Notes under the pieces: generated by a model
Database searches by the model: none
What the model was told of the DNA's origin: nothing
What the model saw: only the letters and a program-made list of their open reading frames with translations
From: Dysidea avara
Taxonomy: Eukaryota; Porifera; Demospongiae; Dictyoceratida; Dysideidae
DNA length: 64,000 nucleotides
Assembly: GCF_963678975.1 (NCBI RefSeq)
Contig: NC_089275.1
Location: forward strand, 36,990,819-37,054,818
Direction: 5' to 3'
Translations under genes and position numbers: made by a program
Shown here: in pieces, positions 1 to 64,000 of the stretch
Position numbering within the stretch: the first letter of the stretch is position 1
How the letters are laid out: each line of letters starts with the position of its first letter

Positions 1-193
1 CTCGTCGTGTGGATGATAAAATCACCACGAGTTATACCTAGTGTGTCATAGTAGGACTTTCTACTGGCGAAACTTTCACTTTTTCGTTTGAAATGGCATT
101 GAAGAGCAGGTTGTAACTTATTCTTTTTTTTTTCTATTTGTCTTTGACTTACAGCTAGGCTGAAGTTCAGTGGAATCTGAAACTCCCTCTGAA

Positions 194-213
194 AATTTCT
201 AGATCCGCCACTG
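194..213 (-). mobile_element. Terminus of a hAT-like element
   Basis: The stretch ending in CTAGATCCGCCACTG is, on the other strand, CAGTGGCGGATCTAG, a typical hAT end also seen in other elements of this window. Only this end is visible. It sits where the 5' LTR of the following retrotransposon would be expected, so it probably replaced or truncated that LTR. The matching end is not found and may lie outside the window. Confidence 0.4.
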
Positions 214-249
214 CATGGTGTCAGAAGTCGTCTCCTACAAATAACTGCT

Positions 250-1134
250 ATGAATCTTACACCACCAACCACTTTTTCCTTCAAGAAAACTGAAGAGTGG
301 CTAAAGTGGAAATGCTGATTTCAACAATGTCGCCAAGCAGCAGGTTTGGCAGGTGAATCAGGCAAAAGGCAAGTCAGTACTCTCTCATATTGTCTCAGTG
401 AGGATGCTGAAGACTTGCTGGATACTACCAGAATATCAGCAGAAGATAAAAAGTATGCTAAAGTGGTAGAAACTTTTGACGCCTACTTCAAGGTGCTGAA
501 AAGCATTATTTTCGAACATGCATGCTTCAATAAATGTGACCAACCCCAAGGTGAATCTGTCAAACAATGAGGTGCACGGATTAGCTGAGCATTGCAAATT
601 TGGGACGATGAAGTTCAAGATTGCCTCGTGGTAGGGATCCACGACAATTCTTTGTCAGAACATTTACAAAAGGAGGCAAAGCTTATCCTAGATAAAGTGA
701 AATGCCTAATACGTCAACGAGAGGCTGTCAGAGAACAGCAAGAGGCCCTCAGAGAGCCAACCAAAGAGCATTCTTCACTGGATGCAGTAAGGAAGCCACC
801 TCCTAGTAGAAAGTTGCCACCCCTTCCCCCAACATCAAGCCGATCACTACCTCCTCAAACTTTTCAATTGTGTAGACAATGTGGGCAAGGACCACACCCC
901 CGTCAATCCTGCCCAGCAGGGGATGCCACCTGTTTCCACTGTAACCAGAGAGGACACTTTAGTTTCCAATGCCTGTCAACCACAGCTACCAAACACCCAC
1001 AAGGATTGAATGAATTGATAACCGTGGAACCTTTAAATCCCACACATAATGTGTACCTTGATACTGTTAATAGTGCAGAGAACAACACATGGGAAATCAC
1101 AATTGAGATTCAGAGCAAGCCAATTACGTTCTAA
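250..1134 (+). pseudogene. gag: gag remnant of the Ty3/gypsy element
   Basis: Two open stretches (346-570 and 592-1134), separated by a stop and frame change, resemble a gypsy gag capsid followed by nucleocapsid. Near 868-970 there are two zinc knuckles: CRQCGQGPHPRQSC-like, then CFHCNQRGHFSFQC with the classic C-x2-C-x4-H-x4-C spacing. A proline-rich linker precedes them. In a live element the product would bind and package the element RNA in cytoplasmic particles. Stops show this copy no longer does so. The start codon is uncertain because the 5' part (about 250-345) is in another frame. Confidence 0.8.
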
Positions 1135-4100
1135 ATTGACATGGGCAGAAGTTACAGCAGTATCAACTTCAACCTGGAAGTCGTTGAACCTCAGCACACA
1201 ACTGATGAAGCCAGACATTTACTTGTATGGACCAGATCGTTCTCAGTTGAAGGTACTTGGTGTGCTGCCAGTCTCACTCTGTTACAGAGACATGCACACA
1301 GACTATTTTCGTAATTGATAAACTCAAGAATAATCTTCTTGGACTACCAGCTATAAAAAGAACTCAAATTGTTAGTGAATGTATGTTCAATTCAAAAGAG
1401 TATAATGTCACAGTACCGTTTTTGTTTACTGGGCTGGGAACATTCACACAAAAATACAAACTCAAACTCAATCCAAATGCCAGCCTTTTTCCCTTAGTGC
1501 TCCTATAAACATTCCACTACCACTGAGAGCAAGGGTTACAACTCATGCAGAGCCAGGGGTTATATCACCAGTGGAAGCACCAACCCCTTGGTGTGCGGTT
1601 GCTCCCAAAGATGGAGGAGCTGTGCACATATGTGTTGATCTCAAACCACTTAATTAAAGTGTATTAAGGGAAGTGGCATCCTACTCCCAAAGTGTACACA
1701 AGGTTAGCACGATTTTCTGGGACTACAGTTTTTAGCAAACTTGATGCCGACAGTTGGTTCTGGTGAATCCCACTAGCAGCTGAATCAAAGCTGTTGACTA
1801 CCTTTATTACCCCTTTTGGGAGATTTTGTTTCAACAAACTTCCATTTGGGATCTCCATTGCACCTGAAATATTCCAGCATAGAATGAATGGCGTTCTCTC
1901 GAGTCTCCCAGGTGTACTCTGTCACATTGACGATTTACTTGTTTATGGCAAGGACACAGCAGAACACAACACCAGACTACATGGGCATATCTGGGGGGGG
2001 GGGGCAAAGGGTGCTGTGCCCCCCTGGTCCTTCTTTTGCCCCCTTGGACTCACAGTACTGTATTGATAGCAGAAACTGGAATCATGCATTCACACTGTAT
2101 TCAGAAGTATAGAAAGCCAATGGGCAAATAGAAGACAACGATTATAAATGTACTTTGTTATACTGTACATTGTAAAGAAAGTGAGGCAAATAAGTTAAAA
2201 AATTTGTGCCAAGATCGAGATACTCTAATAGAGCAGTCACTACTCTAATAGAACAGTCACAATTCTAATGTCATTGTAACAATACTATACACCTTTATAT
2301 TTTGATTTAGCATCAAACAGGTTTTATCTCAGATAGGCTAACTAACCTTTATATGCATTGCAAGCATACACTTTTTTAGCTAAATGTGCTCCCAAATTCA
2401 AACCTAGGAGGTCTAATTTTTAACTACAATCTAAAACTGTGTGTCTATCATTCATCCAGCTATACTGAATAAAGCTATGCAACTGAATATAACTTGTCAA
2501 TGTGTACTTAGTGGAATAAACACTGTTGTACACTAAAACTTCTTGGCCCCCCTGACAGTGCCTCCTAGATCCGCCTATGCCAGGCTACATGCTACCCTTA
2601 AAAGGATCAAGAAACTGCATCACACTGAATGAAAACAAATGTTACTTTAACCAGTCACGGATAACATTCTTGGGTCATCGATCAAAATGGTATTTCACCC
2701 GATCCAAACTGCCATACAAAAGATGGCTGCTCCCACATCAGTCACTGAACTTAGACAGTTCATGGGGATGGTGAATCAAATGAGCAAATTTTCCCCTAAC
2801 TTTGCACAGATCTCCAAATCACTAAGAGAGCATTTGAGTTCTAAAGTGACATGAACATGGACACCTCTCCACATGTCCTGGCCTTGTATGATGTAGAGGC
2901 AAAAACAAAAATATGTGCAGATATTGATGCCTCATCCCATGCTGTCTTATTGCAGCAACAACAGCAACAAAACTCCTGTTGGCCAGTTGCGTTTGTCTTA
3001 CTGGCTCTGTCAGAAACAGATAGACATTATGTCCAGATAGCCTTGGTGGGTTGTGGAGAAGTTTTTAGAATACATTCTGGGAAAACGCATTACATTGGAA
3101 ACTGACCACAAACCCTTGGTACCAATTTTAGGAAGTAAGAGTCTAAACACACTGCCACCTTGTGTCCTTATATTCAGACTTCAATTAATGAGGTTCCACT
3201 ATACAATTTACCATGTACAAGGAAAAACTCTATAGCAGATACATTGTCTAGAGCCCCAATTAATGAACTATCCAGTGATACAGCTTCCTGCTTACCAGAA
3301 GAAATTGAGAAATTTGTACAAGAAGTCACAGCCACATTGCTAGCGGGCCCAGACCGTTTGAACAGCTATTGCAATGCCCAAGCAGAAGACAGCATTTGTT
3401 CAAAGTTAATTCAATACTGCAAGTCCGGATGGCCAGCACGAAACCAACTACCAAGAAAGATGAAAGAGTACTGGAGGTATTGAGGTGAGTTGACTTTGAG
3501 TGGTAACCTGTTGTTATTTCAGTCAAGAATTGTGGTGCCAACAGTAATGAGACAAGTAACATTAGAGAAGATCCATGAGGTGCACTAAGAAATTCAGTGA
3601 TGTCAAATGCGAGCTTCATACTCAGTATGGTGGCCTGGAGTATCCAAAGAAGTCGAAGAGTTTGTGCAAGCATGTCCCACATGTCAGAAAACTACAGGAG
3701 CCACTGCTGACCACACCTTTACCCTCGTACAAATGGGAACATGTAGCAGTAGATTTATTTGAACTAAATGGTTCTACTTATCTATTAGTAGTGGACTATT
3801 ATTCTCGATTTATAGAATACGGAAGATGAACTCAACTACATCTGCTAGCGTAATTACTCACCTCAAGGCTATCTTTACATGATTTGGAATCCTGCTGAGA
3901 TGATATCAGATAATGGACCACAATTTGCTTCTGAGGAGATCCATAAATTCTCGCTTCAGGAATATCACAACAAGTCCCAAGCAAATGGGTTGGCTGAAAG
4001 GGCAGTGAGCACTGTGAAACGTTTACTACAATATTCTGCTGACCCATATAAAGCTCTCCTTAACTACAGAGCAACCCCACTACTCTGGTGTTCACCCAGC

Positions 4101-4553
4101 ACGCAAGAACTATTGATGGGGAGAAAGATCAGGACAGAGCTTCCTCAGATAACAAAACTTTATACCTAGATGGTTGCACGCCAAAAACTTCAGAACTTTG
4201 GATGAGCAGTACAAGAGATCCCCCAAAGGATCAGTATGACAAACGTCACAGAACAAGAACATCACCAAATCTGCCTGATGACCAGCCTGTATGGATTGAG
4301 ACAAGAGGACAGCACATTCCAGGAACAGTTCTACATCCAGCCAACACTCCAAGATCATAATATTATGTTGTAGAAACTCCTTCTGATGAAGTGCTAAGGA
4401 ATCGCACCCATTTAAGATTTAGAACTGATACTCCAGATATTCAGGATGAAACTTTGGCTGATGAAAGATCCTCTACGGTCTGTCATAGACCAGTGACACG
4501 CTCCCAAACTGTAACTGACATACGCCCTCCAGACTATCTGAGATTTTGACTTA
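1110..4553 (+). pseudogene. pol: pol remnant (protease, RT, RNase H, integrase)
   Basis: A protease remnant lies near 1125-1190, with DMG in place of the usual D-T/S-G. The RT core lies at 1794-1983, with FNKLPFGISIAPEIFQ and the catalytic-site-like HIDDLLVYG. It resumes after an insertion at 2582 with NENKCYF and TFLGH. RNase H follows at 2851-3240 (DIDASSHAVLLQ, then ETDHKPLVPILGSK and ADTLSRAP). Integrase zinc-finger remains are near 3650-3700 (CPTCQK-like). The integrase core lies at 3725-4160 ([33 protein letters not shown]). Frames change repeatedly and stops are common, so no full product can be made. Stretches such as a Gln run at 2955-2975 look like later expansion. Confidence 0.85.
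1984..2579. mobile_element. hAT-like MITE inserted in the gypsy RT
   Basis: The insertion is flanked by an 11-of-12-base direct repeat (ccagactacatg at 1972-1983, ccaggctacatg at 2580-2591). It splits the RT reading frame exactly, because the coding match resumes at 2582. The right end reads CATAGGCGGATCTAGG on the minus strand, a hAT-like terminus. The left end (CATATCTGG plus a G run) looks like the same terminus with a small deletion. A 12-bp flanking repeat is longer than the 8 bp normal for hAT, so part of it may be pre-existing similarity. No coding potential. It also carries a pair of reversed CTCTATTAGAG motifs at about 2219-2265. Confidence 0.7.
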
Positions 4554-4564
4554 CAGGGGGAAGG

Positions 4565-4990
4565 TGTTGTATAGACTGACTTTTATGAGATTATTTAATT
4601 ACTGTAACTATATAATGTATGGTGTGCATGGTTTAGTAGAACAGTTGATCACGTGTTCATGCGGGCTATACCACAATCCCGAATACCATAGCCATCTGTC
4701 CTATTACCAATTTTTCTGACAACCAAAGCAACTGTTACTAAGTAACAGAAATTCAAGCAATAATCATTGCAAAAGACTGATTACACTTAGCAACTGTTGC
4801 TATAGTCCCAAAGAGATGGTTACCTAGCAACCATATTGTTTTTATGCTATGGGACTTTGCGGCTTTGGACTTTTTTAACCTATCTTTTTTGCTGTACCAC
4901 GGGAAGAAGAAAAGATGAAGTAGATTCTAAATACTTTTAAATATTTCTGATTTTATCAGTAACTGTACAAATTATAATATAATACATATA
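4565..4990 (+). repeat. Candidate 3' LTR of the gypsy element
   Basis: The stretch begins TGTTGTATAGACTG directly after the polypurine tract at about 4553-4564, where a 3' LTR should begin. Its right end cannot be fixed, because the 5' LTR is missing and the next sequence is a minisatellite. It contains no ORF. Confidence 0.5.
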
Positions 4991-5590
4991 TTTATTATAG
5001 AACTCTCCATGGTAGTTTCTTTGTAACTGAACACTCTACAAGGTGACTTCTTCTAACTGCTCTTTCTACAGGGTGAATTGTTTGTAGCTGAACGATCTAC
5101 AAGGTAACTTCTTCTAGCTGATCTCTCTATAGGGTGATGTGTTTGTAGCTGAATTCTGTACAGGTGATTTGTTTGCAGCTGAGCTCTTTACAGAATGGTT
5201 TCTTTTTAGTTGAACTCTCTAAAAGGTAACTTCTTCTAACTGATCTTTCTACAGGGTGATTTGTTTGTAGCTGAACTATCTACAAGGTAATATCTTCTAG
5301 CTGAACTCTCTACAGGATGGTTTCTTTGTAGCTGAACTCTCTACAAGGTAACTTCTTCTAGCTGATTTCTCTACAGGGCGATTTGTTTGTAGCTGAACTC
5401 TACAAGGTGATTTCTTCTAGCTGAACTATCTCTTTCCGTAGTTGAACTCCCTACAAGGTAACTTCTTCTAGCTGATCTTTCTACAGGGTGAATTGTTTGT
5501 AGCTGATCTCTCTACAAGATGACTTGTTTCTAGCTGATCTCTATACAGGTTACTTGTTTCTAGCTGATCTCTTGAATTCTCTTCAGGGTG
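4990..5590 (+). repeat. 31-bp minisatellite array, copy 1
   Basis: About 20 imperfect units of roughly 31 bp with the core GTAGCTGAACTCTCTACAGG followed by GTGATTTGTTT. The units alternate between aacttctt and atttgttt forms, giving a weaker period near 60 bp. The same unit makes up arrays at 16525-17740 (reverse) and 35860-36690. All three adjoin the same unique body sequence, so array plus body behaves as one composite repeat. There is no ORF and no cas gene nearby, so it is not a CRISPR. Confidence 0.9.
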
Positions 5591-6432
5591 ACTCCTCTAT
5601 TAGGGTGACTGCTCTATTAGAGTATCTCGATCTTGCACTTGCTACAGGGACCAAGTTGGATTTCGTGTTATAACTCTGTGGCTTTAAGTCTGATTGTTCT
5701 ACACCATTGAAGAGCCTTTCTAAGATGATTACTCCGTCTGTACAGTGATTTTCAAAGCATTACCCCAAGCGGTTTTTCTGGTAGGCGTGACAAGTAGTCG
5801 TTTTTTATTAGCTAATCTCGATTGCATAATTGTTACACGCTGTTGGTTTTTTCGTTGTATCTTCCTGGTTTTTAGCTTGATTTCTTTCAAACCACAAAAG
5901 GTTTGAGGTTCAATAGTTAACCTATTCACCCACCGATTTTCAGCTTCTTCCCATACGCAGTTTACCCTGTAGGCATGACAACATATTGGTGTTATTTTTC
6001 ATGAATAATCGCTCATAACTCTTTGCCTGTTTATCGTATTCCAGCTAAAGTTGGTACCGAGATGCGCCTTTATACCCCCTTCTGTGTGCCAAATTTCAAG
6101 ACAATCGGATATGGCGTTCGTGTTTTATAGCAGTTTTTGTAAGTGTGCGACAAGAGGAAGAAAAATATGAAGAAAAAATGAAGAAACTAAGCCAATTTGT
6201 GAAGTCGCATATCTCGGGAACACTTGAAGCGATTTTGCTCAAATTTGGAATGTGGAGTGCTGAAGTTGGAGGGCATGTCCACAGCAAAAATCGTCCTGTT
6301 TCATCAAGGCAGCACAGAGCTACGGAGGTGCGAAGATTGCGTTTTCTTTCTTCCTGACAATATACTCACGGGTGTTGCACGCCGGCTTCTTGGGCCGCAC
6401 GACACACTACCGTGTGTCTTGATACTGCCACT
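5591..6432 (+). repeat. Body of composite repeat, copy 1
   Basis: It starts with paired CTCTATTAGAG motifs and CTCGATCTTGC. It continues through about 0.8 kb shared with 36691-37492 and, in part, with the reverse strand of 12165-12480 and 16341-16524. It ends in the hairpin GACACAC-TACC-GTGTGTC followed by TTGAT, after which the copies stop matching. Short ORFs here are not conserved between copies. The class is unknown; the terminal hairpin recalls Helitrons, but the CTRR end is missing. Confidence 0.8.
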
Positions 6433-6563
6433 TTAGATTGTGGTAATTCTGGGGCCGATGTGGAATGCTAAAATTGCTACACCCCAAACATGTACATGGC
6501 AGTAACACATTAGTGTGACCAGTTCTTAAAACATTACTAACAGTACCAGTACCTTCTGTTTCA

Positions 6564-6749
6564 CTATCCTTCATGTTGGTAGTGCTGCTGCTTGCTGCTG
6601 CTAGCCTCATTTCCTCCATTGTAATCGGAACCGGAACTACACATGGCAAAACACGTGGCATCTTGGATTGCACCTTGCTGTAAATCCATCACCTGTTCTT
6701 CATCCGAGTCATCAATGATAATTGCATTACTCTCATTAGCTCCAGACAT
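6564..6749 (-). CDS. Possible small acidic protein or first exon
   Basis: A 61-residue ORF starts MSGANESNAIIIDDSDEEQ, using the internal Met because the acidic segment follows it. The run IIIDDSDEE resembles a SUMO-interaction motif (hydrophobic core plus acidic tail). The rest is polar, rich in Ser, Gln, Asn and Gly, with no recognised domain. A CAG|GTGATG after DSDEEQ could be a splice donor, so this may be only the first exon. A hAT element lies immediately upstream of its start, where a promoter would be. Function unknown; it could be chance. Confidence 0.28.
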   Translation of the reverse strand: MSGANESNAIIIDDSDEEQVMDLQQGAIQDATCFAMCSSGSDYNGGNEASSSKQQHYQHEG

Positions 6750-6787
6750 AATGAATTGGCGGTGTACAACGACATACAACTGAGAAT

Positions 6788-7842
6788 TAGGCCTGAGCCT
6801 ATTATGCTCAAAATTTTATCTATTATTCTTTCCAGAATTTCCCAATAAATTCTCCCATTATTCTTTTTGTTATTCTTGTATCCAGCCTATTATTCCATAA
6901 TTATTCTCATTTAGTATAATATTATATCTTTGGCTAGTCGCTTAGTTTTCAAGATGCTGCTATAAGTAGTTTTGTCCGAATTGTTAATAGCCATGTATAT
7001 AGCATTCCACCTTACACATCATTTTTCTATCCATAATAGTTACAGCAGACTTAGAATAGTGCTGATAATAAAACTTTAGGTTTAAGGAAGAAATTCCATC
7101 CCTCCTGGAAGAAGACTGAGTGTGGCCCCGACTAGACATTGGGTGACCTGCAGTTCGAATCCTGGTGTTGGAGGGATTTTTTCCTTACTTTGGCCCCTTT
7201 TCTGTTACACCTTATCAGTCACTAAGTCAAGTCACTAAGTCTAAGTCCTTGAAATTAGGTTAGGTAATCCTAAGGCTGCAGCACATGTTGCTGTCAGACC
7301 TTCAGTGCTGGCCACTGTAAAGTGCTAATAATAATAATTAATAAATAGAATAGCTATCTACAGTAATAATTCAAGTGTATTTAATTGTTAGTGTATTGTG
7401 CTGTAACTACTGTATAGCTACTAAGTTAGGTAGATAATAATGCTCAAAGACTTGAAGAAGATGCACTGGTATAAGATGTACAAGTTTCAGAATTGCAGGT
7501 AATCATATAGTTAAATCCCTGATGCTGGCTGCAGATTGTTAACATGAAACGATCTGACTGCTCTATTAGAGTATTTGAGCGTTCTATTAGAGTATATCAA
7601 TCTTTTAGAGGCTTATTAGCTCCTTTCAGCCAGCACTCCTGTCAGCTTTATATCATTTGTAGTAGCTTAACTCTTGTAGGTAATCAAGAAGAGACACGCC
7701 CCATAATTCCACTGATTATTCCCGTGGTCGTCCAGTTATTCTAAAATTATTCCTGTAACCATCCTATAATTCCGGAATTATTCTCATGAAATTGGTGACC
7801 TATTATTCTCAAGATTATGTCGGCATAATAGGCGCAGGCCTA
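6788..7842. mobile_element. hAT-type non-autonomous element with 8-bp target duplication
   Basis: The terminal inverted repeats are TAGGCCTGAGCCTATTATGC on the left and TAGGCCTGCGCCTATTATGC read in from the right. Both ends are flanked by a perfect 8-bp duplication, ctgagaat (6780-6787 and 7843-7850), as expected for hAT transposition. The subterminal zones are rich in TATTATTCT motifs. The 1055-bp interior has no transposase ORF. It holds a tRNA-type SINE and a CTCTATTAGAG pair at about 7556-7592. Confidence 0.85.
7085..7347 (+). mobile_element. tRNA-derived SINE
   Basis: A good RNA polymerase III B-box match, AGTTCGAATCC, lies at 7152-7162. It follows a degenerate tRNA-like head and is followed by a unique body and a simple-sequence tail of TAATAATAATAATTAATAAAT at about 7325-7347. 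It is nested in the hAT element. The 5' end and target duplications could not be set. It does not fold as a full tRNA, so it is not called as a tRNA gene. Confidence 0.6.
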
Positions 7843-8721
7843 CTGAGAATACAACAACGAAACCGTTAATTACAAATTACGTCATGATGTGATCACGTGA
7901 TCTCAAATTAATTACACGCATGCCAGTAAATTTAGTGGGGGTGCTCCAGCACCCATGCTTCCTATGCCACTGAAATATCCTGACTTCATTGCAAAAGTCA
8001 ATTATAGTCTAAAGTTTTTCATTTTGTTGATACTACAATTAACCTCTGTGTACTTTGTTTTGCTGCCTGTGGGGGCTGCCAATGAACTATTAAATAGACA
8101 CAGTAACACAGCAACTGACGATGGCAAGAACCTCCTTTGCCAAATACATTATGGCAGCTACAGAAGAATAACTTCTGCGAGCGTGCCTGTGAGCAACATC
8201 ACCTTTATATGATGCCACAAACCGCATTACCTCACAACAACACGTGATAAATAGCATTGCTGATTACATATTTTTACTATCAATGGCTAACTACTGAAGT
8301 GGGTAGCCAGGGCTATATATACCATAACCATTATGCAGACTTACTTTAGCTTTTAATCCTTACATACTATTTTAACGTTTAATGGTTTTGCTCACATATA
8401 GACAAACACACACTTACTCTTTTATGAGAACAATTTTAGAAAATCAGGTATGTGCTTGGTTTAAAAGAATCAAAAAACATATAATATTACAATAATTGGT
8501 ATTTTACATACTACTGTACATGAAAAAAGGTTAAAAATAAAGCCGTTTATATCAATGAGAGTGTGTGGCAATGAATTTCATTCTTGTTTGTTGTGATGTG
8601 ACTAATTAAAATGTTCTTAGCATGCAACACTTCATCAATAACTTGTTCGAAACATGGAACTATTGTAACTGTTACATTCTTCTGGATGTGTGACCACACA
8701 TTTCACTGTTGTTCACATTAG
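7843..8721. other. Intergenic sequence with one TE end
   Basis: No convincing gene. At 7936-7972 the sequence ends in TGCTTCCTATGCCACTG, on the other strand CAGTGGCATAGGAAGC, a hAT-like terminus without a found partner. An 85-codon ORF at 7955-8212 overlaps this end and has no recognisable domain, so it is left out. Confidence 0.4.
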
Positions 8722-9159
8722 ATAACCATTCATCATCTAATGATGACTCATCTGCTGAACCAGTACCTACTAAGAATGGAAAGGCTAAGAAGGGGGTAGT
8801 TAAAAATACGGAGCAACTGGTTATTTCGGAATCAGGATACTATGGTAAGAATTTATTAATGTGTTCAGTGTTTTACGTAATGTGTATATTGCTTGTAAGA
8901 AAGGTGTGTGACTATTGTCTTTTATAGACACCAGTGGTGATGATCAGAAAAGTTTTGTTACACAGTCTAAATGTGAAAAATTGCAACACAAGCAATCAGG
9001 TTTGTGTACATGTGACTTTTCAACCCTGGTGTTTTGAAAGCTACACCATTTTCTCACAGCTTGGCTGGTTTTGTAAATGTTGTTACAGAAAAGATAACAA
9101 TCACAGAAGGTTGTGAAACCAAAGGTGGTAGTGAAGTACATAATGGCTACTATTGCTAA
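8722..9159 (+). CDS. Possible 3' part of an unrecognised gene, three exons
   Basis: Three open segments join in a constant phase across standard splice sites. Exon 8722-8844 has acceptor TTAG and donor TATG|GTAAGA. Exon 8928-8999 has acceptor TTTATAG and donor CAG|GTTTGT. Exon 9089-9159 has acceptor TTACAG and ends in TAA. Every junction splits a codon after its first base. The product is hydrophilic: a Ser/Asp stretch (NHSSSNDDSSAEPVPTKNGK), a Lys cluster, then SGDDQKSF and a C-terminus ending NGYYC. No family recognised. The 5' exons were not found. The phase consistency is the main support. Confidence 0.35.
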
Positions 9160-9984
9160 CATATCATACAGTACGATAGTACTGTATAGTAGGACATCGA
9201 AGGTGTGGGGTCGATCCGTGATATAGTGTAACCCAAAAACCTGCCTCGATTTTTCTTCACAACGACAGGACAGTATTAGTTGGGTAAAACCAAGCCCAAA
9301 AGTGTCTTCAGATCAACCCAAAACGTTTCTGTCAAGTTGCTACAGAATTTTTTTTAAATGTATTCAATGGAATTTTCTACTGCCTGCCTGCCTGACTTCA
9401 ATCAAGCGTAGCAGAAAACTGGCTACAGCTACAGCCCTAATTCTTACGCAGAAACATTTCTAGCTTGCTTAAGAAAAAGCCTTTGGTATATTGATAAACG
9501 TACAATGCTTGCACTATTGTCTTACCTTTTGTCCTTCTTTACCATGGCTATCAATCAACGTTCTACCGCTGAGTGTTAATAGGCTACAGTACAGCTTCCA
9601 TCTACCAGTGTACGTATATTGCATCAAACTATTTGAATACATGCATACATGACTCACTGTTGATATCGATCAGTGAGAGCGACTCATGGCGAACTATATA
9701 GCAATGTGTAAGTCAATAAATATAGTTTATTTATTAACAATGTTAAACCGAGTCGGGTCATCCAGGTCCCGCTTTACAGATTATTCAGGTCTGACCCTAC
9801 GTGCTAAATTAAATCTGGACGTGTTACCACATGTCATAGCGTATCCCAGTTTCTTTCGTGAGCCATGCCTTAATTCCCTATATACACACAACTAGGTAGT
9901 ACATGAAAGCACGATTGAAATTATGATCCAAAATCAACTCAATATGTCACAGTAGTGACATGCAGATATAACACAATAGTGGCA
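9160..9984. other. Intergenic, nothing recognised
   Basis: No gene or clear repeat was identified. A short GCCTGCCTGCCT tract lies near 9381-9393. The ORF at 9686-9895 has no family features. Confidence 0.4.
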
Positions 9985-10315
9985 TCATAACTAGAGGCCA
10001 CCAGTAGCTAAGTGCTGGTACATCATTGGTGTGGCAATGGCACAGTGATGTGCACACAGTATATATGCATACAAAACATACAGGAGACAACTGTATATTA
10101 TTGCAGTATTGTATGCAGTAATACATTATTGACTATATCACCGAAGATGAAAATTATTTAGCTATGCAGCCAATATACAGCACAGTATCAACGCTAGAGG
10201 TCACCGGTAGCTGAATATGGTTCATCACAGTGGTGTGGCAATGGCACAGTGATGGGTACTCACTATATGCATACACAACTTACAGGAGATACACAATACT
10301 GTAGTAGTTAAGGGT
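9985..10315. repeat. Direct duplication of a ~120-bp segment
   Basis: The stretch at about 9990-10112 (from aactagaggccaccagtagc through caggagacaactg) recurs at about 10192-10302 (from acgctagaggtcaccggtagc through caggagatacac), with scattered mismatches and a spacer of about 80 bp. Both units share GTGTGGCAATGGCACAGTGA. Noncoding and origin unknown. Confidence 0.7.
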
Positions 10316-12160
10316 ATGCAAGCCAGGTTAACTTGATAAAGGAAGACAGCCAAGCCAGCCAGATCCTAGTAAGCCAGTTGAAGGCAAAAATACAATATGA
10401 ATAATTAAATACAGTAATTAAACAATACAAGAAAGGATTAAAGCTCATACCACGCTCTTTACAATACATTTACATGTAAAATACAAGTAAACAATACAAA
10501 CAGACATACCATTCCTTGTCTTAAATATAATTGTGCAGCTGGCATGGTGAACTTATTGGTGTAGGGTGTGGCCACCTTAATACACTGGCAGCTGGCATGG
10601 TGACTTAAGACTAGTGTTGTGCCAGCTGGCAGCACTTTCAAAAACAAATTATCATTAGTTCTTCATCTAGATTGCTGCACCTGGTCGATTTAATGGGTAT
10701 CATGTCCTAGCTTTTTTAATCAGCATTAAATAGAATAGTCATACTGTTTCTATTACCTCCACAAAAACACCCTCCCATTATACGATTGTCTCTTCATTCA
10801 ACATGTTTGTTACTTCCTTGCAACCAAACGTTTCATGAAAAAGTAAGCAAAGTTGTCATAAACTTATTTCTTTGAGGAACAACTGCACTGTTATTTAATT
10901 ACAAAGTGCTCTAATATATTAGAATACACATGGAGCAATTGTAGGTCACTACTTTGTTAGCCCAACTAGGTTTTTTGTTACTGGAAACTTAGTGATGGTT
11001 TAATATAAGTGGTGAGTGTCTACTGGTGGTATCTGTACCTTTACATTACCGATACCGATCTGATAAAGGTATCGGCATTGATACCAATACTGGTATCAAC
11101 ATCAATACCGATACTGGTATCGGTCCACCTTTAATAATATTATTATCAAACGGTACAGTAGTACCATTTAAGTAGGGATCGCCTTGAAAATGTTGTGCAC
11201 CACCCAAAATTCTGTCTTTAAAAATCATCCTAGAGACATTGTATGCGACGAAAATCACCCTTACAGAATAGTACTAGTCCATATAAGAATTACGATTATA
11301 TAAACAGCATTAAATATTAAAAAACACTTACAGGTGACTGGATATAGAATTTTAAAACAATCCACAAAACTTGAATTTTAGTTTCACTGCCTCACTCACT
11401 CACTCACTCACTGACCACAGTTGCAAGGCTAGAGGCCAAACAAAGCAGTGCAGGCTAGAGGCCAAATGAAGCAGCTCACAGCCACCATTATATGCCACAA
11501 TAACAAACTCACCAATGGTATGTGCCTTTAGGAGTTCCGACGAGTGTAGGCTCTCTGCGCCTTGTCTTTTCTTTTATCTTCAATCAGGCTGCTTGTCTTC
11601 TTCTTCAACCAACGAAACCATATTGAGGCATTAATTTTCCTTATCAACACTTTCTTTCAGCAGCATATATAGACGCCACAGAATTATTTCAGAGCTGGAT
11701 TTCAGAAGCGCTTCAGTGCTGGCATTACTATAAGACTGGATGTGTGCAAGTTTGTGATCGGGATCCCGTTCGCTATAGTTTTACGACCACTCAAGATTTA
11801 GGTGGACTAATAGCAGTAGAGTACGGAGACCACACCGCTTAACAATCTAGCTGTTTACTTACCAGTAAACAAAATGACCTCACCCCTTATTGGACTAGAT
11901 AGCTGCACACCTTTTGGCTGATTAGAGATATACTCTAATACAACAACCACTCTAATACAACAGTCATGTATGATATTCTTATAGAAAAGTCACAAGTTAC
12001 ATTGTAGCTAGCTGTGTTACAACAATAAACTGAACAAACTAGTATTTTTTTTAAATTGTAAATTTAAAAATGAAGTAGGGATCTATTCAACAAAAAATAG
12101 TGAAACAAGCGATGAATGATGGTATTACAGCATAGCTTAGTGTACTTTGGCATATCAAGA
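10316..12160. other. Low-information intergenic stretch with minor repeats
   Basis: No gene recognised. Minor structure: a short GGCAGCTGGCATGGTGA repeat at about 10535-10605; a block of alternating GATACCGATAC and GGTATCGG at about 11030-11125 resembling a TE terminus; a (CACT)n tract at about 11389-11413; two copies of GCTAGAGGCCAAA at about 11428-11475; and a degenerate CTCTAATAC pair at about 11930-11965. Confidence 0.45.
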
Positions 12161-12164
12161 CAAA

Positions 12165-12480
12165 CGGTAGTGTGTCGTGTGGTCCAAGAAGCCGGCGTGC
12201 CACACCATGAGTATATTAACAGGAAGAAAAAAAAATGTGGTTTTCACACCTTTGTAGCTCCGTGATCTTTTATCCGATTAGAGCCAAATTTGCTACAGAA
12301 GTGCCGGCTAGGTAGGGGAGTTCACATTCCAAATTTGAAGAAAATCGCTCCAGCCATTTCTGAGATATGAGCAGCCAAAATTTGGGTTTTTTCTTCTACT
12401 TTTTGCAAAATCCACAATGAAACACGAATGCGTGCTCCAATTGGGCTGAAATTTGGCACAGGGCTCATTAAGGCAAATAG
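12165..12480 (-). repeat. Body of composite repeat, copy 2, distal end
   Basis: Read on the minus strand this matches the last 300 bases or so of the bodies at 5591-6432 and 36691-37492. It ends in the same hairpin (GACACAC-TACC-GTTTGTC, then TTGAT). It joins the 3' end of the LINE at about 12480. The LINE ORF runs into it and picks up a chimeric C-terminal tail. With 16341-17740 it probably forms one element split by the LINE. Confidence 0.75.
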
Positions 12481-15132
12481 TTTTTAGTAAAACTAGTCTA
12501 GCTGATTTGCGACGTTCTTGTAGTATAGGCCATTGCAAGTTTTCAAGGATGTTAGTGATGCTGTCTCTATTGTTTCGTCTCCATGGTTGACCTGTGACAA
12601 AACGATCAGCTCTATGTTGGACCATCTCTACTTGATTTATGTTGGTTTGGTGATATGGATCCCATATTGGGAAACAATACTCTAAAATAGGCAAGACAAA
12701 TTGTTTATATGCTAGCTCTCGTAGATGGCTAGGACAATGCTGAAGATTTCGTCGCAAAAAACCAACAGCTCTGTTTGCCTTATTGCAGATGTAATCTATA
12801 TGTGGTTTCCATGAAAGTCTGTGATGTAACTTTACTTGAAGATACAAATGTTGTTCTGTAACTGCCAGTGAGGTGCCATTCATTACATACGAAAATAAAC
12901 TTTTGTTATGGTGATTAGAAATTTGCATTATCTTACATTTGCTGATGTTAAAAGCCATTTGCCATTTATCTGCCCACTTTGACAGTATTGTCAAGTCTTG
13001 TTGGAGTGTTTGATGGTCTGTTGAACTGTGAATAACTTTGTATATTAAAGAGTTTCATTTGGCTATACTGATACCCTCAGTTATATCATTTATGTACAGT
13101 AAGAACAAGGTAGGACCCAAAACTGAGCCTTGTGGAACTCCCGATGTGACTTTACAATGATTAGAAAAGGAACCATCTACGACAACTTGTTGGTAGTGAT
13201 TGCTCAAGAAAGACTCTAGCCATTGTAAAATCTTGCCTTTAATGCCATAAAATTCAATTTTGCTTAGCAGTCTTTTATGTGAAACTTTATCAAATGCTTT
13301 GGACAAGTCTAGTATATCAACATCTACTTGGAGTTTATTATTCAATGCTTTTGCAAAGTCATCAGTAACAGTAAGCAGCTGCGATTCACAGGAATGCCTT
13401 GATCTAAAGCCGAATTGACAGGGGACTAAGATATCATGAGCTTTCAAGTGTTTCATAATTTGACTTGTGAGTATATGTTCCATTGTTTTGCAAATGATTG
13501 ATGTCAGAGATACTGGTCAGTAGTTTTGTGGGACAGATCTTTTGCCAGATTTAAAAATGGGAGTGACACTAGTTTCCATTGTCTAGGGACCACACCAGTG
13601 GACAAAGATTGTTGAAAGGGATGGGTCAGCATTGGAGTAATTTCAGCAGCAGTTTGTTTTACTAAATGTCCAGAGATAGCATCAGGGCCAGGGGATTTAG
13701 AGGGATCCAACTCAGATAGTATTTTGAAAACCCCATTTGGTGATATATCAATGTTGTTTATAGATGGATATGAGGATGCTGGCATTTCAGGGATGCTTTC
13801 CAAGTCCTCTTCTGTAAAGACAGATTTAAAGTGGTTATTTAAAGTTTCTGCTATTTCTTTGGGTGTAGTTACTTGATCAGTAGGTGTCTGTAATGTGCTA
13901 ATGCCAGTTGTATCCTGCTTTTGAGACTTTAAAAACCTCCAAAATGTTTTTCTTCTGTTATTGTCACAATCTGAGTTTAGACTACTAGTAAGATATTTAA
14001 GGCGCTGTTGCTTTAAAGCAGATCGTACTTGGGATTGCATGTCTTTATATGCATTCCAATCAGAAGGGCGTTTAAATCTTTTAGCTCGCTTATACAAATG
14101 TTGTTTTCTTTTAATCAGCCTTTTGAGTTGAGAGGTCATCCATGGTAAGTGACTTGATGTAGATATTTGCTTAGCATGAATATGGTCATTAACGATTTGT
14201 AGAATACTTTCATGAATAAAGTTCCAATTTTGTTCCACAGTTTTAGAGCTATTTTCATTCAAAGTTAAATACATGTCTAAAACTGTAGAGACCTTTTCCC
14301 TAATTATATCCCAGTCTGCTCTATTATAAAGGTATATTTTCTTCTGAACATTCTTGTGGCCAACCTGAAGATTGGCCAGTTCTACAATAACTGCCTCGTG
14401 GTCACTAAAGCCTGATACTGTTATACACTGATGGATATAGTCAGGGTGGGTGGTAAAGCACAAATCTAAAATGTTATTACCTCTGGTTGGCAATTTAACA
14501 GTTTGTTCCAACATAAAATCATGAGCTAGTGTTATCAAGGATTCTCAGAAAATTGATGTTACGTAAGAGTCCATAAGTGAACCAGACGACCAATCCACCC
14601 CAGGGCAATTAAAGTCACCTCCCAATACGATCATTGTAGTTGGAAATTTTTGCCTTACTTGTGTTAAGCTTTCAGAGAGCTCATCCCATACAGATGATGG
14701 AGAATTTGTAGGAGCATAGAAAGCTCCCAGGATGATGTCATGAGAATGTTGGAGATGTAAAAGGACCCAGATAGCTTCACAAGTTGAGTCTATCTCTAGA
14801 ATTGACGATGGTATGGATTTTTCAACTAGGATAAATACTCCTCCTCCATGAATATTTCTATCCTTCCTGAATACAGAATAGTTTCTGGGGAAAGCTTCTG
14901 AATCAAAAATTGTATCGTTTAAGTGCAATTCAGTTCCTATTAATAAGTGAATATCTTGATTATCTAGAAACAATTCCAATTCAGCTTGTTTGTTTCTAAC
15001 ACTAAAAAAATTAGCAATGGCAAGCCGTGGTAGTTTAAAACTAATTTCAGGAGAATCAGAGTTATCAAAAGTACAGGGGCCAGGAGAAGAATCAAATTGG
15101 CTGCTATAGCTTAAATCAAATGTATGAGACAT
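12481..15132 (-). pseudogene. LINE ORF2 (endonuclease plus reverse transcriptase), broken
   Basis: 15132-14545 is an APE-type endonuclease (HGGGVFILVEKS and the signature GGDFNCPGVDW). 14538-13504 continues through the linker into RT (DPSKSPGPDAISG). 13483-13055 carries RT core motifs (GFRSRHSCESQL, LDLSKAFDKVSH, VPQGSVLGP and LYINDI). The YxDD-type catalytic box expected just after this is missing; a stop replaces it at about 13052. 12994 downwards holds the thumb region (KWADKWQMAFNISKCK, YCFPIWDP). There is also an in-frame stop at about 14545 and a frameshift at about 13560. The element cannot copy itself. Confidence 0.82.
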
Positions 15133-15148
15133 GGAACAGTTAATCAGG

Positions 15149-16093
15149 TCATTTTGAAAGTTGTAAGGAATGTTGGTTAGTAGTAGGTACAGAGTTGTGA
15201 GTAGCTGTGTTACCTCTAACAGGTTTGGTAATTATAGCTCCATTACGGATTATTAGGTCAACCTCACCTTGTGAGCATCTGTGTTTAAGTTCAGAAAGCA
15301 GTTTCTTGTGTTTTTCTCTCTCAAACCTGGTTCTATCCGGGGCTATGAACACGTTCTTGTAGGAATCATTATGGCGTAGAAGGTAAGAGCGAGAAAGCAA
15401 CGTAAGTTTATCTTCTTCATGTTCTAAGCTCAATAACAGAGGCTTGTGTTTGTTAGGCAGCTTTTTCCCCAATCGTACTGATTTTGTGATAGCATATGAA
15501 CCATTGAAAACAGAAGAACACATAGCAGTAAATGAATCACTATCACTTTTGTTTGGAGCAGGTTCAGGTAGGTTATAAACAATCATGTTCTTTTTTCTTC
15601 TGTCACGGTCAGCAAGTTCATCAATTATACTTAAAGCAGAGCTGGCTGGGGGCGCAGCTGCAAAACTAGATTGGGTTGGGTTTAAAGATACTGAGGTACT
15701 TTCAATTTCCATCTGAAAGTTACTGCTAGAGGTGGACAGGTCATTAATTTTTGTTGATAAGTCTTTAACTGATGTTTGTAGCTTTTTGCAAGTGTCCTCC
15801 AAGGCTGCTAAATTAGCTGCCTCAAAGCATTTAGTAAGATGGTGACCGATTCCTTTGTGAAACTTATCTTCCATAGACTGAAATCTCTTTTAGAACTCAG
15901 CATCAAGTTTGGAATAGGTGTTGTAAAGTGAGAGAGGTTTTGAGACATCTGGCAAGCAACGATAGCAAAAAAATGCAACATTTTCATAATTACATAGCTC
16001 AAAGTCCCTTTCTTGTATCGAGGCACAGGATCTATGCTCCCATTCAGAGCACCAATCACAGGAAATACAATCTTCAACCACTGTTTCATTACA
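15149..16093 (-). pseudogene. LINE ORF1 (PHD-like finger, coiled coil, RNA-binding region)
   Basis: The N-terminal part (16093-15890) has a zinc-finger pattern C-x2-C, C-x2-C, then H and C, then C-x2-C (for example CISCDWCSEWEHRSC and CYRC). This matches PHD-like fingers found in ORF1 of several LINE clades. An in-frame TAA just after SKLDAEF separates it from the rest. The remainder (15874-15149) has a heptad-like helix around KLQTSVKDLSTKINDLS, a Ser-rich linker, then a basic segment (DRDRRKKNMIVYNLPE) resembling the start of an RRM-type domain. It would coat the element RNA. It stops 17 bp before the ORF2 start. Confidence 0.72.
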
Positions 16094-16340
16094 TTTAACA
16101 CATACATCTACTTTAGCCGACTTATCTGACGATCATGTTCTCTGGCGTACTATTGGGTGATCTTGGTCTCTTAATGGCATTTCCAGTTAGTGCCCACCTA
16201 TATTACGAAAAAATCTACAAATGACTGTAACAATGGTAATTACGCTCGCCTTTAGAGGTACCGTTAAAAGTGCCACGGTACAACAGCGTTTAAGGGTAGA
16301 ATTACGAGTACCGCGGCCAGTGAAGGACAACGATTTATGT

Positions 16341-16524
16341 TACAATTCTCCTGGTCACGTGATCTATTTATGTAGATGGAATAATTATCATAGAAAGTCC
16401 TTGCAGTAGTACAGAAGAATCAGATTACAAACCACTGAGTTATGATTCCAAAGCCAACTATCTGTAGCAAATGCGAGAACAAGATACTCTAATAGAACAG
16501 TCACCCTAATAGAGCATTCAGCTA
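16341..16524 (-). repeat. Body of composite repeat, copy 2, proximal end
   Basis: On the minus strand this reads paired CTATTAGAG, then TTTGCTACAG, TTGGCTTTGGAATCATAACTC and CAGTGGTTTGTAATC, matching 36700-36830. It stops at the LINE leader. About 320 bp of the body found in copy 3 is missing between here and 12480. Confidence 0.7.
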
Positions 16525-17740
16525 CGTTTATATCTTACTCCATTATAGAATTATATTACATTGCAAGTTATTCTGTAGGGAGTTCAGCTACAAACAGTTA
16601 ATCTTATAGACAATTCAGATACAAGCAAGTAAGCCTGTAGAAAGTTCAGCTACAAATACATCACTATAGAAATTCAGAACATTATAAGTCACACTGAAGA
16701 GAGTTCAGCTATAAACAAGTTGCCCTGTAGAGAGTTCAGCTACAACAAGTCACTCTGTAGAGAATTCAGCTACAAACAAGTCACTCTGTAGAGAGTTCAG
16801 CTACAAGAAAGCTACCCAGTAGAGAGTTCATCTAGATCAGTTACAAACAAGTTACTATATACAATGTTCAGCTACAAGTAAGTCACTCTGTAGAGAATTC
16901 AGCTACAACAAGTCACCGTGTAGAGAGTTCAGCTACAAGAAAGCTACCCAGTAGAGAGTTCATCTAGATCAGTTACAAACAAGTTACTTTATACAATGTT
17001 CAGCTACAAGTAAGTCACTCTGTAGAGAGTTCAGCTACAAACAAGTCACTCTGAAGTACAAACAAGTCACTCTGTAGTACAAACAAGTCACCGTGTAGCT
17101 GGAGAGTTCAGCAACCAATCAAAAAAACCACCCTGTAAAGAATTCAGCTATACAAACATGTTATAACTCTATAGAGAGATCAAGTCATCCAGTAGAGAGA
17201 TCCGCTAGAAGACACCACCTTATAGAGAGTTCAGTTACAAAGAAACCACCATGTAGAGAGTTCAGCTACAAACATTAATCACCTGTAGAGAGATCAGCTA
17301 CAAAGAAACAATCCTGTAGAGAGTAGTTCAATTACAAACATATAATCCTATAGAGAGATCAGCTAGAAACAAGTCACCCTGCATGTAGAGAGATCAGCTA
17401 CAAAGCAACCATCCTGTAGAGAGTTCAGCTCAAGTTACACTATAGAGAGATCAGCTAGAAACAAATCATCTTGTAGAGAGTTCAGCTGCAAGCAAATCAC
17501 CCTGTCGAGAATTCAGCCACCCTGTAGAGAGTTCAGCTAGAACAAGTCGCCTTGTAGAGAGTTCAGCTACAAAGAAACCACCATGTAGAGAGTTCAGCTG
17601 CAAACAAATCACCTTGTAGAGAGTTCAGCTAGAAACAAATCATCCTGTAGAGAGTTCAGCTAGAAACAAATCACCCTGAAAGGAGTTCAGCTACAAACAA
17701 TAAGAATTTCAGCTACAGTTCAGTGATGTAAGAAGTCACC
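16525..17740 (-). repeat. 31-bp minisatellite array, copy 2 (longest)
   Basis: About 38 imperfect units of CTGTAGAGAGTTCAGCTACA plus AACAAGTCACC, the reverse complement of the array at 4990-5590. There are higher-order duplications: a roughly 125-bp block containing TAGAGAGTTCATCTAGATCA occurs twice (about 16801-16860 and 16921-16985). No coding potential. Confidence 0.9.
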
Positions 17741-17926
17741 TTATTAACTACAGTATGTAGTGATCATTCAGTGTTAAATATACAAATATTTAATCAAACA
17801 AAAGCTATACGCACAATTACTTCCTTTGTTCCTCAATTCCTGCAGTAAAGAAAAACAACAAGTTAAAAGGAAGCACCAAAGCCAGTTTATGGCCAGCTTT
17901 GTGGCTTGCAGTGCAAAAAGAAGTGA

Positions 17927-18259
17927 CCAAAACAGCCAAGCTATAAAAAAAGAGTGTGGCCCCCAAGAAGGCCAAGGTGAAAAAAGATGTGAAATCCAAG
18001 CTGGCAGCCAAGAAATGGCTATGATGGTAGGTTAATGGCAAAAAAATTAATTGCAACAGTTCAGGTGAATTTGGTGCCGAATCCTAGTGGAGGAGGCAAC
18101 GCAAATTCTGCACCAAATTCACCTGAATTGTACAATTAAATTTTTTGCCATTAACCTACCATCACAGCCATTTCTTGGCCGCCAGCTTGGATTTTACATC
18201 TTTTTTCACCTTGGCCTTCTTGGGGGCCACACTCTTTTTTTACAGCTTGGCTGTTTTGG
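17927..18259. repeat. Long near-perfect inverted repeat (hairpin)
   Basis: Two arms of about 150 bp (17927-18077 and 18110-18259) are reverse complements with few mismatches, around a loop of about 32 bp (cgaatcctagtggaggaggc...). One strand would fold into a very stable hairpin. In one plus-strand frame the left arm reads as Lys/Ala-rich segments (KKSVAPKKAKVKKDVKSKL, KLAAKKW) that recall a histone H1-like tail. Stops show it is not a working gene. The outer end CAGCTTGGCTGTTTTGG also occurs alone at about 26553 and 49137. Confidence 0.8.
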
Positions 18260-18608
18260 TTTAGATTATATTAGCTATAACAATTATTTTGCTCAATGCC
18301 AAAGTAAGGACTTTCCCACTGAGCTATGCTGTAATACCATCATTCATCTCTTGTTTCACTACTTTTAGTTGCATAGATCCCTACTTCATTATAAAATATA
18401 TTTTTAAATACTAGTAACTATTATTGTCATTGTGCAGCTTTGGGACATGGTCTCTATCCTTGATCACGTATAAGGGGTGTGGTTCCCATGCATATTGTTA
18501 TACTAGAGCATGGTTACCATACTAAATAGTTATGAGTATAGCTAGATCATTAAAGGGACAATATGTCAAGCCATCTAAGTGCTAAAATGTTACAATTGTA
18601 GTGACATA
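18260..18608. other. Short intergenic stretch
   Basis: No gene or repeat of note. Confidence 0.4.
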
Positions 18609-19262
18609 ATATATGACCTAATTATAGAAAACCGTCGATATCCACACAATTATCAAAATGCATTTTATTTGTTCTTTGTTTTCTACAGGGACAGAAGAAT
18701 GGACTAGCTAAGTATCAGCTTCATACGTTAAGCAGCGTTGAAAATACAGCACTAGACAGCCGGACGAGCAAATAAATTGATATGTACAGATGCTATCGAG
18801 AAAAGAATCTACAGGCGTTTACATAAATCATCATAACTTACGGATACAACGGTGCACGGAATTGAATCTTCACTCATTGTGTTCGCCATGAATTTGTGCA
18901 TCCACCAAGGTATAGGTTTTGCCCCAGGCGTGCTTCTGTGTTCGAGAAGGAAGACAAATTCACTGAAAAACGATCGACGGTAAATTCTTTCGTCACCGCA
19001 ACGTAAACAAACATCTGTAATGTTGGAACCCTTTCATGTATGGAGATGAAACAAAGATTTTTGTACTCCCTATGAACAGGCGAACACGATGATTCCCAGG
19101 ATTTATCCATTGGAGGCTTAATTCGCCCACCAGTGAGGCGATAAAAACTTGCATAATTTTTTTCTGGAGCTTGCGTTTTTTACCCATAGTTTTTAAATGT
19201 GTTTTATTACAAAAGTACTATTGTGCATATATCGACGGTTTTCCAAAATTCGGTCACATATA
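18609..19262. mobile_element. MITE with GTGACC-type ends, 0.65 kb
   Basis: The termini are inverted repeats: TATATGACCTAATTATAGAA then AACCGTCGATAT on the left; on the right, TATATGTGACCGAATTTTGG then AAAACCGTCGATAT when read inward. It shares the outer GTGACCGAATTTTGGAAAA with several other inverted-repeat elements here but has its own inner sequence. Short minus-strand ORFs inside (18874-19187) have no recognisable family. Confidence 0.72.
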
Positions 19263-20660
19263 TTGCTCTGTTTTGTTATGTCATACCATAAAGTAGCAAA
19301 TTTGTAGGGATCTTATAACAAGATACGTAATTGTAAACAAAAACAAGTTGATGTTGTACTACTTCTAAAAACCAGGCGCCATGCAGCTAGCTAACTCATC
19401 TGGAATAACTATAGACAGTATATACTACTATGAATTAACCAACTGTGTATTACTACTTTACAATAGGGTAGTTTGGGTTGTGCAATAATATAATTAGCTA
19501 TTTCTCGTAATTCATGAAATATTCGTAATTCATTCAATTACGTTGCTATGCACTGCTAAGGAAGCGTTTGTTAAATAAACCGCTTTTACCAACATATTAC
19601 GCACAAAACTATCTTCTAAACTGTTTTATAATGTGACTAACGTGTTTTTTCCCACAAATTCTCTCGACAAAGCCTCAAAGCTGCTCTTCATTTTCGTTCG
19701 CGTACGTAAGGGATACGCCCCCTTTCCAACTCGAAGCGATAGGCTATTTCTGGCAGTGTACAAGGCCTGTACCGTTGTTTTTCAGTTGCTAAATGCCTGA
19801 AAACCTCAAGGGGAAGGTAGTCTGAGGAAAGTCACCACACCCGTATTTCAGTCCGCCGAAAAGAAACCACCTCAGAGCAAAGTTCACCTGTGCAGAAGTT
19901 TAATACAGACTTCATTTCACTTTTACTTCTTACGTAAAAGCTGCTTTCACCGTTATTAAACGATTTTGCTCACGTGGGTGCGTACGGACAAACATAGGTA
20001 GATAGGTACATAGGTAGATAGATAGGTACACACACACACTTTTACGGAAACAATTACAGTAAACCAGGCGCACGCCCACAGCCGGCCGCCTGGTTTAATA
20101 ATGGCAATACATATTACTTGTAAGTTATCTCCTCTGCAGTTCACATTGTTGTTTGGTAATGGAAAAGATTAACTATATTAAATTTTACCTGTGTGAATTG
20201 CAAACAGCTGCTCTAGCAGTAGTAGCCTGGTACATACGTACAAACTTGTGTAATGTTGGCATGATTGTATCACCAACAAAAATTTATAGTGAACAAATCT
20301 GTTCAGTTGATTAATAGTCTACAATGGGCTCACAGTCGTCTTGTGCTGCATTTCCAAGTGCTCAGTGCTTTTGCGTTACATACTTGGCTTGTCTTACATG
20401 TAACTCCACAATAAAATGATTCCAAGTTGTAGTAGCAGGCTGTAAAGAAGTGAGAATTGTTGTTCATTACCCAACCATAATCTCTGAGTATTTGTGTAAA
20501 CTAGGTATTGCATGTAGTATAAAATAGTGGCTGTCTGTAAAGGTGCTATTTGTACAAGATATTTCTATGATGGTTTTTAGCAGCAGTGTTATGGCAAGTG
20601 TCCTTCAATTTGGAGGGGGGTCCCTAGCATACAGTACTACCAAACTCTGTGTTAACAAAC
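19263..20660. other. Region upstream of the NLR exon, no clear gene
   Basis: Contains a TAGATAGGTACA simple-sequence tract at about 19995-20035 and an ACACACACAC run. Missing 5' exons of the NLR gene may lie here or further up, but no Death-fold domain could be recognised. A 56-codon ORF at about 20159 shows no family features. Confidence 0.4.
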
Positions 20661-20680
20661 TGTGTTCTACTTTCCCATAG

Positions 20681-23202
20681 TGGTTGATTGGTTAAGTGAG
20701 TTCATGAAAGGAAAATACTGTAATATGAAGCATAAGAAGCTTAAAGAAGAGAAAGACCCCTGGCCACCTGTTAAAATCAAGTCTTACATAACATTAGCAT
20801 TAATGTATCAGAAGGATATTCAAACAAAAAAGAAAATGACAGAAATAATTTATTTGCGTACAAAAGGTAAAATTTCCAGCATCCCTGAAAAAATTGGTTG
20901 CCAATTGTTAATGGACATCACACAAATATTTAGCCCACAATCTGGTACCGTTCCTAATAGCATCCTCATTGAGGGTCATCCTGGAATTGGAAAAACAACT
21001 CTTGTTAAAGAGATCTGTATTGAATGGGCTGAGGGCAAGTTACTTACTTCAGATAGACTGGTTCTTTTCCTGCTGTTAAGAGATCCTGATGTGCAGAGAA
21101 TTACTAATATACAGCAACTGATAGAGCACTTTGTAAAATTTCCTAGTAAGGCAGCACAACTGCATGATTATTTGGAAAACAATCATGGAAATGGTGTCAC
21201 AATTATCATTGATGGTTTTGATGAACTAAGTGGTGAATTACGCACAAAATCGTTTTTTAAAGACTTAATTGAAAAGGATTGTTTACCTAAAGCTAGAATA
21301 GTAGTGACATCACGGCCCACTGTCTCCACTTCCCTTCATGATGTTATAGACAGAAGAATTGAGATTCTTGGGTTTGACCAAACAAGCAAAAAGCAGTACA
21401 TTGATGAAGCTTTAAAAGATTCTCCTGCTGAGCTGGAGAAATTGTGGAAACACTTTCAGCAATATCCAAATATTGATGCAATATGTCACATTCCTTTAAT
21501 TATGTCCATCATTGTATTTGTTTGTTTGTGTCAACCAGATGACTTGCCACCAACTGCATCAAGAATGTATGAAAGATTTGTCTTGCACACAATTTGTCAC
21601 TACCTGAAAAAGTCAGAAAAAATTCCAGAAGATAAACTTTTTAGCCAAATTGAATCATTGCCACAACAAATTCAAGATACACTTCAACAACTGGAGAAAA
21701 TCGCATTTAATAGTCTTTTAAATGACAAGATAGTATTTACAATTGATGACTTACCTGACATTTGCAAGGATGATCCCACTAGTTACGGACTATTACAATC
21801 TGCTGAATGTTTCTCTTCTGACGTAATTGGCATGCCAACAAAATCGTTTAATTTCCTGCACTTAGGATTACAAGAATATTTTGCTGCCAAATATGTAGCA
21901 TCCTTACCAGAGGATGACGTTTATACACTTCTAAGTATGTCATTCCTTGTTAGAAGTAGCAAACGGTCATCTGAACTTGCATACGTGACCATACCATACT
22001 ATGAAAACATGAGTGCCCGCCTCTCCAACATGTGGATTTTATATTGTGGCATTACTGGTGGACAGTCTGCAGCTTTAAAACGATACCTACAGACATCGTA
22101 CAGAGATGATTTGCTGTTGTTTTCTTCTTCCATGCAACCTTTAAGGTATCCAACCTCAGGAAGGGTATCATCCCAAAAAACCTCTGACCAGGTATCGTTC
22201 ACGCTAACTGTTGCACAGCAAATTTTAGAGGATCCATTAAAGGTTTTGTATTTGTTCCAGTGTTTCCAAGAGGCTCAAGATAGTACCTTATGTGAAAGTT
22301 GTTCCACAATATTATTTAATATTGGCAAGATTGACCTTCGTGGGATCAGGCTCCTCCCACATGAGGTGGTATCTTTGGGATTTTTTCTAATAGAATCACA
22401 CAGGAAATGGAAAGAAGTAGACTTGTGGGAGTGTCACATAGGAGACCATGGTATTAATCTGCTACATAATTACCTTTGTAATAGTAATACAAACATACAA
22501 GGAATAACAATTATCAATTTTAGCTGTAATAGCTTAACAGCTGCATCATCATCTGCTATTGGTGATATTGTTACTTGCTACCGGCCATGCTTCCTAGTGC
22601 TATATAATAACGATATTAACACTGTAAAGGATATTGCTACTGCAGTAATTAAAACTACCACTGTTAAGGATTTACGCATCAGTGATATTAGCCTGCTTGC
22701 ACAAGACGTATCACTAGTGTCTGATATGATGATGTGCTTAGTGGTATTGCATGTTGCTGGCAACAATCTTGGTAATGATGGAGCAATAATACTGTCAGGA
22801 GCATTATCAAAAACCAAAACATTGCAAAGATTAAATATTAGTAGAAATAAAATCAAAACCACAGGAGCTGAAGCAATTGCAAGTAGCTTAATACACAACT
22901 ATTCTCTTAAGTTACTACAGATGCAAAGAAATGCTATAGGTAAAGGTGGGATAACAGAATTTGCTAAAGCTATTACCAGTAATACAGCTCTAGAGGAACT
23001 CTTACTTGATAGTGATGATACAATAGATGAAGAGTCAGCTATGATATTAATGAGGAGCCTCCATCTCAATTATACTGTGAAAGAGCTGATGCTTTCTCTG
23101 CAACTAAAAGATATAGTGTGTAAAGAGGTGGAAGAAATTAATAGAAAACGATGGAAATGTAATTTAACAGCCATATCTGTTTGCTTCTGGCCACCTTATT
23201 GA
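20681..23202 (+). CDS. NLR-type receptor: NACHT plus C-terminal leucine-rich repeats
   Basis: A single long exon, open for 846 codons if read from the ATG at 20662. A strong acceptor (tttcccatag) ends at 20680, so the true exon probably begins at 20681 and an upstream exon is missing. Residues below count from 20662. The P-loop GHPGIGKTT is at 105-113, Walker B IIIDGFDEL at 181-189 and VTSRP at 215-219, which together define a NACHT ATPase. A helical region follows (FLHLGLQEYFAAKYVASL). Ribonuclease-inhibitor-type LRRs occupy about the last 250 residues (LHVAGNNLGNDGAIILSGAL, LNISRNKIKTTGAEAIASSL). Such proteins are cytosolic sensors in innate immunity. No Death or CARD domain is visible, so the N-terminal effector domain is unknown. 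Confidence 0.92.
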
Positions 23203-23982
23203 GTTAACGTACAACCTATAATTATGCTACTTAACTTTGCAACTCTAAAATGTATATGTGTATCCTGTTAGTAATTACATATAAATTTTTCATGCATTAT
23301 TTAATACAGTGCTGTCAGTTTTTGAATCTATGCAGTACAACAAAGTCTGTATATTAGCTATTCCTATCTAGGTTTACGGTGTTGTAGCTGCTGTATATAG
23401 TTAGAACTTTGCATTATGCACTATATATGTAATTACTATATGTATACCTAAAAACTTTTCTAGCCCTTTATTTTATACTCAGCAGTCACGTCAGCAATGC
23501 TGGTATGCTCAAGAAAAAAAAAGAAAAGATCATACATTTACATTGGTATGGTAATTTGAAATGTTGCTAGAAAATGAGTCAAAGTCATCTATGTAGTTCT
23601 AATAGGAATTGTGGTAATAAATCTGACTGAATGATACTAACTATAAATGAATGATAGATAGCGAGTGATAGTTTGTCAGTGATCTTCAATGAGAGATGCT
23701 TCTATACAGGAATTTGTAATCTTAAGAATTTTGGGACTATATATATCCTTTCAATGACTACCTCTTTTTGATATTAAAGTACCAGATTAAAATGTACCAT
23801 TTCATAAGTAGCAGTGGAGAGTTGATGTTCCAAACTAATTATAATGTATGGAATTTTTGTGTAACTGAAAAGTACATGAAGATGGAAACAGTGCTAGTGA
23901 TTCATTTGTATACACAGCTCCGTTTATTTACTAATAAAGCACACACCTGTTGATGATACTCTAATATAAAACAGTAACATTT
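23203..23982. other. 3' flank of the NLR gene, nothing recognised
   Basis: AT-rich, with no gene or repeat identified. A possible AATAAA-like signal was not placed with confidence. A lone CTCTAATA motif is at about 23960. Confidence 0.4.
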
Positions 23983-24198
23983 GTGACCGGATTTGCAAAA
24001 AGGGTTCCACACACATCCAATTTACCAACTTAGACAACTCGTATATTCAGATTGGAAAAGGCTATTGATTTGAAATAGACAGATGAACTCAGAAGACCAT
24101 AGTGCTCTAAAAACATTAATTTCATCCATGCACTAAGTGCATGATGTTGGTGCTCACTACTGACCTGTGTGGAAGACTCTTTTTGCAAATTCAGTCAC
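23983..24198. mobile_element. Small inverted-repeat MITE with GTGACC ends
   Basis: The left end is GTGACCGGATTTGCAAAAAG; the right end reads inward GTGACTGAATTTGCAAAAAG. The arms continue through a GGGTTCCACACA-like segment. It is flanked by short direct repeats that include ATTT. The same arm occurs singly at about 24728-24770, 32888-32928 and 54543-54583. Confidence 0.72.
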
Positions 24199-25964
24199 AT
24201 TTATATTTGGAAAATTGACTCTATTTGTATACTTGTTTTCTGTTGGATCATGTTAATATAGACTCTCTAGAAAGTCACACAGCTACTAATAGGAGCTTTA
24301 TGCCTGTATAGTGAAAAGGTATAGAATACTCACAATCTACATGCATGAATATTACTCTCGGGCAGTCAGACATACATATCAGGCAAAGCCCTCATGCCCG
24401 TGTTACAACTATTATTAATACAGCATACAGTGTATATAGCTACTATTTAACTCAACTGCATTTGCTGCGATTATCAAACTTTCTATTATAGCTATCATTA
24501 CAAAATATGGGTATGGAGTTGTAATATCTATGGTACAAGTATATTTTTTCTTCTTTATACCAACTCTCATATGTACTGATCATGAGTCTCTCATGTAATA
24601 TAATGAAAGCAAACAGAAACCATGTATAAACATTGCCTTGTCCTGTACCATAGTGCATTTGTTGCCTTAAACTCAAGTTTCTATATGTAAGCCTTGTTGG
24701 AACAAATTAGCAAACTTTCCAGTTTATAAAGTGTGGAAGACCCTTTCTTGCAAATCCCCCTTTCACACACAGAAAGATATTATAACTAGAGTGTAAATTG
24801 TTAGTTTGCTCAGTGGCCATGCATGAACGGTTTATGTATATACAAGTTCTATACAGTTGTCATCGTTCAGGGACAGAAAGTATAATTACACGATCAGCAG
24901 AACTGATCATAAATAATAAAATTATTTTGTCATCATGTACCTACAGAAAAGAAATAATATTATTCATATTCTTTACTATAGACTTGCAGTTTTTGGGCAA
25001 TCGAAATAAATCATGCTTACTTTTGGGAGTATGTATAATATTATTGAGTGTAATAGTTTTATGAAGTTTAATGCTGTATAATAGATGTAGGTGCAGCCTT
25101 ATATGGCCTATCACTGTAATTGACACCAGCATTAGCAATAATTAATTGCCAGGTAAATTGTACGGTAGTAGTACTAGTGTTACACCTGATCAACAGGTAA
25201 AATGCCAAAAGTTACAAGAAAACTATACATTGTGATACTGCAGGTGAATAATAGTTAAAATCATTGATTGACACTGCACTAACTACTTTTGGGTAGGATA
25301 TTCCATAACTCTCCTCACAAAAAAAAAAATCTTCCTGGCATCAGTTCTTGAATAATATTTTCTACATTTATGGATTAGTGTTGACACTGAAGAATTCATA
25401 TGAATTGCCATGCAATTTTCAGCACTTCTATTTATAATACAAGTGTTCTCTATACTGCATGGTCACATTATTACAGTGTATCATACTTGACATGTCATAC
25501 AGTACATATGTACAGCTGTACAACCGATAACGTTTTATGTTATATTCACTCTAAATATATTCATCATCTTGCTAAAGTAATTCCAAGAACCATTGACATG
25601 GCAGGAGAGTCCACTGGCTACTAAATGTAGCCTTCACAATGGCTTTTTAAAAATCCAGTAATCCTATTTTATGATATTCATCATTGAGACCAAATGAAAT
25701 GCACAAGGCAATTAATTGGATGTCCCTCTTGTACTAATGTAGACATACATAGTTTGTGATGAAGTTACATAACTAAATGAGCCTTATAAAGCAAATTACA
25801 TGACAAGTTATTATTGTAATGGCTGTAGCCAAGCTAATTCTGATGTCTGAAAAACCTATAACAATAAGTCGATAATGACAAAATTATAATTATTAGTTAT
25901 AAATAGAGCTCTTGTAATGTTAAGAATTTATATTAGATCTCTTTACTTCTAGGATAATTATTGA
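24199..25964. other. Intergenic, no gene recognised
   Basis: AT-rich with no convincing ORF. A solitary arm of the GTGACC family (GTGTGGAAGACCCTTTCTTG) lies at about 24731. Confidence 0.4.
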
Positions 25965-26758
25965 ATAAATGGCAACTATATCTGTTGTGAAAATTTTTAT
26001 GCTTACTGTATGTGTGATAAACTTTGACAGTAAACTGATTCCTGTATAAGTGGCTATGATAAGTTTTAATATGTGACTCAGCCTACAATAATATATATAG
26101 GGCAAGTGGGTACATAAAATTTGCCTATGTTTCTTCAAACATTCATAATGCATAACACCATTATATTCCATCACACTATGGCCATACAATTTTTGAGAAT
26201 TTATTTGAATTTAACTACAGTATAACAAAAATTATACAATGCAAACATTCTATAATTCTAGTACTGAGATATATGATCTGTTAAGTGATGGGGTGTATTC
26301 TGTGCCCACATGCCCTATTTTCACAGGCCCTGTAACATACATATAGTTGTTGGAAAAAGATTACTAACAGTAGACAATAGCAACCATAATCAACAGACTG
26401 TGGTGCAACTGAGGCAGTTCACAACAATTTTAGTAAGTGTCATGCTAGATAGCTCAGATCATACTTGAATCGTGATGCATGCACTACTACACCTTCACTA
26501 ATAACCCTCATCAGTTTCAAAATCATGTCTAATAATTCACCCTTTTTCACAGCTTGGCTGTTTTGGAACAGATTATATGTATATATTTATGCCAAATAGC
26601 AAAATTATATATCCATACAATAAATGCAAGTCTATAGAATCATATATATGCATAGTAGCTATAATATGTGCATGTATTCACAGTTAATGCTGTTATATAT
26701 TATATACTGTGATAATAGGGTGTAGTTTTGCAAAAAAATGTCTTTTACAATGTAATTA

Positions 26759-28991
26759 TCATACATTTGGCACATGGTTTGTAATGTTTGGTAGATTACA
26801 AAAGTATCCAAAATTACGAGACCGTGTGAACATGTCAGCATTAGTATAGAGTGGGAAAAATGGAACCATAAAATCATCAGATTGATGTCCCGTAGTGCTA
26901 ACAGTCCTTGGTATATCATTAGGATACTCTGCATGAGGGTGTAGCTCCAGCCACTTATCTAACATACAATCTACCATGGTATGGTGAAGAATGAAAAAAG
27001 GATCATTTGGTGATGCTCCAATATCACCCATTTGTCCTGTCATTTCAAGTGGAAGACTTGACTTTGTGGTGACATCACCTGTTGAAGTAATGATATGAAC
27101 CTAAACAAGAGAAAGGAGAGTACGCAACAAACAATGACATGAATCATACACTTACTGAAGTATGCATTTGTTTTGTAAGTGCTATCTCAGAAGCGTTGGC
27201 ACACTGAGGATCAAACGAAGGAGCACAGATGCACATTCTGTCTGTACTGCACTCAGTTATATTAAAGTGAATATCATGATCAACAAAACTTCGATAGCTT
27301 TTTTGTGATAGAAGGTTATAAGGTGGAGCATCATAGTTATCAATAGCCATAGCATTGTTTACTTGCTGACTAGTAGGCCAGTCAGGATTGTTGCTACTGC
27401 ATGGATCAGTTCCAGTGAATGGACAACGTTGAAGGGGACCGGTGTTAACATTTGGATCACAAATCTGAAAGGATGCTTGCCAACATATTGTGTCCCATCC
27501 ATCACTGACAATATCTCCAAATACACGAGGAAAGCCACTGACATTCCTTGTTACCCCAAGCTTATTTTCTGTAAAGAGATCTTCTGAGAGTATTCCGTTA
27601 CTAGACCTTTGAATTTCAATTCGCCAGTCCCAATAAGGTAGCCTAAAAGTGTGATAGTCCACTTGTCCCATGCTCTTCAACATATGTTGTATCTCCCACT
27701 CAAGCCACAAGTTGAAGTATTTGTGCCAAGTTGGGAATGCTGGTCCAGTGTGAGCATAATCCAAACGATTTGCTAAATCTAAATTTTAAAAGATGTATGC
27801 ATGTATATATTTATATACGCACAGTATAGTAACTCTGTTAACATTATATACCTACCATACATGCTAGCTTTTAAAAACATATAGCTGTGTACATATCAGT
27901 CCAGTGGCATATCTAGACTCTCTGGTTTGATAGGGAAAAAAGGTAACTGCCTGCTCACAATGGTGCCCCTCCACCAACTATATTATCACTCATAAAATAC
28001 ATAAATCCTTATTATAACTGCATAAGTTTGTTACACTGCTTCTCTGAATAGTGTGATTGCCTTATTAGAGTGATTGACTGCTCTATTAGAGTACTTGATC
28101 TCGCACACAAATTTAATACCTCTGGTATGACACCAAATTCTTTGGTAGGGCACCAGAATTCTTTGGTGGGACACAGCCCACACCTAGATACTCCACTGCA
28201 TATCATTGAATGCTGCCACAAATCAGACAGTGGATGCACACTACAACTTACCTATTGTAAAAGCATCTTTTGCAGCATAGTGATGCATCCAGACATACAA
28301 ATTATAAAGTGATATGTTTGTCATGGAGAGATTTGTGGTTCCTGGAACTGCCTCTTCCAATACAACCATGTACCCTGAGTCAAATGAACGTGACAAAAGA
28401 ATAATATCAATGAATTCAGCCCAGTCACTATCAGTGTAGGTAGCAACAGATCGTCGAGGAAGAACCTGTGACTGGGTGCAACCAGGGCCATAGTGACCAA
28501 ACCTACACTGACTACAGTCATATCCAGAGTAATTTCCAATGCACTGACAAGCCTAAAAAAAGAAACAATAATTATAATAATTAAATCCTGTGGGTTTAGG
28601 TATTGTTAAATGGTGATCATGTACGTATATTTATAGTGTAGTCAATTATAGTGGTATCATACATCTAGGATTAAGTATTAGTACTGACCTTGGTGAAATA
28701 GTGAGGCCAATTGTGACGGACATCAGTACCACTTTTGTCTCTGGTGAAATAGTGAGGCCAATTGTGATGGACATCAGTACCTCTTTTGTTGTATCCAGGC
28801 AAGCTCAATTCAGTACACTGTCCCCTACCTGCATCCTGTCCACAGACACCATCATCTGTAGCTGGACAACACTCCAACTTTTCCAGACTTTTAACATCAC
28901 TGCATGCTGTTGGTATTTGACCATAAACTTCCTGCCCCAACACATATAACAAGGCAATAGCCATCAAAGAAACTTGATCACTTATTTGCAT
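26759..28991 (-). CDS. Secreted tyrosinase, copy A (522 aa, four coding exons)
   Basis: Exons in order: 28991-28689, 28552-28252, 27778-27156, 27100-26759. Phases are consistent and the sites are GT-AG. A signal peptide is likely (ALLYVLGQEVYG). A Cys-rich EGF-like region follows (CCPATDDGVCGQDAGRGQC, then CQCIGNYSGYDC and CRFGHYGPGC), laid out like vertebrate tyrosinase. Copper site A: H191 (VWMHHY), H211 (YAHTGPAF) and H220 (TWHKYF). Copper site B: H407 and H411 (QMHTSVHI), and H449 in NDPFFILHHTMVD. All six ligands are present, so phenol oxidation is expected. There is no C-terminal membrane segment after the last domain, so it is probably secreted. Exon 1 has a 17-residue tandem repeat (HNWPHYFT twice) absent from copy B. 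Substrate unknown. Confidence 0.9.
27902..28198. mobile_element. hAT-like MITE in tyrosinase A intron 2
   Basis: The left end is CAGTGGCATATCTAGAC; the right end read inward is CAGTGGAGTATCTAGGTG. CATATCA lies near both sides. It contains a CTCTATTAGAG pair. The same element is at 50478-50768, so it inserted before the duplication. Confidence 0.65.
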
Positions 28992-29193
28992 TTTAGCTAT
29001 GAAAAAAAATAAGCAAGACAACATAACTAGCTAGCCACATATAATCCATGTACATATTAATAGACAAAATGTTGAGGTTTATAACTATTATCCATGGAAC
29101 TTCACACACACATGTACATTAGCACATATTAATATACTTTAACAGTCTACATAATTATACATTATATAGGCCGCGTACTTCACAAACTGCCAT

Positions 29194-29540
29194 GAGGGGT
29201 GGAGGAAGTAGTTGATATGAGGGGGGGGGGGGCTGGGCTGACCCAGACTTATGGAAGTGAGGTACTACATTGTCTCTGGTTTGGTAAGGTGAGACCAAAA
29301 AAAAAAAAAAAAAAGGTCACAACCAGCTGATAATAGCTGCCCACCTCACCAGCTATGCATTTATAGCTTATAAACTACATACAAATCCTTCTACACACTG
29401 CTCTAATGCTGCGACTGCTTTATTAGAGTGATTGCCCTATTAGAGTATCTCGATCTTTATCACGGTTTTCAGCCCCAAGGATAATTTCGGCGTGATATCA
29501 TTCTGAGGGGGGGCTAAGCCCCCTAGCTACCGCCACCTAT
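29194..29540. mobile_element. hAT MITE upstream of tyrosinase A, left end damaged
   Basis: Matches the complete copy at 51723-52084. Here the left end and target duplication are reduced by a small deletion (catgaggggtggagg). It contains a CTTTATTAGAG/CCTATTAGAG pair and ends CCGCCACCTATG. It lies in the inferred 5' UTR intron. Confidence 0.65.
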
Positions 29541-29646
29541 GATGGGTAGCTATACATGCGGTGATAGCTAGCTACCTGCCTAGCTATCTCTAAATACGTA
29601 GCTACAATGGTCACTTTTACCTGTAATAAATACAGGCTGGCTAGCG

Positions 29647-29934
29647 ATAGTCTCGCGTGGCCAGATCGCTATATCTCGCCTCCTCTTTTTCTTTGTGACG
29701 TCATGTTTGTGAATTTCCATTTTCCACGTAGATCTAACTTCATTGGTTTGTTGTAGCATGGCAAAACATAATTTTACCGCAAACTTCGTGACAGGGCTGA
29801 TAGCTACTGTCGCTACGTAATTTCCCAGCAAGAATCTGTCAACCGGCGGAATTTCACCAGACCTATCTCACCGACCAATGGCATCACAAAGAAAAAGAGG
29901 AAGCAAGATAGAGATCTAGACACGTGAGACTATT
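29647..29934. repeat. Inverted repeat with ~58-bp arms
   Basis: ATAGTCTCGCGTGGCCAGAT through CCTCTTTTTCTTTGTGACG (29647-29704) is repeated in inverted form at about 29878-29934, with about 15% mismatches. It is probably a decayed TIR element. It is also present in copy B at about 52195-52500. The minus-strand ORF 29580-29831 lies inside and is not called. Confidence 0.55.
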
Positions 29935-30114
29935 ATTTGATAAAGGTGGCCTCTCAATGCAGTTGGTCACTAAGACAGACTCCACTGTAAACTCCCCGAG
30001 ATGCTCCCAGTCTGCATAGCGATCCGGTGCTCCGCAAGAGCTAGACTATATACTCCGAGATATACTCCAATCAATACGTAGCTACAGTAGCAATAACAGC
30101 AGCCGGGAACTCAC

Positions 30115-30222
30115 CTAGCTACCAATTGGTCACGTAGCTTTGTCACAATGAAATCCACTCGATAGATATCAACTCTGGTCACAGTATCTAGCTGTTTAAC
30201 TGCAATATCCCTCGCTTTTATA
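30115..30222 (-). promoter_or_regulatory. Candidate TATA box and 5' UTR exon of tyrosinase A
   Basis: On the minus strand a TATAAAAG box (30222-30215) is followed, about 100 bp on, by a good splice donor CTAG|GTGAG (exon end 30115). The next acceptor, ttttttcatag, ends 5 bases before the tyrosinase ATG at 28991. This gives a short noncoding first exon and a roughly 1.1-kb intron. Both copies keep these signals (copy B: 52780-52669). Inferred only from sequence signals. Confidence 0.45.
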
Positions 30223-30268
30223 TGGGTTTCGTGACATCCGGTTATACACGCATGCGCGGTCAATTACT

Positions 30269-31176
30269 ATTTTTCTTTGTTGTTTTTTTCCCCGGGGTGC
30301 CTGCACCCCTTGCCACCACCCCCAGCACCATATGGTAAAAGTGCTGGACAAAAAAAAAACTGTAAACTCAAAAAAAATCAATGAGATGGCAACACTTGGC
30401 CTTCCGAAACAGCAAGGTCAAGTGCTCCTCACAGGGCTGCCACGGTGTGACCTTGCTCCACGCAAGCAGGTCACTGCTGACCTGAGCAAAGAGAAGCTGG
30501 TGGAACATCTAATCCATGATACAACACTGCTGTAAGATTGGCAGTATTGGGAGTAACGCGTTACATAAGTAACGCGTTACGTAATATTATTACTTTTATG
30601 GCAACTAAGTAATATAACGGAATACGCTATAAAAACAGGTAATATAACGCAAGTTACTTTACTTACAAATGTAACGCGTTACCTAAGTAATATAGTTACT
30701 GTAACGAGTCTAATATTACGTAATATTATTACTACAAGTAACGAAGTTACTAATTTCGTTAGTTGTCCTCTGAGTAACGCATAGCCACAACGAAGTAACG
30801 AAACCTACTAAATGAAATTTATTCACCAGCTTCTTACTTAAAACCAAGATTTGCACATTGTCCCACAATGCAATCATATCACGTGATAAAGTGGTACTTT
30901 CACACGTGACAGCTTAAGGCTGTGGACACAAAGTAATATAATATGTAATATTATTATAGTTACTTTATTTTATGAGTAATATATAACTGTAACTAAATAG
31001 TTCAGTTGCAAGTAATATGTAATATGTAACTAGTTACTTTTACCATAGATAATATTATCTATGCTTTTACAAAGTAACTTACCCAACACTGAAGATTGGC
31101 CCCGTTGAGTAGATAGCATAGAAGCTAGACGCTTATAAGCAACTGTAGCTGCACTATACCCATTTGGTCAATTACT
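30269..31176 (-). mobile_element. Copy-A-specific insertion with 11-bp target duplication
   Basis: GGTCAATTACT occurs at 30258-30268 and again at 31166-31176, while copy B has a single empty-site version near 52816. The inserted strand, read on minus, ends in an A-rich tail (aaaaaaacaacaaagaaaaat), which suggests retrotransposition of a transcript. A 67-codon plus-strand ORF (30332-30535) inside has no recognised family. A hAT MITE is nested at 30542-31091. Confidence 0.7.
30542..31091. mobile_element. hAT MITE with TAACGCGTTAC subterminal repeats
   Basis: Starts CAGTATTGGGAGTAACGCG and ends AAGTAACTTACCCAACACTG, a standard hAT-type end pair. The flanking 8-bp duplication AAGATTGG is perfect (30534-30541 and 31092-31099). 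The interior is built of TAACGCGTTAC- and GTAATATTATTAC-like palindromes. No ORF. Confidence 0.9.
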
Positions 31177-32645
31177 GTACTTTACAGCGTTTTTTAGTCT
31201 GTATATTAAACCTTTCCGCTTTTACTACGCAGCAGAAATCACTTATTCTCACAGCCGAGTGTCATTCCAGTGCGGTACAAACTCCAACTGCTTGGCTTAG
31301 CTATAGTATAGGATGGCTATAGCTACAATAAAGCCACCACAAATACAATAATAAGAATCCACATCAGCCAGAGACTGCAACAGTGTAATATTGTACTGTG
31401 TAGGCACGTTCTTTGGCATGTCTTTGACAAAGTTGATGATCTAATTTTAATCTAATAGCTAGCTGCTTACACTGTGAAGTAGACTGTATAGCTATACTGC
31501 TGCACATTAAGTGAGTTGAGTTAGTTAGCTGTTGCTCTGGTCTCCACATAGAGTATTGACTTTACTGAGTTATTGATAGCTTTCACACTTCTTTTGATGG
31601 TGTAACAATTGACTCCTAAGACTGTGACACTTTCTGACTTGTTGACTTGAAGCTGCATAGTGGCGTGTACAAGAGTATAACACTATAGTGTACTTGTATA
31701 CATGTAGGACACCTGTAACATTTGTAGAAGACACAAGAGAAGCACCATGGCTAGATGACAAACCCACTACACTCCCTTACAAACAACTAGCTACTTTAAT
31801 AATTATACACATAACAAATTGACATGCTCATGCTATTTGTGAGTTCTGTCCAACTGTGACAAATATTAGAGCAAATGTTATCCAGTTGTGTATCATTCCA
31901 AATGTCTGCACACATCCAAGAAAATTCATACAAAATAAGTCATAAGGAGGTAGTTGTTATCACTAACTTTTTCTTGAAACTTGATGTATAACTGTGGTAC
32001 CAAATGCTTGTTCATATAAAATAAAAATTGTCTCTCTGTTGACAACATCATTTCTACATATGTTGATCACAATCTTTTACATGCACATACGTAGAACATT
32101 CTATGTCAAAACTAGTTTCAAACAGATAGTCAGCACCGTGACACTCTTTTAACTTTTAAGGATAACATAATGTTTAGAGAAATAAAATTTGTGGTAAACA
32201 CATCAGTTTGCATAACAGATCAGTGCTCCCTAGATCCAAAATAGTAAATACAAATATTTATTGATGTTGATATAATAATAATGTTGATCTTGCTCCCTAT
32301 ACCTACAAATGTTGATTATACGTAGAACTGGTGTTCTAATGTTGCTTTTTGTCAAAACCAGTTTCAAACAGATAGTCACACCATGACACTGTTTTATACA
32401 TAAAATAATTATAACATGATGTTTAGAGAAGCAAAATTTGTAGTAAACACATCATTTTGTATAACAGATCATGTCTTGCTCCATAAACAACACTGGAATG
32501 GACCTGTGTGTACTTTTATTATTTGAGTAACTGGAACCTAATAGCTATATGTACCTTGGGTTAACCAGTGGTATGCTATATTTCTAGATCAGTGTCCAGG
32601 GCTTCCTGGTCAGATTGTTTGGATCAAATGTTCACAATAAATATA

Positions 32646-32836
32646 CAGGTGTCCTCATTTTTATGTGCTCAAATTAACAGGTTCTACAATATGTAGTAGT
32701 AGTACGTAGCTACAGCTGCAGCCACTCAATACTGGGGTTATTATTCCAATATTGAGTATCTAGATGATGCAGCTGCAGCTACGTACTATGTACATATTGT
32801 GGAACTTATTTGGGCACATAAAAATGAGGACACCTG
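32646..32836. repeat. 191-bp foldback element
   Basis: The ends are inverted repeats, CAGGTGTCCTCATTTTTATG and its complement. A second inner palindrome (GTACGTAGCTACAGCTGCAG against CTGCAGCTGCAGCTACGTAC) and a CAATACTGG/CCAATATTG centre make almost the whole unit self-complementary. The copy in block B is at 54304-54491. Confidence 0.8.
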
Positions 32837-33617
32837 CTGTTTCTTGAGCACTGAGTTATGGACTTCTGAGTTCGTAGAATTGGATGTGTGTGGAAGACCC
32901 TTTTTTGCAAATCCGGTCACACTTAATAATTGTTAGCATTACTGTTTTGGACCTAAGGAATATAATATTGTATATACATAATTAAGATTTTGTGCAAACT
33001 GACATTTATCATTGTTACTCTAAAATATCATGCCTCACATGAAGCAGTCTTGTTCTGTAACTTTGTTTATCACTGACACTACTTAATCAAACTCTTGTAG
33101 ACATGATGTTGTTAAAAGAGACAAGTTCAAATCAACTCCAAATAACAAGCCATTGGACAGTGTACCCAACACAGTTGTACATCAAGCTTCAAGAAGAAGA
33201 TTGGAAAGCTTGTGATCTCAAACATAGGCTATTCTAAGCAGGGCTAGAGGGAATCCCCCCTCCACCCCTTCTCCCCATTACCACCACTAGTTTTGCTGTC
33301 AATGTGGAGAACAGCCCATCCAGCTGTAACATCAATGGGTACCTGGTTTTAACTGGAGAATTCATGTCTCACACAGTGGGGAAAATGTCCAGGTGGAATT
33401 TTGGGTGCCCACACACTAACACAGTACAGCCTCCTGCTGGTTATAGTCCTACCCCAGGAGGATTTTCCTGCACTGACTCCTAACACCTAAGTAGCGCACA
33501 GGTGTCCCAGTTCTGGTTCACTGGGTAGGCGTGTCTGTGCTAGTACAGCAGCTGAAAGTTTGCTTTTGTGTGTGGGTTTGTGTGCGTGTGTGTGTTTAAG
33601 TCAAAACGTGATCATTA

Positions 33618-34495
33618 CAGGGGTGGATCTAGGATTTATAAAGGGGGGGGGGGCCAACTCAAGGTACTAATCTCTTGGATAGAGGTGTGCAAAGCACACT
33701 TCCCAGCATGCTAGAACTAGGGGGGTCTGGAGGCATGCCCCCCCCTCCCCCAGGAAAATTTTGAAAAGTAAATGCTAAAATTTGGAGACATTTCTAGATA
33801 AAATTTCTGCTTGTAGATATTTTATATACTGCCTTTAGATTATAGGTATGGCTCTCTGAAGCATTTTGCTAATGAAAAAGTTTTGATAGGTACAGACAAC
33901 CAAGTACATGATGCACTCCTCTCACAGTTGCACAACATTGAATAGGTGCATGTTAGCTAGAATAAGAATGTTGAAAGTGGAAAATTTTGAAATTTGAACA
34001 ATACAGGATTGAATCTGAGAGCATTTTCAATGGAAATTGTGTACCTGAATTAAGTATTGCCACACATATTAACTACACAAGTAGATGAATGAAGCCCTTT
34101 AAACAGACCAATGCACTTCATTGTATGCATGTATAGGTGCAGGTAGATTTGGAAAAATTCCATAACAGAACCAACTACATGTTTCCAGTGAATGTTCTAT
34201 TAGAGTAGTTAGCTGACTGCTCTATTAGAGTATCTTGATCTTGTACACCTCCAATGCTGATCCGGTCCTTGTTGCATAAACTTTAGCATAAATCCACTGA
34301 TGATACCTTGGAAAGATGTTTATAAGGTGGTTTTATGAGTATTTGTATTATTAGTGGTCATATAATTATGCTAAGACAAAATTTCACTATAGTACTCAGC
34401 ATATTGATCAAGTAAAGCCTAAATATGAAGGGGGGGGGGGGACTTCAGCCCCCAAAGCCCCCCCCCCTCCCTCCTCCCCCCTGGATCCGCCCCTG
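33618..34495. mobile_element. hAT-like element bounded by CAGGGGYGGATC ends
   Basis: The left end is CAGGGGTGGATCTAGG followed by a G run; the right end is CCCCCTGGATCCGCCCCTG. Flanking octamers (gatcatta, cattgtgg) do not match, so it may be composite or the ends may come from two insertions. It contains a CTATTAGAG pair at about 34196-34240. The copy-B equivalent is 55895-56766. Confidence 0.6.
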
Positions 34496-34759
34496 CATTG
34501 TGGTTTTGTAGGAAGTGATGTCAATACCACATGAACTATTGTGTGATTAACATTACATAGTTGATAACTTGATACATTAATAATAACAATGATTGGTAAC
34601 TGTATACACAACACTGATCATATAGCATATTAGGTCACATAAAACTGCAGCTTGTATTGTACTCCACAAATATAATGTCTGATGCCTTGTATATAGGACA
34701 TTTGTATATGAGTTATTGGCAATTGTCCTGTTTGAATATATAGTAATTATGGCAGTCTA

Positions 34760-35118
34760 TTTAAGAGATTTCAAATAAACATTACTTAATTCTTCAGTGC
34801 TGCAAAAAATTATTACTTAATGCATTACATGTGTAATGTGTTACCCCAGCACTTTACTGAATTAATAGTTATTGTATATCCATAATAAACTTTGAACTGT
34901 TCATTTTATTCAATTTTACCATTATGAGATTTTAGAGGTGCACTGATATAACCTCTTTTTTTTCTTTTTACAAAAATGTTTTGGCAACAATCTTTTTACC
35001 TTTTTGTCATTTTAATAATTATTGTAGTGTCCATACTGAAAACCTTTTATGCAGCTCAACAATATTATACAAAATGCTAAGCCCTTGATGAAGTAAAGTG
35101 ATATAGCTACATACTTAT
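34760..35118. repeat. Segment inverted relative to copy B
   Basis: This stretch (TTAAGAGATTTC ... GCTACATACTTAT) appears as its reverse complement in copy B at 57031-57399, between the same flanks (GGCAGTCTA and ATATGATAAGTCTGG). It contains a hAT-like end, on the minus strand CAGTGCTGGGGTAACACATT. Confidence 0.85.
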
Positions 35119-35510
35119 ATATGATAAGTCTGGATTATCTTTGCAAACATCCTACAATTGTGGATTTAAATTGGTAACTTATAATTCTTAAATTATGCTG
35201 GCATATATTTTAGTATTTCAGCACTGTATATATGTATTACCTTTATCACATACAATAATGCAATAGCTCTTGGGCAGGTGGTACTATCATGCATGTGCAT
35301 ACTGTATAGTAACTAGTTGTTTTAGAAGGTAACTTACTGTTTTAGATCATTAATGGTAATAATGAGGTCACTTCTGCATGGGACTAAAATATGTCCTCAA
35401 TAATAATGAAATCTTGTTAATGAGGTCATGAAGTACGTACATGCATCACAAGCCACTATGACATTTCCTCCAACCATGAGCCAACTGTATGGACAACAGT
35501 TGCAATGACA

Positions 35511-35770
35511 TATATGTGACTGAATTTTGGAAAATCACCCATATGGGCACGCCTGAAATAATTAGAATTTTCATGTTTGGTGGGTTGCTATTATGAGCAG
35601 AGGAGAGCTATAAAAATATTTCTAAAATTTTCTAGTAATTTAAGGTATTGAGAATGGCTTAAAACCATCAACAAGTACATTTGCACTATAAAGCTTGTTA
35701 TTTGGTCATTAAATATTTTAAGTGTCAAATGTGCCCATATGGGTGATTTTCCAAAATTCGGTCACATATA
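35511..35770. mobile_element. 260-bp MITE with GTGACC ends
   Basis: Inverted ends of about 40 bp: TATATGTGACTGAATTTTGG plus AAAATCACCCATATGGGCAC, mirrored at the right end. Same outer motif as the element at 18609-19262 but different inside. The copy-B equivalent is 57788-58047. Confidence 0.8.
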
Positions 35771-35859
35771 TGCTTAGCCAAACATCATTTATACATAACA
35801 TTGATTATATGTGTTTTGCATGAGTGGCACACCTGTGTAATCTGGAAATCTAGTAATAG

Positions 35860-36690
35860 TCTCTGCAGGTTGATTTGTTTGTAGCTCAACTCACTAAAGG
35901 GTGATTTGCTTGTAGCTGAACTGCTTACATTGTGTCTAGTTTCTAGCTGATCTCTCTACAGGGTGATTTGTTTGTAACTGACCTCTCTACAAGTTGATTT
36001 GTGTGTACCTGATCTCTCTGCAGGTTGATTTGTTTGTAGCCGATCTCTCTACAAGGTAATTTGTTTGTAGCTGAACTCTCTATAAGGTGATTTGTTTGTA
36101 GCTGATCTCTCTGCAGGTTGATTTGTTTTAGCTGAACTCTCTACAGGGTGATTGCTTGTAGCTGAACTCCTTACATTGTGTCTAGTTTCTAGTTGATGTC
36201 TCTACAGGGAGATTTTTTGTAGCTGAACTCTCTACAGGGTGATTTGTTTCTAGCTTATCTCTCTACAGGTAGATGTGTGTTGATTTGTTCATTGCTGATC
36301 GCTCTAAAGGTTGATTTGTTGTAGCTGAACACTCTGCAAAGTGTTTTATTTGTAGCTGATCTCTCTACAGGGTAATTTGTTTGTAGCTGAACTCTCTCCA
36401 CAGTGACTTGTGTGTAGCTGAATTCTGTGTAGCTGAATTCTCTAGAGAGTGACTTAATTGTAGCTGAATTCTCTACAGGGTGCATGACTTGTTTATAGCT
36501 GAACTTTCTTCAGTGTGACTTGTAATGTTCTGAATCTCTATAGTGATATATTTGCTTAATTCTCCACATGGTGACTTGCTTCTTGCTGAACTGTCTATAA
36601 GATTAACTGTTTGCAGCTGAACTCCCTACAGAATAACTTGTGATGTAATAAAATTCTATAATGGAGTAAATAAATTAGCCGAATGCTCTA
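35860..36690 (+). repeat. 31-bp minisatellite array, copy 3
   Basis: About 26 imperfect units of GTAGCTGAACTCTCTACAGG plus GTGATTTGTTT. It starts exactly where duplication copy A ends, and copy B lacks it. It is followed by the composite repeat body. Confidence 0.9.
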
Positions 36691-37492
36691 TTAGGGTGAC
36701 TGTTCTATTAGAGTATCTCGATCTCGAATTTGCTCCACGGAGTTGGCTTTAGAATCATAACTCAGTGGTTTGTAATCCGATTCTTCTGTACTACTGAAAG
36801 GACTTTCTATGAAGATTATTCCAGCTATACACCGATTTTCAGCTCATTGCTCTAAGCGGTTTGCCTAGTAGGCGTGAAAACTAATACTTTTTTATTCGTA
36901 AAAATCGATCGCGTAATTGTGACACAGGTTGGGTTTTGTGTCATATCTCCATGGTCTTTATCTCGATTCCTTTCAAACCACCAAAAGGCACTCCTACGAT
37001 GGTTATTCCATCTACATAGCAATTTTCAACTCATTCCATGAAGCGGTTTATCCTGTAGGCGTGACAACAAATCGATCTTGTTTTACGCGAATAATCGGTC
37101 ATAACTCCTGAACCATTCATCGGATTTGTACCAAAGTTGTTGCTAGGATTCGCCTTTGGACTCCCTGTCTGTGTGCCAAATTTCATGGCGATCGGAGTAC
37201 GCATTTGCTTTTTATAGCAATTTTTGCAAGTGTGCGAAAAGACGAAGAAGAAGAAAAAAGTAAAGCATTAATGGCAGCTCGTATCTCGGAAATGGCTGGA
37301 GCGATTTCCTTCAAATTTGGAATGTAGACTCCCCTGGCTGGCGGGCAACTGTGTGGAAAATTTGGTTCCAATCGGATAAGGTATCACCGAGATACAAATG
37401 TGTGAAAATGACGTTTTCTTTCTTCCTGTCAATATACTCACGGTGTGGCGCGCCGGCTTCTTGGGCCGCACGACACACTATTGTGTGTCTTG
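36691..37492 (+). repeat. Body of composite repeat, copy 3
   Basis: Begins with the CTCTATTAGGG/TTCTATTAGAG pair and CTCGATCTCG. It runs through two internally similar halves: each has a TTTCAAACCACCAAAAG or ACTGAAAGGACTTTC-like segment, a GCGGTTT.CCTGTAGGCGTGA segment and a TCGTAAT-type call. It ends in the hairpin GACACAC-TATT-GTGTGTC then TTGAT. This is the most complete body copy. Confidence 0.82.
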
Positions 37493-37702
37493 ATCAAATG
37501 TGGGTTTCAATTTGGTCTGTGGTATTCACAAAAAGGAAATGATTGTGGGTTTGTTAGGTTTTGTGGTACCATTTCTAACCAAGTAACCCGGTTAAGGATG
37601 TCTAAAATAGTCTAAGGTGCTAAAGTAGGTGCTAAAGAGTATCGGTGCTAAAGAGTATAGGTTACTAACCGTGAGAATGTCTAAGCCATCTTGCCACATG
37701 GT

Positions 37703-39289
37703 TAGGGACCCGCCGATTATGCTCATAATTTTACCTATTATGCTATGCTGCACTGCTCAAAAATTCACCTATTATGCTTAAATCAATGCTCAATATTTAC
37801 CTATTATGCTCGATTATGCTCAATGTTCATGCCTTAGTTCATATGCTTTGCTACTAGTTTAACACTGTATAGAAAAAAATGAGTGGCTGGAGCATAAATC
37901 TGCATGTAAGAGAAAAGATCGATATACTCTAATAAAACAGTCAGTTTGATGATTATTCTATTAGAGTTACTGACTGCTCTATTAGAGTATGTCCCTGCAG
38001 TTCCAGAATCAAGATTATTCCATATTGTCGGCTGCCCAAAGCCAATTGTCCGATATGCCATCAGCACGGTCTCTTTACAAGAGAGCTAAGGATGATTTGA
38101 CTAGTAAAATTACTTCTGACAGTGAAGCCCATCTCAATCAACTCACTGTGCAATGCAAATTTTTGGATTCTGCTAGGTTAGAAACTAGCTGCAGAACATG
38201 GAATAAGTTAATGACTGGATTTCACCCTGGGCAACTTTCTTTCTTGTTGAGAGCATCCTCGGACACTCTGCCTACTGCTGTTAACCTGCGTCGCTGGCAC
38301 ATACAGTGTGGTGCCAAGTGTACCCTTTGTGACTCTAACCGGCCAACTACCGCTCATATTTTAGGTGGTTGCCCAATAGCACTATCCCAACAAAGGTACA
38401 CCTATAGACATAATCAAGTACTGTTCACTTTAATTTCTCAGTTAATTACTCTCTTTTCTGATTGCCAGATGGTCAGTGTCTATGCGGACCTGCAGGGACA
38501 TCGTTTTAATGACTCTCCTCCTGAAACCATCCCCTCCAATGTCTTAGTCACTCCTTACAGACCCGATGTTGTCATCTATAACAGACACTCTGCATCGATG
38601 GGCATTATAGAGCTTACATGTCCATTGGACTCAATACATCATTTGGAGTCTGCACACAACCGCAAACTTTATAAACCTGAGTATGTACAGCTTTTGGCTG
38701 AATTGGATCGTTTGAAGATTCCTCACTGCTACAGAACTGTGGAAGTCAGTGTTTTGGGCCATTTTCAACCTAGTTCTATTGCTGCAATTAAGGATGTGAT
38801 AAATTTTACCCAGCAAGTATCCCTATTTTCCAAGGGAAGTGCTAGAAATCTTTTGTTCAAGATGGCCAGTGCCTCAATTTCTGCTTCACAGAGAATATTT
38901 TATGGTAGGAACTCTAAAGAATGGACAATCAACCCGGACTGTTTTTAATCTGTATATAATTTAAGCTGTAACTTTAGTTTTGTACTTAAATATAATTATT
39001 TTTTTTCCTTGCCATGCCCACTGCTGTCCACTGTTGGTCAGACATGTGGTCGCATGTTGTCCGAGGACACATAACACATAATATATAATTTGTTTGTAAT
39101 CATGCATGTTTTCTCATCAATTATTAGTGATGGCTCTCTCTTCTATCGATCTTATTTTGCAATTGTCATTTTTCCAGCAAGAATTTATATTATCGTACAA
39201 ATATTTAACCTATTATGCTGGCATTATGCTCAATGCTTTTAGGTACCTATTATGCTCAAAATTAAGCCAGCATAATCGGCGGGTCCCTA
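37703..39289. mobile_element. hAT-bounded unit with perfect ends and 8-bp duplication
   Basis: The inverted ends are identical over at least 20 bases (TAGGGACCCGCCGATTATGC). The flanking duplication CACATGGT is perfect (37695-37702 and 39290-39297), so this inserted as one unit, probably recently. The subterminal zones repeat CCTATTATGCT, as in the element at 6788-7842. There is no transposase; the interior carries a CTCTATTAGAG pair and a LINE-derived ORF. Confidence 0.92.
37989..38948 (+). CDS. LINE-derived zinc-finger plus restriction-like endonuclease ORF (319 aa)
   Basis: An uninterrupted ORF that resembles the C-terminal end of RLE-type non-LTR retrotransposon proteins (R2-like group). 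A CCHC finger lies in NLRRWHIQCGAKCTLC through HILGGC (C111, C114, H123, C128). A PD-(D/E)xK-like core follows, with RPD at 191-193, IELTCP at 207-212 and Lys residues at 226 and 229. The reverse transcriptase that normally precedes these domains is absent. In the parent family the nuclease nicks the target DNA. The ORF starts right after a CTATTAGAG pair inside a hAT-bounded unit. Whether it is expressed is unknown; it may be a captured fragment or a domesticated gene. Confidence 0.68.
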   Translation: MSLQFQNQDYSILSAAQSQLSDMPSARSLYKRAKDDLTSKITSDSEAHLNQLTVQCKFLDSARLETSCRTWNKLMTGFHPGQLSFLLRASSDTLPTAVNLRRWHIQCGAKCTLCDSNRPTTAHILGGCPIALSQQRYTYRHNQVLFTLISQLITLFSDCQMVSVYADLQGHRFNDSPPETIPSNVLVTPYRPDVVIYNRHSASMGIIELTCPLDSIHHLESAHNRKLYKPEYVQLLAELDRLKIPHCYRTVEVSVLGHFQPSSIAAIKDVINFTQQVSLFSKGSARNLLFKMASASISASQRIFYGRNSKEWTINPDCF

Positions 39290-39727
39290 CACATGGTTGA
39301 AATGTGCTGAATAGAAAACCAGCTGATGATGACTCATTCAAATGTTTTTCCTTGAAGAGAATGTTTGGCCAGCTAAGTCTATATGCTAACTCAAATCCAC
39401 AATGCAAAACTTTAAGCAGCTCAATATAAAGAATCAAGGGAACTGATGCTTTGTAGTTGCCTCAGCATCAGGCACATTTGTGTTCAGAGCTATACCGTGA
39501 TATTGCCCTAACCACAGGGCAATATCTAGATATCACCCTGTGGTCAGGGAAATATGTGAAATATAACCCTGTGGTTTCCTTTGATCTGAGGTGTCAAAGT
39601 GGTATATGTACAGATAATGAATAGCTTTAGCATACAGATGACTTGTATTTAGTGCATTTATTGTCTTAAAGACAAGTTTGTATGTTAGTATACTGTAGCT
39701 GCACAACATAAAAATCATTCATTAAAT
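39290..39727. other. Intergenic, minor palindromes
   Basis: No gene. Around 39495-39570 short ATATTGCCC/CCACAGGG-type units occur in inverted copies (GATATTGCCCTAACCACAGG, then CAATATC and ATATCACCCTGTGG). Confidence 0.4.
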
Positions 39728-40230
39728 CATGGAACTTTCCATAAATAGTCCTCCTCATGATGCTACAATGCCTTTGTAGGTTTTACCTTTGGTGGCCATT
39801 TTTGCATATAGAAATTTGATAGTTTGTGTCTATCTCCCTGTGGCATTAATAAACTTGTTAAAGCATAGCAGCAAAGTAATAGTCTTGTTGAATGAAACAA
39901 CGTGGTCTTTATCCATGACTTTTGACCTCCTCATGAATAATTTACACCCCAAGGGCAGGTAAATTCGAGAATTCTGCAGCTAATAAAAGTGATCATAACA
40001 TCAAAATGGAATTACCTATAGATTAACTTGAAATAAAAGCCAACTTGCAAAACCTTTCATTTGGTACCATGTTTTAACAAGTTAATTAAAGTCTCAGGGA
40101 AATAAAGACAGAAATAATCAATTTTCTGTGCAAATGTAGCCATAAAGATCACTAAAAGTCAAATCTGTGATGGAACTGTATCAAAAATACATGTCATGAG
40201 GAGTACTATATTATTTGGAAAGTTCCATGG
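39728..40230. repeat. Foldback element 1
   Basis: The left arm, CATGGAACTTTCC through CCCTGTGGCATTAATAAACT, is mirrored by the right arm ending CATGAGGAGTACTATATTATTTGG-AAAGTTCCATGG. Arms are about 170 bp with mismatches. The centre includes GAATGAAACAACGTGG and ACACCCCAAGGG. No ORF. Confidence 0.7.
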
Positions 40231-40296
40231 TTAAAATTAATGAAAAGTACACAATTTGGCTGATTTTAGGGGCTAGCCACTACACTATATGTATGA

Positions 40297-41015
40297 GCAA
40301 ATTTACCTCTTGCCATAGTATCTTTCTATGTGAGAAATGGTAACAATCGTAAACTGGAAAGTCTGTTAATTTGTTCCAATAAGGCACTCAGGTTGTAGTG
40401 GGTAAACAGCAAATTATTTGTGAAGACAAAGTAATGTATGAGACCCACATAGCTGTTGCCAAGAAGTATGACTGCTTGATTTGCAGAATTGTATATTATG
40501 TCTGACTCAATGCCAAGAGGAAATCAGGTCAATCTTCAAATACTCTGAGTTTTCATGGGATTCATTACATATGTACATATAAGGCAATATACACACATTT
40601 GACAACAACATGTTTTAGGGGGAATCCATCCTTAGGTAACTATTTATAATATTACAGCTCAAGTGTAATAGTGAAAACTCACAATTCATTCAAACAATTA
40701 AGTTTTGTAGCCATACTATTTTATGTATGTATACAGTACATATTTGTTTTGCAATAGTATAGCTTATTATGGCATCTTCTCATACCGTATAATAGTATTG
40801 CATAGTTATATGTATCACAGCAGAAGTTTTCAAAATGTTACTCCACTCTCAGAAAGAAGAGAGCAATTCTACTTTGTCTTCACAAGTAAATTGCTGGTTA
40901 CCTACTACAAACCGAGCAAACAATATTTTACCTCTTGCTGTAGTATCTTTCTATGTGAGAAATGATAACCAATTGTAAAGTGGAAACTGTTCTAATTTGC
41001 TCCAGTAAGGCATAT
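40297..41015. repeat. Two direct copies of a ~105-bp unit
   Basis: AGCAAATTTACCTCTTGCCA through CCAATAAGGCA (40297-40390) recurs at 40913-41012 with about 15% mismatches. The second copy is followed by half a foldback arm (about 41032-41230). Confidence 0.65.
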
Positions 41016-41276
41016 AATGTAGGAATGTAGCCCCCACATTAAACAAATTGTGTACTTTTTAACCACGAAACTTTCCACATAATTATATTATAGTACTCAT
41101 CATGATCATGACATGTATTTTAGATATAGTGCCATTTTGACCATTGGTGACCTTTATAGCCACATTTGCACAGAAACTTGGTTGTTTCTATTTTTATTCC
41201 CTGAGGCATTAATCATTTGTACATGGAACACAATGAATCCTACAAAATAAGGACAAATTAATAGGGAATGTGTTAT

Positions 41277-41756
41277 AGTGTAGTGGCATAGCCTCAAAAT
41301 TAGCCAAATTGTGTACTTTTCTTTTAACCATGAAACTGTCTACATACATACATAGTACTCCTAATGACATGTATTTTTGATATAGTATTATCACAGATTT
41401 GACCTTTGTGGCCACATTTGCACAGAACATTGATCATTTCTCCCTGAGGCATTAATAAACTTGTTAAAACATGGTACCAAATTAATGGTGCCCTTGGGGT
41501 GTAAATTACCCATGAGGAGGTAAATTATCTCTAAATTCATGGGTAATAATGAAGTTGTTTCATTCAACAAACTTTTGTGGTGCCATTTTTAACAAGTTAA
41601 TTAATGCCATAGGGAGATAAAGACACAAATGATCAAATTGCCATGCAAAAATGGCCATAAATATCACCAAAGGTCAAATCCGTGATGGTATTATATGTCA
41701 TGAGGAGTATTATGTATGTGGAAAGTTTTATGGTTTAATGAAAAAGTGCATGATTT
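41277..41756. repeat. Foldback element 2
   Basis: The same arms as the element at 39728-40230: ACCATGAAACTGTCTACAT through CCCTGAGGCATTAATAAACT on the left, the mirror image ending GGAAAGTTTTATGGTTTAATG on the right. The centre again has CCCTTGGGGTGTAAATTACC. Confidence 0.7.
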
Positions 41757-43149
41757 TTGCATTGTGCCGCTGTACTATCATACAAACTTGTCTTTAAGAC
41801 AATAACGGTAATATTTATATACACTTTTCATTATCTGAGACTCAAGTACTGTATGAGTATATATTTATAACGCCATAGATATATTATATTGTCCATACCC
41901 AATATGTAGGATGCAAAATATTATATAATAGCTACGTATATTTAAAATCACAACACATACAATGGAGTTCGTTTCTAAATTGTAACTAGCTACATGTTGT
42001 GTGTAGAAATGTTTTAATTGTTTGTTAAGTATTATGATTACACTGCAGTATTAAAATATAAACATCCTAAGTGCAAGCATAGTATTCAATACTTATATGG
42101 ACATTAAATTTTTGTTGAGTTTTTATACAAGAAAACTGAAAGATGTGACACAGAAATGACATCATTGTGGTGCCACAAAGGTACAAGTGTATATACATGC
42201 ACCCATATTTAGTTGAAGCATTATATCATTTTACTTAGTGTTGATGATTCACCATTATGGCTGCACTACATCCTGTATGGCTATATAAGAGTGTTTGATC
42301 ATGTCTTTGAGGTATCACACACACTGTAATTACATGGATGCTGTTTAATAATTGTGTATGATTTCCTTATACAATACTATGCAACTGCTCTCTCTCTCTC
42401 CATATATATACACACTGTATATTATGTACGCATGAATAACAATCATATACATATTCATATAGACCAACACAGTGCTGCAAGAATGTATATTTATGTACAG
42501 AAATACATCAATGGGTATACCTCATGTACATAGGCACATAGTATACTGTATGCTAGTAGAGATTATAACTGTTGTCTGAAAATGTCACATAGATGGTACA
42601 AAGTGAACAAACTTGTTTGATTATTATTTATTCAACTTGTTTCATTTTACTCGTTTGTTTAAACTTGTTTGATACATGTGATCTTTTTATACATAATTGT
42701 AGTATGTACGTATTAGTTAGTGGTTGCTCTATATAGTTGTATTATTTTGGTTTTAAATGTTTAACCTACTAATACCGAAGTTCAAATTCAGATTTTAGTA
42801 CTTTTTTTAGTCAATAGTATTATAAACTAATAGCTTAAGTTATTTACCAATTATACACTGTTATATAATATACTAGTCTTTGGACAAAGAATTAGTTTTT
42901 TTCAAAAATTCATCTTAGGTAGTTTTCACACTACAATTACTGGCTATTGTGGCTTGTAATAATTATTGGTAGTTTATTTAGTTTAGTCATTGCACTAAAA
43001 GATAATAAGATTTCAGTTCTAAACTACTGCTGTACTAAAAGTACTTTAGTATTAGCATTATAATCCAACTAGAACAACACTAGCATGCATGAGCACAAGA
43101 GATGATTCCTCAATACCAGGGTATTAGGTTTTATAGCTCATCCATATTT
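41757..43149. other. Intergenic, no gene recognised
   Basis: AT-rich, with short simple-sequence tracts such as CTCTCTCTCTCTC then ATATATATACACAC at about 42388-42416. No convincing ORF. Confidence 0.4.
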
Positions 43150-43960
43150 GCAATGTACAGTAACTATTCCTGTATACCTGTAAGCTCAGGTAGCCCAGCA
43201 TGTGTGTGCGCACAATTATGCCTTTTGGAGTGGAGATTGCGGTGGTTAGGCCACTTGGGTTGTATGGATGAGGGCCGCACTCCTAAACAACCTGTTTGGT
43301 GAGCTGATTCAGAGGTGGCCATTCCATGGACCTAAGAAGAGATGGTGTGATGAGGTGGCAATTTGCATGCATTAGTGTTGAGGATCGGGTCCGCCCACGG
43401 GGAGGGGGAGGGGGGGACTGGGGCATTTTTCCCGGGCCCCAGCCTGAAAAGGGCCCCAGGAGACCCTAATGAAGGGCCCCTTGAACGAGCCCTTGAATAC
43501 CTGTTTAAAAGATCGATATACTCTAATAGAGCAGTCAAACCTAAATACTCTAATAGAGCAGTCACAGTATTCTTCAGAGGAGCAGTGTAGCAAGCTTATT
43601 ATGGCTGGTGAGGGGTAGCTATTGTCATTGTCAGCATGTAATGACTTTTTTTTTTTGGCCTTCAGCTTACAGCTTGGATGCTCTGGGGCCCCACTTTAAC
43701 TCTTTGTCCTGGGCCCCTTAATTTCTCTGGGCAGCCCTGTTGAGGATGGATGGTTCCAGTTGCATCAGGATCATAAGCAGTGGTCAGAGATGCGTATTCT
43801 AGTGCTGTTGATATTCTAGCACAAAACAGAGGGACAATTACTTGTGCTGCTAATGTTTTTCCAACCTAGGGATTTTTAACTGTGCTTGTAGTCGATGTTT
43901 CAGGAGAAAAGGTGACTTGACAAGACATGGTATAACCTTTAGGGGCTAGCACTGGTTCAG
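43150..43960 (+). pseudogene. Remnant of a LINE ORF2 C-terminus, split by a hAT MITE
   Basis: The 43102-43302 ORF ends LRWLGHLGCMDEGRTPKQ. This is followed, in other frames, by KKRWCDEV-like and, beyond the MITE, DILAQNR-like segments. The order WLGH, RM-E-R-PKQ, KRW-D is the common C-terminal signature of many LINE reverse transcriptases. Only this tail is recognisable and it is frameshifted. Confidence 0.55.
43386..43739. mobile_element. hAT MITE, GC-rich ends, 8-bp duplication
   Basis: A perfect 8-bp duplication TTGAGGAT (43378-43385 and 43740-43747). The ends are imperfect inverted repeats: CGGGTCCGCCCACGGGG against CAGGGCTGCCCAGAGAAA read inward. Runs of GGGGCCC mark both ends. It contains a reversed CTCTAATAGAG pair at about 43520-43562. 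It inserted into the LINE remnant. Confidence 0.85.
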
Positions 43961-44370
43961 GAGGAATCCTAGAACCCTGCCATCACAGTTAATTGCACTG
44001 TGGGCAGCTACTAAGGGACCAAGTGTACACAATCACTTTTTATGATGATGGTAATGACAGTCAACTTACACAACTAGCACCAAAATTGGTAAAGCTGGTA
44101 AACATTTCAAATGATTTACAGTATGTAGTTGTATATAAACTGATACAAAATCATCAACACTAACCATGTGTGTATATTTGACATTTAAAATAGATTTAGT
44201 ACGTGTATGTACTGATTGTAGAGTGCTAGATGACCACATTGAGATAACATATGCATGCATGACCACAAGTAAAATGTGATCTGAAAATGTTGCAAGTGTG
44301 CACTTCCTATAAAGCATCCAGACTTAATTCGGTAATAACAACAATACTGTGAAGTCACTCCACTGACTAG

Positions 44371-44377
44371 TATAAAT
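44371..44377 (+). promoter_or_regulatory. TATA box of subtilase-like gene 1
   Basis: TATAAAT lies within CACTCCACTGACTAGTATAA, about 73 bp before the ATG. The same block precedes gene 2 (59434-59440) and is conserved between them much better than the neighbouring DNA, so it is probably the core promoter with a start site near 44400. Confidence 0.6.
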
Positions 44378-44449
44378 ACAGTGATAGTCTAACCCTCATC
44401 ATTAGTATCACAGCAACTGAAGACTTAGACTTGACAAGAGAAGTCAGAT

Positions 44450-46206
44450 ATGAATATGATTTTGGAGAAGTTGAGTTTTCTGATTCTATCACTATCACTG
44501 GTCACTGGTCTACCAGTAGAACCAAATCTTGAGTTGATGGCTACAATTGATGATAGTGAAGTACACAGCAGAGAAGTGAGGTCATTGATTGATGAACTAG
44601 GATGGCATCTTGATAGGATTGATCAAAGATCACTACCACTGGATGGACGATACTCTCCATTGGCAACTGGTAACTGTTACATACATGTTAAAATTGTATT
44701 TTTGTAAAGTGTACATGCATGCACTCAACAAAGTCTGCTAAATATATGAATAAGTGATCCGGTCTGAGAAAAGGGGTTCCAAATTGTCAAGTTTGACTAG
44801 TCATAACTCCTCATGTTTTCAACCTATCACCTTCATATTACACCAAGCCATGGTGCGATGTTAGGGATATAAGAGGACTAAATGTCAGGGTGATACCACA
44901 TTCACAAGTCAAGTTACAGGTTGCCAAGTACATCCAATGGATAAAGCTATAACCCCTTTTCACAGACTGGGTCACATATGTATAAGTTACTACTGTATAT
45001 TCCAATGTTTGTAGGATCTGGAGTTGATATTTACATGTTTGGTGAGGGGATAAATCTTGATCATGAAGAATTTGAAGGTAGAGCATTTGATGGAGGATAT
45101 AGATGGCTCAGGAATCCTAGACGACCTAAAGATTGCTCTAGGAAATTTCATGGGACACAGGTTGCAAGTTTGGCTGTGGGAAAATCTGTTGGAGTGGCAA
45201 CTAAAGCCAATATATACAGGTATATTATAGACTATATTCCATGTACTTAAACATTTATATTTAGCCTACTTGTGTATATACAGTATGTTGCATTTTAAAC
45301 TATACAACTACTTGTCTATATACAGCATCAAAGTGCTAAACTGTCAATTGGCTGGATACTTCTCAGATGTGATCAGAGGAATACAATACGTGATTAATGC
45401 AACAAAACTTACAGGACGTAGATCAGTAATTGCTCTACCACTTATTGGACCACATAGTCCAGCTGTCGATGACATCATTGAGCAAGCTGTGAGGGAAAAC
45501 ATTGTCCTTGTGGCAGCTGCTGGTAACTAAAAACCTGAGAATGTATCATCTGTGTAGTTCACAACCATTTTTATATGTAGGAAACTTCCTACAAGATGCC
45601 TGCAGTTATTCTCCTGCCAGTTCTCCACATGTAATCACAGTTGGTGGAACAGAAAAAGATGATAGACTTTTAGCAGGCTCTGCTGGATCAAACTTTGGGA
45701 AGTGCGTGACCTTGTATGCTCCAGCACGATCTATCCTTGCTGCTGCTGGTGGTAACAATGGTTACAGGTGAGGTGACCTATACTGCATGGTCAATATATA
45801 TAATCAATTAGGTTATATCAAGTGTGAACATGTACACAACACTTCTTTTGCTTGTAGAGAACTTAGTGGCACATCCTCATCTTGTGGAATTGTAGCAGGA
45901 GCAGCAGCTCTAGTATTGGAAAAGTTCCCTCACTATACTCCTCAACAAGTAAAAGAGTACCTCATTGATCAGTCAACACCAAGGGTAGTCCAAACAAGTT
46001 CCAAGAGGTACAAAGTGAAGCCAAACAGATTTCTTTATGTTGGAGAGGAGGGTAAGTGATATTATAATAATGTACTGTTGTGTATGGCTGCATACAATCA
46101 CAATTAATGTCACTAAATTATACTAGAAGTCATTTGATCTTGCTTATTTTAATTTATAGAATCTGATTTTGATGGAAGTGGATCTCTAGGAGTAGTATTT
46201 GGATAA
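44450..46206 (+). CDS. Secreted subtilase-like pseudoprotease 1 (349 aa, six exons)
   Basis: Exons: 44450-44669, 45015-45219, 45326-45522, 45581-45767, 45858-46051, 46160-46206; GT-AG sites with phases 1-2-1-2-1. A signal peptide (LSFLILSLSLVTG) is followed by a linker and GWHLDRIDQRSLPLDG, which is the mature N-terminus of proteinase K-type (S8A) enzymes. The roughly 80-residue I9 propeptide is missing. The catalytic Asp site reads IYMFGEGI, with G83 in place of Asp. His is kept (FHGTQVAS, H119), as are the oxyanion Asn (AAAGN, N209) and Ser (SGTSSSC, S276). The usual MATP after the Ser is SSCG. Loss of the Asp makes proteolysis unlikely; a binding or decoy role is inference. Paralogue at 59521-62030. 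Confidence 0.88.
44754..44976. mobile_element. MITE in intron 1 of subtilase-like gene 1
   Basis: Inverted ends GTGATCCGGTCTGAGAAAAG and, read inward from the right, GTGACCCAGTCTGTGAAAAG, continuing GGGTT. Another member of the GTGACC-ended group. It is absent from gene 2. Confidence 0.72.
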
Positions 46207-47059
46207 TGGAACTATTTCTATTGCCAGTGTATATTTTGAAAAGGAATAACGACCATTGAAATTGATTGTATTACATACTTAGACTGTGAAAAAGATTTAA
46301 GCAAATTTTAATTCAGTTTCAATTGAAGGGGTCAGTGGAAAAATGAGAATGTACCATTTTAAATTTTCTTAAAATTAGAATGGCTTGTTTTAGCCGTGTG
46401 AGTAATATTGTCACTAAGTAAACAACAGAATTTAAAAGTTCATGGTATTCTCAAACTGATGTTTAGCGAATGTTACAATAATTTAATTATGTCCCAATAT
46501 TCTGTTTAATGCCTACTACGTGGTCACCTAAATTTTCAAATGGCACTTGTCCCGTTTTGTCGCTGACCCCTTCAATTTGACATGGCGTACAGTACTTAAT
46601 TTGCAAAAAATTCCTGATGTAGCAGTAGCTATGTGTATGCATACACTTGTGTCTAGAATGCTACGATAGTTTAAACAAACAGCCATAAATTTGATTTTTG
46701 TTGTATAGAGTATCCAGTCCTACTGGTCTGTTACAAGTAATTCATCCATGTAGAAAGCATCTACTAGTTTTGCATAACTGCTCATCATGATACCTGGCTA
46801 CAAACTTATGGTAGCTGTAGCTATATGCATGTGCACCATTCAAGTAACTGATGCAAATAATGATAACAATACATATTTATGATTTTTGCATTGATTCTTA
46901 CAACATGTCTAGCTGTCCAGTAACAATATATTTGCTAATCAAACTCCACAATAAATGATAAGAGCAAGGATAACAAATATCTACAACAATCCTAAGTACA
47001 TTGCTTCCTCAATAAACACCAAGTCTCCGAATCTGCCCTTGGATGTCTGGTCCTGCATG
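46207..47059. other. Intergenic 3' of subtilase-like gene 1
   Basis: No gene or clear repeat. A GAAGGGGTCAG... and CTGACCCCTTC pair (about 46325 and 46563) hints at a TIR element of about 250 bp, arms about 15 bp. Confidence 0.35.
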
Positions 47060-47400
47060 CAAACATCCTACAATTTGAAAATTACTTTTGCAAAATTGAT
47101 GATCTACAATTCTCAAAATTATACTCTAAAGCATAGTGGCTAATTGTGTATAGTTTTATTACTTCAACATTGTATATACACAGTGTACCTTTATCATTAA
47201 TATAGCTACACACATACAATAATGCAATTGCTCTTGAATAGGTGACACTATGCCGTATATGGTAACTGGTTATTTTGGAATTTACAATTTAGTGAAACAT
47301 ATGTAACCAATTAATCGTAATAATGAGGTCACTTTTGGCACTAAAATGTATCCTCAATGATGATGTTAATGAGGTCATTATGTATCTACAGCTTAGTGAA
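47060..47400. repeat. Diverged third copy of a segment of the tyrosinase block
   Basis: Matches 35140-35440 and 57420-57720 with many substitutions and indels. Shared anchors are CAAACATCCTACAATT, ACATACAATAATGCAAT, TAATGAGGTCACTT and TGTTAATGAGGTCAT. It is far more diverged than copies A and B are from each other. Confidence 0.65.
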
Positions 47401-47584
47401 CATACATATTAATTTTGACATGGTAAACACAATGATATGGCTATTGAACATTAACACTTTTGTGGCTTCCCCAATACATTTTCTATTGGTTTTAATTGGC
47501 AGGTTTTTAAGTGTGATATGATTGGTAAGTTTAATGGCACTGTATCTATTATTAAAAAAAAGTACAAATCAAATACATATTGTA

Positions 47585-48121
47585 CAGTGAACCTCACTAC
47601 CTCATTATTAAGGCCACCTTGTTATAGTGGCCAGGTTCAGAAAGTCCAGATGTATCTTCCATATTATTCCATTGATTTAATTTTCGTTAATAGGGCCACC
47701 TCATTAATAAGGCCAGTGGCCACATACTGCAGGACCAAACTTGTAAAACTAACACAATATTCTCTTAATAAAAGGGCCAGCTGAACAGACAGTCAACGTA
47801 CGTGTATCACTACAAAAGTTGCTGCTCCTGAGTACCTGCCAAAAGCTATGCCAATATAGTTTTAGAAATGTGCTTCATGCTTTTAGCAGCCATTATGCCT
47901 CAAGTAAAGAGTAATCCCATCTGTGCATTATGATGAAACCTGTAATATGTGTATATAGCTGTTACAGCAACTATAGCCAGGTGTTGATTTGTTGAAAACC
48001 TTGATAATAAGGCCACTTTGTTGATGGCCGGATTAATGAGGTTTTCATTAATAAGGCCACCTCACTACTAGGGTCACTTATTGTGGGTCCCAAAGGTGGT
48101 CCTATTAAAGAGGTTTCACTG
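47585..48121. mobile_element. Tc1/mariner (pogo)-like MITE with TA target
   Basis: Ends CAGTGAACCTCACTACCTC and, read inward, CAGTGAAACCTCTTTAATAG, each flanked by TA (47583-47584 and 48122-48123). Internal repeats of TTAATAAGGCCACCT run in both directions. No transposase ORF. Confidence 0.72.
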
Positions 48122-48550
48122 TACCAAGATTGGTGCTTTTATCAAAAAGTGAACAATTTTTTGCTTAGCCACTCTACTATATAATTTATTATTTTCTTGT
48201 ATAATTTCCTGATCATTTGAATAAACCTCTGCAATGAAAAGATACTGATTGAATGAATTTATTTCTATGATACTCTTTGCAGAACAGATAGGAAATCTAT
48301 GAATGCTACAGTTGATGCTAATTCAGTGTCTTAAGTGCTTGATCTGCAAAATTTCTGGGATATATGTATGTGCATACCATTGACATGAAAGGGTAGTATA
48401 AATTAAGTCCATTTGTAGCTATAGAATATCTAACTATTCTGTTGGAATATCTAAGTAGATTCATTTGATATCAGTATCTTTCTTTTTATTGAAGAGGTAG
48501 CACCCTCAGTTGTCTCAATAGTAGCTGTATTGCTGCTTGTTATAACTTAT
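48122..48550. other. Intergenic before duplication copy B
   Basis: No gene or repeat recognised. Confidence 0.4.
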
Positions 48551-49334
48551 ATAAATGGCAACTATATCTATTGTGTAAATTTTTATGCTTACTGTATGTG
48601 TGGTAAACTTTGACAGTAAACTGATTCCTGTATAAGTGGCTATGATAAGTTTTAATATGTGACTCAGCCTACAATAATATATATAGGGCAAGTGGGTACA
48701 TAAAATTTGCCTGTGTTTTCAAACATTCATAATGCATAACACTATATTCCATCACACTATGGCCATACAATTTTTGAGAATTTATTTGAATTTTACTACA
48801 GTATAACAAAAATTATACAATGCAAGTATTCAATTCTAGTACTGAGATATCATGATCTGTTAAGTGATGGGGTGTATTCTGTGCCCACATGCCCTATTTT
48901 CGCAGGCCCTGTCATTTACATGAGTTGCTAGAAAAAGATTACTAACAGTAGACAATAGCAACCAGTCATAATCAACAGACTCACTGTAGTGCAACTGAGG
49001 CAGTTCACAACAATTTTAGTAAGTGTCATGCTAGATAGCTCAGATCATAATTGAACTATGATGCATGCTCTACTACATCTTCACTAATAACCCTCATCAG
49101 TTTAAAATCATGTCTAATAATTCACCCTTTTTCACAGCTTGGCTGTTTTGGAACAGATTATATAATCTGTATATATGCCAAATAGCAAAATTATATATCC
49201 ATACAATAAATGCAAGTCTATAGAATCATATGCATAGTATAATATGTGCATGTATTCACAGTTAATGCTGTTATATATTATACTGTGATAATAGGGTGTA
49301 GTTTTGCAAAAAAAGGTCTTTTACAATGTAATTA

Positions 49335-51510
49335 TCATACATTTGGCACATGGTTTGTAATGTTTGGTAGATTACAAAAGTACCCAAAATTATGAGACCG
49401 TGTGAACATGTCAGCATTAGTATAGGGTGGGAAAAATGGAACCATAAAATCATCAGATTGATGTCCCGTAGTGCTAACAGTCCTTGGTATATCATTAGGA
49501 TACTCTGCATCAGGGTGTAGCTCCAGCCACTTATCTAACATACAATCTACCATGGTATGGTGAAGAATGAAAAAAGGATCATTTGGTGATGCTCCAATAT
49601 CACCCATTTGTCCTGTCATTTCAAGTGGAAGACTTGACTTTGTGGTGACATCACCTGTTGAAGTAATGATATGAACCTAAACAAGACAAAGGAGAGTACG
49701 CAACAAACAATGACACGAATCATACACTTACTGAAGTATGCATTTGTTTTGTAATTGCTATCTCAGAGTCTTTGGCACACTGAGGGTCAAAAGAAGGAGC
49801 ACAGATACATATTCTGTTTGTACTGCACTCAGTTATATTAAAGTGAATATCATGATCAACAAAACTTCGATAGCTTTTTTGTGATAGAAGGTTATAAGGT
49901 GGAGCATCATAGTTATCAATAGCCATAGCATTATTTACTTGCTGACTAGTAGGCCAATCAGGATTGTTGCTACTGCATGGATCAGTTCCAGTGAATGGAC
50001 AACGTTGAAGGGGACCGGTGTTAACATTTGGATCACAAATTTGAAAGGATGTTTGCCAACATATTGTGTCCCATCCATCACTGACAATATCTCCAAATAC
50101 ACGAGGAAAGCCACTGACATTCCTTGTTACCCCAAGCTTATTTTCTGTAAAGAGATCTTCTGAGAGTATTCCGTTACTAGACCTTTGAATTTCAATTCGC
50201 CAGTCCCAATAAGGTAGCCTAAAAGTGTGATAGTCCACTTGTTCCATGCTCTTCAACATATGTTGTATCTCCCACTCAAGCCACAAGTTGAAGTATTTGT
50301 GCCAAGTTGGGAATGCTGGTCCGGTGTGAGCATAATCCAAACGATTTGCTAAATCTAAATTTTAAAAGACATATGCATGTATATATTTATATACGCACAG
50401 TATAGTAACTCTGTTAACATTATATACCTACCATACATGCTAGCTTTTAAAAACATATAGCTGTGTACATATCAGTCCAGTGGCATATCTAGACTCTCTG
50501 GTTTGATAGGGGGAAAAGGTAACTGCCTGCTCACAATGGTGCCCCTCCACCAACTATAATATCACTCATAAAATACATAAATCCTTATTATAACTGCATA
50601 AGTTTGTTACACTGCTTCTCTGAATAGTGTGATATTAGAGTGATTGACTGCTCTATTAGAGTACTTGATCTCGCACACAAATTTAATACCTCTGGTATGA
50701 CACCAAATTCTTTGGTAGGGCACCAGAATTCTTTGGTGGGACACAGCCCACACCTAGATACTCCACTGCATATCATTGAATGCTGCCACAAATCAGACAG
50801 TGGATGCACACTACAACTTACCTATTGTAAAAGCATCTTTTGCAGCATAGTGATGCATCCAGACATACAAATTATAAAGTGATATGTTTGTCATGGAGAG
50901 ATTTGTGGTTCCTGGAACTGCCTCTTCCAATACAACCATGTACCCTGAGTCAAATGAACGTGACAAAAGAATAATATCAATGAATTCAGCCCAGTCACTA
51001 TCAGTGTAGGTAGCAACAGATCGTCGAGGAAGAACCTGTGACTGGGTGCAACCAGGGCCATAGTAACCAAACCTACACCGGCTACAGTCATATCCAGAGT
51101 AATTTCCAATGCACTGACAAGCCTAAAAAAAGAAAAAATAATTATAATAATTAAATCCTGCGGGTTTAGGTATTGTTAAATGGTGATCATGTACGTATAT
51201 TTATAGTGTAGTCAATTATAGTGGTATCGTACATTTAGGATTAAGTATTAGTACTGACCTTGGTGAAATAGTGAGGCCAATTGCGACGGACATCAGTACC
51301 TCTTTTGTTGTATCCAGGCAAGCTCAATTCAGTACACTGTCCCCTACCTGCATCCTGTCCACAGACACCATCATCTGTAGCTGGACAACACTCCAACTTT
51401 TCCAGACTTTTAACATCACTGCATGCTGTTGGTATTTGACCATAAAGTTCCTGCCCCAACACATATAACAAGGCAATAGCCATCAAAGAAACTTGATCAC
51501 TTATTTGCAT
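49335..51510 (-). CDS. Secreted tyrosinase, copy B (505 aa, four coding exons)
   Basis: Exons: 51510-51259, 51122-50822, 50354-49732, 49676-49335, with the same phases as copy A. Signal peptide, Cys-rich EGF-like part and both copper sites are intact (VWMHHY, YAHTGPAF, TWHKYF, QMHTSVHI, PFFILHH), so it should be an active phenol oxidase of the secretory route. It lacks the 17-residue repeat of copy A. Outside that repeat I count 14 amino-acid differences. Five fall in the roughly 30 residues before the first copper-B His, where copy A has an N-A-S glycosylation sequon and copy B has K-D-S. The reading frame is fully open, so both copies are under constraint or very young. Confidence 0.9.
50478..50768. 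mobile_element. hAT-like MITE in tyrosinase B intron 2
   Basis: The same element as 27902-28198, with a small internal deletion at about 50633 that shortens the CTATTAGAG pair. Confidence 0.65.
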
Positions 51511-51722
51511 TTTAGCTATGCAAAAAAAATAAGCAAGACAGCATAACTAGCTAGCCACATATAATCCATGTACATATTAGTAGACAAAATATTGAGGTTT
51601 ATAACTATTATCCATGGAACTTCACACACACATGTACATTAGCACATATTAATATACTTTAACAGTCTACATAATTATACATTATATAGGCCGCGTACTT
51701 CACAAACTGCCATGATGGGTAG

Positions 51723-52084
51723 CAGGGGTGGAGGAAGTAGTTGATATGAGGGGGGGGGGGGGGGCTGGGCTGACCCAGACTTATGGAAGTGAGGTGCTAC
51801 ATTGTCTCTGGTTTGGTAAGGTGAGACCAAAAAAAAAAAAGTCACAACCAGCTGATAATAGCTGCTCACCTCACCAGCTATGCATTTATAGCTTATAAAC
51901 TACATACAAATCCTTCTACACACTGCTCTAATGCTGCGACTGCTTTATTAGAGTGATTGCTCTATTAGAGTATCTCGATCTTAATCACGGTTTTCAGCCC
52001 CACTCCAAGAAGGATAATTTCGGCGTGATATCATTCTGAGGGGGGGCTAAGCCCCCTAGCTACCCCCCCTTTCCGCCACCTATG
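51723..52084. mobile_element. hAT MITE upstream of tyrosinase B, complete
   Basis: Starts CAGGGGTGGAGGAAG and ends CTTTCCGCCACCTATG. A perfect 8-bp duplication ATGGGTAG flanks it (51715-51722 and 52085-52092). G- and C-runs lie next to each end and a TTTATTAGAG/CTCTATTAGAG pair sits inside. Confidence 0.85.
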
Positions 52085-52668
52085 ATGGGTAGCTATACAT
52101 GCGGTGATAGCTAGCTACCTGCCTAGCTACCTCTGAATACGTATATAGCTATAATGGTCACCTTTACTTGTAATAAATACAGGCTGGCTAGCGATAGTCT
52201 CGCGTGGCCAGATCGCTATATCTCGCCTCCTCTTTTTCTTTGTGACGTCATGTTTGCGAATTTCCATTTTCCACGTGTATCTAGCTTCATTGGTTTGTTG
52301 TAGCATGGCAAAACATAATTTTTTTACCGCAAACTTCGTGACAGGGCTGATAGCTACTGTTGCTACGTAGCATTTTCCCAGCAAGAATCTGTCAACCGGC
52401 GGAATTTCACCAGACCTATCTCACCGACCAATGGCATCACAAAGAAAAAGAGGAAGCAAGATGGAGGTCTAAACACGTGAGACTATTATTTGATAAAGGT
52501 GGCCTCTCAATGCAGTTGGCCACTAAGATAGACTCCACTGTAAACTCCCCGAGATACTCCCAGTCTGCATTGCGGTCCGGTGCTCCGCAAGAGCTAGACT
52601 ATATACTCCGAGATAATACTCCCATCAATACGTAGCTACAGTAGCAATAACAGCAGCCGGGCACTCAC

Positions 52669-52780
52669 CTATAGCTACCAATTGGTCACGTAGCTTTGTC
52701 ACAATGAAATCCACTCGATAGATATCAACTCTGGTCACAGTATCTAGCTGTTTAACTGTGCAATATCCCTCGCTTTTATA
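52669..52780 (-). promoter_or_regulatory. Candidate TATA box and 5' UTR exon of tyrosinase B
   Basis: TATAAAAG (52780-52773, minus strand) is followed by the splice donor TATAG|GTGAG at 52669, equivalent to the copy A signals. A 60-codon minus ORF crosses this exon but copy A breaks it with a stop, so it is taken as noncoding. Confidence 0.45.
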
Positions 52781-53373
52781 TGGGTTTCGTGACATCCGGT
52801 TATACACGCATGCGCGGTAAATTAATGTACTTTACAGTCTATATATTAAACCTTTCCGCTTTTACTACGCAGCAAAAATTACTTATTCTCACAGCCGAGT
52901 GTCATTCAGTGCGGTACAAACTCCAACTGCTTGGCTTAGCTATAGTATAGGGTGGCTATAGCTACAATAAAGCCACCACAAATACAATAATAAGAATCCA
53001 CATCAGCCAGAGACTGCAACAGTGTAATATTGTACTGTGTAGGCAAGTTCTTTGGCATGTGTTTGACAAAATTGATGATCTAATTTTAATCTAATAGCTA
53101 GCTGCTTACACTGTGAAGTAGACTGTATAGCTATACTGCTGTACATTAAGTGAGTTGAGTTAGTTAGCTGTTTTTTTTTTGTTTGTTTTTTGTCTTAGTA
53201 TCTTAAAAAAAAGTTAGCTGTTCTGGTTTCCACATAGAGTATTGACTTTACTGAGTTATTGTTGGCTTTCACACTTCTTTTGATGGTGTAACAATTGACT
53301 CCTAAGACTGTGACACTTTCTGACTTGTTGACTTGAAGCTGTATAGTGGCGAGTACAAGAGTATAACACTATA

Positions 53374-53598
53374 GTGTACTTGTATACATGTAGGACACCT
53401 GTAACATTTGTAGAAGACACAAGAGAAGCACCATGGCTAGATGACAAACCCACTACACTCCCTTACAAACAACGACATGCTCATGCTATTTGTGAGTTCT
53501 GTCCAACTGTGACAAATATTAGAGCAAATGTTATCCAGTTGTGTATTATTCCAAATGTCTGCACACATCCAAGAAAATTCATACAAAATAAGTCATAA
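53374..53598 (+). CDS. Possible exon of an unknown gene (copy A version disrupted)
   Basis: After the acceptor-like TACATGTAG the frame is open: VEDTREAPWLDDKP, then HAICEFCPTVTNIRANVIQ and PNVCTHPRKFIQ. In copy A (31709-31944) the same frame is broken by about 36 bp near 31785. No family recognised. Four Cys and several His could suggest metal binding, but chance is just as likely. Confidence 0.18.
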   Translation: MYLYTCRTPVTFVEDTREAPWLDDKPTTLPYKQRHAHAICEFCPTVTNIRANVIQLCIIPNVCTHPRKFIQNKS

Positions 53599-54303
53599 GG
53601 AGGTAGTTGTTATCACTAACTTTTTCTTGAAACTTGATGTATAACTGTGGTACCAAATGCTTGTTCATCTAAAATAAAAATTGTCTCTCTGTTGACAACA
53701 TCATTTCTACATAATATATGTTGATCACAATCTTTTACATGCACATACGTAGAACATTCTATGTCAAAACTAGTTTCAAACAGATAGTCAGCACCGTGAC
53801 ACTCTTTTAACTTTTAAGGATAACATGATGTTTAGAGAAACAAAATTTGTGGTAAACACATCAGTTTGCATAACAGATCAGTGCTCCCTAGACCCAAAAT
53901 AGTAAATACAAATATTTATTGATGTTGATATAATAATAATGTTGATCTTGCTCCCTATACCTACAAATGTTGATTATACGTAGAACTGGTGTTCTAATGT
54001 TGCTTTTTGTCAAAACCAGTTTTAAACAGATAGTCACACCATGACACTGTTTTATACATAAGATAATTATAACATGATGTTTAGAGAAGCAAAATTTGTA
54101 GTAAACACATCATTTTGTATAACAGATCATGTCTTGCTCCATAAACAATACTGGAATGGACCTGTGTGTACTTTTATTATTTGAGTAACTGGAACCTAAT
54201 AGCTATATGTACCTTGGGTTAACCAGTGGTATGCTATATTTCTAGATCAGTGTCCAGGGCTTCCTGGTCAGATTGTTTGGACCAAATGTTCGCAGTATAT
54301 ATA

Positions 54304-54491
54304 CAGGTGTCCTCATTTTTATGTGCTCAAATTAACAGGTTCTACAATATGTAGTAGTACGTAGCTACAGCTGCAGCCACTCAATACTGGGGTTATTATT
54401 CCAATATTGAGTATCTAGATGATGCAGCTGCAGCTACGTACTATGTACATATTGTGGAACTTGTTTGGGCACATAAAAATGAGGACACCTG
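54304..54491. repeat. Foldback element, copy B
   Basis: The equivalent of 32646-32836, 3 bp shorter in the GTAGTAGTA tract. Confidence 0.8.
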
Positions 54492-54796
54492 CTGTTTCTT
54501 GAGCACTGAGTTATGGACTTCTGAGTTCGTAGAATTGGATGTGTGTGGAAGACCCTTTTTTGCAAATCCGGTCACACTTAATAATTATTAGCATTACTGT
54601 TTTGGACCTAAGGAATATAATATTGTATATACATAATTAAGATGTTGTGCAAACTGACATTTATCATTGCTACTCTAAAATATCATGCCTCACATGAAGC
54701 AGTCTTGTTCTGTAACTTTGTTTATCACTGACACTACTTAATCAAACTCTTGTAGACATGATGTTGTTAAAAGAGACAAGTTCAAATCAACTCCAA

Positions 54797-55419
54797 GACC
54801 TGATCTTGGAAAACCTACCTTTTTGGCACATTGGTCAATTTTCTGTTTTATAGCTTAATTAAGGTACTGGGTACTCATCTATCTTGTGTCAAAATTTCAG
54901 CTTAATATCTTTAAGCATTCCTGAGATATGGCCAATTTTCTCTCCTGTACATTACAAACTAACTTTTATGGTAATGTATTGAGTTCTGTGAGTGATTAAG
55001 GGTGACAAATGGTGACAAATCTCTTTGTTTACCAATAATTCCGTTTTTACCATCTAGAATACTTTAAAAGACATTTCTGATAGTTTAATGATGTATTCTT
55101 GGTACATTTCTGCAATTAAATCCCATGTATTATTGTCTAAGACTAAGTTTTAGCCATTCCAGCACCTGAACAAATCACCCAATTTGTAAGTTAATTGTTG
55201 TCCCACGCATGTGAAATTACTACATGATCTGATATAATCATCCATATCTCCTAAGAAAAAGAAGCTATGGGTGTGAAACTTCAAAGCAAGAAGGTTTAAT
55301 AGTTGCTTTATCCAAATGTGCAAAAAAAATTAATATTGAAAAAATTGTTGAAATTTTCAATTGTGTTTTCCCAAAAAGTTTGCTTGTGCCCAAAAGGTAG
55401 GTTTTCCAAGATCCGGTCA
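54797..55419. mobile_element. MITE unique to copy B
   Basis: Copy A shows the empty site (actccaaataac at about 33137). In copy B a 623-bp unit is flanked by CAA on both sides (54794-54796 and 55420-55422). Ends: GACCTGATCTTGGAAAACC and, read inward from the right, TGACCGGATCTTGGAAAACC, continuing TACCTTTTGG. A 3-bp duplication fits PIF/Harbinger, but the ends look like the GTGACC group. Confidence 0.82.
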
Positions 55420-55894
55420 CAAATAACAAGCTATTGGACAGTGTACCCAACACAGTTGTACATCAAGCTTCAAGAAGAAGATTGGAAAGCTTGTGATCTC
55501 AAACATAGGCTATTCTAAGCAGGGCTAGAGGGAATCCCCCCTCCACCCCTTCTCCCCACTGGTTTTGCTGTCAATGTGGAGAACAGCCCATCCAGCTGTA
55601 AAATCAATGGGTACCTGGTTTTAACTGGAGAATTCATGTCTCACACAGTGGGGAAAATGTCCGGGTGGAATTTTGGGTGCCCACACACTAACACAGTACA
55701 GCATCCTGCTGGTTATAGTCCTACCCCAGGAGGATTTTCCTGCACTGACTCCTAACACCTAAGTAGCGCACAGGTGTCCCAGTTCTGGTTCACTGGGTAG
55801 GCGTGTCTGTGCTAGTACAGCAGCTGAAAGTTTGCTTTGCTTTTGTGTGTGGGTTTGTGTGCGTGTGTGTGTTTAAGTCAAAACGTGATCATTA

Positions 55895-56766
55895 CAGGGG
55901 CGGATCTAGGATTTATAAAGGGGGGGGGGGGCTAACTCAAGGTACTAATCTCTTGGATAGAGTCCCAGCATGCTGGAACTAGGGGGGTCTGGAGGCATGC
56001 CCCACCTAGGAAATTTTTGAAAAGTAAATGCTAAAATACTGCAATTTGGAGACATTTCTAGATAAAATTCATAATATTTTCTGTTTGTAGATATTTTATA
56101 TACTACCTTTAGATTATAGGTATGGCTCTCTGAAGCATTTTGCTAATGGAAAAGTTTGGATAGGTACAGACAACCAAGTACATGATGCACCCCTCCCACA
56201 ATTGCACAACATTGAATAGGTGCATGATAGCTAGAATAAGAATGTTGAAAGTGGAAAATTTTGAAATTTGAACAATACAGGATTGAATCTGAGAACATTT
56301 TCAATGGAAATTGTGTACCTGAATTAAGTATTGCCATACATATTAACTACACAAGTAGATGAATGAAGCCTTTTAAACAGATCAATGCACTTCATTGTAT
56401 GCATGTATAGGTGCAGGCAGATTTGGAAAAATTCCATAACAGAACCAACTACATGTTTTCAGTGAATGTTCTATTAGAGTAGTTAGCTGACTGCTCTATT
56501 AGAGTATCACGATCTTGTACACCTCCAATGCTGATCCAAGTCCTTGTTGCATAAACTTTAGCATAAATCCACTGATGATACCTTGGAAAGATGTTTATAA
56601 GGTGGATTTATGAGTATTTGTATTATTAGTGGTCATATAATTATGCTAAGACAAAATTTCATTATAATACTCAGCCTATTGATCAAGTAAAGCCTAAATA
56701 TGAAGGGGGGTTGGGGGGGCTTCAGCCCCCAAAGTCCTCCCCCCCTCCCCCCTGGATCCGCCCCTA
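55895..56766. mobile_element. hAT-like element with CAGGGGCGGATC ends, copy B
   Basis: The equivalent of 33618-34495; starts CAGGGGCGGATCTAGG and ends CCTGGATCCGCCCCTA. Several internal indels differ from copy A. Confidence 0.6.
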
Positions 56767-57030
56767 CATTGTGGTTTTGTAGGAAGTGATGTCAATACCA
56801 CATGAACTATTGTGTGATTAACATTACATAGTTGATAGTTTGATAAATTAATAATAACAATGATTGGTAACTGTATACACAACACTGATCATATAGCATA
56901 TTAGGTCACATAAAACTGCAGCTTGTATTGTACTCCACAAATATAATGTCTGATGCCTTGTATATAGGACATTTGTATATGAGTTATTGGCAATTGTCCT
57001 GTTTGAATATATAGTAATTATGGCAGTCTA

Positions 57031-57399
57031 TAAGTATGTAGCTATATCACTTTACTTCATCAAGGGCTTAGCATTTTGTATAATATTGTTGAGCTGCATA
57101 GAAGGTTTTCAGTATGGACACTACAATAATTATTAAAATGACAAAAAGGTTAAAAGATTGTTGCCAAAACATTTTTGTAAAAAGAAAAAAAAGGATATGT
57201 GAAAAGGTTATATCAGTGCACCTCTAAAATCTCATAATGGTAAAATTGAATAAAATGAACAGTTCAAAATTTATTATGGATATACAATAACTATTAATTC
57301 AGTACAGTGCTGGGGTAACACATTACACATGTAATGCATTAAGTAATAATTTTTTGCAGCACTGAAGAATTAAGTAATGTTTATTTGAAATCTCTTAAA
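57031..57399. repeat. Inverted segment, copy B orientation
   Basis: The reverse complement of 34760-35118 between identical flanks. On this strand it shows CAGTGCTGGGGTAACACATT, a hAT-like end, at about 57306. Confidence 0.85.
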
Positions 57400-57787
57400 T
57401 ATATGATAAGTCTGGATTATCTTTGCAAACATCCTACAATTGTGGATTTAAATTGGTAACTATAATTCTTAAATTATGCTGGCATATATTTTAATACTTC
57501 AGCACTGTATGTATTACCTTTATCACATACAATAATGCAATAGCTCTTGGGCAGGTGGTACTATCATGCATGTGCATACTATATAGTAACTAGTTGTTTT
57601 AGAAGGTAACTTACTGTTTTAGATCGTTAATGGTAATAATGAGATCACTTCTGCATGGGACTAAAATATGTCCTCAATAATAATGAAATCTTGTTAATGA
57701 GGTCATGAAGTACGTACATGCATCACAAGCCACTATGACATTTCCTCCAACCATGAGCCAACTGTATGGACAACAGTTGCAATGACA

Positions 57788-58047
57788 TATATGTGACCGA
57801 ATTTTGGAAAATCACCCATATGGGTACGCGTGAAATAATTAGAATTTTCATGTTTGGTGGGTTGCTATTATGAGCAGAGGAGAGCTATAAAAATATTTCT
57901 AAAATTTTCTAGTAATTTAAGGTATTGAGAATGGCTTAAAACCATCAACAAGTACATTTGCACTATAAAGCTTGTTATTTGGTCATTAAATATTTTAAGT
58001 GTCAAATGCGCCCATATGGGTGATTTTCCAAAATTCGGTCACATATA
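57788..58047. mobile_element. 260-bp MITE with GTGACC ends, copy B
   Basis: The equivalent of 35511-35770. Confidence 0.8.
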
Positions 58048-58138
58048 TGCTTAGCCAAACATCATTTATACATAACATTGATTATATGTGATTTGCATGA
58101 ATGGCACACCTGTGTAATCTGGAAACCTAGTAATAGTC

Positions 58139-59400
58139 CCCAAAAAATCCTTTATTAGCAAGCAAGCTAACCTGGAAATCAGGACACCTTGATAATCAGG
58201 ACACCAATGGTTGGTCCTGCATCCCAAGGTGTCACAGGTTTAACTATAGTAGCAGTGAGCCTATGTGTACATGTGTATGTATATAGCGTGTGTTTCGTGT
58301 GCATGCATGTATGTGGGTGTGCGTGTATATGTATATGTGTAATACCATAACAGTGATGATTGTGGCTGTGTAGCTAAGTGACTGAAGTCAGGAAGTGATG
58401 TCAAACCACATCATTTATATAGAATTTTATGACATGTAAAACAATGTAAACAAGACAACCACAAGAACTATGAGAGTAATGTCTTATCTGTAGTGTTGAT
58501 AGTTTGATAGCATGCACACAAATTCTAATAAGGTTACATGCAATTGTACAGTAATTAAACTATATAGCATTCCATAAAATTAATACACGTGATGCATTGT
58601 AGGATCTTTGTTAACTTTGTATGTGTTTATATTCAAAATTGTCCAATTTAAGGAAACGATTAGTGCATTAAAGTTGTAATAGTAGTAAGCATAGCTGCAG
58701 TTAATTACTATAATGGAGGGGTTTATTGGTGGTGAGATTTTGAAGATCAAGAAAACCATGTGGAGACACCACATGCACAATGGCATGTATATCATAGCAC
58801 CCTTCCTAGATGTATACCTTGTATATACAACCAGTCAAGAAAAATTTACAATGTCGTAGATATTCCATTAAATTTTGATAATGTCAATTTGTAAATTTGG
58901 TATTATGTGCCACAATAATAATTATAGCAGATCTTGTGTTAAACAGTAATATTTATTTTGAAGATGCTTTTGTACTACACGGAGTCTATGTGCCCAATCA
59001 GTTATATACAAGTGGTTAATTGTGGGTGCACTCTTGGTACTGTATCTCACCCCCTCATCTACAATGATTTATATGTTTCACCCACTCTTAATGACATCAG
59101 AGTACACAAATATTATACTGAAAGCAATAATATCATTGTGACACATTATGACATAGTCCACAGTATAAAAGTCGTCATTGTATCCATAAATGCATGCATA
59201 CATGCACACTGTAGAAAAAGGTACTATGTAGCTAAGTTTCTTTGTAGCTTTGCACATGTAAAGACACTGGAAGGACTGTATTTCTAAATACTGGTTCTGA
59301 CCAATGTACATAATGGGCAGTTAAATAAGTATATTTTTATATTGTGGTTATGAAGGTGATCTATATATATAGTGGATGTACTTCCTTTACCACACCCTGT
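58139..59400. other. Intergenic before subtilase-like gene 2
   Basis: No convincing gene. A GTGTGTATGTATATAGCGTG-type TG-rich tract lies at about 58265-58345, and a short inverted GGACACCTTG/CAAGGTGTC pair at about 58180-58235. Confidence 0.4.
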
Positions 59401-59433
59401 GATTATATACTGTGATGTCACTCCACTGACTAG

Positions 59434-59440
59434 TATAAAT
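59434..59440 (+). promoter_or_regulatory. TATA box of subtilase-like gene 2
   Basis: TATAAAT in the same conserved block as gene 1 (CACTCCACTGACTAGTATAA, then CAGTGATAGTC and CCTCATCATTAGTATCACA). Predicted start site near 59464; the ATG is at 59521. Confidence 0.6.
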
Positions 59441-59520
59441 ACAGTGATAGTCAAACCCTCATCATTAGTATCACAACAACTGAAAAGCTAGACTTGAGAA
59501 AAGTACTTAAGTCGACAGAT

Positions 59521-61007
59521 ATGAATATGATTTTGGAGAAGTTGAGTTTTCTAATTCTATCACTATCACTGGTCACTGGTCTACCAGTAGAAGATGTTCA
59601 GTTGATGGTTGCAATTGATGGTAGTGAAGTACACAACAGAGAAGTAAGGTCATTGACTGATGAACTAGGATGGCATCTTGATAGGATTGATCAAAGATCA
59701 CTACCACTGGATGGACAATACTCTCCATTGGCAACTGGTAACTCTATTCATACATGCTGTATGTAATTATGTATACTTAAATAAAAGTTGCATTTGTGCA
59801 CCTCTGTCAGTCTTCTTCATGTGTACTTGTGTTGTATAGGATCTGGTGTTGACGTTTATGTATTTGCTGAGGGAATAAACCATGATCATGAAGAGTTTGA
59901 GGGTAGAGCATTTGATGGAGGATATACAAGACTTAATGCACGTACTGGACAACCTGAGGATTGCTCCAGTAAATATGTTGGGACACATGTAGCAAGTTTG
60001 GCTGTGGGGAAATATGTTGGAGTAGCAACCAAAGCCAATGTGTACAGGTATGTATGTGCTACTAATTATGTGTGTACATGTGCAACACTTGCTACACATA
60101 ATATACATACAGTATTGTTATATTTAGTTCTTATATTGTTAATAAAAGCTAGTAGGTGCCCATCGCTTTGGACGTAACATTACGTTGCCCTATTAATTTT
60201 GCTCTGTAAAGCACTTTTAAACTCAAGCAGTTACTTGTATAGACAGATAAGTGTATCAACAGTGACATTCATACAGAGTACATGCAGAATGTAGAGTAGA
60301 AAGTAGCACAGGCAGATGGTACACACTTTCCCAGTGCTTTACCACATACATGTAGTACACATAATACATATTATGTACATCACTGTTGTACTATAATACT
60401 AAAGACATCAGAGATGATCTCATAGTACAGTTTACCTAACCCAAGCCACATAAGCAAACAGAACCATAACAACAGTACTCTGTACATATCCATTGACAGA
60501 ACCCAGGGGTGCACTATGTCCACACCTCATGTGCTTAAGATTGGCCACTGCAACCCACTATAGTATGTTCACGTTGAGCTGAATCCTCAAAAACATTTAA
60601 TAACTCATGGATGTAGTTACACATGATCTTGAAATTTGGCTCATCTGTAGTACTGCTTGACCCGCTAAAAACATTCCAAAATCTTTTTGTTCAAATTAAT
60701 GTTTGACATAATATTTACGGCCAATCAAAATTTTCACAATACATTTCCTATGGGGAAACCGTATAAGTATAGTGTCCATTACAGCCCTTTCCCAAACTTG
60801 TAATGAAGCCAAACCGTATGTGTCTGTTGTTGACACTTTTGCTGTTACCAATAATCATCTGGTTGGCTGAAATGTTAACTCTGTTGAGAAAAAATCCACT
60901 TTTAATTTTTAGCTGTTTTTCAGGATTCAGCTCAACATGAACATACTATAAATGTGTCTATATACCAAGTTTGGTCAAGTTTATAAGAACTGTGCTTGCT
61001 CACACAC

Positions 61008-61066
<59 letters not shown>

Positions 61067-62030
61067 AGATCACTATACTGATATGTATATATGGATAGAT
61101 ACATAGATAGATAGATAGATAAATGCAAGTCTACTTTTCATACAGCATCAATGTTTTAAGCTGCCGAGGGTCTGGATCCTTCTTTGACGTGATCCTAGGA
61201 ATACGTCATGTGATTAACAGAACACAACTCACAGGACATAGATCAGTAATTGCACTACCACTGGTTGGACCTCCCAGTGATGCTGTTGATGATGCTATTG
61301 AAGATGCTGTTAAAGAAAATATTGTGATTGTGGTATCTGCTGGTGAGTGATAAATTTATTCTCAAATATTATTGCTGAATAATATGTAACAACCTTATAG
61401 GAAACAGCCTGACCGATGCCTGTAAATTTTCTCCCGCCAGTTCTCAACATGCAATTACAACTGGTGGAACAACAGAAGATGATGGACTCTACAGTTCTCC
61501 TTTTGCAGGATCAAACTTTGGAAAATGTGTGACCTTGTATGCTCCAGCACAATCAGTCACAGCTGCTAGTGACAACAATGGCTACAGGTGAGGTGAAATA
61601 TATATGTATTGATCAACATGATCAATTAGATAATATTATCAAATGTGGACATGAACACAACACTTCCTTTGCTTGTAGAGAACTTAGTGGTACATCCTCA
61701 TCTTGTGGAATAGTAGCAGGAGCAGCAGCTCTAGTATTGGAAAAGTTCCCTCACTATACTCCTCAACAAGTCAAAGAGTACCTCATTGATCAGTCAACAC
61801 CAAGGGTAGTCCAAACAAGTTCCAAGAGGTACAAAGTGAAGCCAAACAGATTTCTTTATGCTGGAGAGGAGGGTAAGTGATATTATAATTACACCTCACT
61901 TGGCATACTCTACATACACAATACTAACAAATGTGTCACAAATTAGATTGAATTTACACAAATCATAATATGATTGTTTCATATAGATGATATTGATGGT
62001 AGTGGAACTCTAGGAATAACAATCGCCTAA
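59521..62030 (+). CDS. Secreted subtilase-like pseudoprotease 2 (348 aa, six exons)
   Basis: Exons: 59521-59737, 59840-60047, 61146-61342, 61401-61587, 61679-61872, 61987-62030; the same phases as gene 1. The start was chosen by match to gene 1; an in-frame ATG at 59494 is also possible. Same signal peptide and mature-type N-terminus, again without an I9 propeptide. Two triad residues are gone: the Asp site reads VYVFAEGI (A82) and the His site reads YVGTHVAS (V119 in place of His). Asn (SAGN, N209) and Ser (SGTSSSC, S276) remain. Exon 5 is almost identical to that of gene 1, while exons 3 and 4 differ widely. Intron 3 is enlarged to about 1.1 kb by a MITE and CA repeats. Confidence 0.88.
60559..60950. 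mobile_element. MITE in intron 3 of subtilase-like gene 2
   Basis: Inverted ends TATAGTATGTTCACGTTGAG and, read inward, TATAGTATGTTCATGTTGAG, both followed by CTGAATCCT. Flanked by A/T-rich sequence; the target site is not certain. No ORF. Confidence 0.75.
61001..61124. repeat. CA and GATA microsatellites
   Basis: An almost pure (CA)n tract at 61001-61066 is followed by a GATA-type tract at about 61089-61124, just before the exon 3 acceptor of subtilase-like gene 2. Confidence 0.95.
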
Positions 62031-63098
62031 TGGAACTGTATAATTCTGTTTGTACATAAAAAAAATTATTAATGTGTATACTAATTGAAACAAATATCAA
62101 TGACGCATTTACAGGAAGAAAATTCTAAAAATATCTTGCATATACCTATCATATCACAGCTAGTGGTATACTATGTGTGCTTGTTCATGACTAGCTAGTG
62201 TGCAATGTGTTCTCAGAGGTATAACTAATTATAACATTCAACATCACACAATCGTGAACTCATATAAAGTCATAATTATATGATGGCCCAACATAGACAA
62301 TTATAATATATGTAGCTATACACGTCGACTCACCTCAAGCTCCATGCTGTTGATGTCAGCATTTCATCATTGGCTCCTCAATTGCATCACCTTTAGAGTA
62401 CACAAAGCATTAAAATTATATAGGTGGAGCACAAAGTGTTCACAAAACAATTAATATTATTGTTTATAAAGTTATTATATGCACATGCAATTTCAAAATG
62501 GAACCACTCTAGGACACTATATGGTACCATGATGAAGTTATTAGTGAGATCAGGGTATCCTTTTTATTGCATTGGTTCAACTAGCATGGCCTGGATCAGC
62601 AGCACTAGTGCTGGTGTAAACATGGCAGATCTCCTGTACACTATAATATTATGTTGCGTGTACACACTACCTATCTATAATGAAAAATCACAAATCATTA
62701 TAGAAATTGAATGAATGACAGACATTCAAATCTATACACATTACAAAAATAATAATATACAGTAAGTAGCTAGCCTTGCATGCACAGGAAAACAATATTA
62801 TGCATTCATGTGTGTGGCTTTGGCACTTATAAGCTCCTGTGTGTATGTATCTGCCTCCAGCAGAGCATTAGTGCTCTTAATATCACACAGCCTTTTATGG
62901 CACAATATGCCTTGGTCTATTATTTTGTGCCACACAACAATAATTTGCTGTTGGCTCTTGTTACTATATATTAAAATGGGTGAACCCATATGAATCAAAG
63001 TATGTGTTGTAAATTGGGGCAATTGGAAACAGTAAAAATGGAAACTGGAAAGGAAACGGAAAGTGGAAAACAGAAATGGTCATCATATGAATGTACCC
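62031..63098. other. Intergenic, no gene recognised
   Basis: ORFs at 62424-62714 and 62780-63022 overlap on several frames and show no family features. A purine-rich GGAAACTGGAAAGGAAACGG tract lies at about 63040-63075. Confidence 0.4.
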
Positions 63099-63696
63099 CA
63101 GAGTAAAACTCTTGTTTAGTGGCCACCTCTTTAAGACCACATTGTATTATTAGATCTCAAAGATGGCTAAGGCATACTGACCTTAATATAAGACCAATTC
63201 ATGGTCACCTTTTATAAAGACCACTCTCTTCATTCAAAAACCACCTCTTCACATTGTAATATAATAGCTATATAAGTTCAAAATATCTATATCTATTTCA
63301 TGACTTTGTACAGCTAGGCTCTTAAGAGCATCATCTCCTTATGAGACCTCTTTTTTTTTTGTTGATACATAATGCATAGTTGTAGTGTACTAGCTACATT
63401 TGGACTATCAATTTTTTCGTAAGACACTTTCTGCTACAAATTAAGCGATGATGGTAGATGACTTGAGTGTGGACCAAAATTATGTGAGAGATGACCTTGA
63501 CCCTTTCTATGAGTCATGAAATACATGTTTGAATGATACAATATAAAGGTGTCTGTAAACGAGGTAATCTACTGGTCTTTATAAAAGGTGACCATGAAGT
63601 GGTCTAATCAAGTATGCCTTAACTATCTTTGGAACCTAATTACAATGTAGCTAGTCCTTGTACAGAGGTGACTACTAAGTGAGGTTTTTACTCTAG
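63099..63696. mobile_element. MITE related to the CAGTGAAACCTC type
   Basis: The left end AGAGTAAAACTCTTGTTTAG and the right end, read inward, AGAGTAAAAACCTCACTTAG are inverted repeats. GTGGCCACCTC and TATAAAGACCACT motifs repeat inside in both orientations, as in the element at 47585-48121. Target duplication not resolved. Confidence 0.6.
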
Positions 63697-64000
63697 AATG
63701 TATGCATAAAATAATTTGTCCATTTCCACCATCAGATCGTACTGTTCTCAAAGCATTGTGAACACTTTGGTGCCATTGTGAGGTACATACTTCATGTACA
63801 TATTCATGCACTATTGAACCATGGGAAAGTGTTGTGTCCATATATACTGGTTAACTGGAAATTTAACTATCAGTATAGCACAGTGTATGTGTACTCTCAA
63901 GAATGTCTTGTACAAATAGATCTGTTGGTCAAGAAGTTGTTGTTATAGTACTGCAATTAGCATTTTTAATTTTCATATGCAAAACTTGTATGAAAATGAA
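63697..64000. other. Window end, nothing recognised
   Basis: No gene or repeat identified in the last 300 bases. Confidence 0.4.

Follow-up and report, generated by a model that had tools for sequence, protein, structure and literature searches.

PCSK9 is a secreted protein that acts on its receptor without cutting, and it retains the catalytic triad for self-cleavage together with a bound prodomain and a C-terminal Cys-rich domain. Noncatalytic subtilase folds have been documented in a bacterium (CspC and CspA) and as a plant alternative transcript, SBT5.2(b). CspC and CspA of Clostridioides difficile are outlined as subtilase-fold pseudoproteases with a nonenzymatic role; in CspC, the Asp is kept, Thr and Gly replace the His and Ser, the prodomain is uncleaved, and there is a jelly-roll insert (PMC6636752). 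In Arabidopsis, the subtilase product SBT5.2(b) is described as acting independently of protease activity; it is intracellular and encoded by an alternative transcript, the same gene also giving rise to a canonical secreted subtilase (PMC5074803). Among the matches listed in the open-licence literature, the nearest sponge paper concerns the prohormone convertases of Amphimedon (PMC6850559), and no title or abstract opening described an animal subtilase pseudoprotease.

Here, we describe two tandem genes in a 64-kb window (the whole stretch of DNA that was analyzed) that encode subtilase-domain proteins lacking the catalytic Asp. By sequence, PCSK9 belongs to the same branch as both genes, but its intact triad, prodomain, and C-terminal domain are all absent from them. 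The likeness to CspC and CspA lies in being putative subtilase-fold pseudoproteases with a predicted nonenzymatic role; CspC, in contrast, is reported to keep its Asp and its prodomain, whereas both window genes have lost the Asp and have no space for a prodomain (PMC6636752). SBT5.2(b) also differs, as it is presented as an intracellular product of an alternative transcript, while the window holds two separate genes with a secreted-type N terminus (PMC5074803). The loss of the Asp, the lack of prodomain space, and the tandem arrangement in what is probably an animal genome set the pair apart from CspA/CspC, SBT5.2(b), and PCSK9.

RESULTS

The two genes encode proteins with 77.5% identity (Table 1), and we regard them as paralogues rather than allelic copies, because exons 2 to 4 have diverged. 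We rebuilt both gene models: all ten introns, five per gene, were GT-AG, and the translations contained no internal stops or frameshifts, which agrees with the claim of an earlier note on this DNA that frames and splice sites are intact. The codon of the oxyanion Asn is located at the start of exon 4.

Table 1. Positions in the window of the two genes, their exons, and the tracts of high identity between them
Feature	Position	Strand	Description
Gene 1	44450..46206	+	Six exons, 349 aa
Gene 1 exon 1	44450..44669	+	Hydrophobic N terminus (signal peptide by inspection), ~30-residue linker, start of subtilase domain (WHLDRIDQRSLPLDGRYSPLAT)
Gene 1 exon 2	45015..45219	+	Asp position is G83 (GGT), E84 replaces T/S; His position is H119 (CAT), 2-residue insert ahead
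Gene 1 exon 3	45326..45522	+	SLGG strand reads PLIG (P180, I182)
Gene 1 exon 4	45581..45767	+	Oxyanion Asn N209; Cys 215, 249
Gene 1 exon 5	45858..46051	+	SGTSSSCG, nucleophile S276; conserved Pro replaced by G280; 190/194 bases identical to gene 2
Gene 1 exon 6	46160..46206	+	Short tail; stop at 46204-46206
Gene 2	59521..62030	+	Six exons, 348 aa
Gene 2 exon 1	59521..59737	+	Hydrophobic N terminus, linker, domain start; 206/217 aligned bases identical to gene 1
Gene 2 exon 2	59840..60047	+	Asp position is A82 (GCT), followed by E83; His position is V119 (GTT)
Gene 2 exon 3	61146..61342	+	SLGG strand reads PLVG
Gene 2 exon 4	61401..61587	+	Oxyanion Asn; Cys 215, 250
Gene 2 exon 5	61679..61872	+	SGTSSSCG, nucleophile Ser
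Gene 2 exon 6	61987..62030	+	Exon and stop
Promoter and exon 1 tract	44344..44687	+	90.7% identical to 59407-59756; TATAAATA before each gene
Exon 5 tract	45816..46068	+	Exon 5 and flanks, 253 bases, 97% identical to 61637-61889

The landmarks of the S8A subtilase fold, which had been read from the sequence before, were borne out by a domain match in both proteins and by whole-domain alignment to solved relatives. Peptidase_S8 (PF00082) matched gene 1 with 106.1 bits (E = 3e-30) and gene 2 with 98.7 bits (E = 5e-28), both above the gathering score of 21.8, and it was the only domain found in either protein in a Pfam search at E values up to 1; thus, the prodomain and C-terminal Cys-rich domain by which a PCSK9 orthologue would be recognized were not found. 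The subtilase domain was matched end to end, and the match to the solved relatives stopped near residue 330 to 335 of 349. The closest solved chain was 8c4z, a bacterial extracellular serine proteinase (E = 1.5e-50 for gene 1 and 2.1e-52 for gene 2), whose domain is 43% identical to gene 1; other proteinase K/aqualysin-type enzymes were also close, as was PCSK9 (best E = 8.4e-45 for gene 1 and 1.8e-38 for gene 2). We take the proteinase K/aqualysin branch of both proteins to be MEROPS S8A. With the S8A proteinase K-like chains of aqualysin-1 and the bacterial extracellular serine proteinase (4dzt and 8c4z), both genes aligned over the whole domain and had in common the W.LDRIDQ motif, the conserved Cys positions, the oxyanion Asn, and the nucleophile position. 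Unlike the window genes, of which both have lost the Asp and SLGG and gene 2 also the His, the 4dzt and 8c4z chains have Asp, His, and SLGG; where 8c4z has SGTAMA, the nucleophile position is occupied by Ala.

Residues were compared across 117 relatives, comprising the best 80 of 583 confirmed bacterial loci and all 37 confirmed viral-contig loci, whose open frames were extracted and then aligned together with both window proteins. Redundancy was not removed from this set, and some of the viral-contig rows share equal scores and are possibly copies. The triad was no part of the patterns used for fetching, and its conservation is thus not an artifact of them; W[HG]LDRIDQ was part of them, and the conservation of that motif was therefore partly built in. 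Four Cys residues (114, 148, 215, and 249, the last being 250 in gene 2) were retained in both genes and were each conserved in 104 to 105 of the relatives; presumably, they form two disulphides.

Each of the catalytic Asp, His, and Ser and the oxyanion Asn was present in 117/117 relatives. Both window genes kept the oxyanion Asn and nucleophile Ser of an active S8A peptidase, but the Asp-His-Ser triad was incomplete in both: the Asp was replaced by G83 in gene 1 and by A82 in gene 2, and gene 2 had V119 in place of the His that gene 1 retained. When a profile was constructed from the 117 relatives without the two genes, the alignment was identical, and the Asp column fell in the highest posterior band; the insert before the His was placed with less certainty, yet G-T stood directly after the His position. 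The triad positions also agreed with the alignments to the solved relatives. The residues that the earlier note had named at the Asp and His positions, and its statement that the Asn and Ser are kept, were thus exact, while its description of the triad as dismantled applies fully to gene 2 and only in part to gene 1, where Ser and His remain. The assignment of gene 2 as a pseudoprotease is well supported. Gene 1 is probably a pseudoprotease as well, a weaker call because it retains Ser and His. Subtilisin without its Asp retains trace activity, and gene 1 could do the same, given its Ser, His, and Asn.

Changes beyond those given in the earlier note were also found, all to be read against a bacterial and viral-contig set, such that those outside the triad may also occur in working animal enzymes. 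The SLGG strand, which forms the floor of the substrate-binding site in active S8A enzymes, was absent from both genes: at position 180, Ser (117/117 relatives) was changed to Pro in both, and at position 182, Gly (108/117) was changed to Ile in gene 1 and Val in gene 2. Both genes also carried Ala instead of Gly256 (Gly in 117/117), Glu instead of the Thr or Ser next to the lost Asp (97/117 Thr and 20/117 Ser), and Gly instead of the Pro four residues past the nucleophile (Pro in 114/117). A two-residue insert directly preceded the His position in both; 111 relatives had no insert, three had one residue, and three had two. Over the 40 columns with at least 95% conservation, gene 1 lost 10 and gene 2 lost 11, compared with a maximum of four in any relative (75 lost none, 24 one, 15 two, and three four), in a count that favors the relatives, since they themselves define the columns. 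A concentration of losses near the active site was weakly indicated, with zones drawn post hoc (8/16 versus 4/24, P = 0.037; 13/27 versus 15/56, P = 0.08).

These changes bear on a reading in which only gene 2 is dead and gene 1 retains weak activity as a Ser-His dyad protease, perhaps with help from E84. Gene 1 does retain H119, N209, and S276, and E84 adjoins G83. However, the change from SLGG to PLIG, the two-residue insert before the His, the missing Pro after the nucleophile, and the lack of prodomain space all count against such an enzyme, and gene 2 carries the equivalent Glu without any His. We consider a dyad protease unlikely.

By inspection, each protein opens with a hydrophobic stretch resembling a signal peptide. 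A hydropathy scan gave 2.12 at residue 11 versus an equal peak of 2.20 at residue 278, inside the domain; the signal peptide that had been claimed therefore stands as a hydrophobic N terminus seen by inspection, and its hydropathy does not single it out. With this stretch included, 51 (gene 1) and 50 (gene 2) residues precede the Trp of the domain, whereas the best 80 of 583 bacterial loci all have at least 90 residues ahead of the domain when counting begins at the first possible start codon. An N-terminal I9 prodomain was not found as a second Pfam match at E values up to 1, and there is no space for one. A short N terminus (60 residues or fewer) was combined with a full triad in 16/117 relatives, all of them viral-contig and one cut by the contig end, and we therefore dropped the absence of a prodomain as proof of inactivity.

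The secreted-type N terminus, as judged by inspection, and the retained domain would also suit a role as secreted decoys for proteinaceous protease inhibitors, whose capture would shield an active paralogue, and the use of dead enzymes to absorb inhibitors is a known strategy. However, standard inhibitors bind the substrate cleft, and the strand of that cleft is altered in both genes. Nor did the 64-kb window contain a third paralogue, either with the two proteins as queries (E up to 1) or with the full-length fetched relatives, which matched only the 44-, 45-, 59-, and 61-kb bins (E up to 0.1). An inhibitor decoy thus has a low probability.

Selection was estimated for the one gene pair with a Nei-Gojobori script and 500 bootstraps. 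Exons 2 to 4 had a dS of 0.50, a dN of 0.20, and an omega of 0.40 (0.26 to 0.58), and omega for the whole gene was 0.46 (0.31 to 0.65). From exon 1 to exon 6, omega was 1.45, 0.25, 0.39, 0.63, 0.11, and 0.86; the value for exon 1 is based on 2 synonymous and 9 nonsynonymous changes and that for exon 6 on 42 sites. Diversifying selection on exons 2 to 4 was not supported by the values for these exons. Instead, purifying selection is evident in exons 2 to 4, a result from a single gene pair that is silent on which function is kept. The dN/dS check proposed in the earlier note, when run on this pair, thus pointed to a protein sequence under selection, with omega well below 1, and the pair shows the two marks of a pseudoprotease, namely, lost catalytic residues and a coding sequence under selection.

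The same values weigh on the possibility that the copies are young pseudogenes not yet hit by stops or frameshifts. The copies differ in their triad residues, as would be expected without constraint, and omega is high in exons 1 and 6, where sites are few. However, 349 and 348 codons without a stop or frameshift, the ten GT-AG introns, an omega well below 1 in exons 2 to 4 and overall, and the four Cys residues kept in both genes led us to reject this reading as quite improbable, in line with the previous claim that these are not decaying pseudogenes. It is barely credible that the models are wrong and that another exon restores the triad, since, long as intron 2 of gene 2 is (1,098 bases), the exon 2 frame runs unbroken across both the Asp and His motif positions, and exon 2 fragments of the 117 relatives matched exon 2 of the two genes (best E = 4e-12 and 1e-14) and no other Asp-bearing exon 2 in the 64-kb window (best E elsewhere = 0.23).

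Synonymous divergence was unevenly distributed along the genes. The dS values of exons 1 and 5 were 0.04 and 0.07, compared with 0.41 to 0.61 in exons 2, 3, and 4, and synonymous changes affected approximately 5/100 sites in exons 1 and 5 together versus 54/148 sites in exons 2 to 4 (Fisher P = 2e-9). The likeness of exons 1 and 5 suggests gene conversion, which is the probable origin of the exon 5 tract. The damage to the catalytic machinery is probably older than the duplication, because the changes shared in exons 2 to 4 are not within the converted tracts. For S277, S278, and G280 in exon 5, sharing gives no date, because these changes lie inside a converted tract and conversion could have spread them.

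DISCUSSION

We think it rather probable, judging from the sequence, that the tandem paralogues are secreted, folded, noncatalytic subtilase-domain proteins retained as extracellular binding modules. Before the duplication, an ancestral secreted protease would have lost both its prodomain and its catalytic machinery, with the subtilase domain retained as a binding module. Outside the cell, a protein partner would be held on the domain surface, in the manner of the ligand PCSK9 or the noncatalytic regulator CspC, with no cutting and no mimicry of a substrate in the cleft. Binding at the surface is likelier than in the cleft because the cleft strand is altered; a substrate-like decoy or the binding of a standard cleft inhibitor would accordingly be less likely, and a ligand or scaffold role is the one that we favor for both proteins. 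Given the divergence of exons 2 to 4, against the likeness that conversion maintains in exons 1 and 5, each copy may have its own binding partner.

If this interpretation is true, the pair would be an animal, prodomain-less example and thus a clear-cut instance of an enzyme that became a binding protein, and it would allow a test of subtilase folding and secretion in animals without a prodomain. A more speculative extension, which we hold to be rather doubtful, is that the genes represent an undescribed family of animal pseudosubtilases, secreted and prodomain-less, which selection has maintained and conversion has shaped and which serve as an extracellular recognition or signaling module, with the variable exons 2 to 4 setting the partner specificity.

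The upstream regions are also alike. A TATAAATA element lies 79 bases (gene 1) and 87 bases (gene 2) upstream of the ATG, in a stretch in which 89/102 aligned bases are identical between the genes; the previous description of the promoters as intact holds to the extent of this element before each ATG in a conserved upstream stretch. Finally, the short introns at this locus and an NLR-like gene nearby suggest an animal genome.

Subtilases with short N termini

In the alignment of 117 subtilase relatives, 16 viral-contig loci (L081-L083, L086, L090, L091, L093-L096, L106, L109, L111 and L113-L115, with L109 truncated by the end of its contig) had at most 60 residues ahead of the subtilase domain, too few to accommodate an I9 prodomain, but all carried the full catalytic triad.

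Other features of the window

A direct duplication of approximately 10 kb carries a minus-strand tyrosinase-domain gene in each copy. Identity between the copies, taken piecewise, was 93.5 to 97.7%, and a stretch of about 360 bases (34758-35119 versus 57029-57401) lies in opposite orientation between them. The NACHT/LRR frame is a candidate NLR-like receptor, judging from its predicted domains. Three further regions look by eye like retroelement remains; among four frames scanned there, only 37986-38945 gave a Pfam match (zf-RVT), with none at E ≤ 0.001 in 589-1131, 12308-13054 or 13504-14544. Mutually related minisatellites of the CTGTAGAGAGTTCAGCTACAAACAAGTCACC type, with a unit of about 30 to 31 bases, occur at three sites, one of them inverted relative to the other two.

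Positions of features in the window
Feature	Position	Strand	Basis or remark
Duplication, first copy	25965-35861		
Tyrosinase domain (PF00264)	27144-27785	-	Pfam match
Duplication, second copy	48551-58138		
Tyrosinase domain (PF00264)	49720-50361	-	Pfam match
NACHT and LRR open frame	20656-23202		Uninterrupted single frame, 848 aa
Retroelement-like frames	12308-15889	-	By eye
Retroelement-like frames	589-4169	+	By eye
Retroelement-like frames	37986-38948	+	By eye
Minisatellites	5000-5590; 16373-17700; 35860-36640
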